This document shows positions 1 through 64,000 of a stretch of DNA of 64,000 nt, piece by piece (the first letter of the stretch is position 1; each line of letters starts with the position of its first letter). Made by a program: the position numbers and the translations under genes. The DNA comes from Schizophyllum amplum (Eukaryota > Basidiomycota > Agaricomycetes > Agaricales > Schizophyllaceae). The notes beneath the pieces are model-generated. The model saw nothing but the letters and a program-made list of their open reading frames with translations. It did not search any database and was not told where the DNA came from. The stretch lies in NCBI GenBank assembly GCA_007026445.1, contig VDMD01000091.1, positions 1-64,000 of the forward strand, given 5' to 3'.

Positions 1-1586
1 AATGGGCATAAAGATGCGGGACTTTGCGCGCCATCGCCATAGATGGCCGAACACATGGAGCCATCAACGGCGCAGCGTCGCGGATCCGACATTCGTACGT
101 CTGCTTTGCTTGTCGTCATGCTCCCTGATTGTGGTGCTCACTTCTCGACCACAACAGGCCCTCACCCGACCGATCCGCGACGAGGAATGGCGCGGCCTCC
201 TCCGCTACACACGCTACATCAAGACCCTGCGCATCAATTTCAAGGATGGAAGCGACGATAACCAAGCCCCCGAGCTTGACAACGTCGCACTGAACCAGAA
301 GGTGGTCTTCAACGCCTATCGCCAGAAATCTGCCCACAGTGCGCGTCTTTCCCAAACTCGAGAGCCTCATTGTGCACGAGCTTCATGAGAATGCGGCAGC
401 GCTGCGTTTTGTGTACACAGGCACCTCGTCTGTTGCGCCGGCGCCGGTCACCGCGCCTCGCCTCAAACTCTGGTTCTGCGGGCACTCTGGCCAGATGTGC
501 AACATTACGAAGCGCGTCATTGTCGACTGTATCCTAACTCTGAGTGCTCGAGGCGCCTTCGAGCTCACAGAGCTTTTTCTGGCTGACGAGCCGATCGACG
601 CGTTGGTTGATGACTCCGACTCCTCCGATTCGGATGACTACGACGAAGGCGAGGGCGACGAGTACGGCGATGATGGCGCCTTTTCCGATGCCCTACGTGC
701 TTGCCACCAGCTACGGCGACTCAAGACGTGCGTTCTGGGGCCCGTATCGCTGGTCGGCATTTCTGAGCTGCCTAGATTGGGGGAACTGGCCTTATCCACC
801 CATGGTATCGCAATCTTTCTCGCGGACTACGCACCGAAGGCAAGCGAGTTCCGCGCCACGGCTTTTCGCTCCGTCCGCTCGCTTCAGTTCTATGACGACT
901 CCGAGTCGTCGATCAGCTTCGCATATCTGACTGACCTCATTTCTGTGCGCAGCAGTCGCTGGCGGCTCGAAACGTTCCACTGCGACACCGTCATTGACGT
1001 CGTCGTCGAGGAATTAGAGGAACATGTCAGCATGGTCCCAAAGCTGATCTCCGACCACGTCCATATGGATACACTGAAGAGCCTGCGGCTGACGCTTGCG
1101 TCGCTCGAGCTCAAGCCTAGTGACGTGCCGTTCGATGCCGTCCTCTTACGTCTCCTCGAGTTCTCCCGCCTCGAAGAGCTGGTCGTGCGCAATGGTGACG
1201 AGACGGGCGCCCTGTTACACCCAACGCCGCTCACCACGGATCAGGTGCGCACCATCGCGCTCAGCTTTCGCGGTATCCGAAAACTCGGACTGGGCCTTTC
1301 AGCTCCCCTGAGCGCGCTCTCTGCCTTTGCTGAGCACTGTCCGCGCCTCTCGCATCTGCAGATCCGCCCAGATCGAGACAACGGTCTACTTCCGGGAAGC
1401 TCTGCGGCAAGTTTGGCGCCGCATCATCACATCATTGGATGCTCGTTTTATATGGCTAGATCTCAGTATGAGACTCTCTTCATGGGGACACATCCGACAC
1501 ACGCTGCGGCGCAAGCGATTATGAGACGGACGTTCCCGCGGGCGGTTTTCGAACACGAAAGCGAGATGCTGTTGGACTCCGACTGA
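1..1586 (+). pseudogene. F-box/LRR-type protein, 5' partial, frameshifted
   Basis: The 3' two thirds of a gene of the same family as those at 11547 and 55466; the F-box exon lies before the window. The first exon piece ends in DPTF at 94. An in-phase intron (95-157, GTACGT...ACAACAG) follows, and the next exon opens with ALTRPIRDEEW, matching VLARPISEDEW and ILRRLITEDEW at the same intron position in the two relatives. The frame breaks at about 317: the relatives read VVYDTISRCLPT, whereas here one extra T follows AACGCC and the correct frame (AIARNLPTVRVFPKLE) resumes at 318. The rest is open to 1586 and has leucine-rich-repeat-like periodicity plus a Ser/Asp/Glu-rich acidic stretch near 610-680. 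F-box proteins usually recruit substrates to SCF ubiquitin ligases; that role is inferred. The extra base means a pseudogene or an assembly error. Confidence 0.75.
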
Positions 1587-1739
1587 ATACAACTAGTAGC
1601 GGACGGGAACGAAGGGGAGGAACAGTGATGGCGGCGCGAAATGGCTTCCAAATTCTCTCGATAAATAAACTGAACTTGACTGAGATATACCGTTTTCAAG
1701 TCGACGGCCGTGATGGCACCAACTTGTATACGTAGTACG

Positions 1740-2147
1740 CCTCAGATTTGCGGCGGCGGAGCAGGTGCGCATCATCACCATTAGCTTCCCGGATATCCGC
1801 AAGCTCGGCTTCCGGGGCTCTCGGCTCCTCTGAGTGCGTTGGCAGCTTTTGCGGAACACTGTCCGCATCTCTCGCATCTCCAACTACTTCCATTCCTGGA
1901 CGACGGTCTTCTTGTGGAAAGCCCTACTGCAAGCTCCAGATTGCGCAGCGCCGTCGTCGGGTGCTGGTTATTCGTGGGCAGGTACCGAGAAGGATTTTTG
2001 GTGGGCCCAGGCCCGATATATGATGCAGCACAGCAGTTCATGCAGCGAAAGTTTCCGGGCGTGGTCTTAGTACACCGCCGCAGAATGCTTTTGGACTGCG
2101 AGAGTGGGTACGACTATCCGCCTTCATCGCGTAGTACTAGTGACTAG
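1740..2147 (+). pseudogene. Tandem fragment of the same F-box/LRR family (C-terminal end)
   Basis: About 400 bases that repeat the last part of the gene ending at 1586. AEQVRIITISFPDIRKLGF resembles DQVRTIALSFRGIRKLGL, and AFAEHCPHLSHLQ resembles AFAEHCPRLSHLQ. The tail RRMLLDCES matches SEMLLDSD. The reading frame shifts near 1830, so it is not one open frame. There is no F-box or 5' part. It looks like the remains of a tandem duplicate lying head to tail after the first gene. Confidence 0.7.
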
Positions 2148-3500
2148 CGGTACAGCTTGACTTGTACAATGGACCAATATAATTCACCTGATCTAACACA
2201 CTAGCGATAAATCGACTGAAACCGCCAAAACTTATGCGTTGAATGCAGCGCAGCGCCTCAGAGATAGTCGGCGAGCTGGGGCATGAAAGTCGAACATGAC
2301 ATCACATGACCCGCCACGTTGAGACTCATTCAGTCACGGTGACTGATGCTCTTCCGCACTCCCAGTCACATCATCTCCGCCCCACTCAGCTGCGCCCACC
2401 GGTCGCGCGATGCCGGGCTGCACTCATACTTTTCGGGACGCGCGATGCACTTGTGCGGCGGCGTCCACATCGCCGAACCCACCGATCGCTTGCACTGGGT
2501 GCTAGGAAGAGCCAGAGGCAGCGATAGCAAAAGCGAGAATACAACCCGACGGACGTCGACGGAGCCTCGGCCATGATCGCGACGGTATTTCCGACTTGTG
2601 TTGTACTGAGCCTCTGCTTCAGATGACTCGACACGCCGATATACGCCGATGTAGGCGGTACATTCACGCAAAGGTCACAGGCTGAGGTAGCCATGACGGT
2701 ATGACCGGCAGATATAACGCTTCGCGGAGTATGACATCTGCTCGTGCGCAAGTGCGCGGCCCCCTCTCGATGCTATGCCTTACGTGCTAACTTCACTTCG
2801 TTTTCAGTGAACAATTCTTCGCGCATATAAGAGACGCTGAATGGCTCAGCTCTCACGACTTCCTTGGGCTGAAAGACGTCTAGTCCATGTACAGGTCGCT
2901 GGTGCGTACGCCGCCATTCTAGTGATCGGCGAAGTCTGAATTGTCCTCAGCTCATAGAGACCCAACCGCTCTGTTCAGCATGTCCATGCGCACCCCCGAT
3001 GTACATTCCCTTCCAAACCATAGCTTTTACATGCTACAATCTTGCGCCCCGCCCCCTTTAGCCTCTTTTTGACTTGTCGTCCATGCGTATTCCTTGACGA
3101 CTCATCGTTATTACCCCGCGTCCCATTGATCTCATTCCGTCGTAGATCTCAAGCTTTCAATCCCCGAAGACCTAGCATCGCGACGACGCCTCTTCCCTCC
3201 CTAATCCTCATTCTCGAAACATACGCGCGTCGCTGTCGTACCGCCTGCTCTTCTTCCTTCTCGATTTCTGCTGGACTCCCTCTGCTTGTCTTCGCGTACT
3301 TCTAGTTCGTCGCAACGGCCCTGGCTTCATCCATATACATGCAATATGACCACGTTCTGATATAGTGTAGGCGAATAGGCGCCGACGAGCGCTTACGTGC
3401 CAACGTAATCATCACGCGGCGACGGCGCAAGAGCGCCCGAGAAAACGCTGCACGTCAGCCGTGCGGCATTCATTTTTCTTTCTTCCTTCTTCTCACTCTC
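2148..3500. other. Intergenic region, no supported gene
   Basis: No open frame here has family-like sequence or a convincing exon series. Around 2820 there is a TATA-like string (CATATAAGAG), and 3040-3300 is pyrimidine-rich on the plus strand, as is common upstream of fungal genes. It probably carries the promoter of the membrane-protein gene starting at 3501. Confidence 0.4.
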
Positions 3501-4987
3501 ATGACCTACCCGTATCCTCATCGATACACGAGTCAGCAACAGTCTCAGTGAGTTGTACCGTTCTCCCTCTCCGCGCATTGTTTGCTGACCTGCATCGCAG
3601 CGAGTCGCCTCCGCCATCGTATCGCTCGGCGCCCAGTATGCCCAACAACGAATACACGCCGCTGTACACCAAACCCGACCGCCCGACTTCCCCGTGGAGA
3701 GTTGTCGTCCCGGCCATCGTTGGGATGGTGACTCTCACCATGTGCACTATCATCGTACTGTGCAGCGCCCACTCTGCGGCACCGCCGAAGCCGCAGCCGA
3801 AGCCCCCCATCCAGTCGCCGCCGAAGCCCCCCATCCAGTCGCCGCCGAGGGTCCCGGTCGAGCCCCTGCCATCGTTCCCGGACATGCCGCCGCCGGTCGA
3901 GCCAGAGGTGTACTGGGTGCTGCCCCTTGTGCCGGACACGTACTGCATGGGGTACGGGACGCGGGCGTACACGGCGGAGCTGTACATTGAGGCCGCCGCG
4001 ATGCAGGATTGGCACAGGATCTGCGTCGAGGGGGCGCCGGAGGTGGAGGTATCGGGGAAGATCACGAAGAGGCCGGCGTGGTGTGATCGGGACGAGGTGC
4101 GTTGGCTTGGTCGGCTGTTGTGTTCGTCAGGTAAGGCTGACACGCGCGTATTCAGGACGATGCTGTTATCGGGCACTGGGTCGTCGACCACGACGAGCCT
4201 GAGTGTATCAGCAGCTGGGGCAGGGTTGACGATAAAGTGCGATTCTGCTTCTCCTTGCTGTGTCGTTGCTCACTCGTTGGTTCTTCTAGGGCTGCACGTC
4301 GGACGCTTCGGGCATGCGCGTACGTTTTCTTCCTGAGTCCTATGACTTATTTTGCATCTCCTTAGCGTTGGCCTCATTCGCGCACTCTTCCTTGTCGCTG
4401 CACTCTTCCTTGTCGCTGCCTCTGCATCAATCCCCGTCCCTCAACCCCTTCCTTTGCCGCCAATCTCCTTCCTCAAATCGTCCCATTTTCTCGGCACCTT
4501 CACCGGCATCTTCCTCTCTTCATCCTCGCGGACGCTTTCTCCATCTCGTCATGCTCCGCTTTCTCCATCTCGTCATGCTCCGCTTTCTCCATCTCGTCAT
4601 GCTCCGCCTTTTCCACTGTCTCGTCATGCTCCGCCTTTTTCATATCATATTGCTCACCCTCGACGCAGAAATACGAGGCTCGTCTCTTCGGGCGCCTCGA
4701 GGGCGGCGCCTGGCGCGACATGTGCCGCCGCACACCCGCTATCGTGCACGGCAAGAAGTTCCCTGGCGCGGTGAGGTGCGCTGATAGGGTGAGTTGTTGC
4801 TCCTCGCTGTTTGTTGCCCCTCGCTGTTTATCGTTTGCTTGTCGTCCGTCGTTCGCTTGTTGTCCGTCGTCGTTCGCTTGTCGTTCTTCGTCGTTCGCTC
4901 GTCTTCCGGCGTTATTCGCGCTTGTCGATCCTTGTCGCCTGTTTCTTGCAGTACCTCGTCTATGGTGTGACATCCACGTCGAGATGA
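3501..4987 (+). CDS. Single-pass membrane protein with proline-rich stalk and Cys-containing outer domain
   Basis: Six-exon model: 3501-3547, 3601-4096, 4156-4236, 4290-4319, 4669-4788, 4952-4987, all GT-AG and in phase, giving about 269 residues. The N-terminus is polar with a PPPSY motif (a PPxY-type WW ligand). One hydrophobic helix follows (WRVVVPAIVGMVTLTMCTII, about residues 50-72), then a repeated KPPIQSPP stalk. The distal part has CMGYGTRAYTAELY, GHWVVDHDEPEC, GCTSDASGMR and WRDMCRRTP, which I recognise from an Agaricomycete family of single-pass proteins with no known function. Intron 4 is long (349 bases) because it holds a minisatellite. Intron 5 carries short repeats of TCGTTCGCTTG. 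The last exon (VYGV then TSTSR) departs from the family pattern I remember, so the C-terminus may be decayed or mis-modelled. An unspliced start at 3461 is open but less convincing. Confidence 0.65.
4534..4635 (+). repeat. 24-base minisatellite inside intron 4
   Basis: Three perfect tandem units of 24 bases (beginning GCTTTCTCCATCTCGTCATG) at 4534-4605, then a diverged fourth unit (about 28 bases). It lies wholly within the fourth intron of the membrane-protein gene, so copy-number change would not touch the protein. Confidence 0.85.
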
Positions 4988-5795
4988 TTTGTCCTTCTAT
5001 CTCGAAGTGCTTCGCGTTCTTCCTCTGCAGGCTTCGTTCTCCGCGCGCCCCGGCTTCACCTTTCACGCACCCATTATGATTCCACCTCTCCGACGATTTC
5101 GTGCTCCGCCTTTCCCTCCCGTTCTTAATTTCTTTCCTGCTCCGTCTTCCTCTCCTGTTCTTCATCTCTGTCTTCCCGTTCTCGTCTCGCCTCTCCACGT
5201 TCGCTGTTCATTTGCGACGGCGCTGGGACGGCGCGCAGTCTCCTCGACCTTTGCTGTGGTAGAGTTTCCGCTGAGACGTCACTTCTTACTCACTTGACAG
5301 GGGAGAGATGAGAAATGGGGCGCGTGGGATCTGGAAGACGAGACTTGTGCTTGAGCGGTGGGCGGTGCTGAACGTTTCCCTCGCGTTCTTTGCAATCTGT
5401 ACGGCTTTGAATGAATACTGGGCTCGCTGATTTTTTCGATTTGACATGAACTGATTTGACGACGATTAAGTATCCTGAAGAGGCCCGCTGTAGGTTTCAC
5501 GCTGTCCTCCAGCTTGAAGATGTCTGCAAGTCCTGTCATGTGGCTCAACACCATAGCTCCAGCTCATTGGCGGAGCGCCAAGGGACTGTTACTTGATCGC
5601 GAGTCTACGCTGTGCGGGTACTGGTAGTTCATTCTCGAATTGCGCACGTGACCGTGTTGCTCACGGGCCGCAAGAACTTGAAGACGCGCGTGGCATGCAC
5701 GAAGCTTGCGCGAGGCCCTCATCTGCGCCATATCCGCCGTACGCCCTTCCTCAGACTCTTGTCTTGCAGTATAGCTGTACTGAATCGGCACGCAG
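4988..5795. other. Intergenic region, no supported gene
   Basis: Pyrimidine-rich to about 5210, then mixed sequence. No open frame with recognisable features. The end probably contains the promoter of the F-box gene at 5796. Confidence 0.4.
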
Positions 5796-7170
5796 ATGCA
5801 CGAGGCGCTGCAGATCTCAGACATCCTCGGTCTCATCCTGGACGACGATGCGTTGCAGGCAGCAGATGTCATTCGATGCGCGCTTGTTTGTCCTCTCTGG
5901 CGCGATATGGCCGTTTTAAAGCTATGGCAAGACGTCAACATCAAGCATCTTTTTCGCTTGCTACCCAAAGGTATTCTGGACGCGACCGACAGCACGGCGA
6001 GCGATCGCGTGAGTCCCTCATATTCATAATAGTCGTCCGCGGTCCACCTTGAATTCACCCACTGAGCTGATTGCTCACCACATCCTCAAGCGACCCGCTC
6101 TGGGGCAGTTCTTTGGTCATGCAGCGTGTGTCAGACGCCTCACGGTGAACCTGAGCATCATTGCCGAAACCGAGCAACAGTCCATTGCTTCTCTCGCTTT
6201 TGGACAGATTGTCTTTCCCTCACTTCAGCATCTTGTTATAGAAGACTACCCACAGATCGGCCGGACTGACTTAGTCCCCGAATTCATCTCTTTTCTTCTT
6301 AACGACCGCACCCATTCTCGCGAGGATGGTGATATTCATGCCCAGGACCACGCCCCCGCCGCCCTCCGCATCTTCGAGGCGAAGGATATCCCCATATCCG
6401 ATGTTCTCAGCGTTCTGCGTCTACCTCGCGCGAGCGGGTCGCAGGCTGTTCGCGTCACCGAAGAGATCCCCGACTCGGATACCCTCTTGTCTATCTCTCG
6501 CGGGTTGCGCGAGGCGATGGACCCGCGCACGCTCCGCGAGGTCACCGTCACCCGCACGTGCCGATACGGGTCGACAACCGTGCCGTTGTCCCTCGCGCAC
6601 CTCGAGCCGCTCTCCTCCTTCCGCCGCCTCACATGCGTGGAGTTTATCAATGCGGGGGTCGCGGCTTTGAGTGACGCAGACTGCGCGCGGTGCGCGGCGT
6701 GGTGGCCGCAGTTGCGCCATTTTGCGATAGAGACTCAGACCCGGCAGACATGCACGCTCGGGGCAGTTGAAGCGTTTGCGCGTGGATGCCCACGTCTCGA
6801 GTACCTGTCGCTGCCTTTGACCACGGTGGTGTTCAGAGGAGACAGCGTCCCGCGGCTTCCTGCACGCACAGCGGCGCCTGCGATGACCATTTGTATCCAA
6901 GATCCGGAAGTAGTTCTTTCAAGCATTGGCGCGGATCAGTGGAGGGATCCGGGGTACCAGGTGGCGAGGAAGATATTCATTGAGAGGCTTGCTGAGTACC
7001 TTCTCGCACTATTCTCTAATATGTCACATATTTGTCAGGGCGGGACGACGGAAATTGGTCAGCGGTTCAGCGTCTTTGAACCGGGCGAGGAGCGCGGGAT
7101 ATGGCAAGAGTTCGCTGCTGCATTGGCAGAGGTGAAGGGGCGAGCTGGGCATCTGGGAGAGAGCACGTAG
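5796..7170 (+). CDS. F-box protein, second subfamily (MHEAL type)
   Basis: Starts MHEALQISDILGLILDDD. An F-box-like region covers about residues 6-50 (ISDILGLIL, ADVIRCALVCPLWRDMAVLK, LWQDV). Exon 1 is 5796-6008 (71 codons). The intron starts GTGAGT at 6009 and most likely ends at 6066; an alternative acceptor at about 6090 is also in phase. Exon 2 runs open to 7170 and contains leucine-rich periodic segments such as FPSLQHLVIED and GCPRLEYLSLPL. The gene at 60835 is a close relative with the same start and intron position. Its likely role, by family, is as the substrate adaptor of an SCF ubiquitin ligase; the substrate is unknown. It appears intact. Confidence 0.75.
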
Positions 7171-7395
7171 GGCATATTTTCACGGCGGATTGAAGACCGC
7201 GTCCGACTCGTTGACATTGGTCATAACGATAGATTTTCTCTGTCGAGCGAAGCAGAAGGACGGAGGTGCGCCCGGCTTCAGGCTGGACTCAAAGATCAGA
7301 GAGCCCCCAGGATACGCACGACGATTGGTATGGCGAATGAGGTCTGTAAAATTCGAATGATGGACAAGGCCCTCAAAGGACCCCGGGCAATACGC
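7171..7395. other. Intergenic region
   Basis: Short spacer between the F-box gene and the repeat array. Nothing recognisable. Confidence 0.4.
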
Positions 7396-7770
7396 CTATA
7401 TGTTCGATCCTTGTGCGCCGAATTGGACCCCCAAAAACCGCCGAGGCCCGATCCCAATGCGCCGGATAGGTCAGTTTGCGTGCCGAAGGTCTGATCCAAC
7501 GTGCGCCGCGTGAGGGCGTCGAGAGCCAGGTTCGATCCATAATGCGACGGTTGTCGAGGGTCCCGGAAGCTTTTTGCTGAGCCCAACCAACAAATGGGTG
7601 CGCGCAACCCCTCCGAGGCAATGGTTCAGGGCTTGGGGTGACCCGTCGCTGGCCATGTTCGATCCATAGTGCGACGGAATTTGGCTGGAAAGTGCGTCTC
7701 CGATCTCAATGCGACTGAAAGACCCCCAAAGTGGCAAAAATCCGTGCGACGAAAATGCCCAAAAAGCCGC
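7396..7770 (+). repeat. Degenerate 40-46 base repeat array (TTCGATCC...TGCGACG)
   Basis: A core of the form TTCGATCCATAATGCGACGG recurs with variations at about 7402, 7447, 7491, 7530, 7657, 7699 and 7739, mostly spaced 40-46 bases. The stretch 7550-7656 seems to hold two more eroded units. No tRNA fold is possible around the TTCGATCC cores, so these are not tRNA B-boxes. Confidence 0.6.
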
Positions 7771-8403
7771 CTTTTTGGATCGGACCTCTTGGCGCATTGC
7801 CCGGGGTCCTGCCCTCAAGGACAAGGATCGGCAGCCGGACCGAGCCACCGCCGCTTGCTTCCGACCACCACTCAGTCACCTTATTTTTCCTCCTGTGAGC
7901 ATCGGTACACCACGTCGTTCGATATGTAAAACGCACCTCACAACATTTCCTCGACGCGCGATCTGACAGCGTACACCAATCTCAGCTCGTCTCAACATGG
8001 GGGCGATGTGCTCTTCTTGGCGCTTTTTATTGACACCGCGTTCTGCGGGTTTGGGCCTTCGAGCGTCGCCGCTGAATGCATCGTGCGAAGGCTCTGTTGC
8101 CTTCTACCCGAGTCCGCGGCGTTTCGCGGTGTTGGCCGTTCGTCGGGTTCTGACCTGCCCTCAAGTGCAGCGGACGTAAGTAAATGATGACGGCGCTTGT
8201 GCGCCTGTCCTCACTACTTTTTTCTCTATTCACGTTGACTGCCGGATACAACACGTAGACTGCGCTGCAAATGTCGGATGCGCGGTCATTCAAGTTGGAA
8301 GCGCGCTCGTCTGAGTCAGATGTGCAATCATTCGAGTCTCGAGGGACAGGCCAGAAACAGGCAATTGTCGGGCCTACTCTATTATCTGACCTGCTTCTCA
8401 CGA
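7771..8403. other. Intergenic region upstream of the DUF6535 gene
   Basis: No supported gene. Positions 8151-8169 carry TGACCTGCCCTCAAGTGCA, repeated exactly at 10903-10921, so the same 19-mer lies on both sides of the DUF6535 gene. An in-frame ATG at 8278 could extend that gene's exon 1 upstream. Confidence 0.4.
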
Positions 8404-10717
8404 ATGACTCGCCAGTCCTCCGAGGGTGGGTCGCGCCGCAGCTCTCGCAAAGTAATCAACATGGACAAGCTGCTGAAGTCAACGCTGAACGTGAGTACGC
8501 GTAACGCTTTAAGGCCTGCTCACTGACCCGTCGCTCCATGTAGACACTCCCTGACGTTCCCCTTCCGTCCTCGGCACACCCAGACCTTAAAAATGCGCCG
8601 CCGGGGAAGGAGGAAGCCTGGATGCGGTGCTCGCAGCTCATCGAGACGCATGACGAGGCCATGTGCAAGACCTACCGCGAGGAGATCGACACCTTCCTTG
8701 TTTTCGTACGTTCGACAGTTTGAGTATCTCAGCCGTCGTCTGACCATTTTATGCTAGGGCGGTCTCTTCTCTTCAGCTGCTACCGCGTTCTCCGTCGAGG
8801 CGTACAAATGGCTGCAGGATGATCCCTCGCAGCGAACAGCGGACTTGCTGGTCCAGCTCATCGCCATCACCGCCGCGCAGAACGGCGATGAGGCGCCTCT
8901 TGCGCCTTCGCAAGGACCCTCCATCTCAGGCGCGGTCGCCGTTCGGATTAACGCGTACTGGTTCCTGAGCCTGATCATGGCGCTCTCTTCCGCGCTCGTG
9001 GGCATCTTGTGCAAGCAATGGCTCCGGCGGTACGAGCGCGACCTCGCGCGGACACGGGACGCTCCGGAAGCGCTGAGCGTGCGCCAGATGAAATTTGAGG
9101 GGCTTGTGCATTGGAAGGTCGGGGCGATCGTGTCGTCCGTACCGATCCTTCTGCTCTGTGCGCTCGTCCTCTTCCTTGTCGGCATCGTCGAACTGCTGTT
9201 CGAGTTGCATAGATCGATCGCGATTCCTGCAGCTGTCGCCGTGGGTCTCGTTCTGTCTCTCCTGCTCATCACGACCGTCCTGCCGCTCTGCCAATATGCG
9301 GCACGTGGGTTCTCGTCTCGCCCGTCGCATCACCAATGCCCGTACAAGTCTCCCCAGTCATGGCTGCTATTCCGCTTTGGAGCGCCCGTAGTGAACGCGG
9401 CCGTCGACGTCGTTCACGCTTTCATATCTCGTGCGGCTGCTGCACCGAACTTGACGGCCGTCTCTGCCGATTCCAGCACTCTCGCTTTCCCCTACCGCCT
9501 CGTCAAGCCGCTTACAATGCACGAGACATGGGCCGACGTCGACGTTCACTGGACGCGCACGCATGACGCCCTCGCGAGCTCACCAGGACCGAACGGTGCC
9601 CCCACCTACTTGTATAAGGCGCTAGCATGGCTGCATCAGGCCGTCGACAATCCTAACCTCCACTCATGGATCTGGCATTGCTTGTGGGACCGCCCAGGAA
9701 GCCGGGCATCGATGATATATGTCATTCGCGCGTCTCGATCCCAGCACGAAGACGAGAGCGGCTTGGTCACCGGCCCTCTCGATGCTATCAGCAAGGGCCT
9801 GCCACACTCAATGCGCCGCGACGCGTCTCTGCTAGCCTATTCGGAGCCGCTGCTATGGGACTCCAATACTTCGGGAACCATCCTCGAGCTGCTTACGCGT
9901 CTAACGCTCGGACGCCCGTCCGGAAATCCAGTCTGGCTTCATCGATGGTTTGCCGACGCTTTCTTCTTCGTGAAGCCCCCGAAGAGTGACGGTAAGCCAG
10001 CGGATGTACTTCGATAATTTGAGCGCTCACCAAGACTTAGGTGAACGAGGGCAACTCTTTCGGGTGGCAAAGCGCTTCATGAGCATAGATATGCCGCGAC
10101 CGCTGAGGGACACTCCGTGGCAGCGCGCTCAGCCGGATCTACTTCCCCACCTCCTGCACGTCATCGTTCGTCTCCTAGCTGCATCTGAAGGCAAGTATAA
10201 CGGCTCCATGAAGCTCGCCTGCGCGTTGTGCGGCCTGATGGCGGAGTGGCTGCAATCCAAGCGCCACCCAGACCTCGCATTTCGCAAGACCCGCCTGCTT
10301 CACGCTGCTGATACCGTCTGCACCGTCTATGACCTCCTGCACACTAAACTAGGCGGTACGCTCGGCGAGCTCGTCCGCCAGCCAGAGCTTGCCCTCATCA
10401 CGCATCTCGTGCGCACGACATCGGAGGAATTTGGCGTGATTCCAGTGGATGTCGTGCCCGCTCCGTCGAGCAGGTTCATCCCCGATCCAGCAGGCTTCGA
10501 GGACGACGCGACGCCGTTCTTCGAGGCACTGTGTGCGGAGGCGACTGGGACGCAGGCTCGACGAGCCTGGGATGCATCATCCATGGTCGGAAGCAGCGTT
10601 ACCTCGGAATTTATTGCTGCATCGAACGTGGAGCCATCTGAGTGGGACGGGATGTCCAAGATCTCTTGGGAAACAGAGGACTCTCCGCAGAAGGATGGAG
10701 TAGTGACATGGTCCTGA
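8404..10717 (+). CDS. DUF6535 domain-containing membrane protein
   Basis: Four exons: 8404-8490, 8544-8705, 8758-9991, 10041-10717, all GT-AG and in phase, about 719 residues. The N-terminal part has the hallmark of this Agaricomycete family: WMRCSQLIETHDEA, then YREEIDTFLVF, GGLFSSAATAFSVEAYKWL. Next come three strongly hydrophobic segments: INAYWFLSLIMALSSALVGI followed by CKQWLRRYERDLAR, then VGAIVSSVPILLLCALVLFL, and AIPAAVAVGLVLSLLLITTV. The long C-terminal half is soluble and lacks recognised motifs. These proteins are abundant and variable in mushrooms; their function is unknown. The start is uncertain: ATG 8404 (MTRQSSEGG) or the in-frame ATG 8278. The gene looks intact. Confidence 0.8.
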
Positions 10718-11546
10718 TAAACAACCTGGCATGCTGTATGTTTTAAGTAGCTCGACTTCGCGTCCATGCGGCGTCAACTTGCATGTATCAATTTGTTTCG
10801 ATTGACCGTCTTTCAAGCCGACAGCATTGCTCAATGCTGGTTGTTCCGTCTCCTGCGTCGCTGCTTCCCTTGCTCGAGATGGCAGCTCGCGTGTCTCTCG
10901 GATGACCTGCCCTCAAGTGCAATCACATGACATCCGAAATGTTTGAACTAGCCACGTCAGGAATCTTCCTCTTGCGCTCGTCGGGCTGATCATGAACGTC
11001 TCAAGCCGGTCTGTCTCGCCGACTTTCAAAGCTCTTGCCTGCGAGACCTGATCCGTCGGACATTGGACAATAACATCTCTGTGCCTCAGTCTCTCTCGCG
11101 CGAGTATCGAACCCAGAACATTGCCGAAATGCTCCCGGCGGTCGTGCTTCGCGAAGCGTGGCCATACGAGCTTCAAGTCAACTTCTGTGAGTCACAATAA
11201 GCTGAGAGCTTTGGTGAGCGACCGCACACCTCCTTGTTACGGCAGACATGAGAACCAGCAGCGTTATCCTTTCGTCAACAATAGCGTTGTCATGGGACCG
11301 GCGCGCGACAGCTTCTTTATACATTGTGCTATAGCCCTCGCACAACGTCTCTCTGCGATGGGGCTGGTTACCGCTCCTAGAGAAGACATCCTCAGCTGTG
11401 GCCGCCTGCCGGCTGGGAAACAGGTGCGCTGAAGAGACCGTGCGTTCAGATCACCGCGATTGGAATAAGTTTCCTGCGGATCCCCGGTCCTTATAACGCG
11501 CATTCAGCACCCCGGCCCATACTGCTCCATCCCTTCATTCCCCACT
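10718..11546. other. Intergenic region with an orphan open exon
   Basis: Between about 10960 and 11209 a plus-strand frame with no ATG reads like real protein (RRADHERLKPVCLADF, SQSLSREYRTQNIAEMLPAV in part, ending VNF before a GTGAGT donor). Just before it is an acceptor-like CACGTCAG. The next plausible acceptor (GGCAG near 11245) leads to a stop soon after. This may be one exon of a decayed gene. The rest (11280-11546) is likely promoter of the F-box gene at 11547. Confidence 0.35.
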
Positions 11547-12513
11547 ATGCCTGCAGCGACTATGCGCGCTGTGCATGCGTTGGAGATCCCTGAAATCCTC
11601 AGTATGGTCATCGAGGAGCTCGGCAAAAGCTTTGACAAAGCGATACGCACCAGCTCGTGCATGGGCGACGGGCACGATATCTATGTCTTTCGCTGCCAGG
11701 TTTTTGCGCACATGGCTCTTGTCAACTGGCAATGGCACGACATCGTCTCTGTGTGGCTGTGGAGGGACGTCAGTCTTGTCTCTGTCCTCAAGCTTCTCCC
11801 GGACGACGCATGGTACTTCTACGACTATGTGAGCCTCTGCTGTTTGGAAACAGGTCGGGCTTCCTCTCACAAGCCTTCACAGTATGAGATTTTGGATGCA
11901 TACAGTGGGAGCCTACCTGATCATGTATATGCGAAGGAAATTGGCGAATGGAGCCATGCGCAGCGTGTCTTGGCGAATCCCATCTTCGTATGCTAGCAAC
12001 TCCTTTTTCTATCGTTGGCGCGCCCGAAAGCTGACACGTGCTCAACAGGTGCTTGCTCGTCCCATCTCTGAGGACGAGTGGAAGGGTCTGCTGCGTTACA
12101 CGCGGCACATCCACACTTTGCATTTGGATGACAGGCAATCCATGGGACCCGAGAGAGCGGAGTGGCTCGAGATCGACAATGTCGGCCTTGATCTCGATGT
12201 TGTATACGACACGATATCCCGGTGTCTACCCACCGTCCACGTCTTTCCTAAGCTTAAGGAGCTGCTTGTCCATGACTTCACTTGGGATGGGCTCGGTGCC
12301 CTGCGCCTCTTCTCTATGAATACGCCGCAACTCACTGTGCGCTTCATCGACAGGCGTCTTGACGATAGCTGGCATCATGCCGCATCCAGTAAGCTCGACG
12401 AACATTTTGTTGACGAGCTGGCGGATAACGGAGCATGCGAGGTGGACTGGTACTATGAATATGGGTGGGCAGACGTTGGAAGTGACTCACAGTCCGCCAA
12501 CGACTCTGGATGA
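11547..12513 (+). pseudogene. F-box/LRR protein, 3'-truncated
   Basis: Three exons, 11547-11828, 11883-11987 and 12049-12513, in phase, give 283 residues. The F-box-like part is VHALEIPEILSMVIEEL then ALVNWQWHDIVSVWLWRDVS. Intron positions match the 540-residue relative at 55466 exactly (after DAWYFYDY and after NPIF). The third exon begins VLARPISEDEWKGLLRYTRH and continues to FIDRRLDDSW, but stops at NDSG where the relatives continue for about 250 more residues of leucine-rich sequence. No continuing frame was found downstream, so the repeat domain is mostly missing. It could make a short F-box protein; loss of the substrate-binding part suggests a pseudogene. Confidence 0.65.
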
Positions 12514-13148
12514 GGACAATCATCGTGGCCATGTGCTTGACTTCAACGTGTTCCGTGTATAGCTTTGTCATGCTCATCAACTTAGCCAGTTATTGTATCA
12601 TTGCAGAGCACTCCCGTATCGCGGTGTGCCAATGGTGGGCCTCTCAACTCGTCGTTGTATGGCCCCATAAGTCCTCTCGATGCGTGCGAGTAAGTTATGA
12701 ACATCTCCGGCACCGTTAAATAACTACACATGCTCGCATCGCCCGAGTCAAGTTTGGCTTCGCGTCGTACTTCGCCTGTTCACTCTTTTCAGATGCTCCG
12801 TCCGAGCCGCGCTGACAGACGGCGGGACATAATCCACTAACTCGGGCGAACCTACGTGCAGGGCGGTCATTGCCTTCGAAAGGGCTAACTTCAGTCTTTT
12901 GGCCACACAATTGCGAGACATTTGGGGACTTACGAGGTTGAGCGAAGCTGCCGATGGTAACGTGGAACGTGGCCCAGCCTCTGGAGGCAGCGCGAAACGT
13001 TCGACGAGCTTGGGAGCTTGTCCGAATGGTTTCCGGAGGCTCGGACGGTTCCCGGAATGGTTCCTGTGAGCTCTGCAGGTTCTCCGAAGTTTGGAACGTA
13101 TTAAAAATAATTTGGGTAACCTTGCGAGTTGGCAATAATACTCTTTCA
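12514..13148. other. Intergenic region
   Basis: No supported gene. Positions 13020-13085 hold short imperfect repeats of GTTCCCGGAATGGTTCC type. Nothing else recognisable. Confidence 0.35.
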
Positions 13149-13244
13149 CTGCGCGCAAAGTCTCACTCCGCAACGGTATTGTGGAGTTTGAATCCGCAAA
13201 CGACTCCGCAAGCGCACCCGCAAAGTCAGTTTCGAAAACACGAC
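13149..13244 (+). repeat. 96-base dispersed repeat, copy 1
   Basis: Diverged inverted copy of 52381-52476. Shared blocks include GCGCAAAGTCTCACTCCGCA, TTTGAATCCGC and a terminal AACACGAC. Both copies span 96 bases, consistent with a small transposon-derived repeat. No TSD was resolved. Confidence 0.6.
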
Positions 13245-13368
13245 TCGACGGCACGCGGCACATGCTGAGGGTGAGTTATGGGTCCTAGCTTGTTTCCGAA
13301 AAACGATAAGAGTCATGTGCCCGGGAAACTACCGATCACATTTGGCTTTTCCCATCCTCCCATCTTGT

Positions 13369-13377
13369 GCGAGCGAG
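13369..13377 (+). repeat. Target-site duplication of the MULE, left
   Basis: GCGAGCGAG, repeated at 17442-17450. The two bases before it (GT) also match, so the direct repeat is 9-11 bases, the size expected for Mutator-like elements. Confidence 0.85.
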
Positions 13378-16300
13378 AGTAAACACTATTGACCCAACAC
13401 CGTCAGCCACGTGACCTCACGTTCCCACGCCACAAATGGCCGTTGTTGGCCGCCGCGCGTGACTTCTTGTTTTCAACTTCATGCCCGCCGGCCATCCTGG
13501 CATGGCCTACTGCCAGACTTGCCGCTCCGTGCACTCGCCCTCACGATTCGGCACCACGCTTGACAAGGCCACTGGTCAGCCTAAGCCGATGACGAACTGC
13601 AAGGCGTGCCTAGAGAAAAAGCGCGCACAACGCGCCGCTGCCGCCGCCGCCAAGAAGGAAGCGGACGATGGCGATGGTGCTCGCCGCCGCCGATACGTAC
13701 CTGCCGATCGTCGTGCCGATGCCGACTTCGACGACATCAAGGGCTTCCCCGAGCTGCCCCTGGACGACTTCCTCGTGATTCTGGAGTCCCATGACAACGT
13801 ATTCGGAGTCTGCGCGCGCGTGCTGGAGGTTGCAACCGAAGGGCGAGACTTGAGAGCACGTGCTGACGCACTTGCTGCCAGCATGGGGAAAAGCATGAAG
13901 CTCAGATGGAAGTGCGTCACCTTCTTCTGCAGGCGGCCTGTCAGCTTACCTAGCTTTGCAGCTACATGGATTGCTATGCACGCCTCGATAAGGCCTCAAC
14001 GAGGTTCTCGTACCACTGTGCGCAACTGAAGTCCCGACAACATGCAGTCAAGAAGACCCCAGGTGCCAAGCCGCGTGATAAGGGCAGTATGACCACGTTC
14101 GACTGCGACGGTTGGCTACACATCACCGTCTGGGTGATCGGCACGGCCGCTGTGGTCAAGATGAAGCACGAGAACGATCACATCCCATACTGGCGCATTG
14201 ACGTACCTGAGAAGGTGCAGGAGTTTGTCCGAGATAATGCCAAAATGACGCCGCAGCAGGTACGTCTCTTCTTCTCGTTGACTCCATCATATTTAACCAT
14301 CTCTTTAGCTATGGACTCAGATCTTGAAGAAGTTTCCCAACCCAAATTACGAACGACAATCCATATACCGACTCTGGGCTGATGAAGATCGAAAACTATG
14401 GCGGCGCCATGTGGATGAAAAGATCTCCGCACAGCAGCTCCTTGACGAGGCATCACGCGTGCAGTATAACGAGGAGAGCGGAGAGTACGGAGTACAGTCT
14501 ATAGCCTTGCCTTCGATCGAGGGAATTGATGCGCTTGCGTTCTCGTTGCCCGACGTATTACGACGATGGGGCAGCCAGATCCGTGAAATTGCCTTAGACT
14601 CCGCATGTGAGTAAACCTTTGAACCCGCGACCACATGCTGATATTATGTCTAGGGAATACTAACGGATCGCGCTACGAAATCTACGGCGTACTTGGGGAA
14701 ATCTATGGATCTGGATGTCCCATTGCGTACCTCTTGATACGGGTCAACGTGTCGCAAGAGAAAGGAGTGAAGGAGCTGTACGTTCATGCGGTCATGAGCC
14801 ATCTTCGCGACACGTGGAAAATCCAATGTCTTGTGACGCTCAGCGACAAAGACTGGGCGGAGATCAACGCTTGCCGAGCGGTGTTCCCATACGCGCGGCA
14901 TCAGCTCTGTTATTGGCATGCTATTCGCGCGTTCAAGAAACGGCTACCCATCAAAGATCGAGCACCCGCCTTCTACGATGTTGATGAAGCTAGGCGCGAG
15001 TTCGAGTTCATTGAGAAGGACTTTGTACCTGTTGGACAGATACACACCGCAGGCGGTGTAGTCTCGACGGTACGTACAGAAGTCACAATCAGGCCCATGC
15101 GCTTATCATTTCCTCATTAGGACAACAATGACCCGCCGGCACCGCCCATGGCAACAATGCTGCCTGTTTTGAATGTTATTTTTGCCGGGCAGTGCTTCAG
15201 TCAAGCTCCGTCTCGTCCAGAACCATCTCCGCCATCTCAGCCACCAGTTGTACGACGGCTCACCTTGCTCCTAAATGGCGTAAAGTACACCAAAGACGTG
15301 CCGCAGACTCATCATGAAGACCAGGATGATCGTGATGGCCCGGACATGTTGCCTCCCGCAGACAATGCCGACGAGTCGGACGATGAACTTGATCCGGATG
15401 CTGCGCACGGCGACTTGGATGCTCAAGTCGACAAGGCAATGTCGAACATCGAAGCCGATGTGATAGACGTGCCCGACAGCGCTGTAGATCCAGGCGAGAA
15501 GAAGTCGAAGATCCCAGGCTACATCTTCTGCCCTCCGGAGCACCGCAAGCAGATCATTCGCATCTTCACCAAGGCTTTCTGCATGCACATGATGTTTCCG
15601 GAGCGCGAGCGGGGCCATCAAGACGCGGCAACGATTCGGAGAAACTGTGTTTGGGAGATGTATACATTCTGCCACGCGCGCGGTCTTCGCGAAGTGTGGG
15701 GATATGTGTGGGCCAACTGGTACACGCCGAAGCGTTGGGTACTCTGGGCTCGCTCGTCCTGCGAACGCATGCCGCGCTTGCGCACGACGATGACCGTCGA
15801 GAACTTCTGGCGGCAACTCAAACACAACGATCTCCATCACCTCATTCATCCTCGCCTTGACCAGCTCGTCTATATTCTAGCGTGGAAGGTCACCGGGGCA
15901 TACTTTAACCGTATGAAGACCATGTCGTCTGACTACCGCATTGGCCGCACGAAGAAGCTGAGCCCACATCAGAAATACTTCAAGAGCGAGTGGGTCAGGC
16001 TTGAGAAGGTGACGCTCAGCGGCAAACCGTACATCACTGATGTCGCGCGATGGATTTGCAATTGCGGCCGCCAAAAATACAGCGCGTATCACCTCTGCAA
16101 ACATCTGGTCCAAGCAGTCCCGAGACCCCCACGTCCTTTCTGGAACCGCGTCCATCGTCGCCGAACCATACCCTTGTACCGAGACCCCGCTCTCGTCGCG
16201 CACGGTGCCCCGCCCTCTGACTACGTGGAGCCGGATTCCGGCAACATCTCCGACGGCGACGACAACTTCTGGTCCGGCGACCCGAAGCTGTTGCAAGACG

Positions 16301-17441
16301 GACGCTGGCGCCAAGGCCTGGCATCCACCACGCGCCTCAGCAGCAGCTCTACCGGAAGCGTGCCGATGGTTGCAACAGCGACAATCGGCGCGACGGCGCA
16401 GTCAAATGCGGGCCTCACGAGTGTATCCGCCGACGCAACAGATACCGCTGACGAGTCTGCACCACCAACGGAGGTTGGAGGATGTACTAGCGACGAGGAC
16501 GATACAGCAGAGGTGCGTGGTCGACTTACTGGATACTCGGCTTTGATACTGACATGTGTACAGGTTGACGATAACCTCGACTGGCTGCGCGAGCGTGTCA
16601 AAGCCATGGACGCCGGCATCCAGCTGCTCAAGCGGCAGCTGGAACTCCCTTCGGACACCACAAAACTATTCGTGAAGACGCAACGGACTCGCAACCTCGG
16701 ACGCGACCTCACCGAACTCACGCAGGACATGCTACACGTTGAGAAGAACGGTCGCAAACGCCCAACGACATGGGCGAGATCAAGTGATGCATTGCGCAAG
16801 CGCCAGCGAACCACCAACACGATGGGATATCATCGCACGTCGTCGCCGCCTGAAGCATCTGGGAGCGGCGTGCAGTTTCCTTCACCTGCGTCGCCGTCAA
16901 TCATTGATGTTGATGCCGACTCTGACGAAGTCCTTGAGGTACGTCCCGCAGTCTGGCTCCTTACGCAGCGCGCTGTACTTATCCTACTTCAGATACTGTA
17001 GCCCGTCCTTGTTCTAGCGAACGTTGTCGCTCGGAGTGCCGTGTCTCCGATCATCTTCACGTCGCCTCTATACCTTCCGACCCCCTTCCAACCCCTGTAC
17101 CGTTGCTCTCTAGCACCTCCCTATCAAGAGACGATATGTATGTACCATGCCGTGTACCTGACGGCGCTCAATAACCCTGTATACGGTCTGTATAACGTCG
17201 GGTACATGACCTTGACGTTGCCTTGAAAGCACTCCGATGTATCCTTATTTTGTATATCTTACTTGCTCTACTTACTGTTGTATATACCTGACATGTACTC
17301 TAGACACATGTAACATGGCATTACACATAAATATATGGTCCAACGTCTCCGGCGACACTGGCAACGCCAGCAGCGGCAAGGCGTCAGGGGGTGCACGTGG
17401 CAGGTCACGTGGCTGACACTGTTGGGTCAATAACGTTCAGT
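13378..17441 (+). mobile_element. Mutator-like DNA transposon (MULE), complete
   Basis: A 4.06-kb element with terminal inverted repeats of about 40 bases at 13378-13417 and 17402-17441, matching at about 34 of 40 positions; the core is ATTGACCCAACA, then GTCAGCCACGTGACCT. It is flanked by a 9-11 base direct repeat (GTGCGAGCGAG at 13367-13377 and 17440-17450). Inside is one seven-exon gene with an uninterrupted MULE transposase. Ends, TSD and gene are all present, so the copy may still be competent or be a recent insertion. The TIR contains the palindrome CACGTG. Confidence 0.85.
13481..17001 (+). CDS. MULE transposase with N-terminal Cys motifs and SWIM zinc finger
   Basis: Seven exons (13481-13911, 13962-14259, 14309-14606, 14654-15069, 15121-16512, 16564-16938, 16993-17001), all GT-AG and in phase, about 1072 residues. 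The N-terminus has two CxxC pairs (CQTC, CKAC). The catalytic core is of MULE type: IALDSAWNTNGSRYEIYGVL supplies the first Asp, VTLSDKDWAEINACRAVFP the second, and RHQLCYWHAIRAFKKRL follows in the usual spacing. ENFWRQLKHNDLHHLIHPRL is also typical. A SWIM-type zinc finger (CNCG, then CKH) lies near 16058-16103. The C-terminal third is polar, with a helical segment (DDNLDWLRERVKAMDAG). It should cut and paste its own element by binding the terminal repeats. No stop or frameshift was seen. Confidence 0.85.
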
Positions 17442-17450
17442 GCGAGCGAG
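17442..17450 (+). repeat. Target-site duplication of the MULE, right
   Basis: GCGAGCGAG, matching 13369-13377. Confidence 0.85.
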
Positions 17451-18416
17451 CGTCGCTTTGCGTGCGATATGCCCCCTCATGTGGGGCTCTGTAACCCACT
17501 CTCGCTTTTTATCCCTCTATGATACAACAGGTGAAGTGCTCAACAAGCTCTTTGCACGCACACCCGCTGGGGTTCATTGTGTGCGTTGTTCACCACGTGG
17601 TCCAAATAGAGCCAAACATGGACCTTCTTCTACTGACATTTTGAACTGCCTTCGGGCTGGTCTCTGCCTATACTAAGAGTTTTTAGGCTATCCTATACCT
17701 ACTACAGTACATCTGGCATCCTCAATACCTTCATCCATAGTCCACAAATTGTTCAGCACCTCATTTTGTTGCTGTCACCCATGTCACCGAGTGTCACACA
17801 ATGTGACTTGTGTGACTCGTGTGATCTGGGTCACTCGGGCGAGTGACTTGTTCGCAACCACCGCTACCGCCACTGCCAGCGCATACTGTGCTCACTTCAG
17901 TATGTCCTCAAGCTTCTGGTCCAGTACTGAGTCTTCGATAAGTTGTGTATCTTATCAAATTCATGCTTAACAGTGAGAGGAAAAGTGATATTAGAATTCT
18001 CGGTATCAAGGTTGATTAGATTATAATGGTGCGTGGGGGACATGCGCATGCAGCGCGCCCGGAGCACTTTGTTTCTTCCGTCCATCGTCGCAAAGGCGGC
18101 CATCTCTTTTCTCATCATATATCCCTTCTTCAAATAGCGGACATCTCTTCAGGCTGCCAGTGGGCGCGGTCCCGCAAGGCTTGCACACACGACTTGAGGC
18201 CTCGTGCGCGTTCAATAAGGTCAGGATATACGCCTTTGTGAATGCCAATAATTCCGCTCATACAAGCATTACAGGCCTTGTGATCCATCAATTCACACCG
18301 TGCAGGCGCGGTGCAGACTTGGAAGACCTGCTTGCTTTTTGTTGCGGCGGCGTTGTTTACGTACGTCGTCGGTCTACTTATTTTTGCTAAGTTTCTCATT
18401 TTATTTCAGATTAGCC
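17451..18416. other. Intergenic region with a GTGAC/GTCAC cluster
   Basis: No supported gene. Positions 17766-17850 hold about eight GTCAC or GTGAC pentamers in both orientations. A second cluster lies at 20700-20790, beyond the two genes that follow. The rest is AT-richer than average. Confidence 0.4.
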
Positions 18417-19120
18417 ATGTCGGATGCGCAGCCGTCCGCATCGGCTTCGAAGCGGCAGCGCTCTGGCTCTCCGCCGGGTCAGCAAGCTCGAAAGAAGACA
18501 AAGCCACTACCAACCAGGAAGCAGCTCAGGCAGATGGAGAAGAGGAGGAAGAACGAGGAGACACCGCCGAAGCGGCCAGAAAGCTACCGCGTCACTAATA
18601 AAGACCTAGCTGACAAGGCAAAGAAAGCCATATACGTACGTCTTTCCTCTTCTGCTTTTCATGCGGCGATTTCTCATGTGCCTTTCAGAATGCGGTTAAC
18701 ACGCACATACGCGCGCTGGCTGTCATGCCTACACCACAAAAGGCAGCTGATCTGCGCACGAGATCAGACCGGGGACGAACTGATGGTTTGGGTACAAGGC
18801 CCACTCGGGCTTGCTCCTGTATCGGCCAGGCCCCGGTTGAAAATTCAGATTACCACCATTTTGACTCGGTAGGTCGAAATGACATCGCGTGTATCCGGTG
18901 TATCCGGTGTCGTCCCGAGCTGACAGGCTCCGCCTCGAATGGAGACCAGCATCGGGGTCCGATTTCGAGTGATAAGACCACCTACCTGATACGTCGCGCG
19001 CAAGGTCTGTGCGGTCTTGTCACGAACGTGAGGCAATCCGTTCTCTGTTGCTTACTGATCTTGCAGTGGAATGGGATCGTTGCAGAACTGGTTGATTCAC
19101 AATTTATACTGCAAATGTAG
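18417..19120 (+). CDS. Hypothetical basic protein
   Basis: Exon 1 (18417-18635, 73 codons) starts MSDAQPSASASKRQRSGSPP and is lysine/arginine-rich (RKQLRQMEKRRKNEETPPKR), consistent with nuclear targeting. It ends KKAIY before GTACGT. Exon 2 starts at 18689 after CTTTCAG with NAVNTHIRALAVMPTP and stays open to a stop at 19118-19120. Exon 2 after about 18860 has no convincing features and may contain a missed intron. I do not recognise the family. It converges on the minus-strand gene ending at 19147, with only 26 bases between. Confidence 0.45.
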
Positions 19121-19146
19121 CTTTATATATATATATACAAATAGAT

Positions 19147-20599
19147 TCACTGCCTTGCGGTGCGCTTGCGCTTCGGCGCTCTCGTGGAGCCCGATGGTAC
19201 CGCTGAATTAAGCACCGTCTTCGCTGCATCATCGAGTTTGACCATCCAGTCCGGAACCTTGTTCGGCTCGAGAACACGGACTTGCGTGACCGTCGGTGGG
19301 CCATATGTGCTCTTGTCCTGCTCGTAAGCAAAGGTGAAGGCGCTGTGGGACATAATGAGTGTCATTAAAGGTACGTGTCGGAAGCTGACACTCACGCGTC
19401 CATCTCAGGTTGGGTCTTCAAGTCTTCTTTCCACTTAGCTAACTCCTGGTCCATAAATACCCAGTACTCGGTAGCGCGCTGCGGCTCTTGCTCTTCAATC
19501 ATCTTGAGATACTTCACCGTCCTGGAGCGCTGTAAATTGGTCAAAGACGGAATGCAAACCATGCACTGACTACTCACCAGCCATGCAATGCGTGTATACG
19601 TGGTCAGCATGGGGCTGATGTTCAGAGGGGAGATAATAACGCTGGTGAGCGCGGCAATATTGCGCGTGGAACTGCCCTGAGGGATAGACTCAATGATCTG
19701 GATGGTTATGAGTACACGTGAGTGAGATAGGAAAAGTAACATTACCGCTTTCTTAAGCTCGCAGCGAAAGTTCGAAAGTACCGCGCCGATCTCCTTGAGC
19801 ACGACACCTTTTCCCGTGATGTCGTTGTCACCCGGAAGATCGGGCGCCTTGAGGGTCTTCAGAGCGCGCTGGTTCTTGTCAGCAACATCGAAGTGCAGGA
19901 GATGGAATTTACATACAAAGACGGCCTCGTTGATGTCTTTGCTGCGGTAAGCAGTGAGCTTGGCAGAGAGGAGAAGGACACGGGCGTTCAGAGCGATCGA
20001 TTTCTGCATGAGAAAGATGTCAGACTACCAAACAAGTAGCGAACGGGTAACACACCTTCAGATCGGAGCTGAGAGAGAAACGCGCCCGATCTTCCATGTT
20101 GCGTAGGCGTTGCTCGATCTTGGCAGCGACGCAGGTGACGATATACCCAATCTCTTGGAAGCTGTTTGCCTGCACGTCAAAGTTAGTATAACAGTCATTG
20201 AACGACTGCGTCAGCACGCACATTTGCCATCTCGAGAGTAAGGTCCTGCGCTGTCGCATCTAGGTCCAGCTTGCCGTGAAGGCGCATCTGAAGGGCTTCG
20301 AAGCCGGGGATGAGAGAAAGGGGAAGAACAGCATAGTCAGGGTTGACGCGCTGCGACGACTGCGCTCCTGAAGGAAACGCGTGTTGGCCATCGCCACTCG
20401 CGCCGTCTGACGGGGCACCCTCGCCACCCATGCCGCCGCTCGCGAACGGATCGGTGAAGGTTTGCTGGTAGGCCCCGTCATCGTTCAGGTCGTGGTGAAG
20501 GCCTTCAGCGGCTTTGTTGGCGCGATACAACTCCAGGAGATCGTCGTGATCGGGAGTGTCGATGTTGCTGGGAGATGGGGAAGGTGGCGAAGAGCTCAT
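19147..20599 (-). CDS. Hypothetical helical protein, seven exons
   Basis: Begins MSSSPPSPSPSNIDTPDHDD at 20599. Exon 1 is 20222-20599, exon 2 is 20056-20169, exon 3 is 19917-20003, then four more exons to the stop at 19147, all with GT-AG introns of about 45-60 bases and in phase. The product is about 385 residues. Exon 1 is Ser/Gly/Asp-rich; the middle is helical (LPLSLIPGFEALQMRLHGKL, AAKIEQRLRNMEDRARF, VVLKEIGAVLSNFRCELKKA). The end is basic (RAPKRKRTARQ), suggesting a nuclear protein. No known domain was recognised. It is divergent from the transposase-like gene at 21113, and intact splice sites suggest a live gene. It may belong to a transposon bounded by the GTGAC clusters. Confidence 0.6.
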
Positions 20600-20699
20600 G
20601 ACGAGGGAAGAGCGTGAGGCTGTTGAACGTGGTTGGGTGATGTTTGATGAGCATGGTGAGACGGTGGTTTATAAGGTGCAGGTGGCGGTCAAGAACACT

Positions 20700-20790
20700 C
20701 TTTGGGACCAAGTGACAGTCAAGGCAACGCAACATAAAGTCACAGTACGTGACCATCACATTCGAGCCGACCGAATGTCACACCCTAAAG
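20700..20790. repeat. GTGAC/GTCAC motif cluster
   Basis: About six GTGAC or GTCAC pentamers within 90 bases, in both orientations, resembling the cluster at 17766-17850. Together they bracket the genes at 18417 and 19147. Confidence 0.4.
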
Positions 20791-20879
20791 TCTCTTTTGC
20801 CGCAACGCCTCATATCGCACTCTGCTTCATCCGAACTACCTGTCCATGCTGCAGTGCAGCTCCGTACATCTTATGAATG

Positions 20880-21112
20880 AAACGCTTCTCTCTCAAGGGG
20901 TGTGCACGCAACACGCCGTACGAGAACTTGAGGTTTCCGAGTCCTGGCGTCGGCGCGTTGCCAGTTCAAGACGGTCATAACTGAACTGGTCTTTCCAACG
21001 CTGGCGCTGTTATGAACTTCACAGACACGTCAGCTGAATGCCTTGACCTCTCTCGCTGTTTCCCCACCAACCACCATCAGCGACAACTTGCGACGAACTC
21101 TACAACCACAAC
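20880..21112. other. Short intergenic region
   Basis: Upstream region of the gene at 21113; no further features identified. Confidence 0.35.
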
Positions 21113-24100
21113 ATGCCTCGCCCGCGCAAGGCTCTTCTGGAAGGTAGCCTCGTAGATAGTTACTATATTGATTGCATATCTTGCTAAATCATGTCTTCCA
21201 GGATTCGAAGAACTGCCCGAGGGACGCGTGTCCTGCACTGCATGTGCGCAGTTTGGCAAGAGCGACCTTCTTCGAGGCTACCAGGCAACACATATTGAGA
21301 CCGAAAAACACGCAGAATGTGTACGCCTTCTTGACGCGCGCCGCCTTGAGGAAGAAGCGCGACAGAAGAATCTCAAGGAGCTCTATACGAGGCGCGAGCA
21401 ACCAAACCCTACCTACTCACCGTCTCCCAACATCCCACGTCCCTCCATGTTCCAAGCCGCTTCAGCCATGCCGGAAGCACCCGTCCTTCAAAACGACACA
21501 CCCACTGCCTATATTCCAGACATGAGTGCAGTTATACCGGGGTGCGGCATGGATATTGATGAGCCCCCGGACATTGAGGCCGAGTACGCAAGGTACGCGC
21601 GCATTGCCGAGCAACTACGTGCGCAGGCTCTGCACGAGGAGGAGTTTGTCATTCCTATCGAAGAGGACGATACAGAGCCTTACATGCCTGACGAGCTCCG
21701 AAACCGTACGTTGCTTGTTGTTGCTCGCTCATGATGATCTTACTCATTTTTGCGTAGTTCTGGGGGTGGGAGACGACGACAGCGAAGAGACTTATCACGT
21801 GGATGCCCATGAAGCGCAAAAGTGGAGGCCATACCCAGACAAGATTGTACGTCCGTATTTGGTCCAGTGTTGTCGCCATAGACTTACCTCTGCATGGTCA
21901 GACTCTATTACTTGATATCATCGACAACCTACCCCGCCTGCGCATGTCGACAAGCCAGTTCCGTATTGTTCTTTGGCTCCTGAAAGAGTGCGGAGTCAAT
22001 AATGTGCCGTCATACGACAAGTTTCGTGAGGTGCAGGCGGATGTTGGCAAGACGTGCGGGACAGCAAACACCGAGGAGCATGTATCTGCCCTCGGCAATC
22101 ATTTCTTCACCAATAACATCGCACACTCGATTGCACTGGTACGTATTATGATGATCCGTATCTCTATCATCTAATTGACATCCTTCTATAGGACTTTGCA
22201 AACCCCGAAGTCGCTAAAAATCTGAATTTCTATCCAGAAGAGGTTGAGGACGGCCGGATTTCAGAAGTCTGGCAGGCTAAACGCTGGAAAGAATTTGGTC
22301 CAGAGGAACTGACGCCAATGTACGCTCGTGGCCATAAGAGGTTCTTCATAGAGGAGCTTTGTGAGCTTGATGATGGCCGCTACGTTGTGCCTCACTCGTG
22401 GATCATCCGAAAGGGCGAGCTCACTGCTGACTGCTCGGATGTTCTTGCATCACCTGTGCGTAGTTTATATTCTCCCCTTCTCTTGTCTCACATGTCTTGT
22501 CAGGCTGGCTGGTCAATATCGTCGGACAAACCACATGCTGTGAAGGCTCGAGAATTCAAGTATACGTACGAGGATATCATCGCTCGTATTGATGGCCCTC
22601 CGAGCTGGATTTCAGGTGAGATAATATACAAAAATGCGCACACAACCTTTGACACCATGCATTTTCTGCAGAGACTGTTTCCCCGCCGATGCTACATCCG
22701 ATGCGCCAGCTAGCTCCGGACTGCGATGTGTATGTCGTCATGGCACCCGTCTGGGCAGACGATGTATCAGGCAATAGGAGCAAGCAGTATAACAAGCACA
22801 TGAACATGTACGCCGCAAACTCGAATCTGCCTGGGCGTCTTCTCCAGCAAGAATATTTTGTACGCTTCGTCTCGACATCGCCAAACGCGACTTCGCCTGA
22901 GCAATTTGCGGCAATTCGCGACCAGATCAAGTGAGTTCCTTATCCGTGTGCTTCCCAGTCGCCGATCAAGTCCGTTGAATCTGACACAAAACTACAGTGC
23001 CAGTCAAACAAATCCCATCAAGTGCTACAACGCCGATACGCACCGAAATTGCGCCGTAATTGTACGATGTCCCGCTCTCCCAGCAGATAATCCTCAACAG
23101 GCAGAAGAAGCGTCACATATCGGTGGCAACGGCAACTGCCCGTGTCGCAAATGTAAGGTTGGTGGTCCGCAGGCGGTGAAGCAAACCAACGACGGCTATC
23201 ATGCCCACCACATGGTACGTTGCCCTATCTAATCATTGCCGAGTTCCATTCTAACTCTTGCCCAGGTGGGTGTTGCACGGAGCGCCTCCGAGATCGTGGA
23301 GGAGATCGAGAAACAGTTCGAATGTGCAATGACCGGAGTTGCCGAGAGGGTGACAGAGCGACAGAGAGCAACGGGCACAAAAGACAAAGTCGCAAGCCAT
23401 TTCACTGCGATTCTCATTGACAAAGCGCGTGCACTCAAGAAACAGAACCGCTCCGGTGATGAGATCTCGCGAGAACTCCACCAGTGGCTTGACGAGCAGC
23501 CCGGTGACAAGATGAATCCACTTTTGTCCATCTCAGGTGCGGTCTATCTACCGTCTGCCTTCCCCAGACGATTTGCTCATATATTTCCCCTGATAAGGCC
23601 TTGACCCATCGCAAGACACACCAGTCGAGATTCTACACACGGTGCTGCTTGGGATTGTGAAGTATGCATGGCACACGCTACATACATCCTGGACCGACGA
23701 GTCCGACCGCACTTTGTTTACGATTCGTCTTCAGTCGACAGATATCGACGGACTCAGCATCGCACCCATTCGCGCGGCCTACATGATGCAGTACCGAAAC
23801 AATCTCATCGGCAAAGACTTCAAGACTCTTATGCAGACGGCACCATTCCACGTTCATGGCAACTTGTCAAAGGCGACCGAGAAGCACCCAAACCGCTTTC
23901 CACTTGTCCGAGCAATTGGTGAGTTGGGTGCTGCTCTTTGGGTCCACGAAATCGACAACATGGATCAGTATCTGGTGAGCCGTTGTGATGTCTGAACGTT
24001 CTGGGGCAATTATCTAATGATTATCTGCAGAGCGACCTCGAGATTCTCACCGCCAATGTGCTAGACGCTTTTGACGAGATGGACTGCAAAAAAATCCTCG

Positions 24101-24304
24101 TCAAGATCAAGCTGCATATGCTCCCTCATCTGATCGAGGACGTTCGTCGCTTCGGCCCCGCCATCCGTAATTCTACAGAAGTTTTCGAGTGCTTTAACGC
24201 AATCTTCCGTCTTTGCTCAGTACTCAGCAATCATCAAGCCCCAAGTCGCGACATAGCGCGCAAGTTCAGCTCGCTCGACCGTATCAAGCACATCCTCAGC
24301 GGAG
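21113..24304 (+). pseudogene. Transposase-like protein, N-terminal part (split gene X)
   Basis: About ten exons with short GT-AG introns, starting MPRPRKALLEG. It belongs to a large transposon-derived Agaricomycete family I recognise by its motifs but cannot name. In order: CTACAQFGKSDLL (Cys pair), LLKECGVNNVPSYDKFREVQ, WADDVSGNRSKQYNKH (acidic residues in a DDE-like setting), VRFVSTSPNATSPEQF, a Cys motif block (DNPQQAEEASHIGGNGNC, then CRKCKVGG), DTPVEILHTVLLGIVKYAW and KFSSLDRIKHILSG. The frame is cut at 24304, inside the codons for SGG, by the 3.2-kb element starting at 24305. The missing C-terminus (GGYWKEGNIWVQAG onward) lies on the opposite strand at 32679-31667. Before the break it was apparently a complete gene. 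It resembles CMC/tnp2-type DDE transposases in layout; this is inference. Confidence 0.7.
24297..24304 (+). repeat. 8-base TSD CAGCGGAG of element copy A (left half)
   Basis: CAGCGGAG here; its partner is at 32672-32679 in reverse complement, beside the other copy. In gene X these eight bases are the only sequence shared by the two broken ends. Confidence 0.9.
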
Positions 24305-27300
24305 AGGACCGTCCCTACCATTATCTAGATACGACCAGTGCTGGCAGGGGGTCGTATTCTGATATCACCCAGCAGTACAGGGACAGTATTGCTGGGTGGT
24401 ATCTCATTGTGGCTGATGTCCTTTTCTGGAATATAGCTGTGTATTGATTATGATTTATACCTACGTATACCTAGATTAATTGTTGGCTGCCGGTCGTGCG
24501 CCACCCAGCAATTCTTCCCCGCCGCGACACGTGCGCGCAGCCACGCGCTCGGCTGGTACCGCCGCCCCGCCGTCGCCGCCGCTCCGCCGCCGCCGCCGCC
24601 GCCTCTCGCACTGCCGCTCGTACCGCCCCGCCCCCTTCCTTGCCCCCTTTCCCGCCCCCTCGTCATGTTGTCGCCCCGCAAACGCGCGCTGGCAGTGCTG
24701 TGCTGTCCCTCCCATGGGCACGCGCACTGCTTCCGACGTACCGCCGATCACCACACTTGTCCCGCGCCGCCATCGACATCGCCTACGACGACCTGCCCCT
24801 TGCCCTCCCCTCGCCCATTGCCATTACGCTGGACTCCCGCATCCCATGCCGACCCTCAATGTCACGACAACGACGAGCAAACAAGCTATGAACGCCTACA
24901 CCCTCAACGAGAATTTCACCGCCGTCGACGGTCGCCGGCGATCGCACTCAGGGCATCTCATTTCCTTCACATCCATGCCGCCTCCATGCCGCCTCTACTG
25001 CCTTCCCCCAAACCCCACCCCGAGAGACGCGTCCGCGCTGTATGCGACGCGGCGACATCGCAGACGGGCGCTTACGCGTCACGTCAACACGATCACGTGA
25101 CTAGGCGTGATCAGTGTTCGACTTCGTCCGTAGCGCGCGCTGCGCCGCGGTCGCATGCGACCGCCAACGGCGGCGCTACTATAATATATCTATACTTACC
25201 CTACATTGTACCTCTGTGTATTGTATTGAGTGCAGTCAATGAAAAATGACGATGTGGATAACCCAATTGACATATGGCCTGATCACATAGATACTGCTCA
25301 AGTTAGTGCAGAGCGCGAGATAGAGTGGGTAGATAATGGTTTGTAGGAGGTACGGGTCAACTTGCTGAGCTCTACGGTGTGCGCGCGCTTGGTGCGCGAC
25401 CTGAGCGCGCTCCTGCTAGATGCTAAAATCTCATGCTATATTATGCCCTTTTACCTACCTATTTCTGTTCGGCGCTCTGTCATACTGCACAGTAGCTGTA
25501 TATGAGCTGTAAGGCGAGTATTTGTGTATCTACAGGCTGTGATCATTGCTCAATCGGCGTCGTCGCCGACGCGCGGAATGTCGGGCCGGTCGCCGAAGCG
25601 CGCTCGTCGTCGCTCTCGGCGACATCCGTGGGTCGAAGCAGGCAAGTGTGGGGCCGCGGACAAATCGGAAATGTCTCTGACAATCTGCTTGTCGGGGTAC
25701 ATGGCTTTCAATCCCCCTCGATCACTGAATTCGATTCGGAATTGACATCAAGTATCTGGACGGACAGTACTTGACTTGAGTGGAACTTGAAGAGTCGACA
25801 CGCATCCTGAGGTCTGTGTACATGTCTAGGAAGAACAGTCAAGTTTCTGCACAGCTCCTACAGGCTTATAGTGCATACTACAGGTGAGCTTTGCGGTCGG
25901 AATCCCATGAACAATACAGAATGAACGAAACGGACTGAGAGGCGGTGTATTGTGGCTAGCCCGGTACCTCGGCAGGTAGGTCGTAGCCCGGAGGGCGTTA
26001 CATTTGAGGCAGATTCCAATGACTACATACATGGCAGGTCTTGTACCGCGTTGCCGAGCCTTTCAGATAAGCAGACACGACGCTAGCCATCATCGACCTC
26101 GCAGCGAGCGCGCGCCACAAGCGGCATCGGTGACGTGACGTCACCGACCTCTCTTGCTTTCTCCCTCGTCGTCGCGATCGTCGGTGACCGCCATGTTCGC
26201 CGTTCGCAGCTCAGTTTTATTCTCTTAAGAGTCAATGTTCGTGCTCTAGACTGAATGGTGCGTGCTTTGGCTTGTCATACCTGTAACATAGCTGACGAAA
26301 AACCTCAACAGGTTTGTCCCAACGTCCTGGACCAATCCCCCTCGGCGTTTACCGCACATCTCCACCCTTCCATTCGAGACTTCAACGTCCCCGAAAGCTA
26401 ATGGCCGTTACGCTCTCCTCAAATATGCCTCTCTCTCACAGAACCAACGGATCTGCACGACCAGCCGCGTCCCCGCCCTCGCCTTCTTGATCGACTGCAG
26501 GACTGGAACCAAAGGCGGACGGTGCGTGCAAATCAGCGTCCACCTAGAATTGTGCTGAATATCTAAGAATCCCAATAGCTCGTCAACGAGCGTGGAGCGT
26601 TTCCCAATGGGAGCGTGATTCTCCCTCGACCGCGCGCTCCTCCCTCGATCGCGCGCCCTGCTTTGGTCCACCCCTCTCCCCCATCGCCTTCTTTGGGCCT
26701 ATCCCCACCCCTAACTCCCATTGCCGGCTCTGTGGCGACATCCGAGCCAATGAGCACGAGACGCTCGGATGCGCGCGTGGCTTTCGCCTTGTCGCTGTAC
26801 TCGCGAGCACCCCTGCGCGGCGTCCGCGCTCTCGGTCGTGCGGGGCCTTGTACGTCGCTTTGCAGCCCAAGCGCGAGCTCGCCGCGGCATCGCTCGCAGA
26901 GGCTTGTCCACAGCGTGCAGCGCACGATCGTGGTCACAGCGTGCCAGTCGCGTAACACGTCTACGTGAGTCGTTCCGTGCTGCGTCGATGAGATGCACGG
27001 GGAAGCGCGGGGGACGTTGCGCGCACGCTAGACGCGCTGGCGGCAGCGGAAGGCGAGGGCGGCGGCGGGAAACGAGGGCGACGGCGGGAAGCGAGGGCGG
27101 CGGCGGCGGCGGCGGCAGGGGAAGCGGCGGCGGCGGCGGCAGGGGGAAGCGGCGGCGGCGGCGGGAAGCGCTGGCGCGCGCGGCGGCGGGAGGCGGCGGG
27201 AAGCGCAGGTGGTGCCGGCGGCGGCGGAGGCGACGCGGCCATATATGGAAGCTGAAACGGCGGCGGGGACAGCGCGGGCGGTGAGCAGGCGGCGGGCCGT

Positions 27301-27532
27301 ATGTAGGGCATATTTACGCCTCATTTGTATGTATAATACCCACCAAATACCACCTTATTGACCATTAACTATGAACAGCGACGTATATAATTCAACGAGC
27401 CTGCGGTCATAAATCCCCCGGGGTCGTAATTCAATATTGCCAGTGATTACTGACTCAGTACAGCTGGGCGATATTGGAATACGACCCCCTGCAGCTACAG
27501 GGGATATCTCAATACGGCCCCGGCCAATGGTG
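24305..27532 (+). mobile_element. 3.23-kb non-autonomous DNA element, copy A (left arm)
   Basis: Near-identical to 32680-35910 in inverted orientation; differences are a C4/C5 run and a few GGC units. The 8-base target duplications suggest a hAT-like class. The extreme 40 bases of the two ends are not a clear inverted repeat, but 34-base subterminal repeats (CAGGGGGTCGTATTC core) lie at 24345-24378 and 27458-27491, facing inward, with 30 of 34 matches. Near the right end more GGGGYCGTATT motifs repeat. Open frames inside are arginine- or proline-rich and low in complexity, with no transposase motif. It contains a palindromic GTGACGTGACGTCAC near 26130 and a GGC-rich stretch at 27040-27230. 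Confidence 0.85.
27040..27230 (+). repeat. GGC/GCC trinucleotide-rich stretch
   Basis: Interrupted GGC repeats within copy A, mirrored in copy B at about 32980-33175. Unit numbers differ slightly between the copies, as expected of a microsatellite. It causes long Gly/Arg- or Ala/Pro-rich open frames that are not real genes. Confidence 0.8.
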
Positions 27533-27540
27533 CCGGTCTG
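27533..27540 (+). repeat. 8-base TSD CCGGTCTG of element copy B, displaced
   Basis: CCGGTCTG directly abuts copy A. Its partner CAGACCGG (reverse complement) abuts the outer end of the other copy at 35911-35918. Confidence 0.9.
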
Positions 27541-27577
27541 CTCGGGGCACCTCGGGCCGGATCCCGTTTTTCCAGAT
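27541..27577 (-). mobile_element. Displaced terminal fragment of transposon Z
   Basis: A stub of the element whose main part is 35919-41388. On the minus strand it begins CATCTGGAAAAACGGGATCC (27578 downward), and the right end read inward begins CATCACAAAAAACGG, so the two form an imperfect terminal inverted repeat. It interrupts the tnp2 gene after the codons for RIPH. Confidence 0.6.
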
Positions 27578-28113
27578 GTGAGGGATGCGGAGCGGAGAGA
27601 TGGTGATGGGTAGGCCATATGTGAGCAGAGTGGCTTGGATAATAGAGATGATGGTGTTTAGGATGATGTCCAGGCCACAGAGAAGCACATTGGATGCATA
27701 TTGCGGAAGACCAGTGCGGAGGTTGAGCCAGACTGCCAAGAAGCAGCACTGCATCTCAATGAGTGTAGTAGGAATGTTGATATCTGTGCATGCTATGAGT
27801 ATAGTACCAAGGTGAACGATGCACGGATGATAGCATTACCCTTCGGTGTACTCCTCTCCCTCCCGCCTGAGACCGATGATTGCCGCCGTTTTCTCTTCTC
27901 CCCCTGTGACCTCTTCTTCTTTTTTCTTCCTCTCGCTGGTGCGCCATCTGCTTCGTCGTCTGCTTCTTCATTGGCTGCTATATCGTTCTCTCGGTGTCGA
28001 TTATACACCGGCGTAGAAACCCAGCGACCTTGAACAGGATACCCGTAAGCATCTGCAGTCTCCCGGCCACAACCCGCACTGATACAGCTACAGATGACCT
28101 CGTTTTCGGCCAT
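27578..28113 (-). pseudogene. tnp2-like transposase, N-terminal part (split gene)
   Basis: Two exons, 28113-27840 and 27783-27578, in phase. Exon 1 begins MAENEVICSCISAGCG, with VQGRWVSTPVYNRHR and a basic KKKKRSQGEKRKRR. This matches the N-terminal Cys motif and RNKHR-type element of Agaricomycete tnp2-family transposases. Exon 2 (FLAVWLNLRTGLPQYASNVL then ISPLRIPH) fits the segment just before the family's PHDVRTAYKRC. The C-terminal part starts with exactly HDVRTAYKRCSIEPEI at 41389. The reading phases agree at the CAC codon. It is separated first by transposon Z and then by the inversion that put this part on the minus strand. Confidence 0.65.
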
Positions 28114-28339
28114 AAAATGAGATAGAATGACAAGGCAGGGCTGGGAGATGGAGGCACAAGGCAAAAGGTGATGGACTGGACTGACAATAGCGCGCTAGTC
28201 GTAGTTCCATGTTCAAATCCCGAAGTGCGCTCAAATTTCAATATAAAAATATGTGGCACATACATACAGATACGGTCATCCAAAACTACAACTACAGGTG
28301 CTACCGGTAGCCCTGCATCCAGACTACATGACAAAAAAC

Positions 28340-30977
28340 TCAAGTACCACCTTGATCATCCACCACCATCTTCGCCCCAGCCGCCTCCGCTTGACGAGAG
28401 CTTGCTGCGGCAGTAGCCATCTGGCGCGTCGTCTTCGAAACCGGTGCCCTGCCCGACCCCTTCCCTTTACCTGACCCGCCCGATGACGAGGCTTTGAGAC
28501 GCTGCCGATCTTCCTTGCCAAGGTATCGCCCATGATCGCGGTCAGCATAGACCTGATCCATAAGATACGACGCGCCGTGTTCTTCAAACTGAGCGATAGC
28601 TTCGGGCTCGTTGAAGTTCGGTAGCCGGATCAGACCCGGATCATTAGGATCGCCCAAAACTGCCTTCCTCATTGCTCGCAGGATGGGGATGGTGTGACGT
28701 GGTACACCGCTCGGAAGCTGCGAGGAAAGGGCCAGTAGCTGGTGCCACCACTGAGGGTCCTTCATATGCGGATGTGTCGTCTTCCAATCCCCAGCTGGGC
28801 CCTTGCTGTACGGCGAATACGTCGGAGCGCCGCCCTGTTGCCGCACCCCACCGCGCACCCCACCGCGGTGAGCCGGAGGTGGGGGAGGCGGAGGCGGGGG
28901 AGGCGGCATAGGCTCTAAGGCAGCGCTCATAACTGCACCGGCACTGCCGCCAAGATCAAGATGATGCGGCGGCGATGGAGTACGATGGGGAGGAGAATGA
29001 CGAGAAGATGGTTTGGCGAGTGAGATGTCCTCGTGAGGTGTCGAGGCGGCGTAGCTAAACTCAATGTACGCATCGGCGGGCCGAGGGTCGATATCATCAG
29101 CAGGGGTGGCAGGCCGAGGATCGATGTCTTCAGCAATGATCTCGACATCGTCGTCTTCCATGGCGGCGTCGTATCCATCATCTTCGATGAAACCGCCGCC
29201 AAAACCGCCGCCGCCGAAGTTGTTGGGATTGTCGTCCTGCTCCATATTCCCCTCCCCCTCCCGCCGCTCGTCCTCGTGATCCTCGCGAGACTTGCCCTTG
29301 CCCTTGGACTGACCAGAGCTGGACGAATCGGGCTGCTGCTGCTGCGACACCGGTGCACCCTTTCCACCGTCGTCATCATCGTCGGACGAATCCGAGGACG
29401 AGAAATAGACACTGTCATTGTCGTCCTTCGAATTGGCGATCTGCTCCTCAGTAGGAAATGTGTACTCGTCGAGAACGGCCTTGCCAAACTTTGCACGGAA
29501 ATCGGCGTACGACGGGTACTTGTCGCGTAGTTCGGTGAGCTGCTCCCATGTGTTACACTCTGACTTGACAGGAAGGGCAATGCGATAGCTGTCCCCCTCG
29601 CGCGTACCGTCCATGACATATTTGCGGCGCTTTGGCGTCCATTTGTTGAAGGCGACGGGGTCGTACCAGTCGAGGGTGGTGTGCTTGGGATTTGGTATAG
29701 CGGTAAACTTGAGCTCTTGTCCCGATGGGCCAGCAACGCGACGTCGCTCATCCCTGCAATCGGTTGTCAATAAAAAGACAATATACTGCCTGAGGTTTAC
29801 TCACTTGCCGCGCTTCTGCCCGAAGTGGACCTGATCCGCACCCAATCGCTTAGGATCAATAATGTTACGGAAGACTTGAGTGAACTTGGGATTACGGTAG
29901 CGGCGTGTGGCCACACGAAAGACGGGGGGAGCGGGGCGAGTCAGCACTGGCGGCGCCTCGAAAAGTGCGGCATGCTCCTTCTTCCGTTGCGCCTTCGCCT
30001 CCTTCGCCTCCACAGCCGCAAGATGGTCCCTTGCCTGCTGCAGCTTCTTCTCCTGCTCCTTGCGCTCTCTATGCTCCGTCTCCTTGCGCGCCCGCCTCTG
30101 CTCAGGCATCTCCCGCGCCCTCCTCGCCGCCTTGTCGTTGGGCGATTCCGCTGCCCGCCTGGCCCGCTTCTCGGCCTTCTTGGCCTCTTTCGCCTCCTCC
30201 TCGTGAGCTACCTTCTCTTTCGCCAGCCGCAAAGACAGAGGCTCCTCGACAACTTGCGAAGTGGAAGGGATAGGGTGCGTCGGCTCAACCTCCATGTTGC
30301 TCGGATCCGGTCCTTCTTCGTCCTCAGAGTGTCCTCAGAGTGCGCAGCCGCCACCTCCGCGATGTGCCGTACGTAGTATGGGAAGCCCAGCTCCACTAGA
30401 TATTCCATGCGCTTCTGGGAGAGCTGTATATAGCGTCAGTAACATGGAGAATGAAATCTGCTAGCGCACGCACCGCCCTTCGACGACTCCCTATCCTATC
30501 CTTCAAAACACGCAGTGCGCGAGCTCCCGGCGTATTCTTCTCTGCACGTGCGATGCCTGCCATATAGGAGAAGACGAAGCTGTTGTAGCATCGCTCCACC
30601 CATGCCCAGTTCGCGCGAATGAGCGAAGAGCTGACACCCAGTCGAAGATAGGCGTTCTTGTCGACAGCATGGCTGAACGTCGTCATAGCAATATCACGAT
30701 GCAGTCGATTATACACCGACTTCACCCCACCCAGAGGGTCAGGGCCCCATCGCGACAGACCATGGACTGCGACTGTGCGATACATATCGAGAAGAACGTG
30801 GTCGTCGATCTCTGCAACGCTTTTCGCGATTCGACTGTTGCCGATGTCTTCAGGGGTCATGCGCCGGAGGATCTGCAAGGTCTCGGCGGCAAGGTTGATC
30901 GTGTCTGCGTTCGCCGTGAGCTCCGTCTGGACGGTGACCCCAATATCGTCGTCATCGTCGTTGCTGTACCGCTGCAT
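28340..30977 (-). pseudogene. Hypothetical acidic/proline-rich protein (gene Y) with 11-base duplication
   Basis: Three exons on the minus strand: 30977 to about 30475, about 30412 to 29806, and about 29756 to 28340. Exon 1 (MQRYSNDDDDDIGVTVQ) is helical and has no known domain. Exon 2 has a Lys/Glu/Ala-rich coiled-coil-like part (KEAKKAEKRARRAAE). Exon 3 contains LDWYDPVAFNKWTPKRRKY, an Asp/Ser-rich tract, a run of about ten prolines and a basic tail. The frame breaks in exon 2: an 11-base unit is tandemly duplicated (30321-30331 and 30332-30342), and removing one copy restores AHSEDEEGPDPSNMEVEP. Before the inversion it would have lain just upstream of the tnp2 gene on the same strand, about 230 bases from that gene's ATG. 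The function is unknown. Confidence 0.6.
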
Positions 30978-31666
30978 AACTTGTTGCTTGTAGCTGGCGG
31001 GGACAGACCACGGAACGCTCTTCTCGCTACACCACCAAAGGGACCTGAACTTGTAGACAGACCATCATCTTAGGTACAGTCTGTGTTGACAGGGGGGGCT
31101 GAACATACCCTGACTTGACCTGAGATCGACCCTCCAATCTCTGTGTCCGTTGAAGATCATGTATAAGGTTAGTAAAGGATTGATCTGAGGTAGATCTGAG
31201 CTCATACCCTCGAGCTTGTTCTGACTTAACGCTGACCTCAAATTGGATGCACTTGGTGTCTTTGGTCGATCCTGTAATCCCGACCTCGGAAATATACAGG
31301 CGCGGGAATAAGTAAGCGGATGTCGACGGTCTTATAGTAAGCAATCATAATAGGTGTTCGCATCGCTGATGGCTACGACTTGTGACGGTTTTATACCTCT
31401 CGTACTTGACACCCTGCGCGAGATACTTCACAGGAGTACTCTTATACTTGATATCTACCGTAGGAAATCACAGTTCTGCCAATACTGTCCGCGTTCTCGA
31501 ACAAAACCACCTGCACCTCCCACGCTCGCAATTACCTTTTTCGGACAACAATGCGACCACGCTCTCTTATCCTTTCGACCTTCCATCTCCTCAGACCAAA
31601 TGTATCATATCAGCATCCAATTCAAAAAGCCATGGTTCTGCTATCAGACCTGCTGCGTCAATTAAT
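30978..31666. other. Intergenic region of the inverted segment
   Basis: No supported gene. It contains scattered GACCTGAG-like strings near 31100-31200 and is otherwise featureless. Confidence 0.35.
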
Positions 31667-32679
31667 TTACTGACCCGGACCAGCTTTCCGCCGACGTTTC
31701 CCGGGCCGTCCTGGCTCAGCCTGCGACTGCTGTACAGTGTCAGCGTTTACTTCCCCTGGACCAGCTGGCACAGCTACGGCATCCACATCGTTGGCAGCGT
31801 CCTTCTGCGCTCGTAGGCGGGTAGCTGATGCGTCGTGATGTGCCCGCCGATCCTTGTACAATGGGATCGGCTTCGTCAGCTCCCGGTCAATGGCCCTCCG
31901 CAGGTTCGAGGCGTTGTGGAGGGCGTAGATGTTGACCACGTAGTGATCGTCATCGGCATGCCGGACACGCAACTGCTTCCTGGGTGTCTCGCGTCGCTCC
32001 TGGGTTTCTGCAATTTCGTAGAACTCGTTACATCCGACTGTCCGGCAGTCGTGTTGAGCGGAAAAAATGAAGACGATGTCCTGAGCACAAGCGTGAGTCC
32101 ACTTGTCCTTCCAATGCCAGCACACTCACTGAATCTGCCTTGGCTAGCATGAACTGTGCGCTTCCGTCTGTTGGGCGGCAGAGGACGGGCGCGTTGAAGT
32201 CCGGGTGCCGATGCTGTCCAATGGCGAAGAGCTCTAAAAGAATGACACCTTTCTCCGTTGAATCCTCGGGCGCAAGTATCTCCTTGATACGTCCTGGGTG
32301 TGATGTCTGCCAAAACATTTGATTACTGACGCCTATAAAGCTACGAGAATCTGCCATGCTCACCTCTCCGCTTTTGATGAAGACCCATGATCCACATCGG
32401 CAGACATCTCCGGAGTTGGCTACCACAGACTTGCCGCGTCGCCACTGGGATTCAGCGCTGTGAAGGCTGGAAAATGCGGTGCAGCTGGTTGCGCAGGCTG
32501 TTGAGCTCCAATTGACGCTTCCGTGCCGTTTCGCCTGCAAGACCATATGTCCCGCAGGAACAGAGCGAGTAGGGACCCAGCCAAGATGCCGCTGTATGAT
32601 GGGCTTCGTGTGAAGCACAGAGCGCACGCCTTCACCTGCCTGAACCCAGATATTGCCTTCTTTCCAGTAGCCTCCGCTG
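31667..32679 (-). pseudogene. Transposase-like protein, C-terminal part (split gene X)
   Basis: Reads on the minus strand from the edge of the right element copy: SGGYWKEGNIWVQAGEGVRS, PIIQRHLGWVPTRSVPAG, VVANSGDVCRCGSWVFIKSG. An intron at 32363-32307 is followed by PGRIKEILAPEDSTEKGVIL. After a second intron near 32110-32050 come DIVFIFSAQHDCRTVGC and ALHNASNLRRAIDREL, then a basic end GKRRRKAGPGQ. This is the expected C-terminus of the family whose N-terminus ends at 24304 with RIKHILSG. The codon phase joins exactly across CAGCGGAG. Confidence 0.7.
32672..32679 (-). repeat. 8-base TSD CAGCGGAG of copy A, displaced half
   Basis: The plus strand reads CTCCGCTG. It is the complement of 24297-24304 and lies next to the inner end of copy B. 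Confidence 0.9.
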
Positions 32680-35600
32680 CACCATTGGCCGGGGCCGTAT
32701 TGAGATATCCCCTGTAGCTGCAGGGGGTCGTATTCCAATATCGCCCAGCTGTACTGAGTCAGTAATCACTGGCAATATTGAATTACGACCCCGGGGGATT
32801 TATGACCGCAGGCTCGTTGAATTATATACGTCGCTGTTCATAGTTAATGGTCAATAAGGTGGTATTTGGTGGGTATTATACATACAAATGAGGCGTAAAT
32901 ATGCCCTACATACGGCCCGCCGCCTGCTCACCGCCCGCGCTGTCCCCGCCGCCGTTTCAGCTTCCATATATGGCCGCGTCGCCTCCGCCGCCGCCGGCAC
33001 CACCTGCGCTTCCCGCCGCCTCCCGCCGCCGCGCGCGCCAGCGCTTCCCGCCGCCGCCGCCGCTTCCCCCTGCCGCCGCCGCCGCCGCTTCCCCCTGCCG
33101 CCGCCGCCGCCGCCGCCCTCGCTTCCCGCCGTCGCCCTCGTTTCCCGCCGCCGCCCTCGCCTTCCGCTGCCGCCAGCGCGTCTAGCGTGCGCGCAACGTC
33201 CCCCGCGCTTCCCCGTGCATCTCATCGACGCAGCACGGAACGACTCACGTAGACGTGTTACGCGACTGGCACGCTGTGACCACGATCGTGCGCTGCACGC
33301 TGTGGACAAGCCTCTGCGAGCGATGCCGCGGCGAGCTCGCGCTTGGGCTGCAAAGCGACGTACAAGGCCCCGCACGACCGAGAGCGCGGACGCCGCGCAG
33401 GGGTGCTCGCGAGTACAGCGACAAGGCGAAAGCCACGCGCGCATCCGAGCGTCTCGTGCTCATTGGCTCGGATGTCGCCACAGAGCCGGCAATGGGAGTT
33501 AGGGGTGGGGATAGGCCCAAAGAAGGCGATGGGGGAGAGGGGTGGACCAAAGCAGGGCGCGCGATCGAGGGAGGAGCGCGCGGTCGAGGGAGAATCACGC
33601 TCCCATTGGGAAACGCTCCACGCTCGTTGACGAGCTATTGGGATTCTTAGATATTCAGCACAATTCTAGGTGGACGCTGATTTGCACGCACCGTCCGCCT
33701 TTGGTTCCAGTCCTGCAGTCGATCAAGAAGGCGAGGGCGGGGGACGCGGCTGGTCGTGCAGATCCGTTGGTTCTGTGAGAGAGAGGCATATTTGAGGAGA
33801 GCGTAACGGCCATTAGCTTTCGGGGACGTTGAAGTCTCGAATGGAAGGGGTGGAGATGTGCGGTAAACGCCGAGGGGGATTGGTCCAGGACGTTGGGACA
33901 AACCTGTTGAGGTTTTTCGTCAGCTATGTTACAGGTATGACAAGCCAAAGCACGCACCATTCAGTCTAGAGCACGAACATTGACTCTTAAGAGAATAAAA
34001 CTGAGCTGCGAACGGCGAACATGGCGGTCACCGACGATCGCGACGACGAGGGAGAAAGCAAGAGAGGTCGGTGACGTCACGTCACCGATGCCGCTTGTGG
34101 CGCGCGCTCGCTGCGAGGTCGATGATGGCTAGCGTCGTGTCTGCTTATCTGAAAGGCTCGGCAACGCGGTACAAGACCTGCCATGTATGTAGTCATTGGA
34201 ATCTGCCTCAAATGTAACGCCCTCCGGGCTACGACCTACCTGCCGAGGTACCGGGCTAGCCACAATACACCGCCTCTCAGTCCGTTTCGTTCATTCTGTA
34301 TTGTTCATGGGATTCCGACCGCAAAGCTCACCTGTAGTATGCACTATAAGCCTGTAGGAGCTGTGCAGAAACTTGACTGTTCTTCCTAGACATGTACACA
34401 GACCTCAGGATGCGTGTCGACTCTTCAAGTTCCACTCAAGTCAAGTACTGTCCGTCCAGATACTTGATGTCAATTCCGAATCGAATTCAGTGATCGAGGG
34501 GGATTGAAAGCCATGTACCCCGACAAGCAGATTGTCAGAGACATTTCCGATTTGTCCGCGGCCCCACACTTGCCTGCTTCGACCCACGGATGTCGCCGAG
34601 AGCGACGACGAGCGCGCTTCGGCGACCGGCCCGACATTCCGCGCGTCGGCGACGACGCCGATTGAGCAATGATCACAGCCTGTAGATACACAAATACTCG
34701 CCTTACAGCTCATATACAGCTACTGTGCAGTATGACAGAGCGCCGAACAGAAATAGGTAGGTAAAAGGGCATAATATAGCATGAGATTTTAGCATCTAGC
34801 AGGAGCGCGCTCAGGTCGCGCACCAAGCGCGCGCACACCGTAGAGCTCAGCAAGTTGACCCGTACCTCCTACAAACCATTATCTACCCACTCTATCTCGC
34901 GCTCTGCACTAACTTGAGCAGTATCTATGTGATCAGGCCATATGTCAATTGGGTTATCCACATCGTCATTTTTCATTGACTGCACTCAATACAATACACA
35001 GAGGTACAATGTAGGGTAAGTATAGATATATTATAGTAGCGCCGCCGTTGGCGGTCGCATGCGACCGCGGCGCAGCGCGCGCTACGGACGAAGTCGAACA
35101 CTGATCACGCCTAGTCACGTGATCGTGTTGACGTGACGCGTAAGCGCCCGTCTGCGATGTCGCCGCGTCGCATACAGCGCGGACGCGTCTCTCGGGGTGG
35201 GGTTTGGGGGAAGGCAGTAGAGGCGGCATGGAGGCGGCATGGATGTGAAGGAAATGAGATGCCCTGAGTGCGATCGCCGGCGACCGTCGACGGCGGTGAA
35301 ATTCTCGTTGAGGGTGTAGGCGTTCATAGCTTGTTTGCTCGTCGTTGTCGTGACATTGAGGGTCGGCATGGGATGCGGGAGTCCAGCGTAATGGCAATGG
35401 GCGAGGGGAGGGCAAGGGGCAGGTCGTCGTAGGCGATGTCGATGGCGGCGCGGGACAAGTGTGGTGATCGGCGGTACGTCGGAAGCAGTGCGCGTGCCCA
35501 TGGGAGGGACAGCACAGCACTGCCAGCGCGCGTTTGCGGGGCGACAACATGACGAGGGGGCGGGAAAGGGGGCAAGGAAGGGGGCGGGGCGGTACGAGCG

Positions 35601-35910
35601 GCAGTGCGAGAGGCGGCGGCGGCGGCGGCGGAGCGGCGGCGACGGCGGGGCGGCGGTACCAGCCGAGCGCGTGGCTGCGCGCACGTGTCGCGGCGGGGAA
35701 GAATTGCTGGGTGGCGCACGACCGGCAGCCAACAATTAATCTAGGTATACGTAGGTATAAATCATAATCAATACACAGCTATATTCCAGAAAAGGACATC
35801 AGCCACAATGAGATACCACCCAGCAATACTGTCCCTGTACTGCTGGGTGATATCAGAATACGACCCCCTGCCAGCACTGGTCGTATCTAGATAATGGTAG
35901 GGACGGTCCT
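32680..35910 (-). mobile_element. 3.23-kb non-autonomous DNA element, copy B (right arm)
   Basis: Inverted copy of 24305-27532. Left and right coordinates sum to 60215 over most of the length and to 60212 at the inner end, which shows how little indel change there is. All long shadow frames translate identically in both copies apart from the GGC tract and one homopolymer. Near-identity implies a recent duplication or ongoing gene conversion. Confidence 0.85.
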
Positions 35911-35918
35911 CAGACCGG
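35911..35918 (+). repeat. 8-base TSD CAGACCGG of copy B
   Basis: CAGACCGG. Its partner CCGGTCTG is at 27533-27540. Confidence 0.9.
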
Positions 35919-38900
35919 GGGCGCGCTCAGGTCGGCGCAGGTCGTCGCAGGCATGTCAGGTCGGTCAAGTCGTTCAAACTTTAGGTCCGAATGTGAGAGC
36001 ACCTTCATTGACCTGAGGTGACCTATATTCGAGATGAAAAGCTCAGGTCACCTGAGCCTGGCATTTTCTGAGCAGATTTTGCAGGTTTTACGCGGCTTCC
36101 AAATCTGAATTCAAGGAATGAAAACGAATTCTTGTATTTCATTGTGCTAGTAGTAGGACTACATAGGCTACTAAGACTACTACTCTACGCATTGAAAGCC
36201 TTGAATTGAGCACTCACCGCTGGTTTCCTTGTGCATAGTGATCATATGTACACGCAACAAATCATTGTGAGTGAACATATGTATGCAATAGCGTGATATT
36301 CTCTTACCATCGTCATGGAGCCAGGCATACGCCCCGAAGGTGCAGCCCGCTTCTGTCAACAAACGCGCCGGTAACACCGTTCACCTTCGGTGGCTGTAGA
36401 CCGATGCATCCTGGGGCACGTCAGCACACTCTCGCTGCCGGAGACACCCTCAACACACCTTTATGTAGTCCAGATCATAGATGCCCAATGCACAAAGTCA
36501 GTCGTCAATGCTCAACCGTCTACGCGGTCTACGCGGGAATTGCGGAGCGTCGCCCAGTCACAACAAACATCTGGCAAACAAGGTGTGAGAATGCAATTTA
36601 GATAAGTGCACGTAGGCCTGCTGCGCACCTAAGCACATACGGCGCCCACCGCCGTTCGCAGGTCCTTCTTCTCCTCCGCCCAGTCATCCGAGGTTTGGCG
36701 TGATACCAGCGTCCGCCGATCACGGTCGTTAAGGGGTGAAGGCGAGAGGCCCCAGATGTAGTACTAGTAGCGATTCGATAGGCGTGGGGGCGGCTGGCCA
36801 AGAAGCCAGCGCGCGCCGCACCGCCCCGGCTTGCGGTGGACGGCAGCGAGCAGCGCAAGAGCATGGATCGCCGTGCCATCGCACTGCCCCTGGCCCATGA
36901 CGCTGGCACGACCGCCCGCGCCAACCGCGTGATGGGCGAGCGCGCGCCGGGTCGAGTTCGCGAGGTCGGCCGCGGCCGCTGGCGGTGTCGGCGACGCCTC
37001 ATGCGTCCCTCCCTTTCTAGATCGTAGTATTACCTGTGAGTAATGCAACCGTCAGTTTTGCGGCCTCACAGCGGGGTACAGCGGACGTACCTGGGCAGGT
37101 GAGCGCTTACAGCGCCACGCCCGCCATTCTATCTACCGTGTACTCTTGAGCACCCCGTTTTGCATAAAGGAGGTCGAGAGGAAGGTGAGGAGGGCGAATG
37201 CCTTCAGGTGCTGGTGAGTTGAAGAGGTGCACCTGTGGCCGTAAGGTCTTTGCAAAGACCATGGACAAGTGTCTGACAGGTAGTTGAAAAGTCCTCGTAT
37301 CACTTATATACACTGCCACAGCCCTCCGGGGCCCTCCCGGCAGGGGCTCCGGGCTCGGGGGGCGACCCGAGCTGGCTGCCCGTTCGGGCAGGTGCACGCG
37401 GGTCGCTCGCCTGGCGTGCCCGGCTCGCTCCCGCGCTTGCCACCTGCCTGCGCGCATCCTCGATCACCTCCCATTTGGGCGGTGCGGGCGATCGGCACAC
37501 TCGCGGGCGTCGCGCGCGCGTCGTCACTGCCGTCGCTGCTCCTCGCCACATGTGGATCAATGAAAATATGTATATAGAATGAAGTATACATATAAAAGCA
37601 TATGTAAAGGTAAAGGGGTGGGGGAATACATGAAAAAGACGTGATGAAAATTTTCGCCGCTGCATTGCCCGTACGCGCTGGGATACGTGTGCGGGCGTGC
37701 AGGTCTGGGTAGGTGGAAGGGTATTGGAAAGGTCGCTGGAGACCTTGGTATGAGTGCCATAGGGGGCTGGGTCTCCAGCGCGCACGAGCGCGCAAGTGCC
37801 CCGCCCGGGATAGCGGCCGGCATAGCCAGCGCAACCACGTCCGCCGCTGCTGACAGGCATGGAGATAGGCGTGATGTGTTCCCGCATTACGCGCGTCGAC
37901 AAGTCGAGCGCTGGCGTGCTGCGCAGTGATGCTCGCTTGATTGCAGAAGGCGGCGCGGGGGGAAGGGGGGCGTATGCGCTAGAGGCATCGCGGGGTTCGC
38001 CTAGGCTTGCGGATGACTGTGGCAGCTGGCCTGCGCATGTTTGAGTGCCGGGAGAGCGCCTCTCGTACGTACGCTTGCCGAGGGAAAGCCGCGAGTTCCC
38101 CGTGCAATGAGTACTCGAGCGGCTTCCCCCCGACGCGCGTATGTGCGTGCGAGGGCAATGGATGGGGATGGTGATGGTAGTCTTGTAGCCGTGTGTGGTG
38201 AGAAGACGCCAAAGGCGCGTCATGCGTCCGGGAGGCGCCAATATTTGCAGGCGGGGCAGGGTGTTGGTGGGGTGTTGAGGCCGACAGCTGCTCGCGCGTC
38301 TCGGTTGCAAGGCGTGCAACGTCAGTCCAACGTATATTAAAGACATATCAGCAGAACACAACGCATGCTGGGGCGTCAACACGCACCTTTGACGCGGGAG
38401 CGCACGCGCAGCTCGCCTCCCGCGCTCGTCCTCTGTGCCGCGTGTAACAGCCCGATCCAGCCCAAATGTCAGATAATACCGTGTATCGTTGTTTGTGGGT
38501 GCGTGTAGTGAGTGGAAAAGGACGGCCGGGGTGGTGAGGGCAGACGGGCAGGGGCGGTGGTCGTGGTTAAAGATGAGAAGTTGTTGTGCGCGCACGTTCG
38601 GCATTCCGGTCCGGTCTCCGGGGCTCGTCGCCGACGCGCTCGACGACCGCCGCCGCGTTTCGGACGCCTTCCGACACAGGTTGAAAGCCTGGAGCTGCTA
38701 GAGTACCCCTAGATATTGAGATTTGCGAAGAGAGAACAGGAACTGGGGCAATATACATTGTTTTATATGCTGAAAGTTCTGCCCAAGCTTTCCTCAGTTT
38801 TCACTGTCTCTTAAGGTATACAGCAGGGCTTTCTCGTCCACCATTTGATGGCTGAGCTACAGTCAAAGCTGGAGCTTGTGTAAATAGCCTTGAAGAACTG

Positions 38901-41388
38901 TATACATGCTCATTTGGTGCCTAAATCATTCTAGATGAATGAGATGAAGTCAAATAGTAAGGGAGGGGAGTTATCTTTGGGCGTCGCACTGCTATTGTGC
39001 CATGTTCGTGGCCTCATGGTTTTGCAGTCAGTATATATAGTTGTAGATTACATCAAGTATTGTAGATCTACAGAAATTCGGAGCCATCTGACGATGCGAT
39101 CCACGGGTATCGCGCTGCGTCTTGTCCCGAACGCGCTCGAAATGAGCGCGTTCGTGACGTGACGTAACGCGTCAAAGTCATCTCTTGTCGCCATCCACGA
39201 CGCGCCCGCCGTTCAACAGCGGCTCGACGAGTGGCGCTTCCTCAAGATAGGGGTGAGGGGACTCTGGGGAGATCCCTTCAGGTGCGTCGTCATTCACAGC
39301 TCATAGATATATGCTAATAACGAACCACAGGAAGCAGCTGCAGAGTGCCTCTTGCGCTCTGCAGCTACTTACCCCGGTGCGCGTTTCGCCCGCGCAACGG
39401 CGGCTCCACCCAGCAGGTCTCACAAGACCTCTGCGACGTGTACGCCCCGCCGCGCGTCCACAATCTCCCGCGGCCCCTTCCCGTCCGACTCGTCTTGTAG
39501 GCGGGCACTCGCCCGCCTCTAGACGCCTCCCCGCCGCACGCGCTACGTCCTAGTAGCATCAGCGTGGGTAGGGGAGGGCGACGCGATGCCCGGCAACGAC
39601 GCCGATGCCCTCTGCAAGCAAGAGCACACAACACGATCGGGTCGCCCGCGCCATGTATCCTGTCCCTCACCCACCCTCCCCTGCGCTTCCGCTGCTCGGC
39701 GTGCGCGGCGCAGCGCCACAAGACATCAACCCGGCATTCAATAATGCTGCACGACGACGCTGGTTCCCGCCATTGCGCCCTGCGTGCGCCGCACCGCGCC
39801 GCGCCGTCCTTCCGTGCCGCACCTCCCTCCCGCGCCGCACCTCCCTCCCGTGCCGCCCGCATCGTGGCCCGCCCTTCTTCCACAACGAGCTCCCCAAAGG
39901 CAGTGCTCTCTGTCACCCACTCCCATCCCACTCCCCACCCCCGCCCACTCCCGTTTGCTCACTGGCGCGCGACGCGCCGGCGAAAATTTTCGCCGCGTCT
40001 TCGCGTGCTTCTGCCATGTATTTTGTTTTGGTTGTTATGTAGTCAAAATGCATATATTTTATTCTATCTACATGACCCTGTGAGTGACGAGGAGGAGCAG
40101 TGGCGGCAGCACGCGCGCGCGCGACGCCCCCAACCGCGCCGGCCAACCGCGCTGCCCGATCGGGGGTGGGCAGCGAGCGCGGGAGCGAGCCGGGCAAGCC
40201 CGGTGAGCAGCCCGCGTGCACCTGCCTGAACGGGCGGCAGGCCAGTGATAGCCCGGCGAGCCGCCCGAAGCCCGGAGCCGCCACCGGAAGGCCGCCGGGG
40301 GCCTGTGGCTGTGCATATAAGTGATTCGAGGTATTTTCAACTGCCTGTCAGGCACTTGTCCTACGTCTTTGCAAATACCTTACCGCCTCAGCTGAGAGGT
40401 GGTGGTTAGAACCGTAGCTCATGGTTTTGGGACCGTGCCGCGGTCGTGGTTGCAGTGCGTGTGTATGAATCGAGACGTAGCGTGACCAAGAGATGGAGAG
40501 GGCAGCAGCAGAGAGCTGCACGTCGGACGACGCTGTAATGGCAGTCGACATGAGGGTGGGAGGAAAGATGTGACGGATGACGGAAGCGGCCAGCCTCTCC
40601 GCGTCAGCGCAAGATCCGGACCGAGGTCCGGGCTAGTTCGATCCAAGTTCGATCGATCCTTGGGTGACCTTCTTCTCATCGTCGCCACTTGTATGCTCTC
40701 TTCTCTCTCCCCGTACGGGGCTTTCCTCGACGTTCTCTATAGGCTCTTTATTTGCTTGTGGTACTGGCCGCGTTCATCATCCAGATCGACGGAGGACAGG
40801 GCCTCGCTATGATGGCGGACGTGCATCGCGGCCCGCGCAAGGCGTGCTGCGCCTTCGCGTAGCGTGCTACTCGACGGCGAATGTCAAGCAGCGTCGTATC
40901 AAGGAGCGTCGCCGACGAGCAGCAATGCCGTGTCGGCGAGCGTGGCACTTGCGCACGCGCATCCAGGAGGTCAGAGTAGCGCATATCATTATGTACAAGA
41001 TTTTATATGCGGGTGTTGCGTAGTGACCCGCAACTGGACACGCTCGACATACGCAGCACGGACTTCGCTCAAGTGGGGGAGAAGGTTCACGACTGCTGTA
41101 CAGCTGGGTGGCCGGTGACATGGTATTACGGGCATTGTAACGTGGATAGCATCTGAATGACAAGTCAGTATACCTTACATTGCATGATTGGTATAGCAGT
41201 ACTCTCATGTGAGCTACTGTAACCACGGCTGTCTTGACAAGCATGCAGCCATCCCAGGTCGCCCAAGGTGGCCTCAAGCCTCCTCAAGCGCGCTACGACG
41301 GCCTGAGGCGACCGGACACGACTTTAGGGAGGCCCACTGGGCCGAGGTCACCTGAGGACGACATGTCGCCGAACCGTTTTTTGTGATG
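35919..41388 (+). mobile_element. Transposon Z, main part (inserted in tnp2 gene)
   Basis: The sequence between the outer flank of copy B and the CAC codon at 41389 that resumes the tnp2 gene. Both ends carry clustered AGGTC motifs: 35928-36050 (including CTCAGGTCACCTGAG) and 41257-41360 (including GAGGTCACCTGAGG). The right end reads inward CATCACAAAAAACGG, and the displaced left end is CATCTGGAAAAACGG. The target duplication is CA or CAC, that is 2-3 bases, as in CMC-type elements. No transposase was found, so it is probably non-autonomous. The fold-back element at 37236-40389 lies inside. Confidence 0.55.
37236..40389. mobile_element. Fold-back-like element with long inverted arms
   Basis: The left arm from about 37236 and the right arm ending about 40389 are imperfect inverted repeats of at least 430 bases. 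Shared blocks include TTTGCAAAGAC, GACAAGTG, CTGACAGG, AGTTGAAAA, ATCACTTATATGCAC and an AAAATTTTCGCCG block (37648 and about 39979). Open frames across the arms are Pro/Arg/Ala-rich on both strands and look non-coding. The middle (37680-39960) has no recognised gene. The exact ends and TSD could not be fixed. Confidence 0.55.
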
Positions 41389-44218
41389 CACGACGTCCGC
41401 ACTGCGTACAAGCGCTGCTCTATCGAGCCCGAGATCTCTCGCACCGCATGTTGCCCTAAGTGCTTCAAGCTCTGGGTTAACCAGGACCCTCCAAAGACAT
41501 GTGACTACAAGGAGACAAGATATACACGAAATGCATGTGGTACAAAGCTGTGGAGGACGCAAAATACTCCGCATGGTCCCAAACGTGTTCCACGCCGCTA
41601 CTTCTCTACCCAGTCTTTCGACTCTTGGCTGACGCACTTCCTCTCTCGACGCATCATTGTGGAAGCCCTCGAGCGTACACACAACCAGCACACAAATGGC
41701 CATGGCCCGGTATTTGGTGCAGAGATGCGCGATGTGCAGGACAGCCCCGCCTGGCGAGACCTACACGGCATTCGCAGTACACCATTTGACTTGGTGTTTG
41801 GCATATACGTTGATTGGTTCAACCCATTTACGAACAAGATTGCTGGTGAGTTTTAATTCATTGAATTGAATTGAATCGGAAATTCATCTATATTGTGGCG
41901 TGATAGGGAAAGTCGTATCTTGTGGCGCAATTGTGCTCTACTGTCTCAATCTCCCACCGCATCTTCGATACCGTCCTGAAAATGTCTTCATTGCTGGCCT
42001 CACTCCACCGCCTCACTCGCCAAGTTTTGTCACAATCGCTCATATTCTCGATCCTGTCTTTGCTGCGATCCTGAAATTCCAATCGCCGGGGCAGCCTATG
42101 CGAGTCTTCGGCCACCAAGAGGACATCACCGTCTCAGCTCAGGCGATCCCCTTGATAGCCGATCTACAGGCCAGTCGCAAAGTCAGTGGCTTTCTATCAC
42201 ACAGCGCAAGCTTGTTCTGCTCGTTTTGCATGTGTCGTCTGGTCGACATCGAAAGCTTGGATAATCACACCCTCCGTGATACCCAGTCCGTTCGCTCAGC
42301 CGCCGCTAACTGGCTCGCGGCTACGACCAAGACGAGCCGAGCGGCACTTGCCAAGGAGAATGGTGTACGCTGGACTCCGATGTTTTCGCTTCCTTACTAC
42401 GATCCCACTCGCCATGTTATACTCGGATTCATGCATAACTGGCTGGAGGGCGTTCTGCAGCATCAACTCCGCGATCTCTACGGCATTGGGCGTAATGCTG
42501 TAGAGGAGCGCAAGAACCACACAGCTGCTGTTCTTCTGGATGATGACGCACAGGGATCTGCTGCAACAAGTACTGCTGCGTCAGAGATGTCACATTCCGG
42601 AACAGACTCAGATAACGCAGCTATGCAGGTGGACGCACCTACACCATCGGGCATCACCTCCACCTCCGCTCTCTTGTCCTCATCTGATGATGACAGTTCC
42701 TCGCTCACAGCGCGACCCCTACCTCTATACAACAGAGAAGATGATCGTGATGATGGGGATGCTTGGACAGGCGATCTACCTCCTCTTCCAGCTCTCCCAA
42801 CTGGCACCCAACCCTTCAGGTTCACTGCTACTCAACTCGCCGAAATTCACCAAGCAATCGAAGAGGTCTGGCTCCCCTCCTGGGTTGAGCGACCGCCAAC
42901 AAACCTTGGTGATGCTAGTCATGGCAAACTGAAGGCTCGCACCTACCTCACGCTCTTCTCCATCATATTTCCGCTCAAGTTCCCGGATTTCTGGTGGAAT
43001 CCTGATGAACCAGACACTACCAACCGGTGGATGTTCACCAACTTCTATGATCTCGTAGCTGCAACGAATATTCAAGCTTCGTTCAGCACTTCGAACGCAA
43101 AGGCAGATCAATACGACATCCATTACCGGCGTTATCGCGAACATCTGCGGGCGCTCTTCCCTAACCATCGATCCAAACCCAACCATCACTATGCCATGCA
43201 TTCGTCTTCACTCATGAAGTACTGGGGCCCTCTTCCTGCTCTAAGCGAGTTTCCGGGAGAGCGCATGAACGGCATGCTGCAGCGTGTAAAACAAACCGCC
43301 ATCTATGTGAGTTAAGCCAAGTTGACTGTTGATGCGTAGTACTGACTATTCACTATCAAAGGGGACTTGGACTTGACGATGCTCCGCCAGATGTGCCGTC
43401 GCGGCCGTTTGGAAGCTCTCCTTCAGGATGGCACTCCAGGCGATGATTCGCTGAGGAAGCTAGCTGATATTCTGGAGCCACAGTTGCGCCAGACACATGG
43501 TCAGACGCATGCAGCAGCCACTGCAACATACGCAACATCCTTGTCTGACTCATCGTCGTCGGACTCCTCAGATGATGCCAACACAGAGGAACCAGCAGTC
43601 CCAGCCTCTGCCACACCCCTCTCCCCTCACGCGCTAGTAGAATTCCTGCAGAAATCACCTAAACTTCCCGTCACCGAGTACAATGTGCTTCTCCAATATC
43701 TGCAGGCATCTGGACGGTCGTATCGCTCTGTCTACACAGCATCATCATCATCCAATATCCCCATCCTTCACAATCTTGCACAACGCCCACTGTCCATCAA
43801 GCTCGGGGACGCAGGAATTTCTCGAGACTATAAAACGTACAGCTGCCAGAGCGCTCATCCTGCTGCAAGTGCTGTCCAGTACTACGACCCCGTCAAACAG
43901 CGCCAAGACACCGGCCTCATACAGTATATCTGGCGAGTGGCCCTTAGTGACGATGCTATCCACACATTCGTTGGGATTCAGCCACATCTACCGCTGCCAC
44001 TTGCCGAGGAGAAGCGAGGACCATACTTCCACTTCCCAGAATTCAAATGCCGTCTCGTCGATGCAAGACCATCCAATGTCCTTGTTGTTGTTGAGCCAGC
44101 TCACATCATTGCGCATGTGAGCATCATGCACAAGCCATCAGGCTTATTTGGTATACCAAGGAAGTTCCTTGCTATCAATCTAGCATACGACAGAGGGCTC
44201 CGCAATCCGCGCCGCTGA
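41389..44218 (+). pseudogene. tnp2-like transposase, catalytic and C-terminal part (split gene)
   Basis: Exons 41389-41845, 41907-43306 and about 43362-44218. Family motifs in order: HDVRTAYKRCSIEPEI, CCPKCFKLW, GIYVDWFNPFTNKIAG (likely first catalytic Asp), SCGAIVLYCLNLPPHLRYRP, VFIAGLTPPPHSP, SHSASLFCSFCMCRL (CxxC), MFSLPYYDPTRHVILGFMHN then WLEGVLQHQL (likely catalytic Glu). The C-terminal exon has DLTMLRQMCRRGRLEALL. This is a tnp2-family (CMC superfamily) DNA transposase. The N-terminal Cys domain is missing here and lies at 28113-27578. The junction 43307-43361 is out of phase by one base with the only good donor and acceptor, suggesting a small indel. It cannot make a functional enzyme as arranged. 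Confidence 0.75.
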
Positions 44219-44709
44219 AGCCATCCACTAGTGAGGGTTCTATGTTTTTGTAAAGCCATCACTCACATCATTAAAGCAGCTTCCTGTGATGGAGTCCCCT
44301 ATACCTCTCTTCTACCACTCCTCCACCCTTTCATCCTTTTACCCATGCCCCTCTACCCTGCCACAACTTTTAGCCAATGCCACCATTTTTTATTGATCAC
44401 CATCCTATTCTTTTCTCGCCCCCACCCACCCCGCCCACCCATAGCCCCACGAACACCCTGCCGCCACGCACCTGCCACTACTGCGCTGCCGCGCTGCCAC
44501 CTGCTTGCTGACACCGCCACCCCGACACCACTGCTACACTGCCCCGACAGACGCTAAGGACGTCAAACTCTGGCTCCCATCGGCGGATCCACAGATTGGA
44601 ACCCACCCCCACTGACAACGGCCCAGTACTCATTAACGGAAGCAACGCTACCCGCCTACCCTACCCGCCTACCCGCACACCCGCACGCCGGTGACCCGGC
44701 TCTGGTGAC
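44219..44709. other. Intergenic region, C-rich
   Basis: 3' flank of the tnp2 gene. Positions 44320-44560 are strongly C-rich on the plus strand (CCACCC and CTGCC repeats). No gene seen. Confidence 0.4.
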
Positions 44710-45554
44710 ATGCGCGCTCCCTGGTCAATGAAGAAATGTGAGGCCGAGTTCTTGTCATCTACAACGTGGATCGGCTTCGACTGGAACCTCGCCCTCCGCC
44801 AGGTCGGCCTTCCTGAGGCCAAACACATCAAGTGCATCGACCGCGTTACGACCTTCCAGGCAAGGGGCTGGTCTCGCGGCGGGGGTCCGCCTTGTGGACT
44901 ACCGTCGCCTCGCGGGCATGCTGGAGCACGCAGCGTTTGTACTCACAGACGGCGCTTCGCGCCTACCGGTGCTGTACCACGCGATGCGAGGCTTCAACGG
45001 CGACGAGAACGCGGTCTGCCACACCTCCAATTCAGTGTGATGTGCTGAATTGGTGGTTGAAGTGGCTGCGCGACCGTTCGTCTATCCGCCAGCTCTACCC
45101 GACCTCACCTGTACATTGACGCCTCGACCAGCTGGGGGGCATCGGCCTCTTCTTCAACGGCAGATGGGCCGCGTTCCAGCTCGCCCCCGACTGGAAGGCG
45201 GACGGTGGCCGCGACATCTGTTGGCTCGAGGCCGTCGCCCTTGAGCTCCTCCTCTATATGCATCAGCTTGGTCTTACACACGGCCGCTTCCGCATCTACT
45301 CTGACAACATGGGCGCCATCGGTGCCCACTCAAAAGGCCGCAGCTCTAACGAGAATATCATTTATGCGTCTGACGCTCAATTTCATTCGCTGCTCTACAC
45401 CTCATGGTTCTCGGACTTTGTCTACGTCACCTCTGCCGTCAACCCCGCCGACCCAATCTCTCGCGGTGATTTGGGCCTCCCTTCCGTGCGCATCGCGCGC
45501 ACCTTCAGCCTCCCAGGTGTTCTCTCCAAGTGTCTTTGGGACACTCATGGATAG
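44710..45554 (+). pseudogene. DIRS-like reverse transcriptase end and RNase H
   Basis: The frame changes at about 44870 and again near 45110. After the RT end comes LTDGASRLPVLYHAMRGFNG, then the RNase H domain: YIDAST (first Asp), DICWLEAVALELLLYMHQL (Glu), RIYSDNMGAIGAHSKGRS (Asp) and AVNPADPISRGDLG (last Asp). It ends at 45554 with a stop. The catalytic residues are still readable but the frame is broken at least twice. Confidence 0.65.
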
Positions 45555-45844
45555 GTAAGCGCCCTCGACCTCCTCACCCCCCTTGCCTCACCTTTCGCCC
45601 AGTTTCCTTTGCTGCATGGGTCGCCCGTGCGACCTTGAGAGGTGGTGTCGAGCCTTCGGGCTCACCTCCCCTCGAAACACACCCTCTATTGCTCAGACTC
45701 GCTCTCTGCATGGTAAGCCTCTCCTCGACATTCACACCTTCGCCTTCACTGCTCACCTCGCACCTCAGCCTCTAATGCTGCCTCAATCATGTCGAGGCTC
45801 AACCCCGCACCTGCGTCTCCCGCCAGCTTCGACAAAGGTTTCTG

Positions 45845-47346
45845 TTGTCCTCTTCCTACCTCGCTACCTCGCTCATGCCCGCAGCCTCCACCTTGCATAG
45901 GCTGTGTGAATCCGGGCACGCGCGCCCCTGCGCTCCCGCCGTCACCTCCTCAAACCGCTCCCGTAGCCTCCACGTGCTCCCACGCCTGCTCCCCACGACC
46001 ACCACGCCCTCATGCCTGCGGCCGCCTTCCTTCGCACCCGCTCCAGTCGTCACAGCTCAGCCTGCTGTCGCATCCTCGCCGCCTACGCCCGTCCCTGGCG
46101 TCTTCTCCTCGATATGGGCGGAGGAGAACGCCCTCGAGCTTCAAGCATACGCCGATACGCCGCCCATGCACTCACCTCACCTTACTCAAGCAGGCGCGCG
46201 CGCCGAGCGGCAGCAATGCGTACAACGCGAGTTGGCTCCGCCCAGCGGTTCCCGCTTCCTACCGATGCCTAGCGTGGTTGACACCGCGCGCCCTCGCTCG
46301 GCAGAAGGACATGCAGGCATTGTCTGTGCCGAGCTGCAGTCGAAGGTCCTCAGCAAGGTGATGGCTCGCTACCAAGACAATATGCTCACCCAGTACGGCG
46401 CCAGCCCCTCCGCTTCACCCAGTGGTGCGATTGCGAAGGCATCTCCGAGTCCCTGCGTATGCCGGCAGATGCGATCCTGCTCGCCACATTTGCGGCGGAC
46501 ACTCACAAAGGTGGCACTGGGGGCCGCCCGCGTGCGCAGCTGGATGTGTGGGGCTACAGCTACGGCACGCGTCAATGGTGCCCGCTGGAACGGCGGCGAC
46601 TTCCTCGTCGAAAGCATCCTCAAGATGACCAACAAGAAAGGCGCCGTGTACAGCCGTCTCCTCCGGAACCCTGTCAGCCTCCCTCCGTGCGCTCAAGGGA
46701 GGGCGCGCTCGTCCTCTCCCTCTCCCGCCCAGCGACGCTGCGCGCTCTGGGCTGCCGCCTCATCTCATTCTGGGGATGTCGTCATCTCGGCGAGCTGCTA
46801 CCTTGCACAAACCGCAAGTACGATCTGGTCTACAACCCGGCTCGCAACACAGACATGGCGCCGCAGCGAAGCTGACGGTCATGTCACCGTCAGCTTCCAT
46901 ATCCCCTTCACAAAGACCACCGCGAGCTGGGCGTGCGCTGCCGCGTCATGTCTGCGCCGCCCATCTACGCCGACTCTGCCCTGCCCATCTGGGCCCTCGA
47001 CAATCACCTCACCATCAACTGCAACCTTCTGCTCACCTCTTTGTCAACTCCGGCCTCGCCACAGCGACCTACAAGGAGATGCTCGTTCCCTGATGGACGA
47101 TGCCGTCGCCTCGCCGGCCTCGACCCCGTCAAGGGGCACAGCTACCGCATCAGCGGTACGCTGGGAGGCTGCTCGACGGTGTCCACCCGAGCATATCATG
47201 CAGGTCGGGGTGGACCCTTCTTGTGCTTCCTTACCTACTGGCGCCGTTTGGACGTTGTCGTACCTGCAGGGATTGCAGGGATTGCGCGCATGCCACATGG
47301 CGCGCACTCCAAGACTCATTCGCTCTCGCTCATTGCATTACTTTAG
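45845..47346 (+). pseudogene. DIRS-like tyrosine recombinase remnant
   Basis: Pieces in several frames: ADAILLATFAADTHKGGTGG, WNGGDFLVESILKMTNKKGA, SFWGCRHLGELLP (Arg of the catalytic set), VKGHSYRISGTLGG (His-x-x-Arg) and FLTYWRRLDVVVP (Tyr). All the catalytic landmarks of a tyrosine recombinase can be found, but no single frame joins them, so this is a decayed gene. Ser/Pro-rich sequence at 45850-46200 lies before the catalytic domain. Confidence 0.6.
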
Positions 47347-47410
47347 ATACCATGTTTACTCAATACAGCAGTTCTTCATGAGACCCTTATGCTCGCTACC
47401 GCCCTGACAC

Positions 47411-47850
47411 ACTCAGGCCCTCTCTCTCAGGCTCGGCTTGGGCCTCGCGGCCCGTAGGGCCTTCTGCACCCGACCGTGTTTGCCCTGGGCTCCCTGGGCT
47501 CCGTTGGGAGCCTTCACTCGGTTTGGGCAGCACAGTCCGCTTCATCTTCATGCACTTTCCGCTTGGTCTGAGGCTATGCTCATCATCCGCTTCTGTGTTC
47601 CGTCGGCTGGTCCGCGGTTGTGGGTGGCTGCAGGGCGCGCGTCTGACGGGCGCCGCCGCCGCTGCAGTTCGTCCCCTGGCACGGCCGGCCTCTGCCCAAC
47701 AAACCCAGCCCTAGTTGAGTGCTAGGTTCCTCCTCGCATTCCCATCCGCGTCTACGCTACGTGTTCCTACCTAGATGTGTCCTAGGCCTCTTGAACCGCA
47801 GCTTTGCTTGAGTCCTGTCGAGACACTGTCCCACGGTGTTTGGCTGTTCT
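47411..47850. other. Intergenic region after the DIRS remnant
   Basis: Contains a short duplication of TCCCTGGGC near 47485. No gene supported. It may hold the 3' end of the retroelement. Confidence 0.35.
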
Positions 47851-49300
47851 CGTGACGACGCTCTTGCCTCCATCTCCTCGACTCTCGAGAAGTGACGCTT
47901 GTTACCGCCTTCTTTGCCCTTGAAGATCAACTTCCCCGCCTCCGCTGGATTGAAAGAGCAACCTGCCTTCGCCTTCGACCTCGAAGCGACTTGCTCTCGT
48001 CCTCGAAGTAACTCGCCCTCATGATGATCATCACTCATGATCATCACTTCACCTCTCTTTCTCTCTCTCTCTTTCTTTCTCTCTCTTTCTATCTCTCTCA
48101 AAAGCGCGACTCATCTTCGTCATCTCCTTCCTCCTCCTCCTCCATAGGTCAACTCTTTGCCTTCGCCGCCGTGTTCTCGAAAGGGGCGACTTGCTCGCCT
48201 TCATCATCGTCATAATAAGGGCCATAAGGGCCACTTTCTCTGCCGCCTTCGTCCTGTCCTCTTCCCTCTTCGTCCTCATCCTCGCCCGCCCTCGCCCGCC
48301 CGCCCGCCTTCGTCCTCAAACTCGAAGCAACACACCCCCCACATTTGACCGCGAGGATGACATCCTCAAAAAAGGTGACTTGCAGTCTCTAAGGGGTAAC
48401 TCACCCGCTGTCGAAGCGACTCCTTCTCGCCTCCACCACCGTCCTCGAAGCCTCAAAAGAACGATGCGCGCCTGCGTCCTTGAGGTGATTCACTCCCTCC
48501 CCCTCCTGTTGCCTTTACCCTCGAACGGGGCGACGTTGCTGCCTTCATTCTTGAAAGAGCGACTCATTGTCTTCGTCCTCCAGCCGTCGCCTTCTCGCCT
48601 TTTGTCCGACTCGACAGAGGGCGACTTGTCACTTCGTTGTCGTCTCCTCGAATGGGCGACTCGCCTTCGTCCTTAGGAGCGACTCATCTTCTTCATCCTC
48701 GAACGGCGACTTGTCCAACGTCTGCGTCCTCGCTGGTCTTAGTCTTAGTCCTCTTGAAACAATATCGTTGTGACTCCGCCCTCCTGTGTTTTCAAAGGGG
48801 CGATTTGTTGCTGTCTTCGTCTTCTCGGAGTAAATTGTGATCGATTGCGGCGTCCGTCCTCCAAGCTCTCGCGCCTTCATCGGCCTTCAAAGGGCGACTC
48901 GCCTTCTTCATTAAACAGGGGGGACGTCGCTTTCATCGTCCTACAATGAGCCATGTTGCCTACGCCGCTGCCTTAGCGGCCGACTCCCACCCTCGAGGCA
49001 GGGAAACTGGCTCCCTTCGCCATAGGCCATAGAACAGGGCAGCTCTTCTTCACCTTTGTCCACTTGACTCTTTGCCTTTGTCCACCAGTCACCAGTCACT
49101 AAGGCTAACAGCACAACTCGCCGCCTTCGTCAATGCGAGTCGCTGTCGTCCTCCTACGCGTTGTTGTCCTCAAAGGGCAAAGGGCAACATCCTCACCTTC
49201 CGCATGGGCAACTTGTTGTCATCGCCATTGTCCTCGTCCTCAAAAGTGACTCTTTGTCTTCGAAGGAACGGTCTCCCCACCATCCTCCAAGAGTAAGGGT
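47851..49300 (+). repeat. Degenerate GAAnGGGCGACT repeat field
   Basis: A motif like GAAAGGGGCGACTTGCTCGCC recurs, in eroded form, about 15 times (for example near 47983, 48177, 48411, 48522, 48552, 48614, 48649, 48701, 48796 and 48886), spaced roughly 30-110 bases and often followed by CTTCGTCCTC. Pyrimidine tracts (CTCTCTCTTTC, 48055-48105) lie in between. No real gene was found here. Confidence 0.55.
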
Positions 49301-49526
49301 GATAATTCCACCCAACTCTCTTTTTCCTCTCCTCTTCGCCCGCATCTTCAAAGTACATAAGTGACATGTGCGAAGCATCAGCAAACTTGATCATGTCCTA
49401 CATAAAAACAGGTGCTGAGTAATCTGTGAGGAGATAGGCAATTTTTTTACAATGCCAGAGGCATAAGACCATCATGGAGAAGCTAGGAAAACTGCAAAAA
49501 GGACCAAAGGTATGATAATTATCTCT

Positions 49527-52349
49527 CTAGCGGCGTGTTCCCTTCCCCTTCCCCTTCCCCTTTGCCGCCGCCTTTGTCGCCGCCTTTGTTGCACGCGCAA
49601 CACCTGTGTTCAACTTGGCCTTCTTCGCTGCAGGAGCCCCCTTTGTCGCAGGAGTGACTATCTCACTCTCGAGTCGCGAGAACTCCTCGTCCGTCTCCTC
49701 ACCATCCTCATCGTCCGACTGCTGCGGCTCAAACTCCTCGTCTGTCTCGCATACCGCCCTGTCGTTGTCCTCCTCTTCTTCTAGCATGACCTCCTTACTG
49801 TTCTTGACATAAAGCTGTTTATAGAGCTTCGAGTGCTGTGAGGGTGAGAGCGAGGTGACAGCAGGAGTCTTGCGCGAGCCCGAACCAACCTTGTTCTTGC
49901 GTGGACGGCCAGGGCGGCGCTTGATAGGTTCCTCCGATTCACGGTGAGCGTACGCTGCCTGACAAAAGGTCACAAAGCTGTACGGTCCCAGTGTACTGTC
50001 ACGTTTGACGGCGCTGATATCGAAATTGGGGTGGAAAACTTCCTACACAAATATTGAAATGAAGAAATGACGAAAAATAATAAAACAGAACACACCTCGT
50101 ATGTAGCCCAGTTATCACCAGGAGCAGCAATGAAAGGTGTCCAGTGACGCTTGCCTCCGATTTTGACCGCGTACATAAGAACGCGAACGGTCTTGTTCTT
50201 CGCGCCCACTTCCGTTGGCTGATCTGGCATAGCACGCGCAATAGGCTTGAAGTTCTTGTCCTTGACCGGATCAGGGGCTAACAGATATAAGTCAGCAATT
50301 ACTAGTATAGTGTGCCCAAAAAGATGTGCGCACCGGTAGCTGTTCCGTTGGCCCGCATCTTGAACGATCGCTTAATGATGCCAAGAGCAAGCGCCCGCTC
50401 GAGCCAGTCCCGGTCGGCGTCGAAATGATCGCGCTTGTAGCACAAGATGTTAGGCATATAGCGATTGTGCGCATCCTCGTTGAAGTAGAAGGGCCTGTCA
50501 TTTGAGACGCGGCGGAGCTTCTGACTTCCTGTGCGCTCAACATATGTGGCGACTGCTCGATCATGGAGGGCCTGGCAGAGATTACGCCAGAGGGTATCAT
50601 CTTCAAAAACCTTGAAACAAATGAGCAAGGAACCCATATCCATCCAAAAAAGAATACGAACCTCACGCGCCGGCTGCATCGGGACAATGAAAGCCCATAA
50701 CAGAGCGTCGGACCCCTCTTGCGCGCCAAAGCCATTGCATGCGTGCTGTGCCTGTGTGAGGGCCATGAAGATGGTGCGCTTGGGGTTGTGCTGCTTCTTG
50801 CGCTCGGCACGGCGCCAGAACGTCAAGGCGCGCAAGGTCTCCTCTACCTCCTGAGTGAAGACAGGGCCATGCGACAGGCCCCATAGACGCTTGTACACCT
50901 TCAGAAGGTCAGAAACAAGCCTCATGCAACAAAACAAACAAGAGAAAAGGCGACTCACTGGCGAACCCGGACGGAAATCATCCGCAGTCAGAGGCCGGCG
51001 AAGTCTTGACATATGAAATGCAATAAGACAGTTGTGGTCGACGAAGAGCATTGTCCGCCTAGAGCATACAATGGCGGCAATAATGGAGACAAGCATCTCC
51101 CGGTCCTCGAGGCCTTCTGGATGATACTGCGCTGGCACGATGAATGCCTTGCCTTTCTCACCGCGCGAGACAGGAGGCTGAGCGGTGATCGTCTCGTACA
51201 TCGACGTCGGACAGCCAAATGTGTGCCCTTCAGTATGAAAGTGAACACGTATCAGCCACTAGGATGATTGAGTAAGCAGTGACATAGAATATAGACAGAA
51301 ATACTCACATATGTGTGCGCCACCTTGTTGGCGATGTACAAATTCACTTCTTTTCCGCGATTGAACGCGTACGTGTAACCTTCAATCGCTAGTCGGTTGA
51401 CGGCCACTTCTGGACGTAAGCCGTGTAGACCGTCACGCTCGTACTCCTGCATATGAAGTTAGCTGAGTTACCGAGTTATACGAGGCGAGGCGATAAAAGC
51501 CTCAACTTACAGCCATGAGTGCATTGTACTCTGCCGTTAGTTGGTTCTTCACTACAGGTGATTGAAAGTACACCTAACGGGTTGTTAGCGCAATTGTGGC
51601 GAGACATCTAACAGAGAACAGAAACATACCGAGCGCCGACAAGAATGACAGCGGTCGCATGAGTCAGGAATTGGATAGCGTTCGGGAGGGTCAGACTTTG
51701 GCCGGAAGGCGGTCTCGGCCCTTGGAGTTGCATTGAAGAGGTCGTCATGAGGGAGAGTGTGGTGGAAGGTAATTGTGTGCCGAGTTCCATTGTGGTCGGC
51801 GACGCAGTCCTCCTGGACTCGAAAGCGTCCTTCTCAGGTAATTAGCATGTCATTGTAGCATAAAATTGAACTTAGAGGCATACCGTATTTTGGTGGAGAG
51901 GACTCTGGCTCTTCAGGCTCGGGTTCTTCAGGGTTGGGCTCCTCAGACTCGAGATCTTCTGAAGGTGCCTCAGATGTCGTTGGCCACTCCTCTGAGTCAG
52001 ATGGAGGTGCAGAGCTCGAGGGTGGCTCGGAAAACTCCGTGCCTTCGGGTGACGGTGCCCGACTACTAGGAGAAAACTCAGATGGGTCTGGTAAATACTC
52101 GAATGGATCTTCCAGATCGTCCTCGGGCATTTCAAGCAAGATGTCGTCTAGGGGAGTGCCCACCCAATGATTGATCTCTCCATTAGGACCACCATTGATG
52201 AGATTTTGGGCTGATTCGGGCATGCAAAAGATAAAGCGCAGAGCACAGCAGTAAGGACACTGGACTTTGGAAGCGACGAATTCGACGAATCCGGAAGCGA
52301 CGCGTTGTTTGTACATGTCACTACATCCCACGTGCGCTAAATTACACAC
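49527..52349 (-). CDS. Hypothetical AT-hook nuclear protein, multi-exon
   Basis: About seven exons on the minus strand. Exon 1 likely starts at MYKQRVASGFVEFV (about 52316) or at 52349. It has Cys residues (VQCPYCCALRFIFC) and a long Pro/Glu/Ser acidic region (EEPNPEEPEPEEPESSPP). The next exon holds CDRCHSC, which with the earlier Cys could bind metal. The middle is conserved-looking (ALMAEYERDGLHGLRPEVAV, PARCH-free helical stretches, MSRLRRPLTADDFRPGSPVS, FNEDAHNRYMPNILCYKRDH). The last exon (49973-49527) has a classical AT-hook (KRRPGRPRKNK), an acidic tract (DEEFEPQQSDDEDGEETDEE) and a Lys/Gly-rich tail. A DNA-binding nuclear role is inferred from the AT-hook. Splice sites look intact. 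I do not recognise the family. Confidence 0.6.
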
Positions 52350-52380
52350 GTGCTCTGGCGCTTGCCGAACGCAAGTAATA

Positions 52381-52476
52381 GTCGTGTTTGCCGCACGGAC
52401 AGCTTGCGGACAGCTTGCGGACGTTTCGCGGATTCAAACACAACGACACCGTTGCGGAGTGAGACTTTGCGCGCAG
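52381..52476 (-). repeat. 96-base dispersed repeat, copy 2
   Basis: Inverted, diverged copy of 13149-13244 (block TGCGGAGTGAGACTTTGCGC). It overlaps the region just upstream of the AT-hook gene and carries an additional tandem CAGCTTGCGGA. Confidence 0.6.
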
Positions 52477-53527
52477 TGTTTGTGTCCTCGCAACGTCCTA
52501 CTCAAAAGCGCAGAAGCCGATGCGACGCTGTCGGCAGGTGCCGTGACTCCTGCGCTTTCCTACGCTGCACCCGCCGGTCTCAAGGTTTCACTGCTCCCTC
52601 AAGGTGCATTTTGCCCTTATGAATCTCCATGGTCAATTCTCTACTACTCAAAGAATGAGCGCACTCAGGCTTGACGCCGGCGGCGATTACTCATCATATT
52701 CGGACAACAGAGAGCATTCACCTGTGTCGGTGGAGACTCGCCTCACCTGAACTGCATGAGCATCATTGAGCAGAAGACTCAGCGGCGGAGAACAACTCTT
52801 CTGGCATGCTGGTAGAGCTCGGTAGAGCGGTGTAAGTATGTGGTGTCTTGCGAGACGGTGCCTATATTGAATGCGGCCCCAGGCGTGATGAAGACGGTCT
52901 GGACTCTGGAGGTCTCAGTCGGCAGCTGGCAGCTGCGCATCGAAATCAAGCAGGGACGCAGCGCTTGCGTTCATGCAGGAGCAACCGCTTGCTAAAGCTC
53001 TGTCAGTATCTATGTAACTCAGGCTCAGTGTCATGGTCAGAGGCACGTCGCGGTTATTGTGCTTCTTTGGAACTTTTGGAAGCATCGGTCGCGATTAGTA
53101 AGCGGTGACGTCACTTTGCGTCATCTACAGGGCAACAGACGGATAACGCGACCTTCACTTCTGCTTCTTCCTTCTTCCCCTCATGCCCTCCTCTTCGCCG
53201 CGACGACGGAGACAATCGTACTCGTCTTGCACGATAGCTGCAGCGCATCTTTAGCCGACCTGTCGACCTGGGATCGACGACGTCGAACTCGAGCGAAGAA
53301 CAGTGCTCAACGATCTCATCGGCTGCTTGCCACTCGACGCTCGGCCCTCGCCTGCGAAAGCGCTCGATCTTCTTGGCAGCTCAGGTCGTTGTCTTCTACA
53401 GTCGATGTTTCTCGCCCACCATCAGTTTCTGTCCAGACGATGCAGGTCGACGGCCTGTACGTCCCTAGCAGAGGTTACGATCCGGTGAGCAGAAGGGGCC
53501 CTTCACCTTCAATCGCCCTGACGAGCT

Positions 53528-53547
53528 CATATATGCGCGCATATATG
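53528..53547. repeat. Perfect 20-base palindrome
   Basis: CATATATGCG followed directly by its reverse complement. A related 14-base palindrome (GCGCATATATGCGC) lies at 58451-58464. Confidence 0.7.
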
Positions 53548-55260
53548 GTGCTTTGAAGGTCGGGACTGGTCACACGCGCCCGGCTATCTCAAGACTCGCG
53601 GATCTAGGAAGCGTCTGGGCGCACGCTTGCATCACAAAGACCCATATAGTGAGTGGCTCCACAGTCGTACCTGCACATTTGACATAGTACTCATTTAGCC
53701 TCGACGCGCGCGTCTCAACCTAACAATTGACTTCTCACCACCCCCCTTATCCCGCTCGCACGCCGCTCAGCTGCATCACTTGGCCAAGCAGCGATCACTG
53801 CGATCTGGAGCTAGTCAGAGGAAGCAGACGAAGGTACGTGTTTCGAGTAAAGACGGAGAAGCGAATTGACACACTCACAATCCAGGCGACGAGTACGCGA
53901 CCGACCGACAGGCGAGACGCAGCCCTCATCGGAGCCTGGGGTTCTATGTAGGTTTCTGCATTCATATCGTTGCCGGTAGTACGCGTACAGACCACACCTG
54001 TATCTTATATAGCGATAATGCTACATCATATTGTTTTGCATTATCGAGCACAGCGAGCAATTATGTCCCTCGGGAGGCCTTGAAAGCCTTCTTGACCTTC
54101 AGAGGGCCCGACAGGCTGCTGTATGTACGAAGGCCGTGGAAACGTAGCGAGCCTCCCGAGCGCTGAAAAACCTGCCGGACCTACCGAGCTTCTGCAACCT
54201 GCCGAGCTTGGGTCAACGTGGCGAGTTTCACGCGAGCTCGTTATCATTCCTAACCGTGGATATGTAGTATAAGACTACTCGACGTGGGGAGACATTCCGG
54301 GCCTCCGACAAGCCTCGGGATGGTGTGGCCAAAAGACTGATGAACAAGCGCCGAGAGCGACATCCATTACTGACAAGGTGTGTCCGGTTCTGCCTCTGTT
54401 GAAGCTGCGTTATGCGGGAGAGGTGCGCTCGCTCCGAGCAAACCCGCGCTAATCTGCTCCCCGTTTTGGCGACCGTCGGCGCGACGAGTCCGAATGCCGT
54501 GGCCGCTGGACCTCGAGTCTGTCGCGTGTTTCCAGTTGGATTGTGAGGTCAATGCGAAGTCACTGTTCGGACATTTTAGTCTACGAGCGCGTTCATACGC
54601 ACCCGCCCTTCGGCTTTGCGCGGGGTCAGTGCTCTAGCCTCTCTCAAAATCGTTGAGTTGATCATTGGCAATCGCCGAGGACGGCGTTCTGCTTCGCGAA
54701 TCGCCGTAAGCCGTCGCTCTCCCGCTTTCACTCGACAAGTCCCCGCTGCAGCTCTGCACGCCACTTCCAGGACGGATTCACGGCTAGTAGGATCGTACTC
54801 TTTCTCAAAGCGAGTGTGATCACTCCGCTCGGAGTCCGCGACGTCTGAGCTCGCGGTGAAGTTGCAAACGACCGGCCCTCAAGTGACAATCACGTGGCGT
54901 ATCCGACGTGTTCGATTCCGGTGCTTTCTTTGCACCCTTTTCACTGCAGGCCGCCATCCCATATCTCTGGTCATGCGACGCTAAGAAGAGGATTCGTAAC
55001 CCACCAGACAGTCGTTGAGCTGGATCCCTCGAAATCCGACGCACGAGAGCTGACTTGCCTAGACAGCTGGGATCGTCATACGTGAACTATCTCCTTCTGT
55101 GCACAATGGATCGTGTTAAGTACCTACTTCTGTGCACAATGGGCGGTACTAACTCCATTCGTCCACAATGGGATCTTCATGACATCGCGCCCGAGCCTGT
55201 TCTTTCCCAGCAACCGCGGGAACATGGCGTTCTCCCCTGGATACGTGCCCCGCCGAAGGC

Positions 55261-55303
55261 GCTCGGCAAGTGAGATGAAGGTCGCTCGGCAAGTGAGATG
55301 AAG
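55261..55303 (+). repeat. 23-base tandem duplication
   Basis: GCTCGGCAAGTGAGATGAAG plus GTC, repeated once without the last three bases, about 160 bases before the F-box gene start. Confidence 0.8.
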
Positions 55304-55465
55304 TGCGGCGAAGGCGCGGTCATACAGCTCAGGGCCGCGATGGGCATATGTTTCTGACCGGTCATATAACGATTCTTATTACAGCGACGCACTGACCAGT
55401 TCTGCCGCTCTCATTCTCTTCCCCATCGCCCATCCTCTCCTCAAAACTTCCCCATCGCCCATACC

Positions 55466-57196
55466 ATGCACTCGCCGAACCCGCTCGATATCGCAGAACT
55501 CGTCGACATCATTCTCGAATATCTCAGCAAGGACGACGCATCTGTGACTCTCGCCCGCGCACGATGCGTTAACCGGCTGTGGTGCTCCTCCGCAACCCAC
55601 CGACTCTGGCGGAAAGTTGATCTGTCTGCCGTGCTGAGGCTGCTGCCGCGGGACGCATGGTTCATTTACGAGGTGCGTCACCTGTTTGCTATGCAGAGTC
55701 TTACTGATATCTCACAACAGGACGACGGACGCGACGACGAAGACTCCGACGGCGACATCCAGATGGACAAGCAAGGAAGTCGGCACTTGATTGCTTACGA
55801 GCGCGGCGAGTACAGCCACCGATCGGATGACTTCGAGAACCCCACATTCGTACGTCGCACTACCCGCCGCCGGACGTTCCTCGATCCTGAAAAACTCTCA
55901 CTCATCCAGATCCTCCGCCGCCTGATCACCGAAGACGAGTGGTCTGCGCTGCTCCCATTCACGCGTCACGTCAAGTTTCTGTACACAATCGGCGGTCCCG
56001 GCGATCCCGACTCCCTTCCCAGCCTCGTCGGCATCAGCTTCAAAGCCGTCGTCGTCTACGACACTCTCTCGCGCTGTCTCCCCTCATTTCAGCTCTTCCC
56101 CCAGCTCGAGGAGCTCGTCGTGCTAGACTACGGAAACAATCCCGAGTCCATGCGCTTATTCGACAGCGACGTGCTCCGCGTCATGCGCATGGAGATGGAC
56201 ACCACAGACGGTGACGCTGCAGCGTGCCTCGACGCGTTGACGGACGTCAAATACGGCGTTTGCCCCGTTCAATATGTTGTCATCGACAACAGCCTGGTCG
56301 ACCACTCCGACGTCTCCGCTCCGAGCGCCCTCGGCAACGCGTTGAGAGCGTGCGACTGCCTCCAGCGCTTGCACATCGACAGCCTGCAGATGGAGGGCTG
56401 GTGTACTGTTGCTGCGATGCCCTTCCTGACCGAGCTCTTCGTTGTCGACATGGGCACCTACTGCGACCTCCTTCCCTCATCCGCCTTCATCCCCGCCCCT
56501 CTCGCGTTCCCGAGCTTGCGGGTACTTTGTTTGGAACTGGGAATGGATATATTCTATCTTTCCTTGCTACTCCGCATGCGCGACGGCATGCCATGGGAGC
56601 TCGAAAAGCTGCACATGCCCGCGCAGGTCGACGTTTGTGGCAACTCTGCACGCACGATGTTCAACTTGATCCAAGCCTACGTCTCCGCCGGAACTTTGGA
56701 GAGCCTCATCATCAATTGCGCCGCGGAGCCCGAGACCGACTTGCCATTCGACTGCATCGAGCCGCTCCTCGGGTTTTCGAACCTCACCTTCCTGTACGTG
56801 TACACCTCATTCGACTGCGAGCCGCATTTTCAGGCTCTCGACCGCTGGGAGGTGAACATCATCGCGGGCAGCTTCCCGCGGATGCGCGAGCTCCACTTGT
56901 CGCTCAAGTTCCCCGTGACGTCGCTGGTCGCGTTCGCCCAGTTTTGTCCAGAGCTGGAGGCGCTCAAGGTCGGCGCGTTTGTTGACCGTGACCTTGACTA
57001 TGTAGACGCGGCAGCTACTCGCGCAGGCCGGCCTTGCCAGAGCATGAAGCTCAAGCGCTTAGATGTAGGCGCCAGACTTCATGAACAGGAGGGTCCCGAG
57101 AAGGACGCGGCCGTCGCTTTCCTGAAGGGTATCTTCCCGGCGGCGCGCTTCGTCCATTCAGACGACATAATTCGGGGAGGTGAATATTTCAAGTAG
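55466..57196 (+). CDS. F-box/LRR protein, intact member
   Basis: Starts MHSPNPLDIAELVDIILEYL. The F-box-like region spans residues 8-52 (ending RLWRKVDLSAVLRLLPRDAW). Two introns, 55673-55720 (48 bases) and 55850-55909 (60 bases), are multiples of three and open, so an unspliced reading is possible, but both have GT-AG sites and match the intron positions in the relatives at 11547 and 1. The spliced product is about 540 residues. Exon 2 is acidic (DDGRDDEDSDGDIQ). The long last exon has leucine-rich-repeat-like periodicity (FPQLEELVVLDYG, FPSLRVLCLELG, FPRMRELHLSLKFP, CPELEALKVG). The likely role is as an SCF substrate adaptor; the target is unknown. It is the best full-length reference for this subfamily in the window. 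Confidence 0.8.
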   Translation: MHSPNPLDIAELVDIILEYLSKDDASVTLARARCVNRLWCSSATHRLWRKVDLSAVLRLLPRDAWFIYEVRHLFAMQSLTDISQQDDGRDDEDSDGDIQMDKQGSRHLIAYERGEYSHRSDDFENPTFVRRTTRRRTFLDPEKLSLIQILRRLITEDEWSALLPFTRHVKFLYTIGGPGDPDSLPSLVGISFKAVVVYDTLSRCLPSFQLFPQLEELVVLDYGNNPESMRLFDSDVLRVMRMEMDTTDGDAAACLDALTDVKYGVCPVQYVVIDNSLVDHSDVSAPSALGNALRACDCLQRLHIDSLQMEGWCTVAAMPFLTELFVVDMGTYCDLLPSSAFIPAPLAFPSLRVLCLELGMDIFYLSLLLRMRDGMPWELEKLHMPAQVDVCGNSARTMFNLIQAYVSAGTLESLIINCAAEPETDLPFDCIEPLLGFSNLTFLYVYTSFDCEPHFQALDRWEVNIIAGSFPRMRELHLSLKFPVTSLVAFAQFCPELEALKVGAFVDRDLDYVDAAATRAGRPCQSMKLKRLDVGARLHEQEGPEKDAAVAFLKGIFPAARFVHSDDIIRGGEYFK

Positions 57197-57360
57197 TAAA
57201 AGTACTTTCTCTCCGTATATAGCTGCATATAAATGGTACTGTAGTGTGTTTGGAAATGCACGAGTTATGCGTTGAGTTGACAATGGCGAAGCCGGAGTCG
57301 CCGTTTTGGTCCAGGAGGAGTCGTAAGGGGCCCGGATCGCACTTTTCGCCGGACCCTAAA
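57197..57360. other. 3' flank of the F-box gene
   Basis: Short AT-rich spacer after the stop; nothing further seen. Confidence 0.35.
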
Positions 57361-57570
57361 GAGGCCCCCACATGTACGTCAAGGTACCTTAGGTCTTTAT
57401 GACCTGAATGACTTGCATTTTTCCTCGAAAGGTAAGCCATTACCTTGGCAAGGTTAGCAGAACATCCCAAGGTACGTCGTACATCCCCAGGTTCGAGGGA
57501 CTTCCAGAGGTGGACGTGGTAGAATGACATCTTAAGGTTCAGCCAGGTAGTGACAGCATCCCGAGGTGAG
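57361..57570 (+). repeat. Cluster of ACATCYYRAGGT motifs, left
   Basis: Copies at 57462-57473 (ACATCCCAAGGT), 57481-57492 (ACATCCCCAGGT), 57527-57538 (ACATCTTAAGGT) and 57556-57567 (GCATCCCGAGGT), plus AAGGTACCT-type strings before them. A matching cluster is at 60369-60500. Confidence 0.65.
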
Positions 57571-60368
57571 TAAGGTATTACTGGCCTGTCGAGGGAGTCT
57601 ACGGTGAAGGCAACCAACCCAGCGCCGCGAAGGCGCACTGGTACAACACACGAGGTTTGAGAATTACGAGCAATTAATTTCCAGTATAGATAAGAGGCTA
57701 CAGCGAGTAAAGGGGAGGGCGCGCACAAGAGTACGTATACGACAATCTGACTCATCAGAGACCATGTTAGTGGACGTGCGAGAGAGCTGCTGAGGGCGCT
57801 TTGAAGAAAGAGGAGAGGCCTTCGCAGGTCAACAAACCCGCGAGGAAAACTAAGCGAAAGAGTAGTTGCGAGGACGATGAGGCGAGACTAGGTCCTGCAA
57901 AATCAAGCGAGGGTCGCGAGGAGACGCCTGCCGAGTGGGGTGGTCTGCGCCACCGCTCGTTGTCCTGAGGCAGCATGTTCTGCAATTATCGTGTCTGCTG
58001 CAGGTCGGCGTTGCTGGACCGATCTCCGCGTTGGAAAGCGGCCTCACGACTGCAGGTGCCTTATAAATGCGTGTCAGTGACTTCTGTGAGGACGAGTACG
58101 TACCGGTCTTGGAACGCGCCGGGCTCCGTGTCATCGGGGTACGTTTGCGCATCAATAAGCGCTTGCTCCTCCTTGCTAAGCGTCTTCCAACAGCCCCACC
58201 TATCGCCTTCCTCTACGTCGTCGGGGTCGTCAGCTGCGAGGTCTGGATGGAGATGATATAGCACCTTTCGATAGCAGTTCGTTGGTTGTGACTGCGATGT
58301 CGTCGTCGTCGTCGTTGTCAGCGGGACGGGGTGGCATGGTGGGCAGGTCTTGGCCTAGTAGTAATACGACGTTGGCCTTGACGGCGGAGCAGTCAGTAGA
58401 GCGCGCAGCGGAGAGCTCGTCTGTCGACTGGGTGCTGAGGTCAGCACAAAGCGCATATATGCGCATATATCCACTCACCAGCAACGCGTGGATGTTGTTC
58501 TTCTCCTCCCTGACTTCGTCCGGATCGTTTGCGGCGAGATCTAGGTATCACGCCATAATGCGGCTCCTGTCATACAGTTAGAAAGACATCGTGCTGAGGG
58601 TGAAGATGCGTGATCGTCGATCGTGAAAGGTGAGCATACGCACTGACATACAGCGTAGTACGGCGATGCGTCCTTAATACTCGTCAACGCGCGAGAGCAG
58701 CTTGTACCGCGCTCACAGCAGCTCCTCTTTCCCTAAGCCCACCCATCGATCGCGCCCATTCCAGGAGCGTCCTCGCGGTGACCTGTGCTGGACGCTGCCT
58801 GGAGGCAAGGAGGTGCGACGGATCGAGGCTGCCAAGCAGTCGACGAGGCAGAGTCCCGAAGATCATGGCCAGTCCTGGTCCTTCTGGTCCTGGATTTGAT
58901 ACTGACGATGGGGGTGGAAGGGAAAGAAGCCCGACGCTCAGGTTGTGAGCTTCTTGCTTTATACGATCGGCAAGAGGGCGGAGAGTTCATGTGACCGCGA
59001 ACACGGGGAATTGACGTCACTGATTCCCGGAGTTCGCGCTCCCGGTGTCGAACTTCACTCTTCTCTTCACGGCGGCACACGCGCGCTTCAAGCGCTTTGC
59101 TTCCTCTCATCGCGTCTCTCGCTCTCGCTGCCATGATCCATCTATGTCGAACTCTGCCTTCGACTCACGCTTTTGCAGCGCTCAATTTTTCCGGTGCCCT
59201 CGTGATTCGAGACGTACCAGACGTCGGCGCGCCGCGAGAGATTCTTTACTCAAGGACTCCGAGAGATTCCGCACACTGCCACACTCAGATCTTCGACGCA
59301 GCCACCCCCTCCTTCAAGGCCCGCTCCATTCGCCCATCTACCTCCCTCATAACGCCCAAATCCGCGTCATTCTCACTCCCTATCGTCGCGTTCACCCCTC
59401 CATCCCACGTCTTCTCAGCGTTCCCTTCGCCCATCGTTATGCCCACCTTGGTCTTGTCTGAGCCCTCACATTCCCTAACTGCTCATCATCCCTCATTTCC
59501 CGTCGCCCCTCCCCCCTCCCCCCCAACGGACCCTCTCCGCCTTCCACCGTCTCGCATCCCCAACGTCGCCCCCCCCCCCCCCCCTACCCATCCCCGAGCC
59601 CCGTTTATCGGGTCCAAATACTGCACTTCCTCCCTCCACCTGCTCTCGCCGTGCAATTCAGCGAAAATGAGTGTCTGTGCGAGATCTAGAACTTCAACGC
59701 GTTCTTATGGCGGAGTGACGAGGTGCGTGTTACCGCGAGAGCGAAGGCGAAAAGCGATATCAGGTCGACGGCGTGAGACTTACGCGCAGGACAGAGCTGT
59801 ATTGCTCAGGCAAGGCGGGCTGATGTGCCGTCGGACAGCTCCCTACACAGACGTCCGCTGCGTTTGGGAACTGTGACGCCCGAACGCGCCTCCGAGGCTG
59901 AGACACGCCGACGCGCTTGGCGAAGCTATGCCCCTCTGACGAGTCGGCGCCTGCGCTGAAGCCCGACGCGCTGGGTAGCCTGCGTGCACCGAGGCGCCGG
60001 ACAGGTGAGCTGACGCCCCAAACGCGCTCGCCCGGCGGGTTCAGAGCTTCCCCGCTCTATCGTGATTACGCCTCCATTGTCACATCTACGACCCGATTTT
60101 TTCATGTACTCCATAAGCCTACAGTGCAATCAAGTGTACACACGTCTGCTTCTATACCATCCTGATTCCTGAGCGAGCAACAAAACATCGTTTTTCTTGG
60201 CAGAAACAAACATGTGTCACGCTCTGAAGGCACGTCTGGCCATGGCCCACATGCTTCCGTGTGTTCCTGCGTTTACCCTCAGATATCAGGCGATGGGAGT
60301 TCACAAATCCTACGTGGACCTCCGCAGGTGCTGTCAATGACTTACTCGACCTTGCTAGAAGCTCGCTG
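57571..60368. other. Region between two motif clusters, possible non-autonomous transposon body
   Basis: No intact gene. Minus-strand fragments around 58556-58061 read DLAANDPDEVREEKNN and HPDLAADDPDDVEEGDRW, which resemble each other, as if one repeat unit of a lost protein; the frames between them do not connect. A long frame at 59097-59876 is Ser/Pro/Arg-rich and crosses a run of 16 C (59569-59584), so it is not credible. A 14-base palindrome lies at 58451-58464. Confidence 0.4.
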
Positions 60369-60500
60369 ACATCTCGAGGTATCCCCAGAACCTTGGGATG
60401 TAGGCCTTGACCTGGAGATGTCACCCCGAATCTCGGGATGTGATCTCAAGGTTATTCTGACATCCAAAGGTGCTCCAAAGTATAACAAACATCCGTAGAT
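60369..60500 (+). repeat. Cluster of ACATCYYRAGGT motifs, right
   Basis: Copies at 60369-60380 (ACATCTCGAGGT), 60390-60401 and 60410-60421 (reverse orientation), about 60430-60441 (reverse, one mismatch) and 60460-60471 (ACATCCAAAGGT). Orientation is mixed, unlike the left cluster. Confidence 0.65.
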
Positions 60501-60834
60501 TCGTGCGAAAAACGTGATGGCCAAAGCAGAAGTACAGACTGGGGAAGGGCCAGATACTGGGCCCGTTCTTATAGATCTCGACGGCGACGAGGAAAGCCAT
60601 GCGACTGTAGTGACTGAGATAGTTGTCAGAGGGCGGGACGATGGAGGAGGAGAGGGATGAGGAGTCGGGACAAAGTCGCGACGGACGCAAATTGACGTGC
60701 TCGATCGGCGGACGCTCGGACCGATGGAAACAACAAAGACACCTGCCTCCGACCGTCACTCGCCTGAACTCCCTTTCGTTGGACCAACGCTCGCGCTTCC
60801 TGTTTATTCATTCCCTTCTGACAGGAATACTCAG
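60501..60834. other. Upstream region of the F-box gene at 60835
   Basis: No separate gene. An in-frame ATG at 60724 could extend the next gene by 37 residues. Confidence 0.35.
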
Positions 60835-62256
60835 ATGCACGAAGCGCTAAATACCCTAGATATCCTCAATCTTATCTTTGACGATGCAGAACTCCAGCAG
60901 GCCGATCTCTTCCATTGTGCGCTTGTGTGCGTGCCATGGCGCGATGTGGCGGTTCCGAAGATCTGGGAGGACCTGAGGAGTCTTGAGGCCCTCTTTCGCT
61001 TGCTCCCAGAGGAGAGTTTACACTCGGACTACGATGCAGCTGAAGGGCTTCCCAGCGCGCTCGATCGTGATGGCCGCGTAAGTCTGCTTTGCATTCTGTT
61101 CGCGTCCTCCCGTCTGATGATAGCAGCATGACGTAGCGCCTTCTGGATGGGAGATACTCTTCCAGCGTGCGGCGTTGGCGAAGCGTCTCGTATTGGACAT
61201 CAGCGTGCTATCCAGGGATCAACAACGGGCGATCGCCCCGCTCATCTCCCACGCGCCGACGTTTCCGTCCCTCCGACGACTGGTCCTGCACGGCCCCCTT
61301 CAGCGCGAGATAGCGATTACCTCGCCGTGTCTATCCCTCCGTCTGCTTGATTCGAGCGATCACGCATGGGAGGTGTCCAACTTGCAGTCTATCGAGACGG
61401 ATCAAACTCCCCTGTACGACGTCATCCGACTCTTCCACCTACCGCGCGCGCGAACCCTGCACTCCATCTCCGTCAACGCGCAGATCCCCAACCCAACCCT
61501 CCTCTCCTCCCTCTTCGACGCGCTCCACTCCACCATCGACCGCCACACCCTCCGCGAGGTATCCGTCACGCGCACCCTCCGCGCCCCCCACCTCTACGAA
61601 CTCGCGGACCGCTACTTCCTCACCCTCGCCCACATCGACCATCTCTCCGCCTTCCGCCGCCTCACCCGCCTCGAGCTCCTCGGCGTCGGGGGTCTCATCA
61701 TGGAAGACGCGGACTACGCCCGATGCGCGGAGTGGTGGCCCGAGCTGCGCGTCTTCGCCCTGGAGCCGCCCGTGCAGGAGGGCTGGTACCCGAGTATATG
61801 CACCCTCCGCGCCGTCGAGGCGTTCGCGCGCGGCTGCCCGGATCTCGAGCTGCTGGGCCTGCCTCTGGTATCGCTGGCCGTGCCCGATGATCTGGCCCGG
61901 TGCCTCTGAGATCGAGGACGACGTCACCTCCGGCTGTCACGATCCGCGTCGTCGGCGACGGCGCTGCGATCGTGGTCGGCGACGGCGCTGCGATCGTGGA
62001 AGCCGCACCCGCGGTGACCAATCTCGCTCCCCATGAGCAGGCTGAGCAGAACCCTCGGCCGCGCACGCGCTACGGTGAAGATCTCGCTTCGTATCTTCTA
62101 AACCTGTTCCCCGGCCTAGACTGCGTAGTCCACATCGGGCGCACCGCAGATGATGCGGGATACTATGCGCCTGCGGCAGAGGCCAAGCAGGCGATGTGGG
62201 AGAAGTTTGGTGCGACGTTGGAGGTGATGAAGGAAGAAATGCGCGGAAGGCGCTGA
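60835..62256 (+). pseudogene. F-box protein (MHEAL type), probable one-base frameshift
   Basis: Relative of the gene at 5796. Exon 1 (60835-61077) begins MHEALNTLDILNLIFDDAEL and has F-box features (LFHCALVCVPWRDVAVPKIW). The intron is 61078-61126 (GTAAGT...TAGCAG, 49 bases). Exon 2 begins HDVAPSGWEILFQRAALAKR and is open to 61909, where it stops as DDLARCL. The relative continues without break. Here the continuing frame is offset by one and opens at about 61898 (PLRSRTTSPPAVTIRVV), running to 62256 (WEKFGATLEVMKEEMRGRR). No intron with acceptable sites explains this, so a one-base indel is likely. A 24-base in-frame duplication (VGDGAAIV twice) follows near 61953-62000. If the indel is an assembly error the gene would be intact. 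Confidence 0.65.
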
Positions 62257-62633
62257 GGAACAAGCGCGCGGAAGGCGATGAAGGAAGACATGTGCGGAAG
62301 GCGCTGAGGAACAAGCGCGCGGAGGGAACAGCGTGACAGTCGCGCTGAAGGAACGGCGCGGCGGCGAGGTACGTGATCATGCGAGAGTGCGTGATCATGC
62401 GATGCTAGACTTCAGAAACTGATATGTATGCCATTCGCGCGCGTCGGCAGGAGCTGAGAGCGAGTACTGTAGCGGTCCTGTCCACCTCTTCTCCGCTTGC
62501 GCTGTGCTGCTCCGTACATCCGCTGTCCTGTACACCTCTTCTCCGCTCGCGCTGTGCTGCCCCGTACATCCGCTGTCCTAGAGAAGCCCATATCAGATCG
62601 CTATTGCTGTGTTCGAGAAGCAGAGATCGTCAG
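62257..62633. other. Intergenic region
   Basis: Holds repeated GCGCGGAAGGCG strings (62240-62330) continuing from the gene end, and a duplicated segment TACACCTCTTCTCCGCT-like (about 62478 and 62531). No gene. Confidence 0.4.
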
Positions 62634-62911
62634 CGCCTCGTACAGACCGTCAACGCCTCGTACAGACCGTCAACGCCTTGTACACCCCGTCGACGCCTCG
62701 TACACCCCATCACTACTCGTACAGACCGCCACCGCCTTTTACATTCCATCAACGCCTTGTGCAGACCGTCGATGCCTTGTGCAGACCGTCGATGCCTTGT
62801 GCAGACCGTCGACGCCTCGTACAGCCTGGGCCATTAACACCTCGTTAACGCCTCGCACGGACCGTCAACTTCTCGTCCTGACCGTCAACGCCTTGTACAC
62901 CTCGTAAACGC
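62634..62911 (+). repeat. 20-base tandem repeat array
   Basis: About 13 units of CGCCTCGTACAGACCGTCAA, the first two perfect, others with a few changes (for example CGCCTTGTGCAGACCGTCGA three times). Because 20 is not a multiple of three, any protein reading through it shifts frame each unit; it is non-coding. Confidence 0.85.
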
Positions 62912-62999
62912 CCCGTGGAGGTGAGCGCGCTCTCTCTTGAATTCCTCTCTCTTTTTATAAATACCTCTCTATTTTCTTCGAGATGGAGGGGGAGACTGG

Positions 63000-63290
63000 C
63001 ACGGTCATTCGCGTTCTTTTTGGGAGGGGCGCGAGGGAGGAGAAAGAGAAGGGAGGGAGGGGGGGAGAGAGGGGGGAGTTGGCAGGGGGTTGGAAAAGGG
63101 AGGGGATGGAGGGGAGGGGGGGGGGAGGGGGGGAGTTGGCAGGGGGTTGAAAAGGGGAGAGTGGAGGGGAGGGGAGGGGGGAGGGAGGGGAGGGGGGAGA
63201 GGGGGGAGGGGGTTGAAAAGGGGAGAGTGGAGGGGAGAGAAGGGAGAGAGGGATGGAGAGAGAGAGAGGGGGGAGGGCAGGGGGGCGTGG
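63000..63290 (+). repeat. G-rich purine tract (GGGAGGGG)
   Basis: Nearly pure purine on the plus strand with dozens of G runs of three or more, a strong candidate for G-quadruplex or triplex structure. Blocks such as GTTGGCAGGGGGTTG and AAAAGGGGAGAGTGGAGG recur twice. Confidence 0.8.
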
Positions 63291-64000
63291 CGCGCCGTCT
63301 GACGGTCTTGAAGGCAGCCTGCGAGCTTCGTCGTCCCTGCGCCGATCTCGGCTTTCGAAGAGATGGGGCACAGCTCGCTGTCGTCGAAGGGGTCAGAGCT
63401 TCGACGGCCTCGAAAGAGGAAATTTTCGATGCTGCCGAAGGGGGCATAGCTCCGACGCGCTTGAAGGCGGGAGAGCTCCGACGCGCTTGAAGGCGGGAGA
63501 GCTTCGACGCGCTCGAAGGCGGGAGAGCTTCGACGCGCTCGAAGGCGGGGGAGCTTCGATGTTTTCGATGGAGGCGAAGCTCGAAGGGATGGGGCACAGC
63601 TCGATGTTGCCGAAGGGAGGGGGAGCTTCTCTGTCCCCGGAGGCGGGTGCGCCTCGACGGCTTCGAAGGGTGGCGAGCCTTGACGTCGTCGAAGGGAGGC
63701 TGGGGGGGCACGCCTCGACGGCCTCGAAGGGTGGGGAGTTTTGGATCTCGTCGGAGAAGGGGGGCGGCAGCTTCGAAGTCGTCGAAAGGTGGCGGCAGCT
63801 TCGAAGTCGTCGAAGGGAGGCTGAGGGGCACGCCTCGACGGCTTCGAAGGGTGGCGAGCTCAACGGCGTCGAAAGAGGCGGAGGGGCACGCCTCGACGTC
63901 TTGGAAGGGATGGGGCGAAGGATGTCGTCAAAGGGCAGGCGAGCCTCGACGTCGTCGAAGGGGGACGAGCTTTGTCGTCGTCGAAGGGGTTTCAGCTTTG
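63291..64000 (+). repeat. 26-base and related tandem repeats to the window end
   Basis: Four consecutive 26-base units (GACGCGCTTGAAGGCGGGAG plus AGCTCC) at 63454-63557. They are flanked by eroded relatives of the form GACGTCGTCGAAGGGNGG that continue at 26-40 base spacing to the end. The array probably goes on past the window. Confidence 0.75.

Follow-up and report, generated by a model that had tools for sequence, protein, structure and literature searches.

Exchanged target duplications at two opposed copies of a putative KDZ-type transposon point to a 5.1-kb inversion in a Schizophyllum amplum transposon nest

The stretch of DNA analysed here (the window) is 64,000 nucleotides long and corresponds to C301:1-64000 in a 49.65-Mb assembly of 309 contigs. 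It holds two copies, A and B, of an element of the form GAGGACCG...GCCAATGGTG, which are oppositely directed and stand one at each end of the inverted segment (Table 1). Alignment of the two arms and their flanks confirmed the arrangement drawn in the first-pass annotation of this DNA. A and B, spaced 5.1 kb apart, show no substitutions and differ by single-base indels at three sites (A positions 26364, 26470 and 27117). Both copies lie within other transposons. What had been called gene X, the site of A, is itself a transposon in two parts; the site of B is a second transposon, Z; and both are nested in a third, Y. The ends of Y match as inverted repeats of 24 bp; an un-nested copy of 16.1 kb lies on contig C266, and the sequence that surrounds Y's own insertion site in the window is present uninterrupted on C264. 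The MULE-like insertion in Y (window 13378-17439) has near-inverted ends, an 11-bp repeat, GTGCGAGCGAG, at its edges and a MULE transposase domain.

Table 1. Positions in the window of the element copies, their target duplications and the transposons around them
Feature	Position	Strand	Remarks
Copy A, non-autonomous element, putatively KDZ-type	24304..27532	+	3229 bp
Copy B, same element as A, inverted orientation	32680..35911	-	3232 bp
Target duplication of A, outer copy, CAGCGGA	24297..24303	+	single at uninterrupted site on C1
Second CAGCGGA, now adjoining B	32673..32679	-	read on - strand
Target duplication of B, outer copy, AGACCGG	35912..35918	+	site in relative on C113: single AGACTGG
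Second AGACCGG, now adjoining A	27533..27539	-	read on - strand
Inverted segment	27533..32679		5147 bp; un-inverted order on C1, C266, C113
Transposon X, first part, CACCAC end	18732..24303	+	
Transposon X, second part, GTGGTG end	31030..32679	-	reversed by inversion
Transposon Z, first ~45 bp, CATC end	27533..27577	-	reversed; edge uncertain by few bases
Transposon Z, remainder, GATG end	35912..41388	+	
Transposon Y, CACTG ends, TTT duplication	13147..52478	+	X, Z and MULE-like element nested inside
Inner piece of Y	27578..31029	-	opposite in direction to its neighbours on either side (17440-18731, 41389-52479)

Each insertion should be flanked by a direct repeat of its target, and at A and B these repeats are crossed. 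Copy A lies between CAGCGGAG and CCGGTCTG, and copy B, read in the orientation of A, between CCGGTCTG and CAGCGGAG. The exchange reported in the first-pass annotation therefore stands; the length of eight bases given there does not. At C245, C1:4703946, C87, C224, C255, C265:605, C248:75183 and C216, where the eighth base is not shared, the repeat is limited to seven bases, and a G precedes the AGGACC-type end. Since the base 3' of the right-hand repeat is often not G, the duplication must be 7 bp long (CAGCGGA for A and, on the + strand, AGACCGG for B), and the G is the element's own first base. Both ends are known for 21 further copies in this genome, of which 20 have matching 7-mers, and in the whole set of 23 such copies an exchanged pair occurs at A and B only. 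This count leaves aside the copy on C101 (left end lost), that on C244 (the contig ends inside it; C87 locus), four copies with one end recovered (C280, C301:92409, C275:14320 and C261) and the matching places C149:710-1677, C240 and C249. The sole exception of the 21 is a full copy, C265:111666-114894, with the unmatched 7-mers GTGGTGC and CGATCGC; no exchange partner for it was found among the flanks of the recovered copies, and it may perhaps represent another rearrangement.

The first-pass annotation had suggested looking in sister strains for the un-inverted order. We looked instead among relatives in the same genome and found that order on three contigs. An uninterrupted X is present at C1:1965426-1972635 (7 mismatches in 7229 columns, 0.10%), where the two halves meet at a single CAGCGGAG and a 319-codon frame is open across the join; this is the predicted join of the two parts of "gene X". 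Y at C266:775649-791749 is un-nested and un-inverted (75 mismatches in 16167 columns, 0.46%), and a diverged relative of Z on C113 has no B insertion, which bears out the join predicted at B's site. The single target copies in un-inverted sequence on C1 and C113 belong to related copies of X and Z and not to the same locus. All three comparisons require 27533-32679 to be flipped back. Within Y, the inner piece (15 mismatches in 3464 columns) and the outer pieces (60 in 12703) have diverged about equally from the C266 copy, as expected if only the direction of the inner piece changed. Apart from the duplications, the joins show neither loss nor gain of bases. The levels of divergence also agree with the nesting, being higher for the Y pair than for the X pair, with A and B free of substitutions. 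The claim that the 5.1 kb between the copies has been flipped is borne out by these joins: in the assembly, as judged by comparison of sequences, the segment appears inverted, and this reading is well supported.

The close likeness of A and B is peculiar to this pair. In an alignment of A, B and 16 other copies (among them the C101 copy, which lacks its left end and whose start was guessed), the identity between A and B is 100% at aligned sites, against no more than 76% to any of the others. The nearest relative of A is B and that of B is A, with no other close relative among the 18 aligned copies, whereas the members of the remaining close pairs in the family (94-97% identity) are on different contigs. 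A yardstick for assembly noise is provided by C244:1960274-1962448, which ends inside an element copy, and C87:4853-8036, which holds the same flank and copy; these are apparently a single locus assembled twice. Their overlap of 2452 columns has no mismatches and six gap columns, differences that look like long-read indel noise. The three indels between A and B are thus within the noise of the assembly.

The family is abundant: 996 bp of the left end used as query matched at least 52 places in the assembly, and 213 bp of the right end at least 33. Left ends are nearly constant (GAGGACCGTCCC, with the GAGGGGTGTCCC type in four copies and GGGGACC in one), and the right end is CAATGGTG wherever it was recovered. 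Lengths of 3.1-3.3 kb are found in 15 of 17 copies with both ends, though most pairs are only 70-85% identical; this near-constant length is kept without a transposase gene. No long frame was found in A or B, the longest being 270 codons from stop to stop, and neither copy carries a transposase. A 13.85-kb element (C1:4313171-4327019) resembles A at both termini (89% over the first 62 bp, 82% over the final 86 bp) and is flanked by its own 7-bp duplication, GTTAGGA. Its frames include matches to the KDZ transposase (PF18758, 3.6e-25) and CxC2 cysteine cluster (PF18803, 6.1e-17) families; five further frames of the element were scanned and gave no family match. It is a candidate source of transposase, and because it combines a KDZ domain with a 7-bp duplication and with ends like those of A and B, these two are best read as non-autonomous KDZ-type transposons. 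A second large copy (14.3 kb, C236:290146-304443) has ends like those of A and B and CGTGAGG on both sides. On C275, a left end near 14733 and a right end near 46983, about 32 kb apart, carry the same 7-mer, CTCCAGT; this is either a giant copy or a copy with nested insertions.

The first-pass annotation held the inversion to be proven by the exchanged duplications and a crossover between A and B to be its simplest explanation. The duplications fit a crossover but do not amount to proof of one, since insertion of a hybrid element or a flip introduced during assembly leaves the same signature; indeed, exchanged duplications have no power to tell hybrid element insertion and crossover apart. Inverted repeats that are identical over 3.2 kb and separated by 5.1 kb are expected to recombine readily, and for this reason we prefer a crossover between A and B as the probable cause of the inversion. 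In order of events, X and Z would have entered Y first, followed by the insertion of A in X and of B in Z; the segment between them would have flipped afterwards, as in a crossover that exchanged the inner flanks and hence the 7-bp duplications, or together with the arrival of B. A distinctly less likely course is that a KDZ transposase gave rise to B and to the inversion at once, by an aberrant transposition between sister chromatids: an end of A would have paired after replication with the opposite end of the A carried by the sister chromatid, and the insertion of this hybrid into Z would in one event have created B, inverted the segment and exchanged the duplications. Such an event is described as strikingly similar in outcome to ectopic recombination, except that the copies are identical (PMC2775673). 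The lack of substitutions between A and B agrees with this, as does the finding that neither has another close relative among the aligned copies and that 5.1 kb separates them, unlike the dispersed pairs of the family. It requires, however, an aberrant transposition of which nothing shows KDZ elements to be capable, and a recent local sister copy followed by crossover also accounts for the identity. A replicative "adjacent inversion", as in Tn3 and Mu, would yield the same product as hybrid element insertion.

It is also conceivable, though improbable, that the chromosome is un-inverted and that the segment was joined the wrong way round between the identical arms during assembly. A misjoin inside the repeats yields exactly such exchanged flanks, and the end of C244 inside a family copy points to trouble with this family at least once. 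Against this, the assembly did not merge C1 and C301 over a stretch of X (5576 columns, 7 mismatches) that exceeds the 3.2-kb arms in length; C1 measures 4.7 Mb; and C244 and C87 differ by nothing but their gap columns. Two independent insertions whose flanks match crosswise by chance or through later change are scarcely credible: one other copy, that at C265:111666-114894, does have unmatched flanks, but the chance of a crosswise match of two 7-mers is about 5e-9 (from the base composition of the window), and the un-inverted joins on C1, C266 and C113 contradict it.

The flip falls wholly within transposons. The sequences at both breakpoints are transposons and no ordinary gene broken by the flip was seen there; consequently, from the sequence seen, no effect on the host is expected. 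Inversions by transposon copies have been described before, for Galileo in Drosophila (PMC2775673). What is special here is how complete the record is: for both insertion sites and for either edge of the inner piece, a relative of the ancestral join survives in one genome. Because these relatives were kept, the order of events is largely readable without a sister strain. This makes the nest well suited to calibration, and a locus on which to weigh crossover and hybrid element insertion against each other among KDZ elements; if the latter were true, the nest would record, in nature, a single event of alternative transposition by a fungal KDZ transposon.

For the Galileo inversion 2z3 of Drosophila buzzatii, chimeric copies decided for ectopic recombination (Delprat et al. 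2009, PMC2775673), and the discriminator given in that account assigns chimeric copies to ectopic recombination and identical ones to hybrid element insertion. As described there, 2z3 resembles our locus in having opposite copies of a cut-and-paste transposon at the inversion ends, exchanged 7-bp duplications and single target copies in un-inverted sequence. It differs in that its copies are chimeric and those at our locus identical, our segment measuring 5.1 kb, lying inside transposons and having same-genome copies as its un-inverted references (PMC2775673). With no substitution to tell A from B, chimeric structure cannot be seen, and the kind of evidence that decided the Galileo case is absent here. 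Hybrid element insertion and related alternative transposition are described for the P element and Ac/Ds (PMC2775673, PMC8225341); the hybrid element model with both copies at one site yields identical copies and exchanged duplications, as at our locus. Reversed-ends transposition, by contrast, begins with copies that occupy separate sites, and deletions or duplications result (PMC2775673); neither was seen at the joins of A and B.

As to the family, the Zisupton and Dileera lineages are described with 8-bp target duplications (PMC12730594), which does not agree with the 7 bp found. Of the Cryptococcus elements KDZ1-3, KDZ1 is described with 8-bp duplications and 241-bp inverted repeats (PMC12810828), again in contrast to the 7 bp of A and B. 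Unlike the KDZ transposons compared (Kyakuja and KDZ1-3), as the cited accounts present them, A and B carry no transposase (PMC12730594, PMC12810828). Kyakuja of Agaricomycotina makes 7-bp duplications, as does the family of A and B (20 of 21 copies), but is described with CA..TG ends and without terminal inverted repeats (PMC12730594); A and B have GA..TG and imperfect inverted ends, and because of these termini we do not file them as Kyakuja. A further likeness to the KDZ group is seen in the large relative of A and B, which carries KDZ and CxC2 domains.
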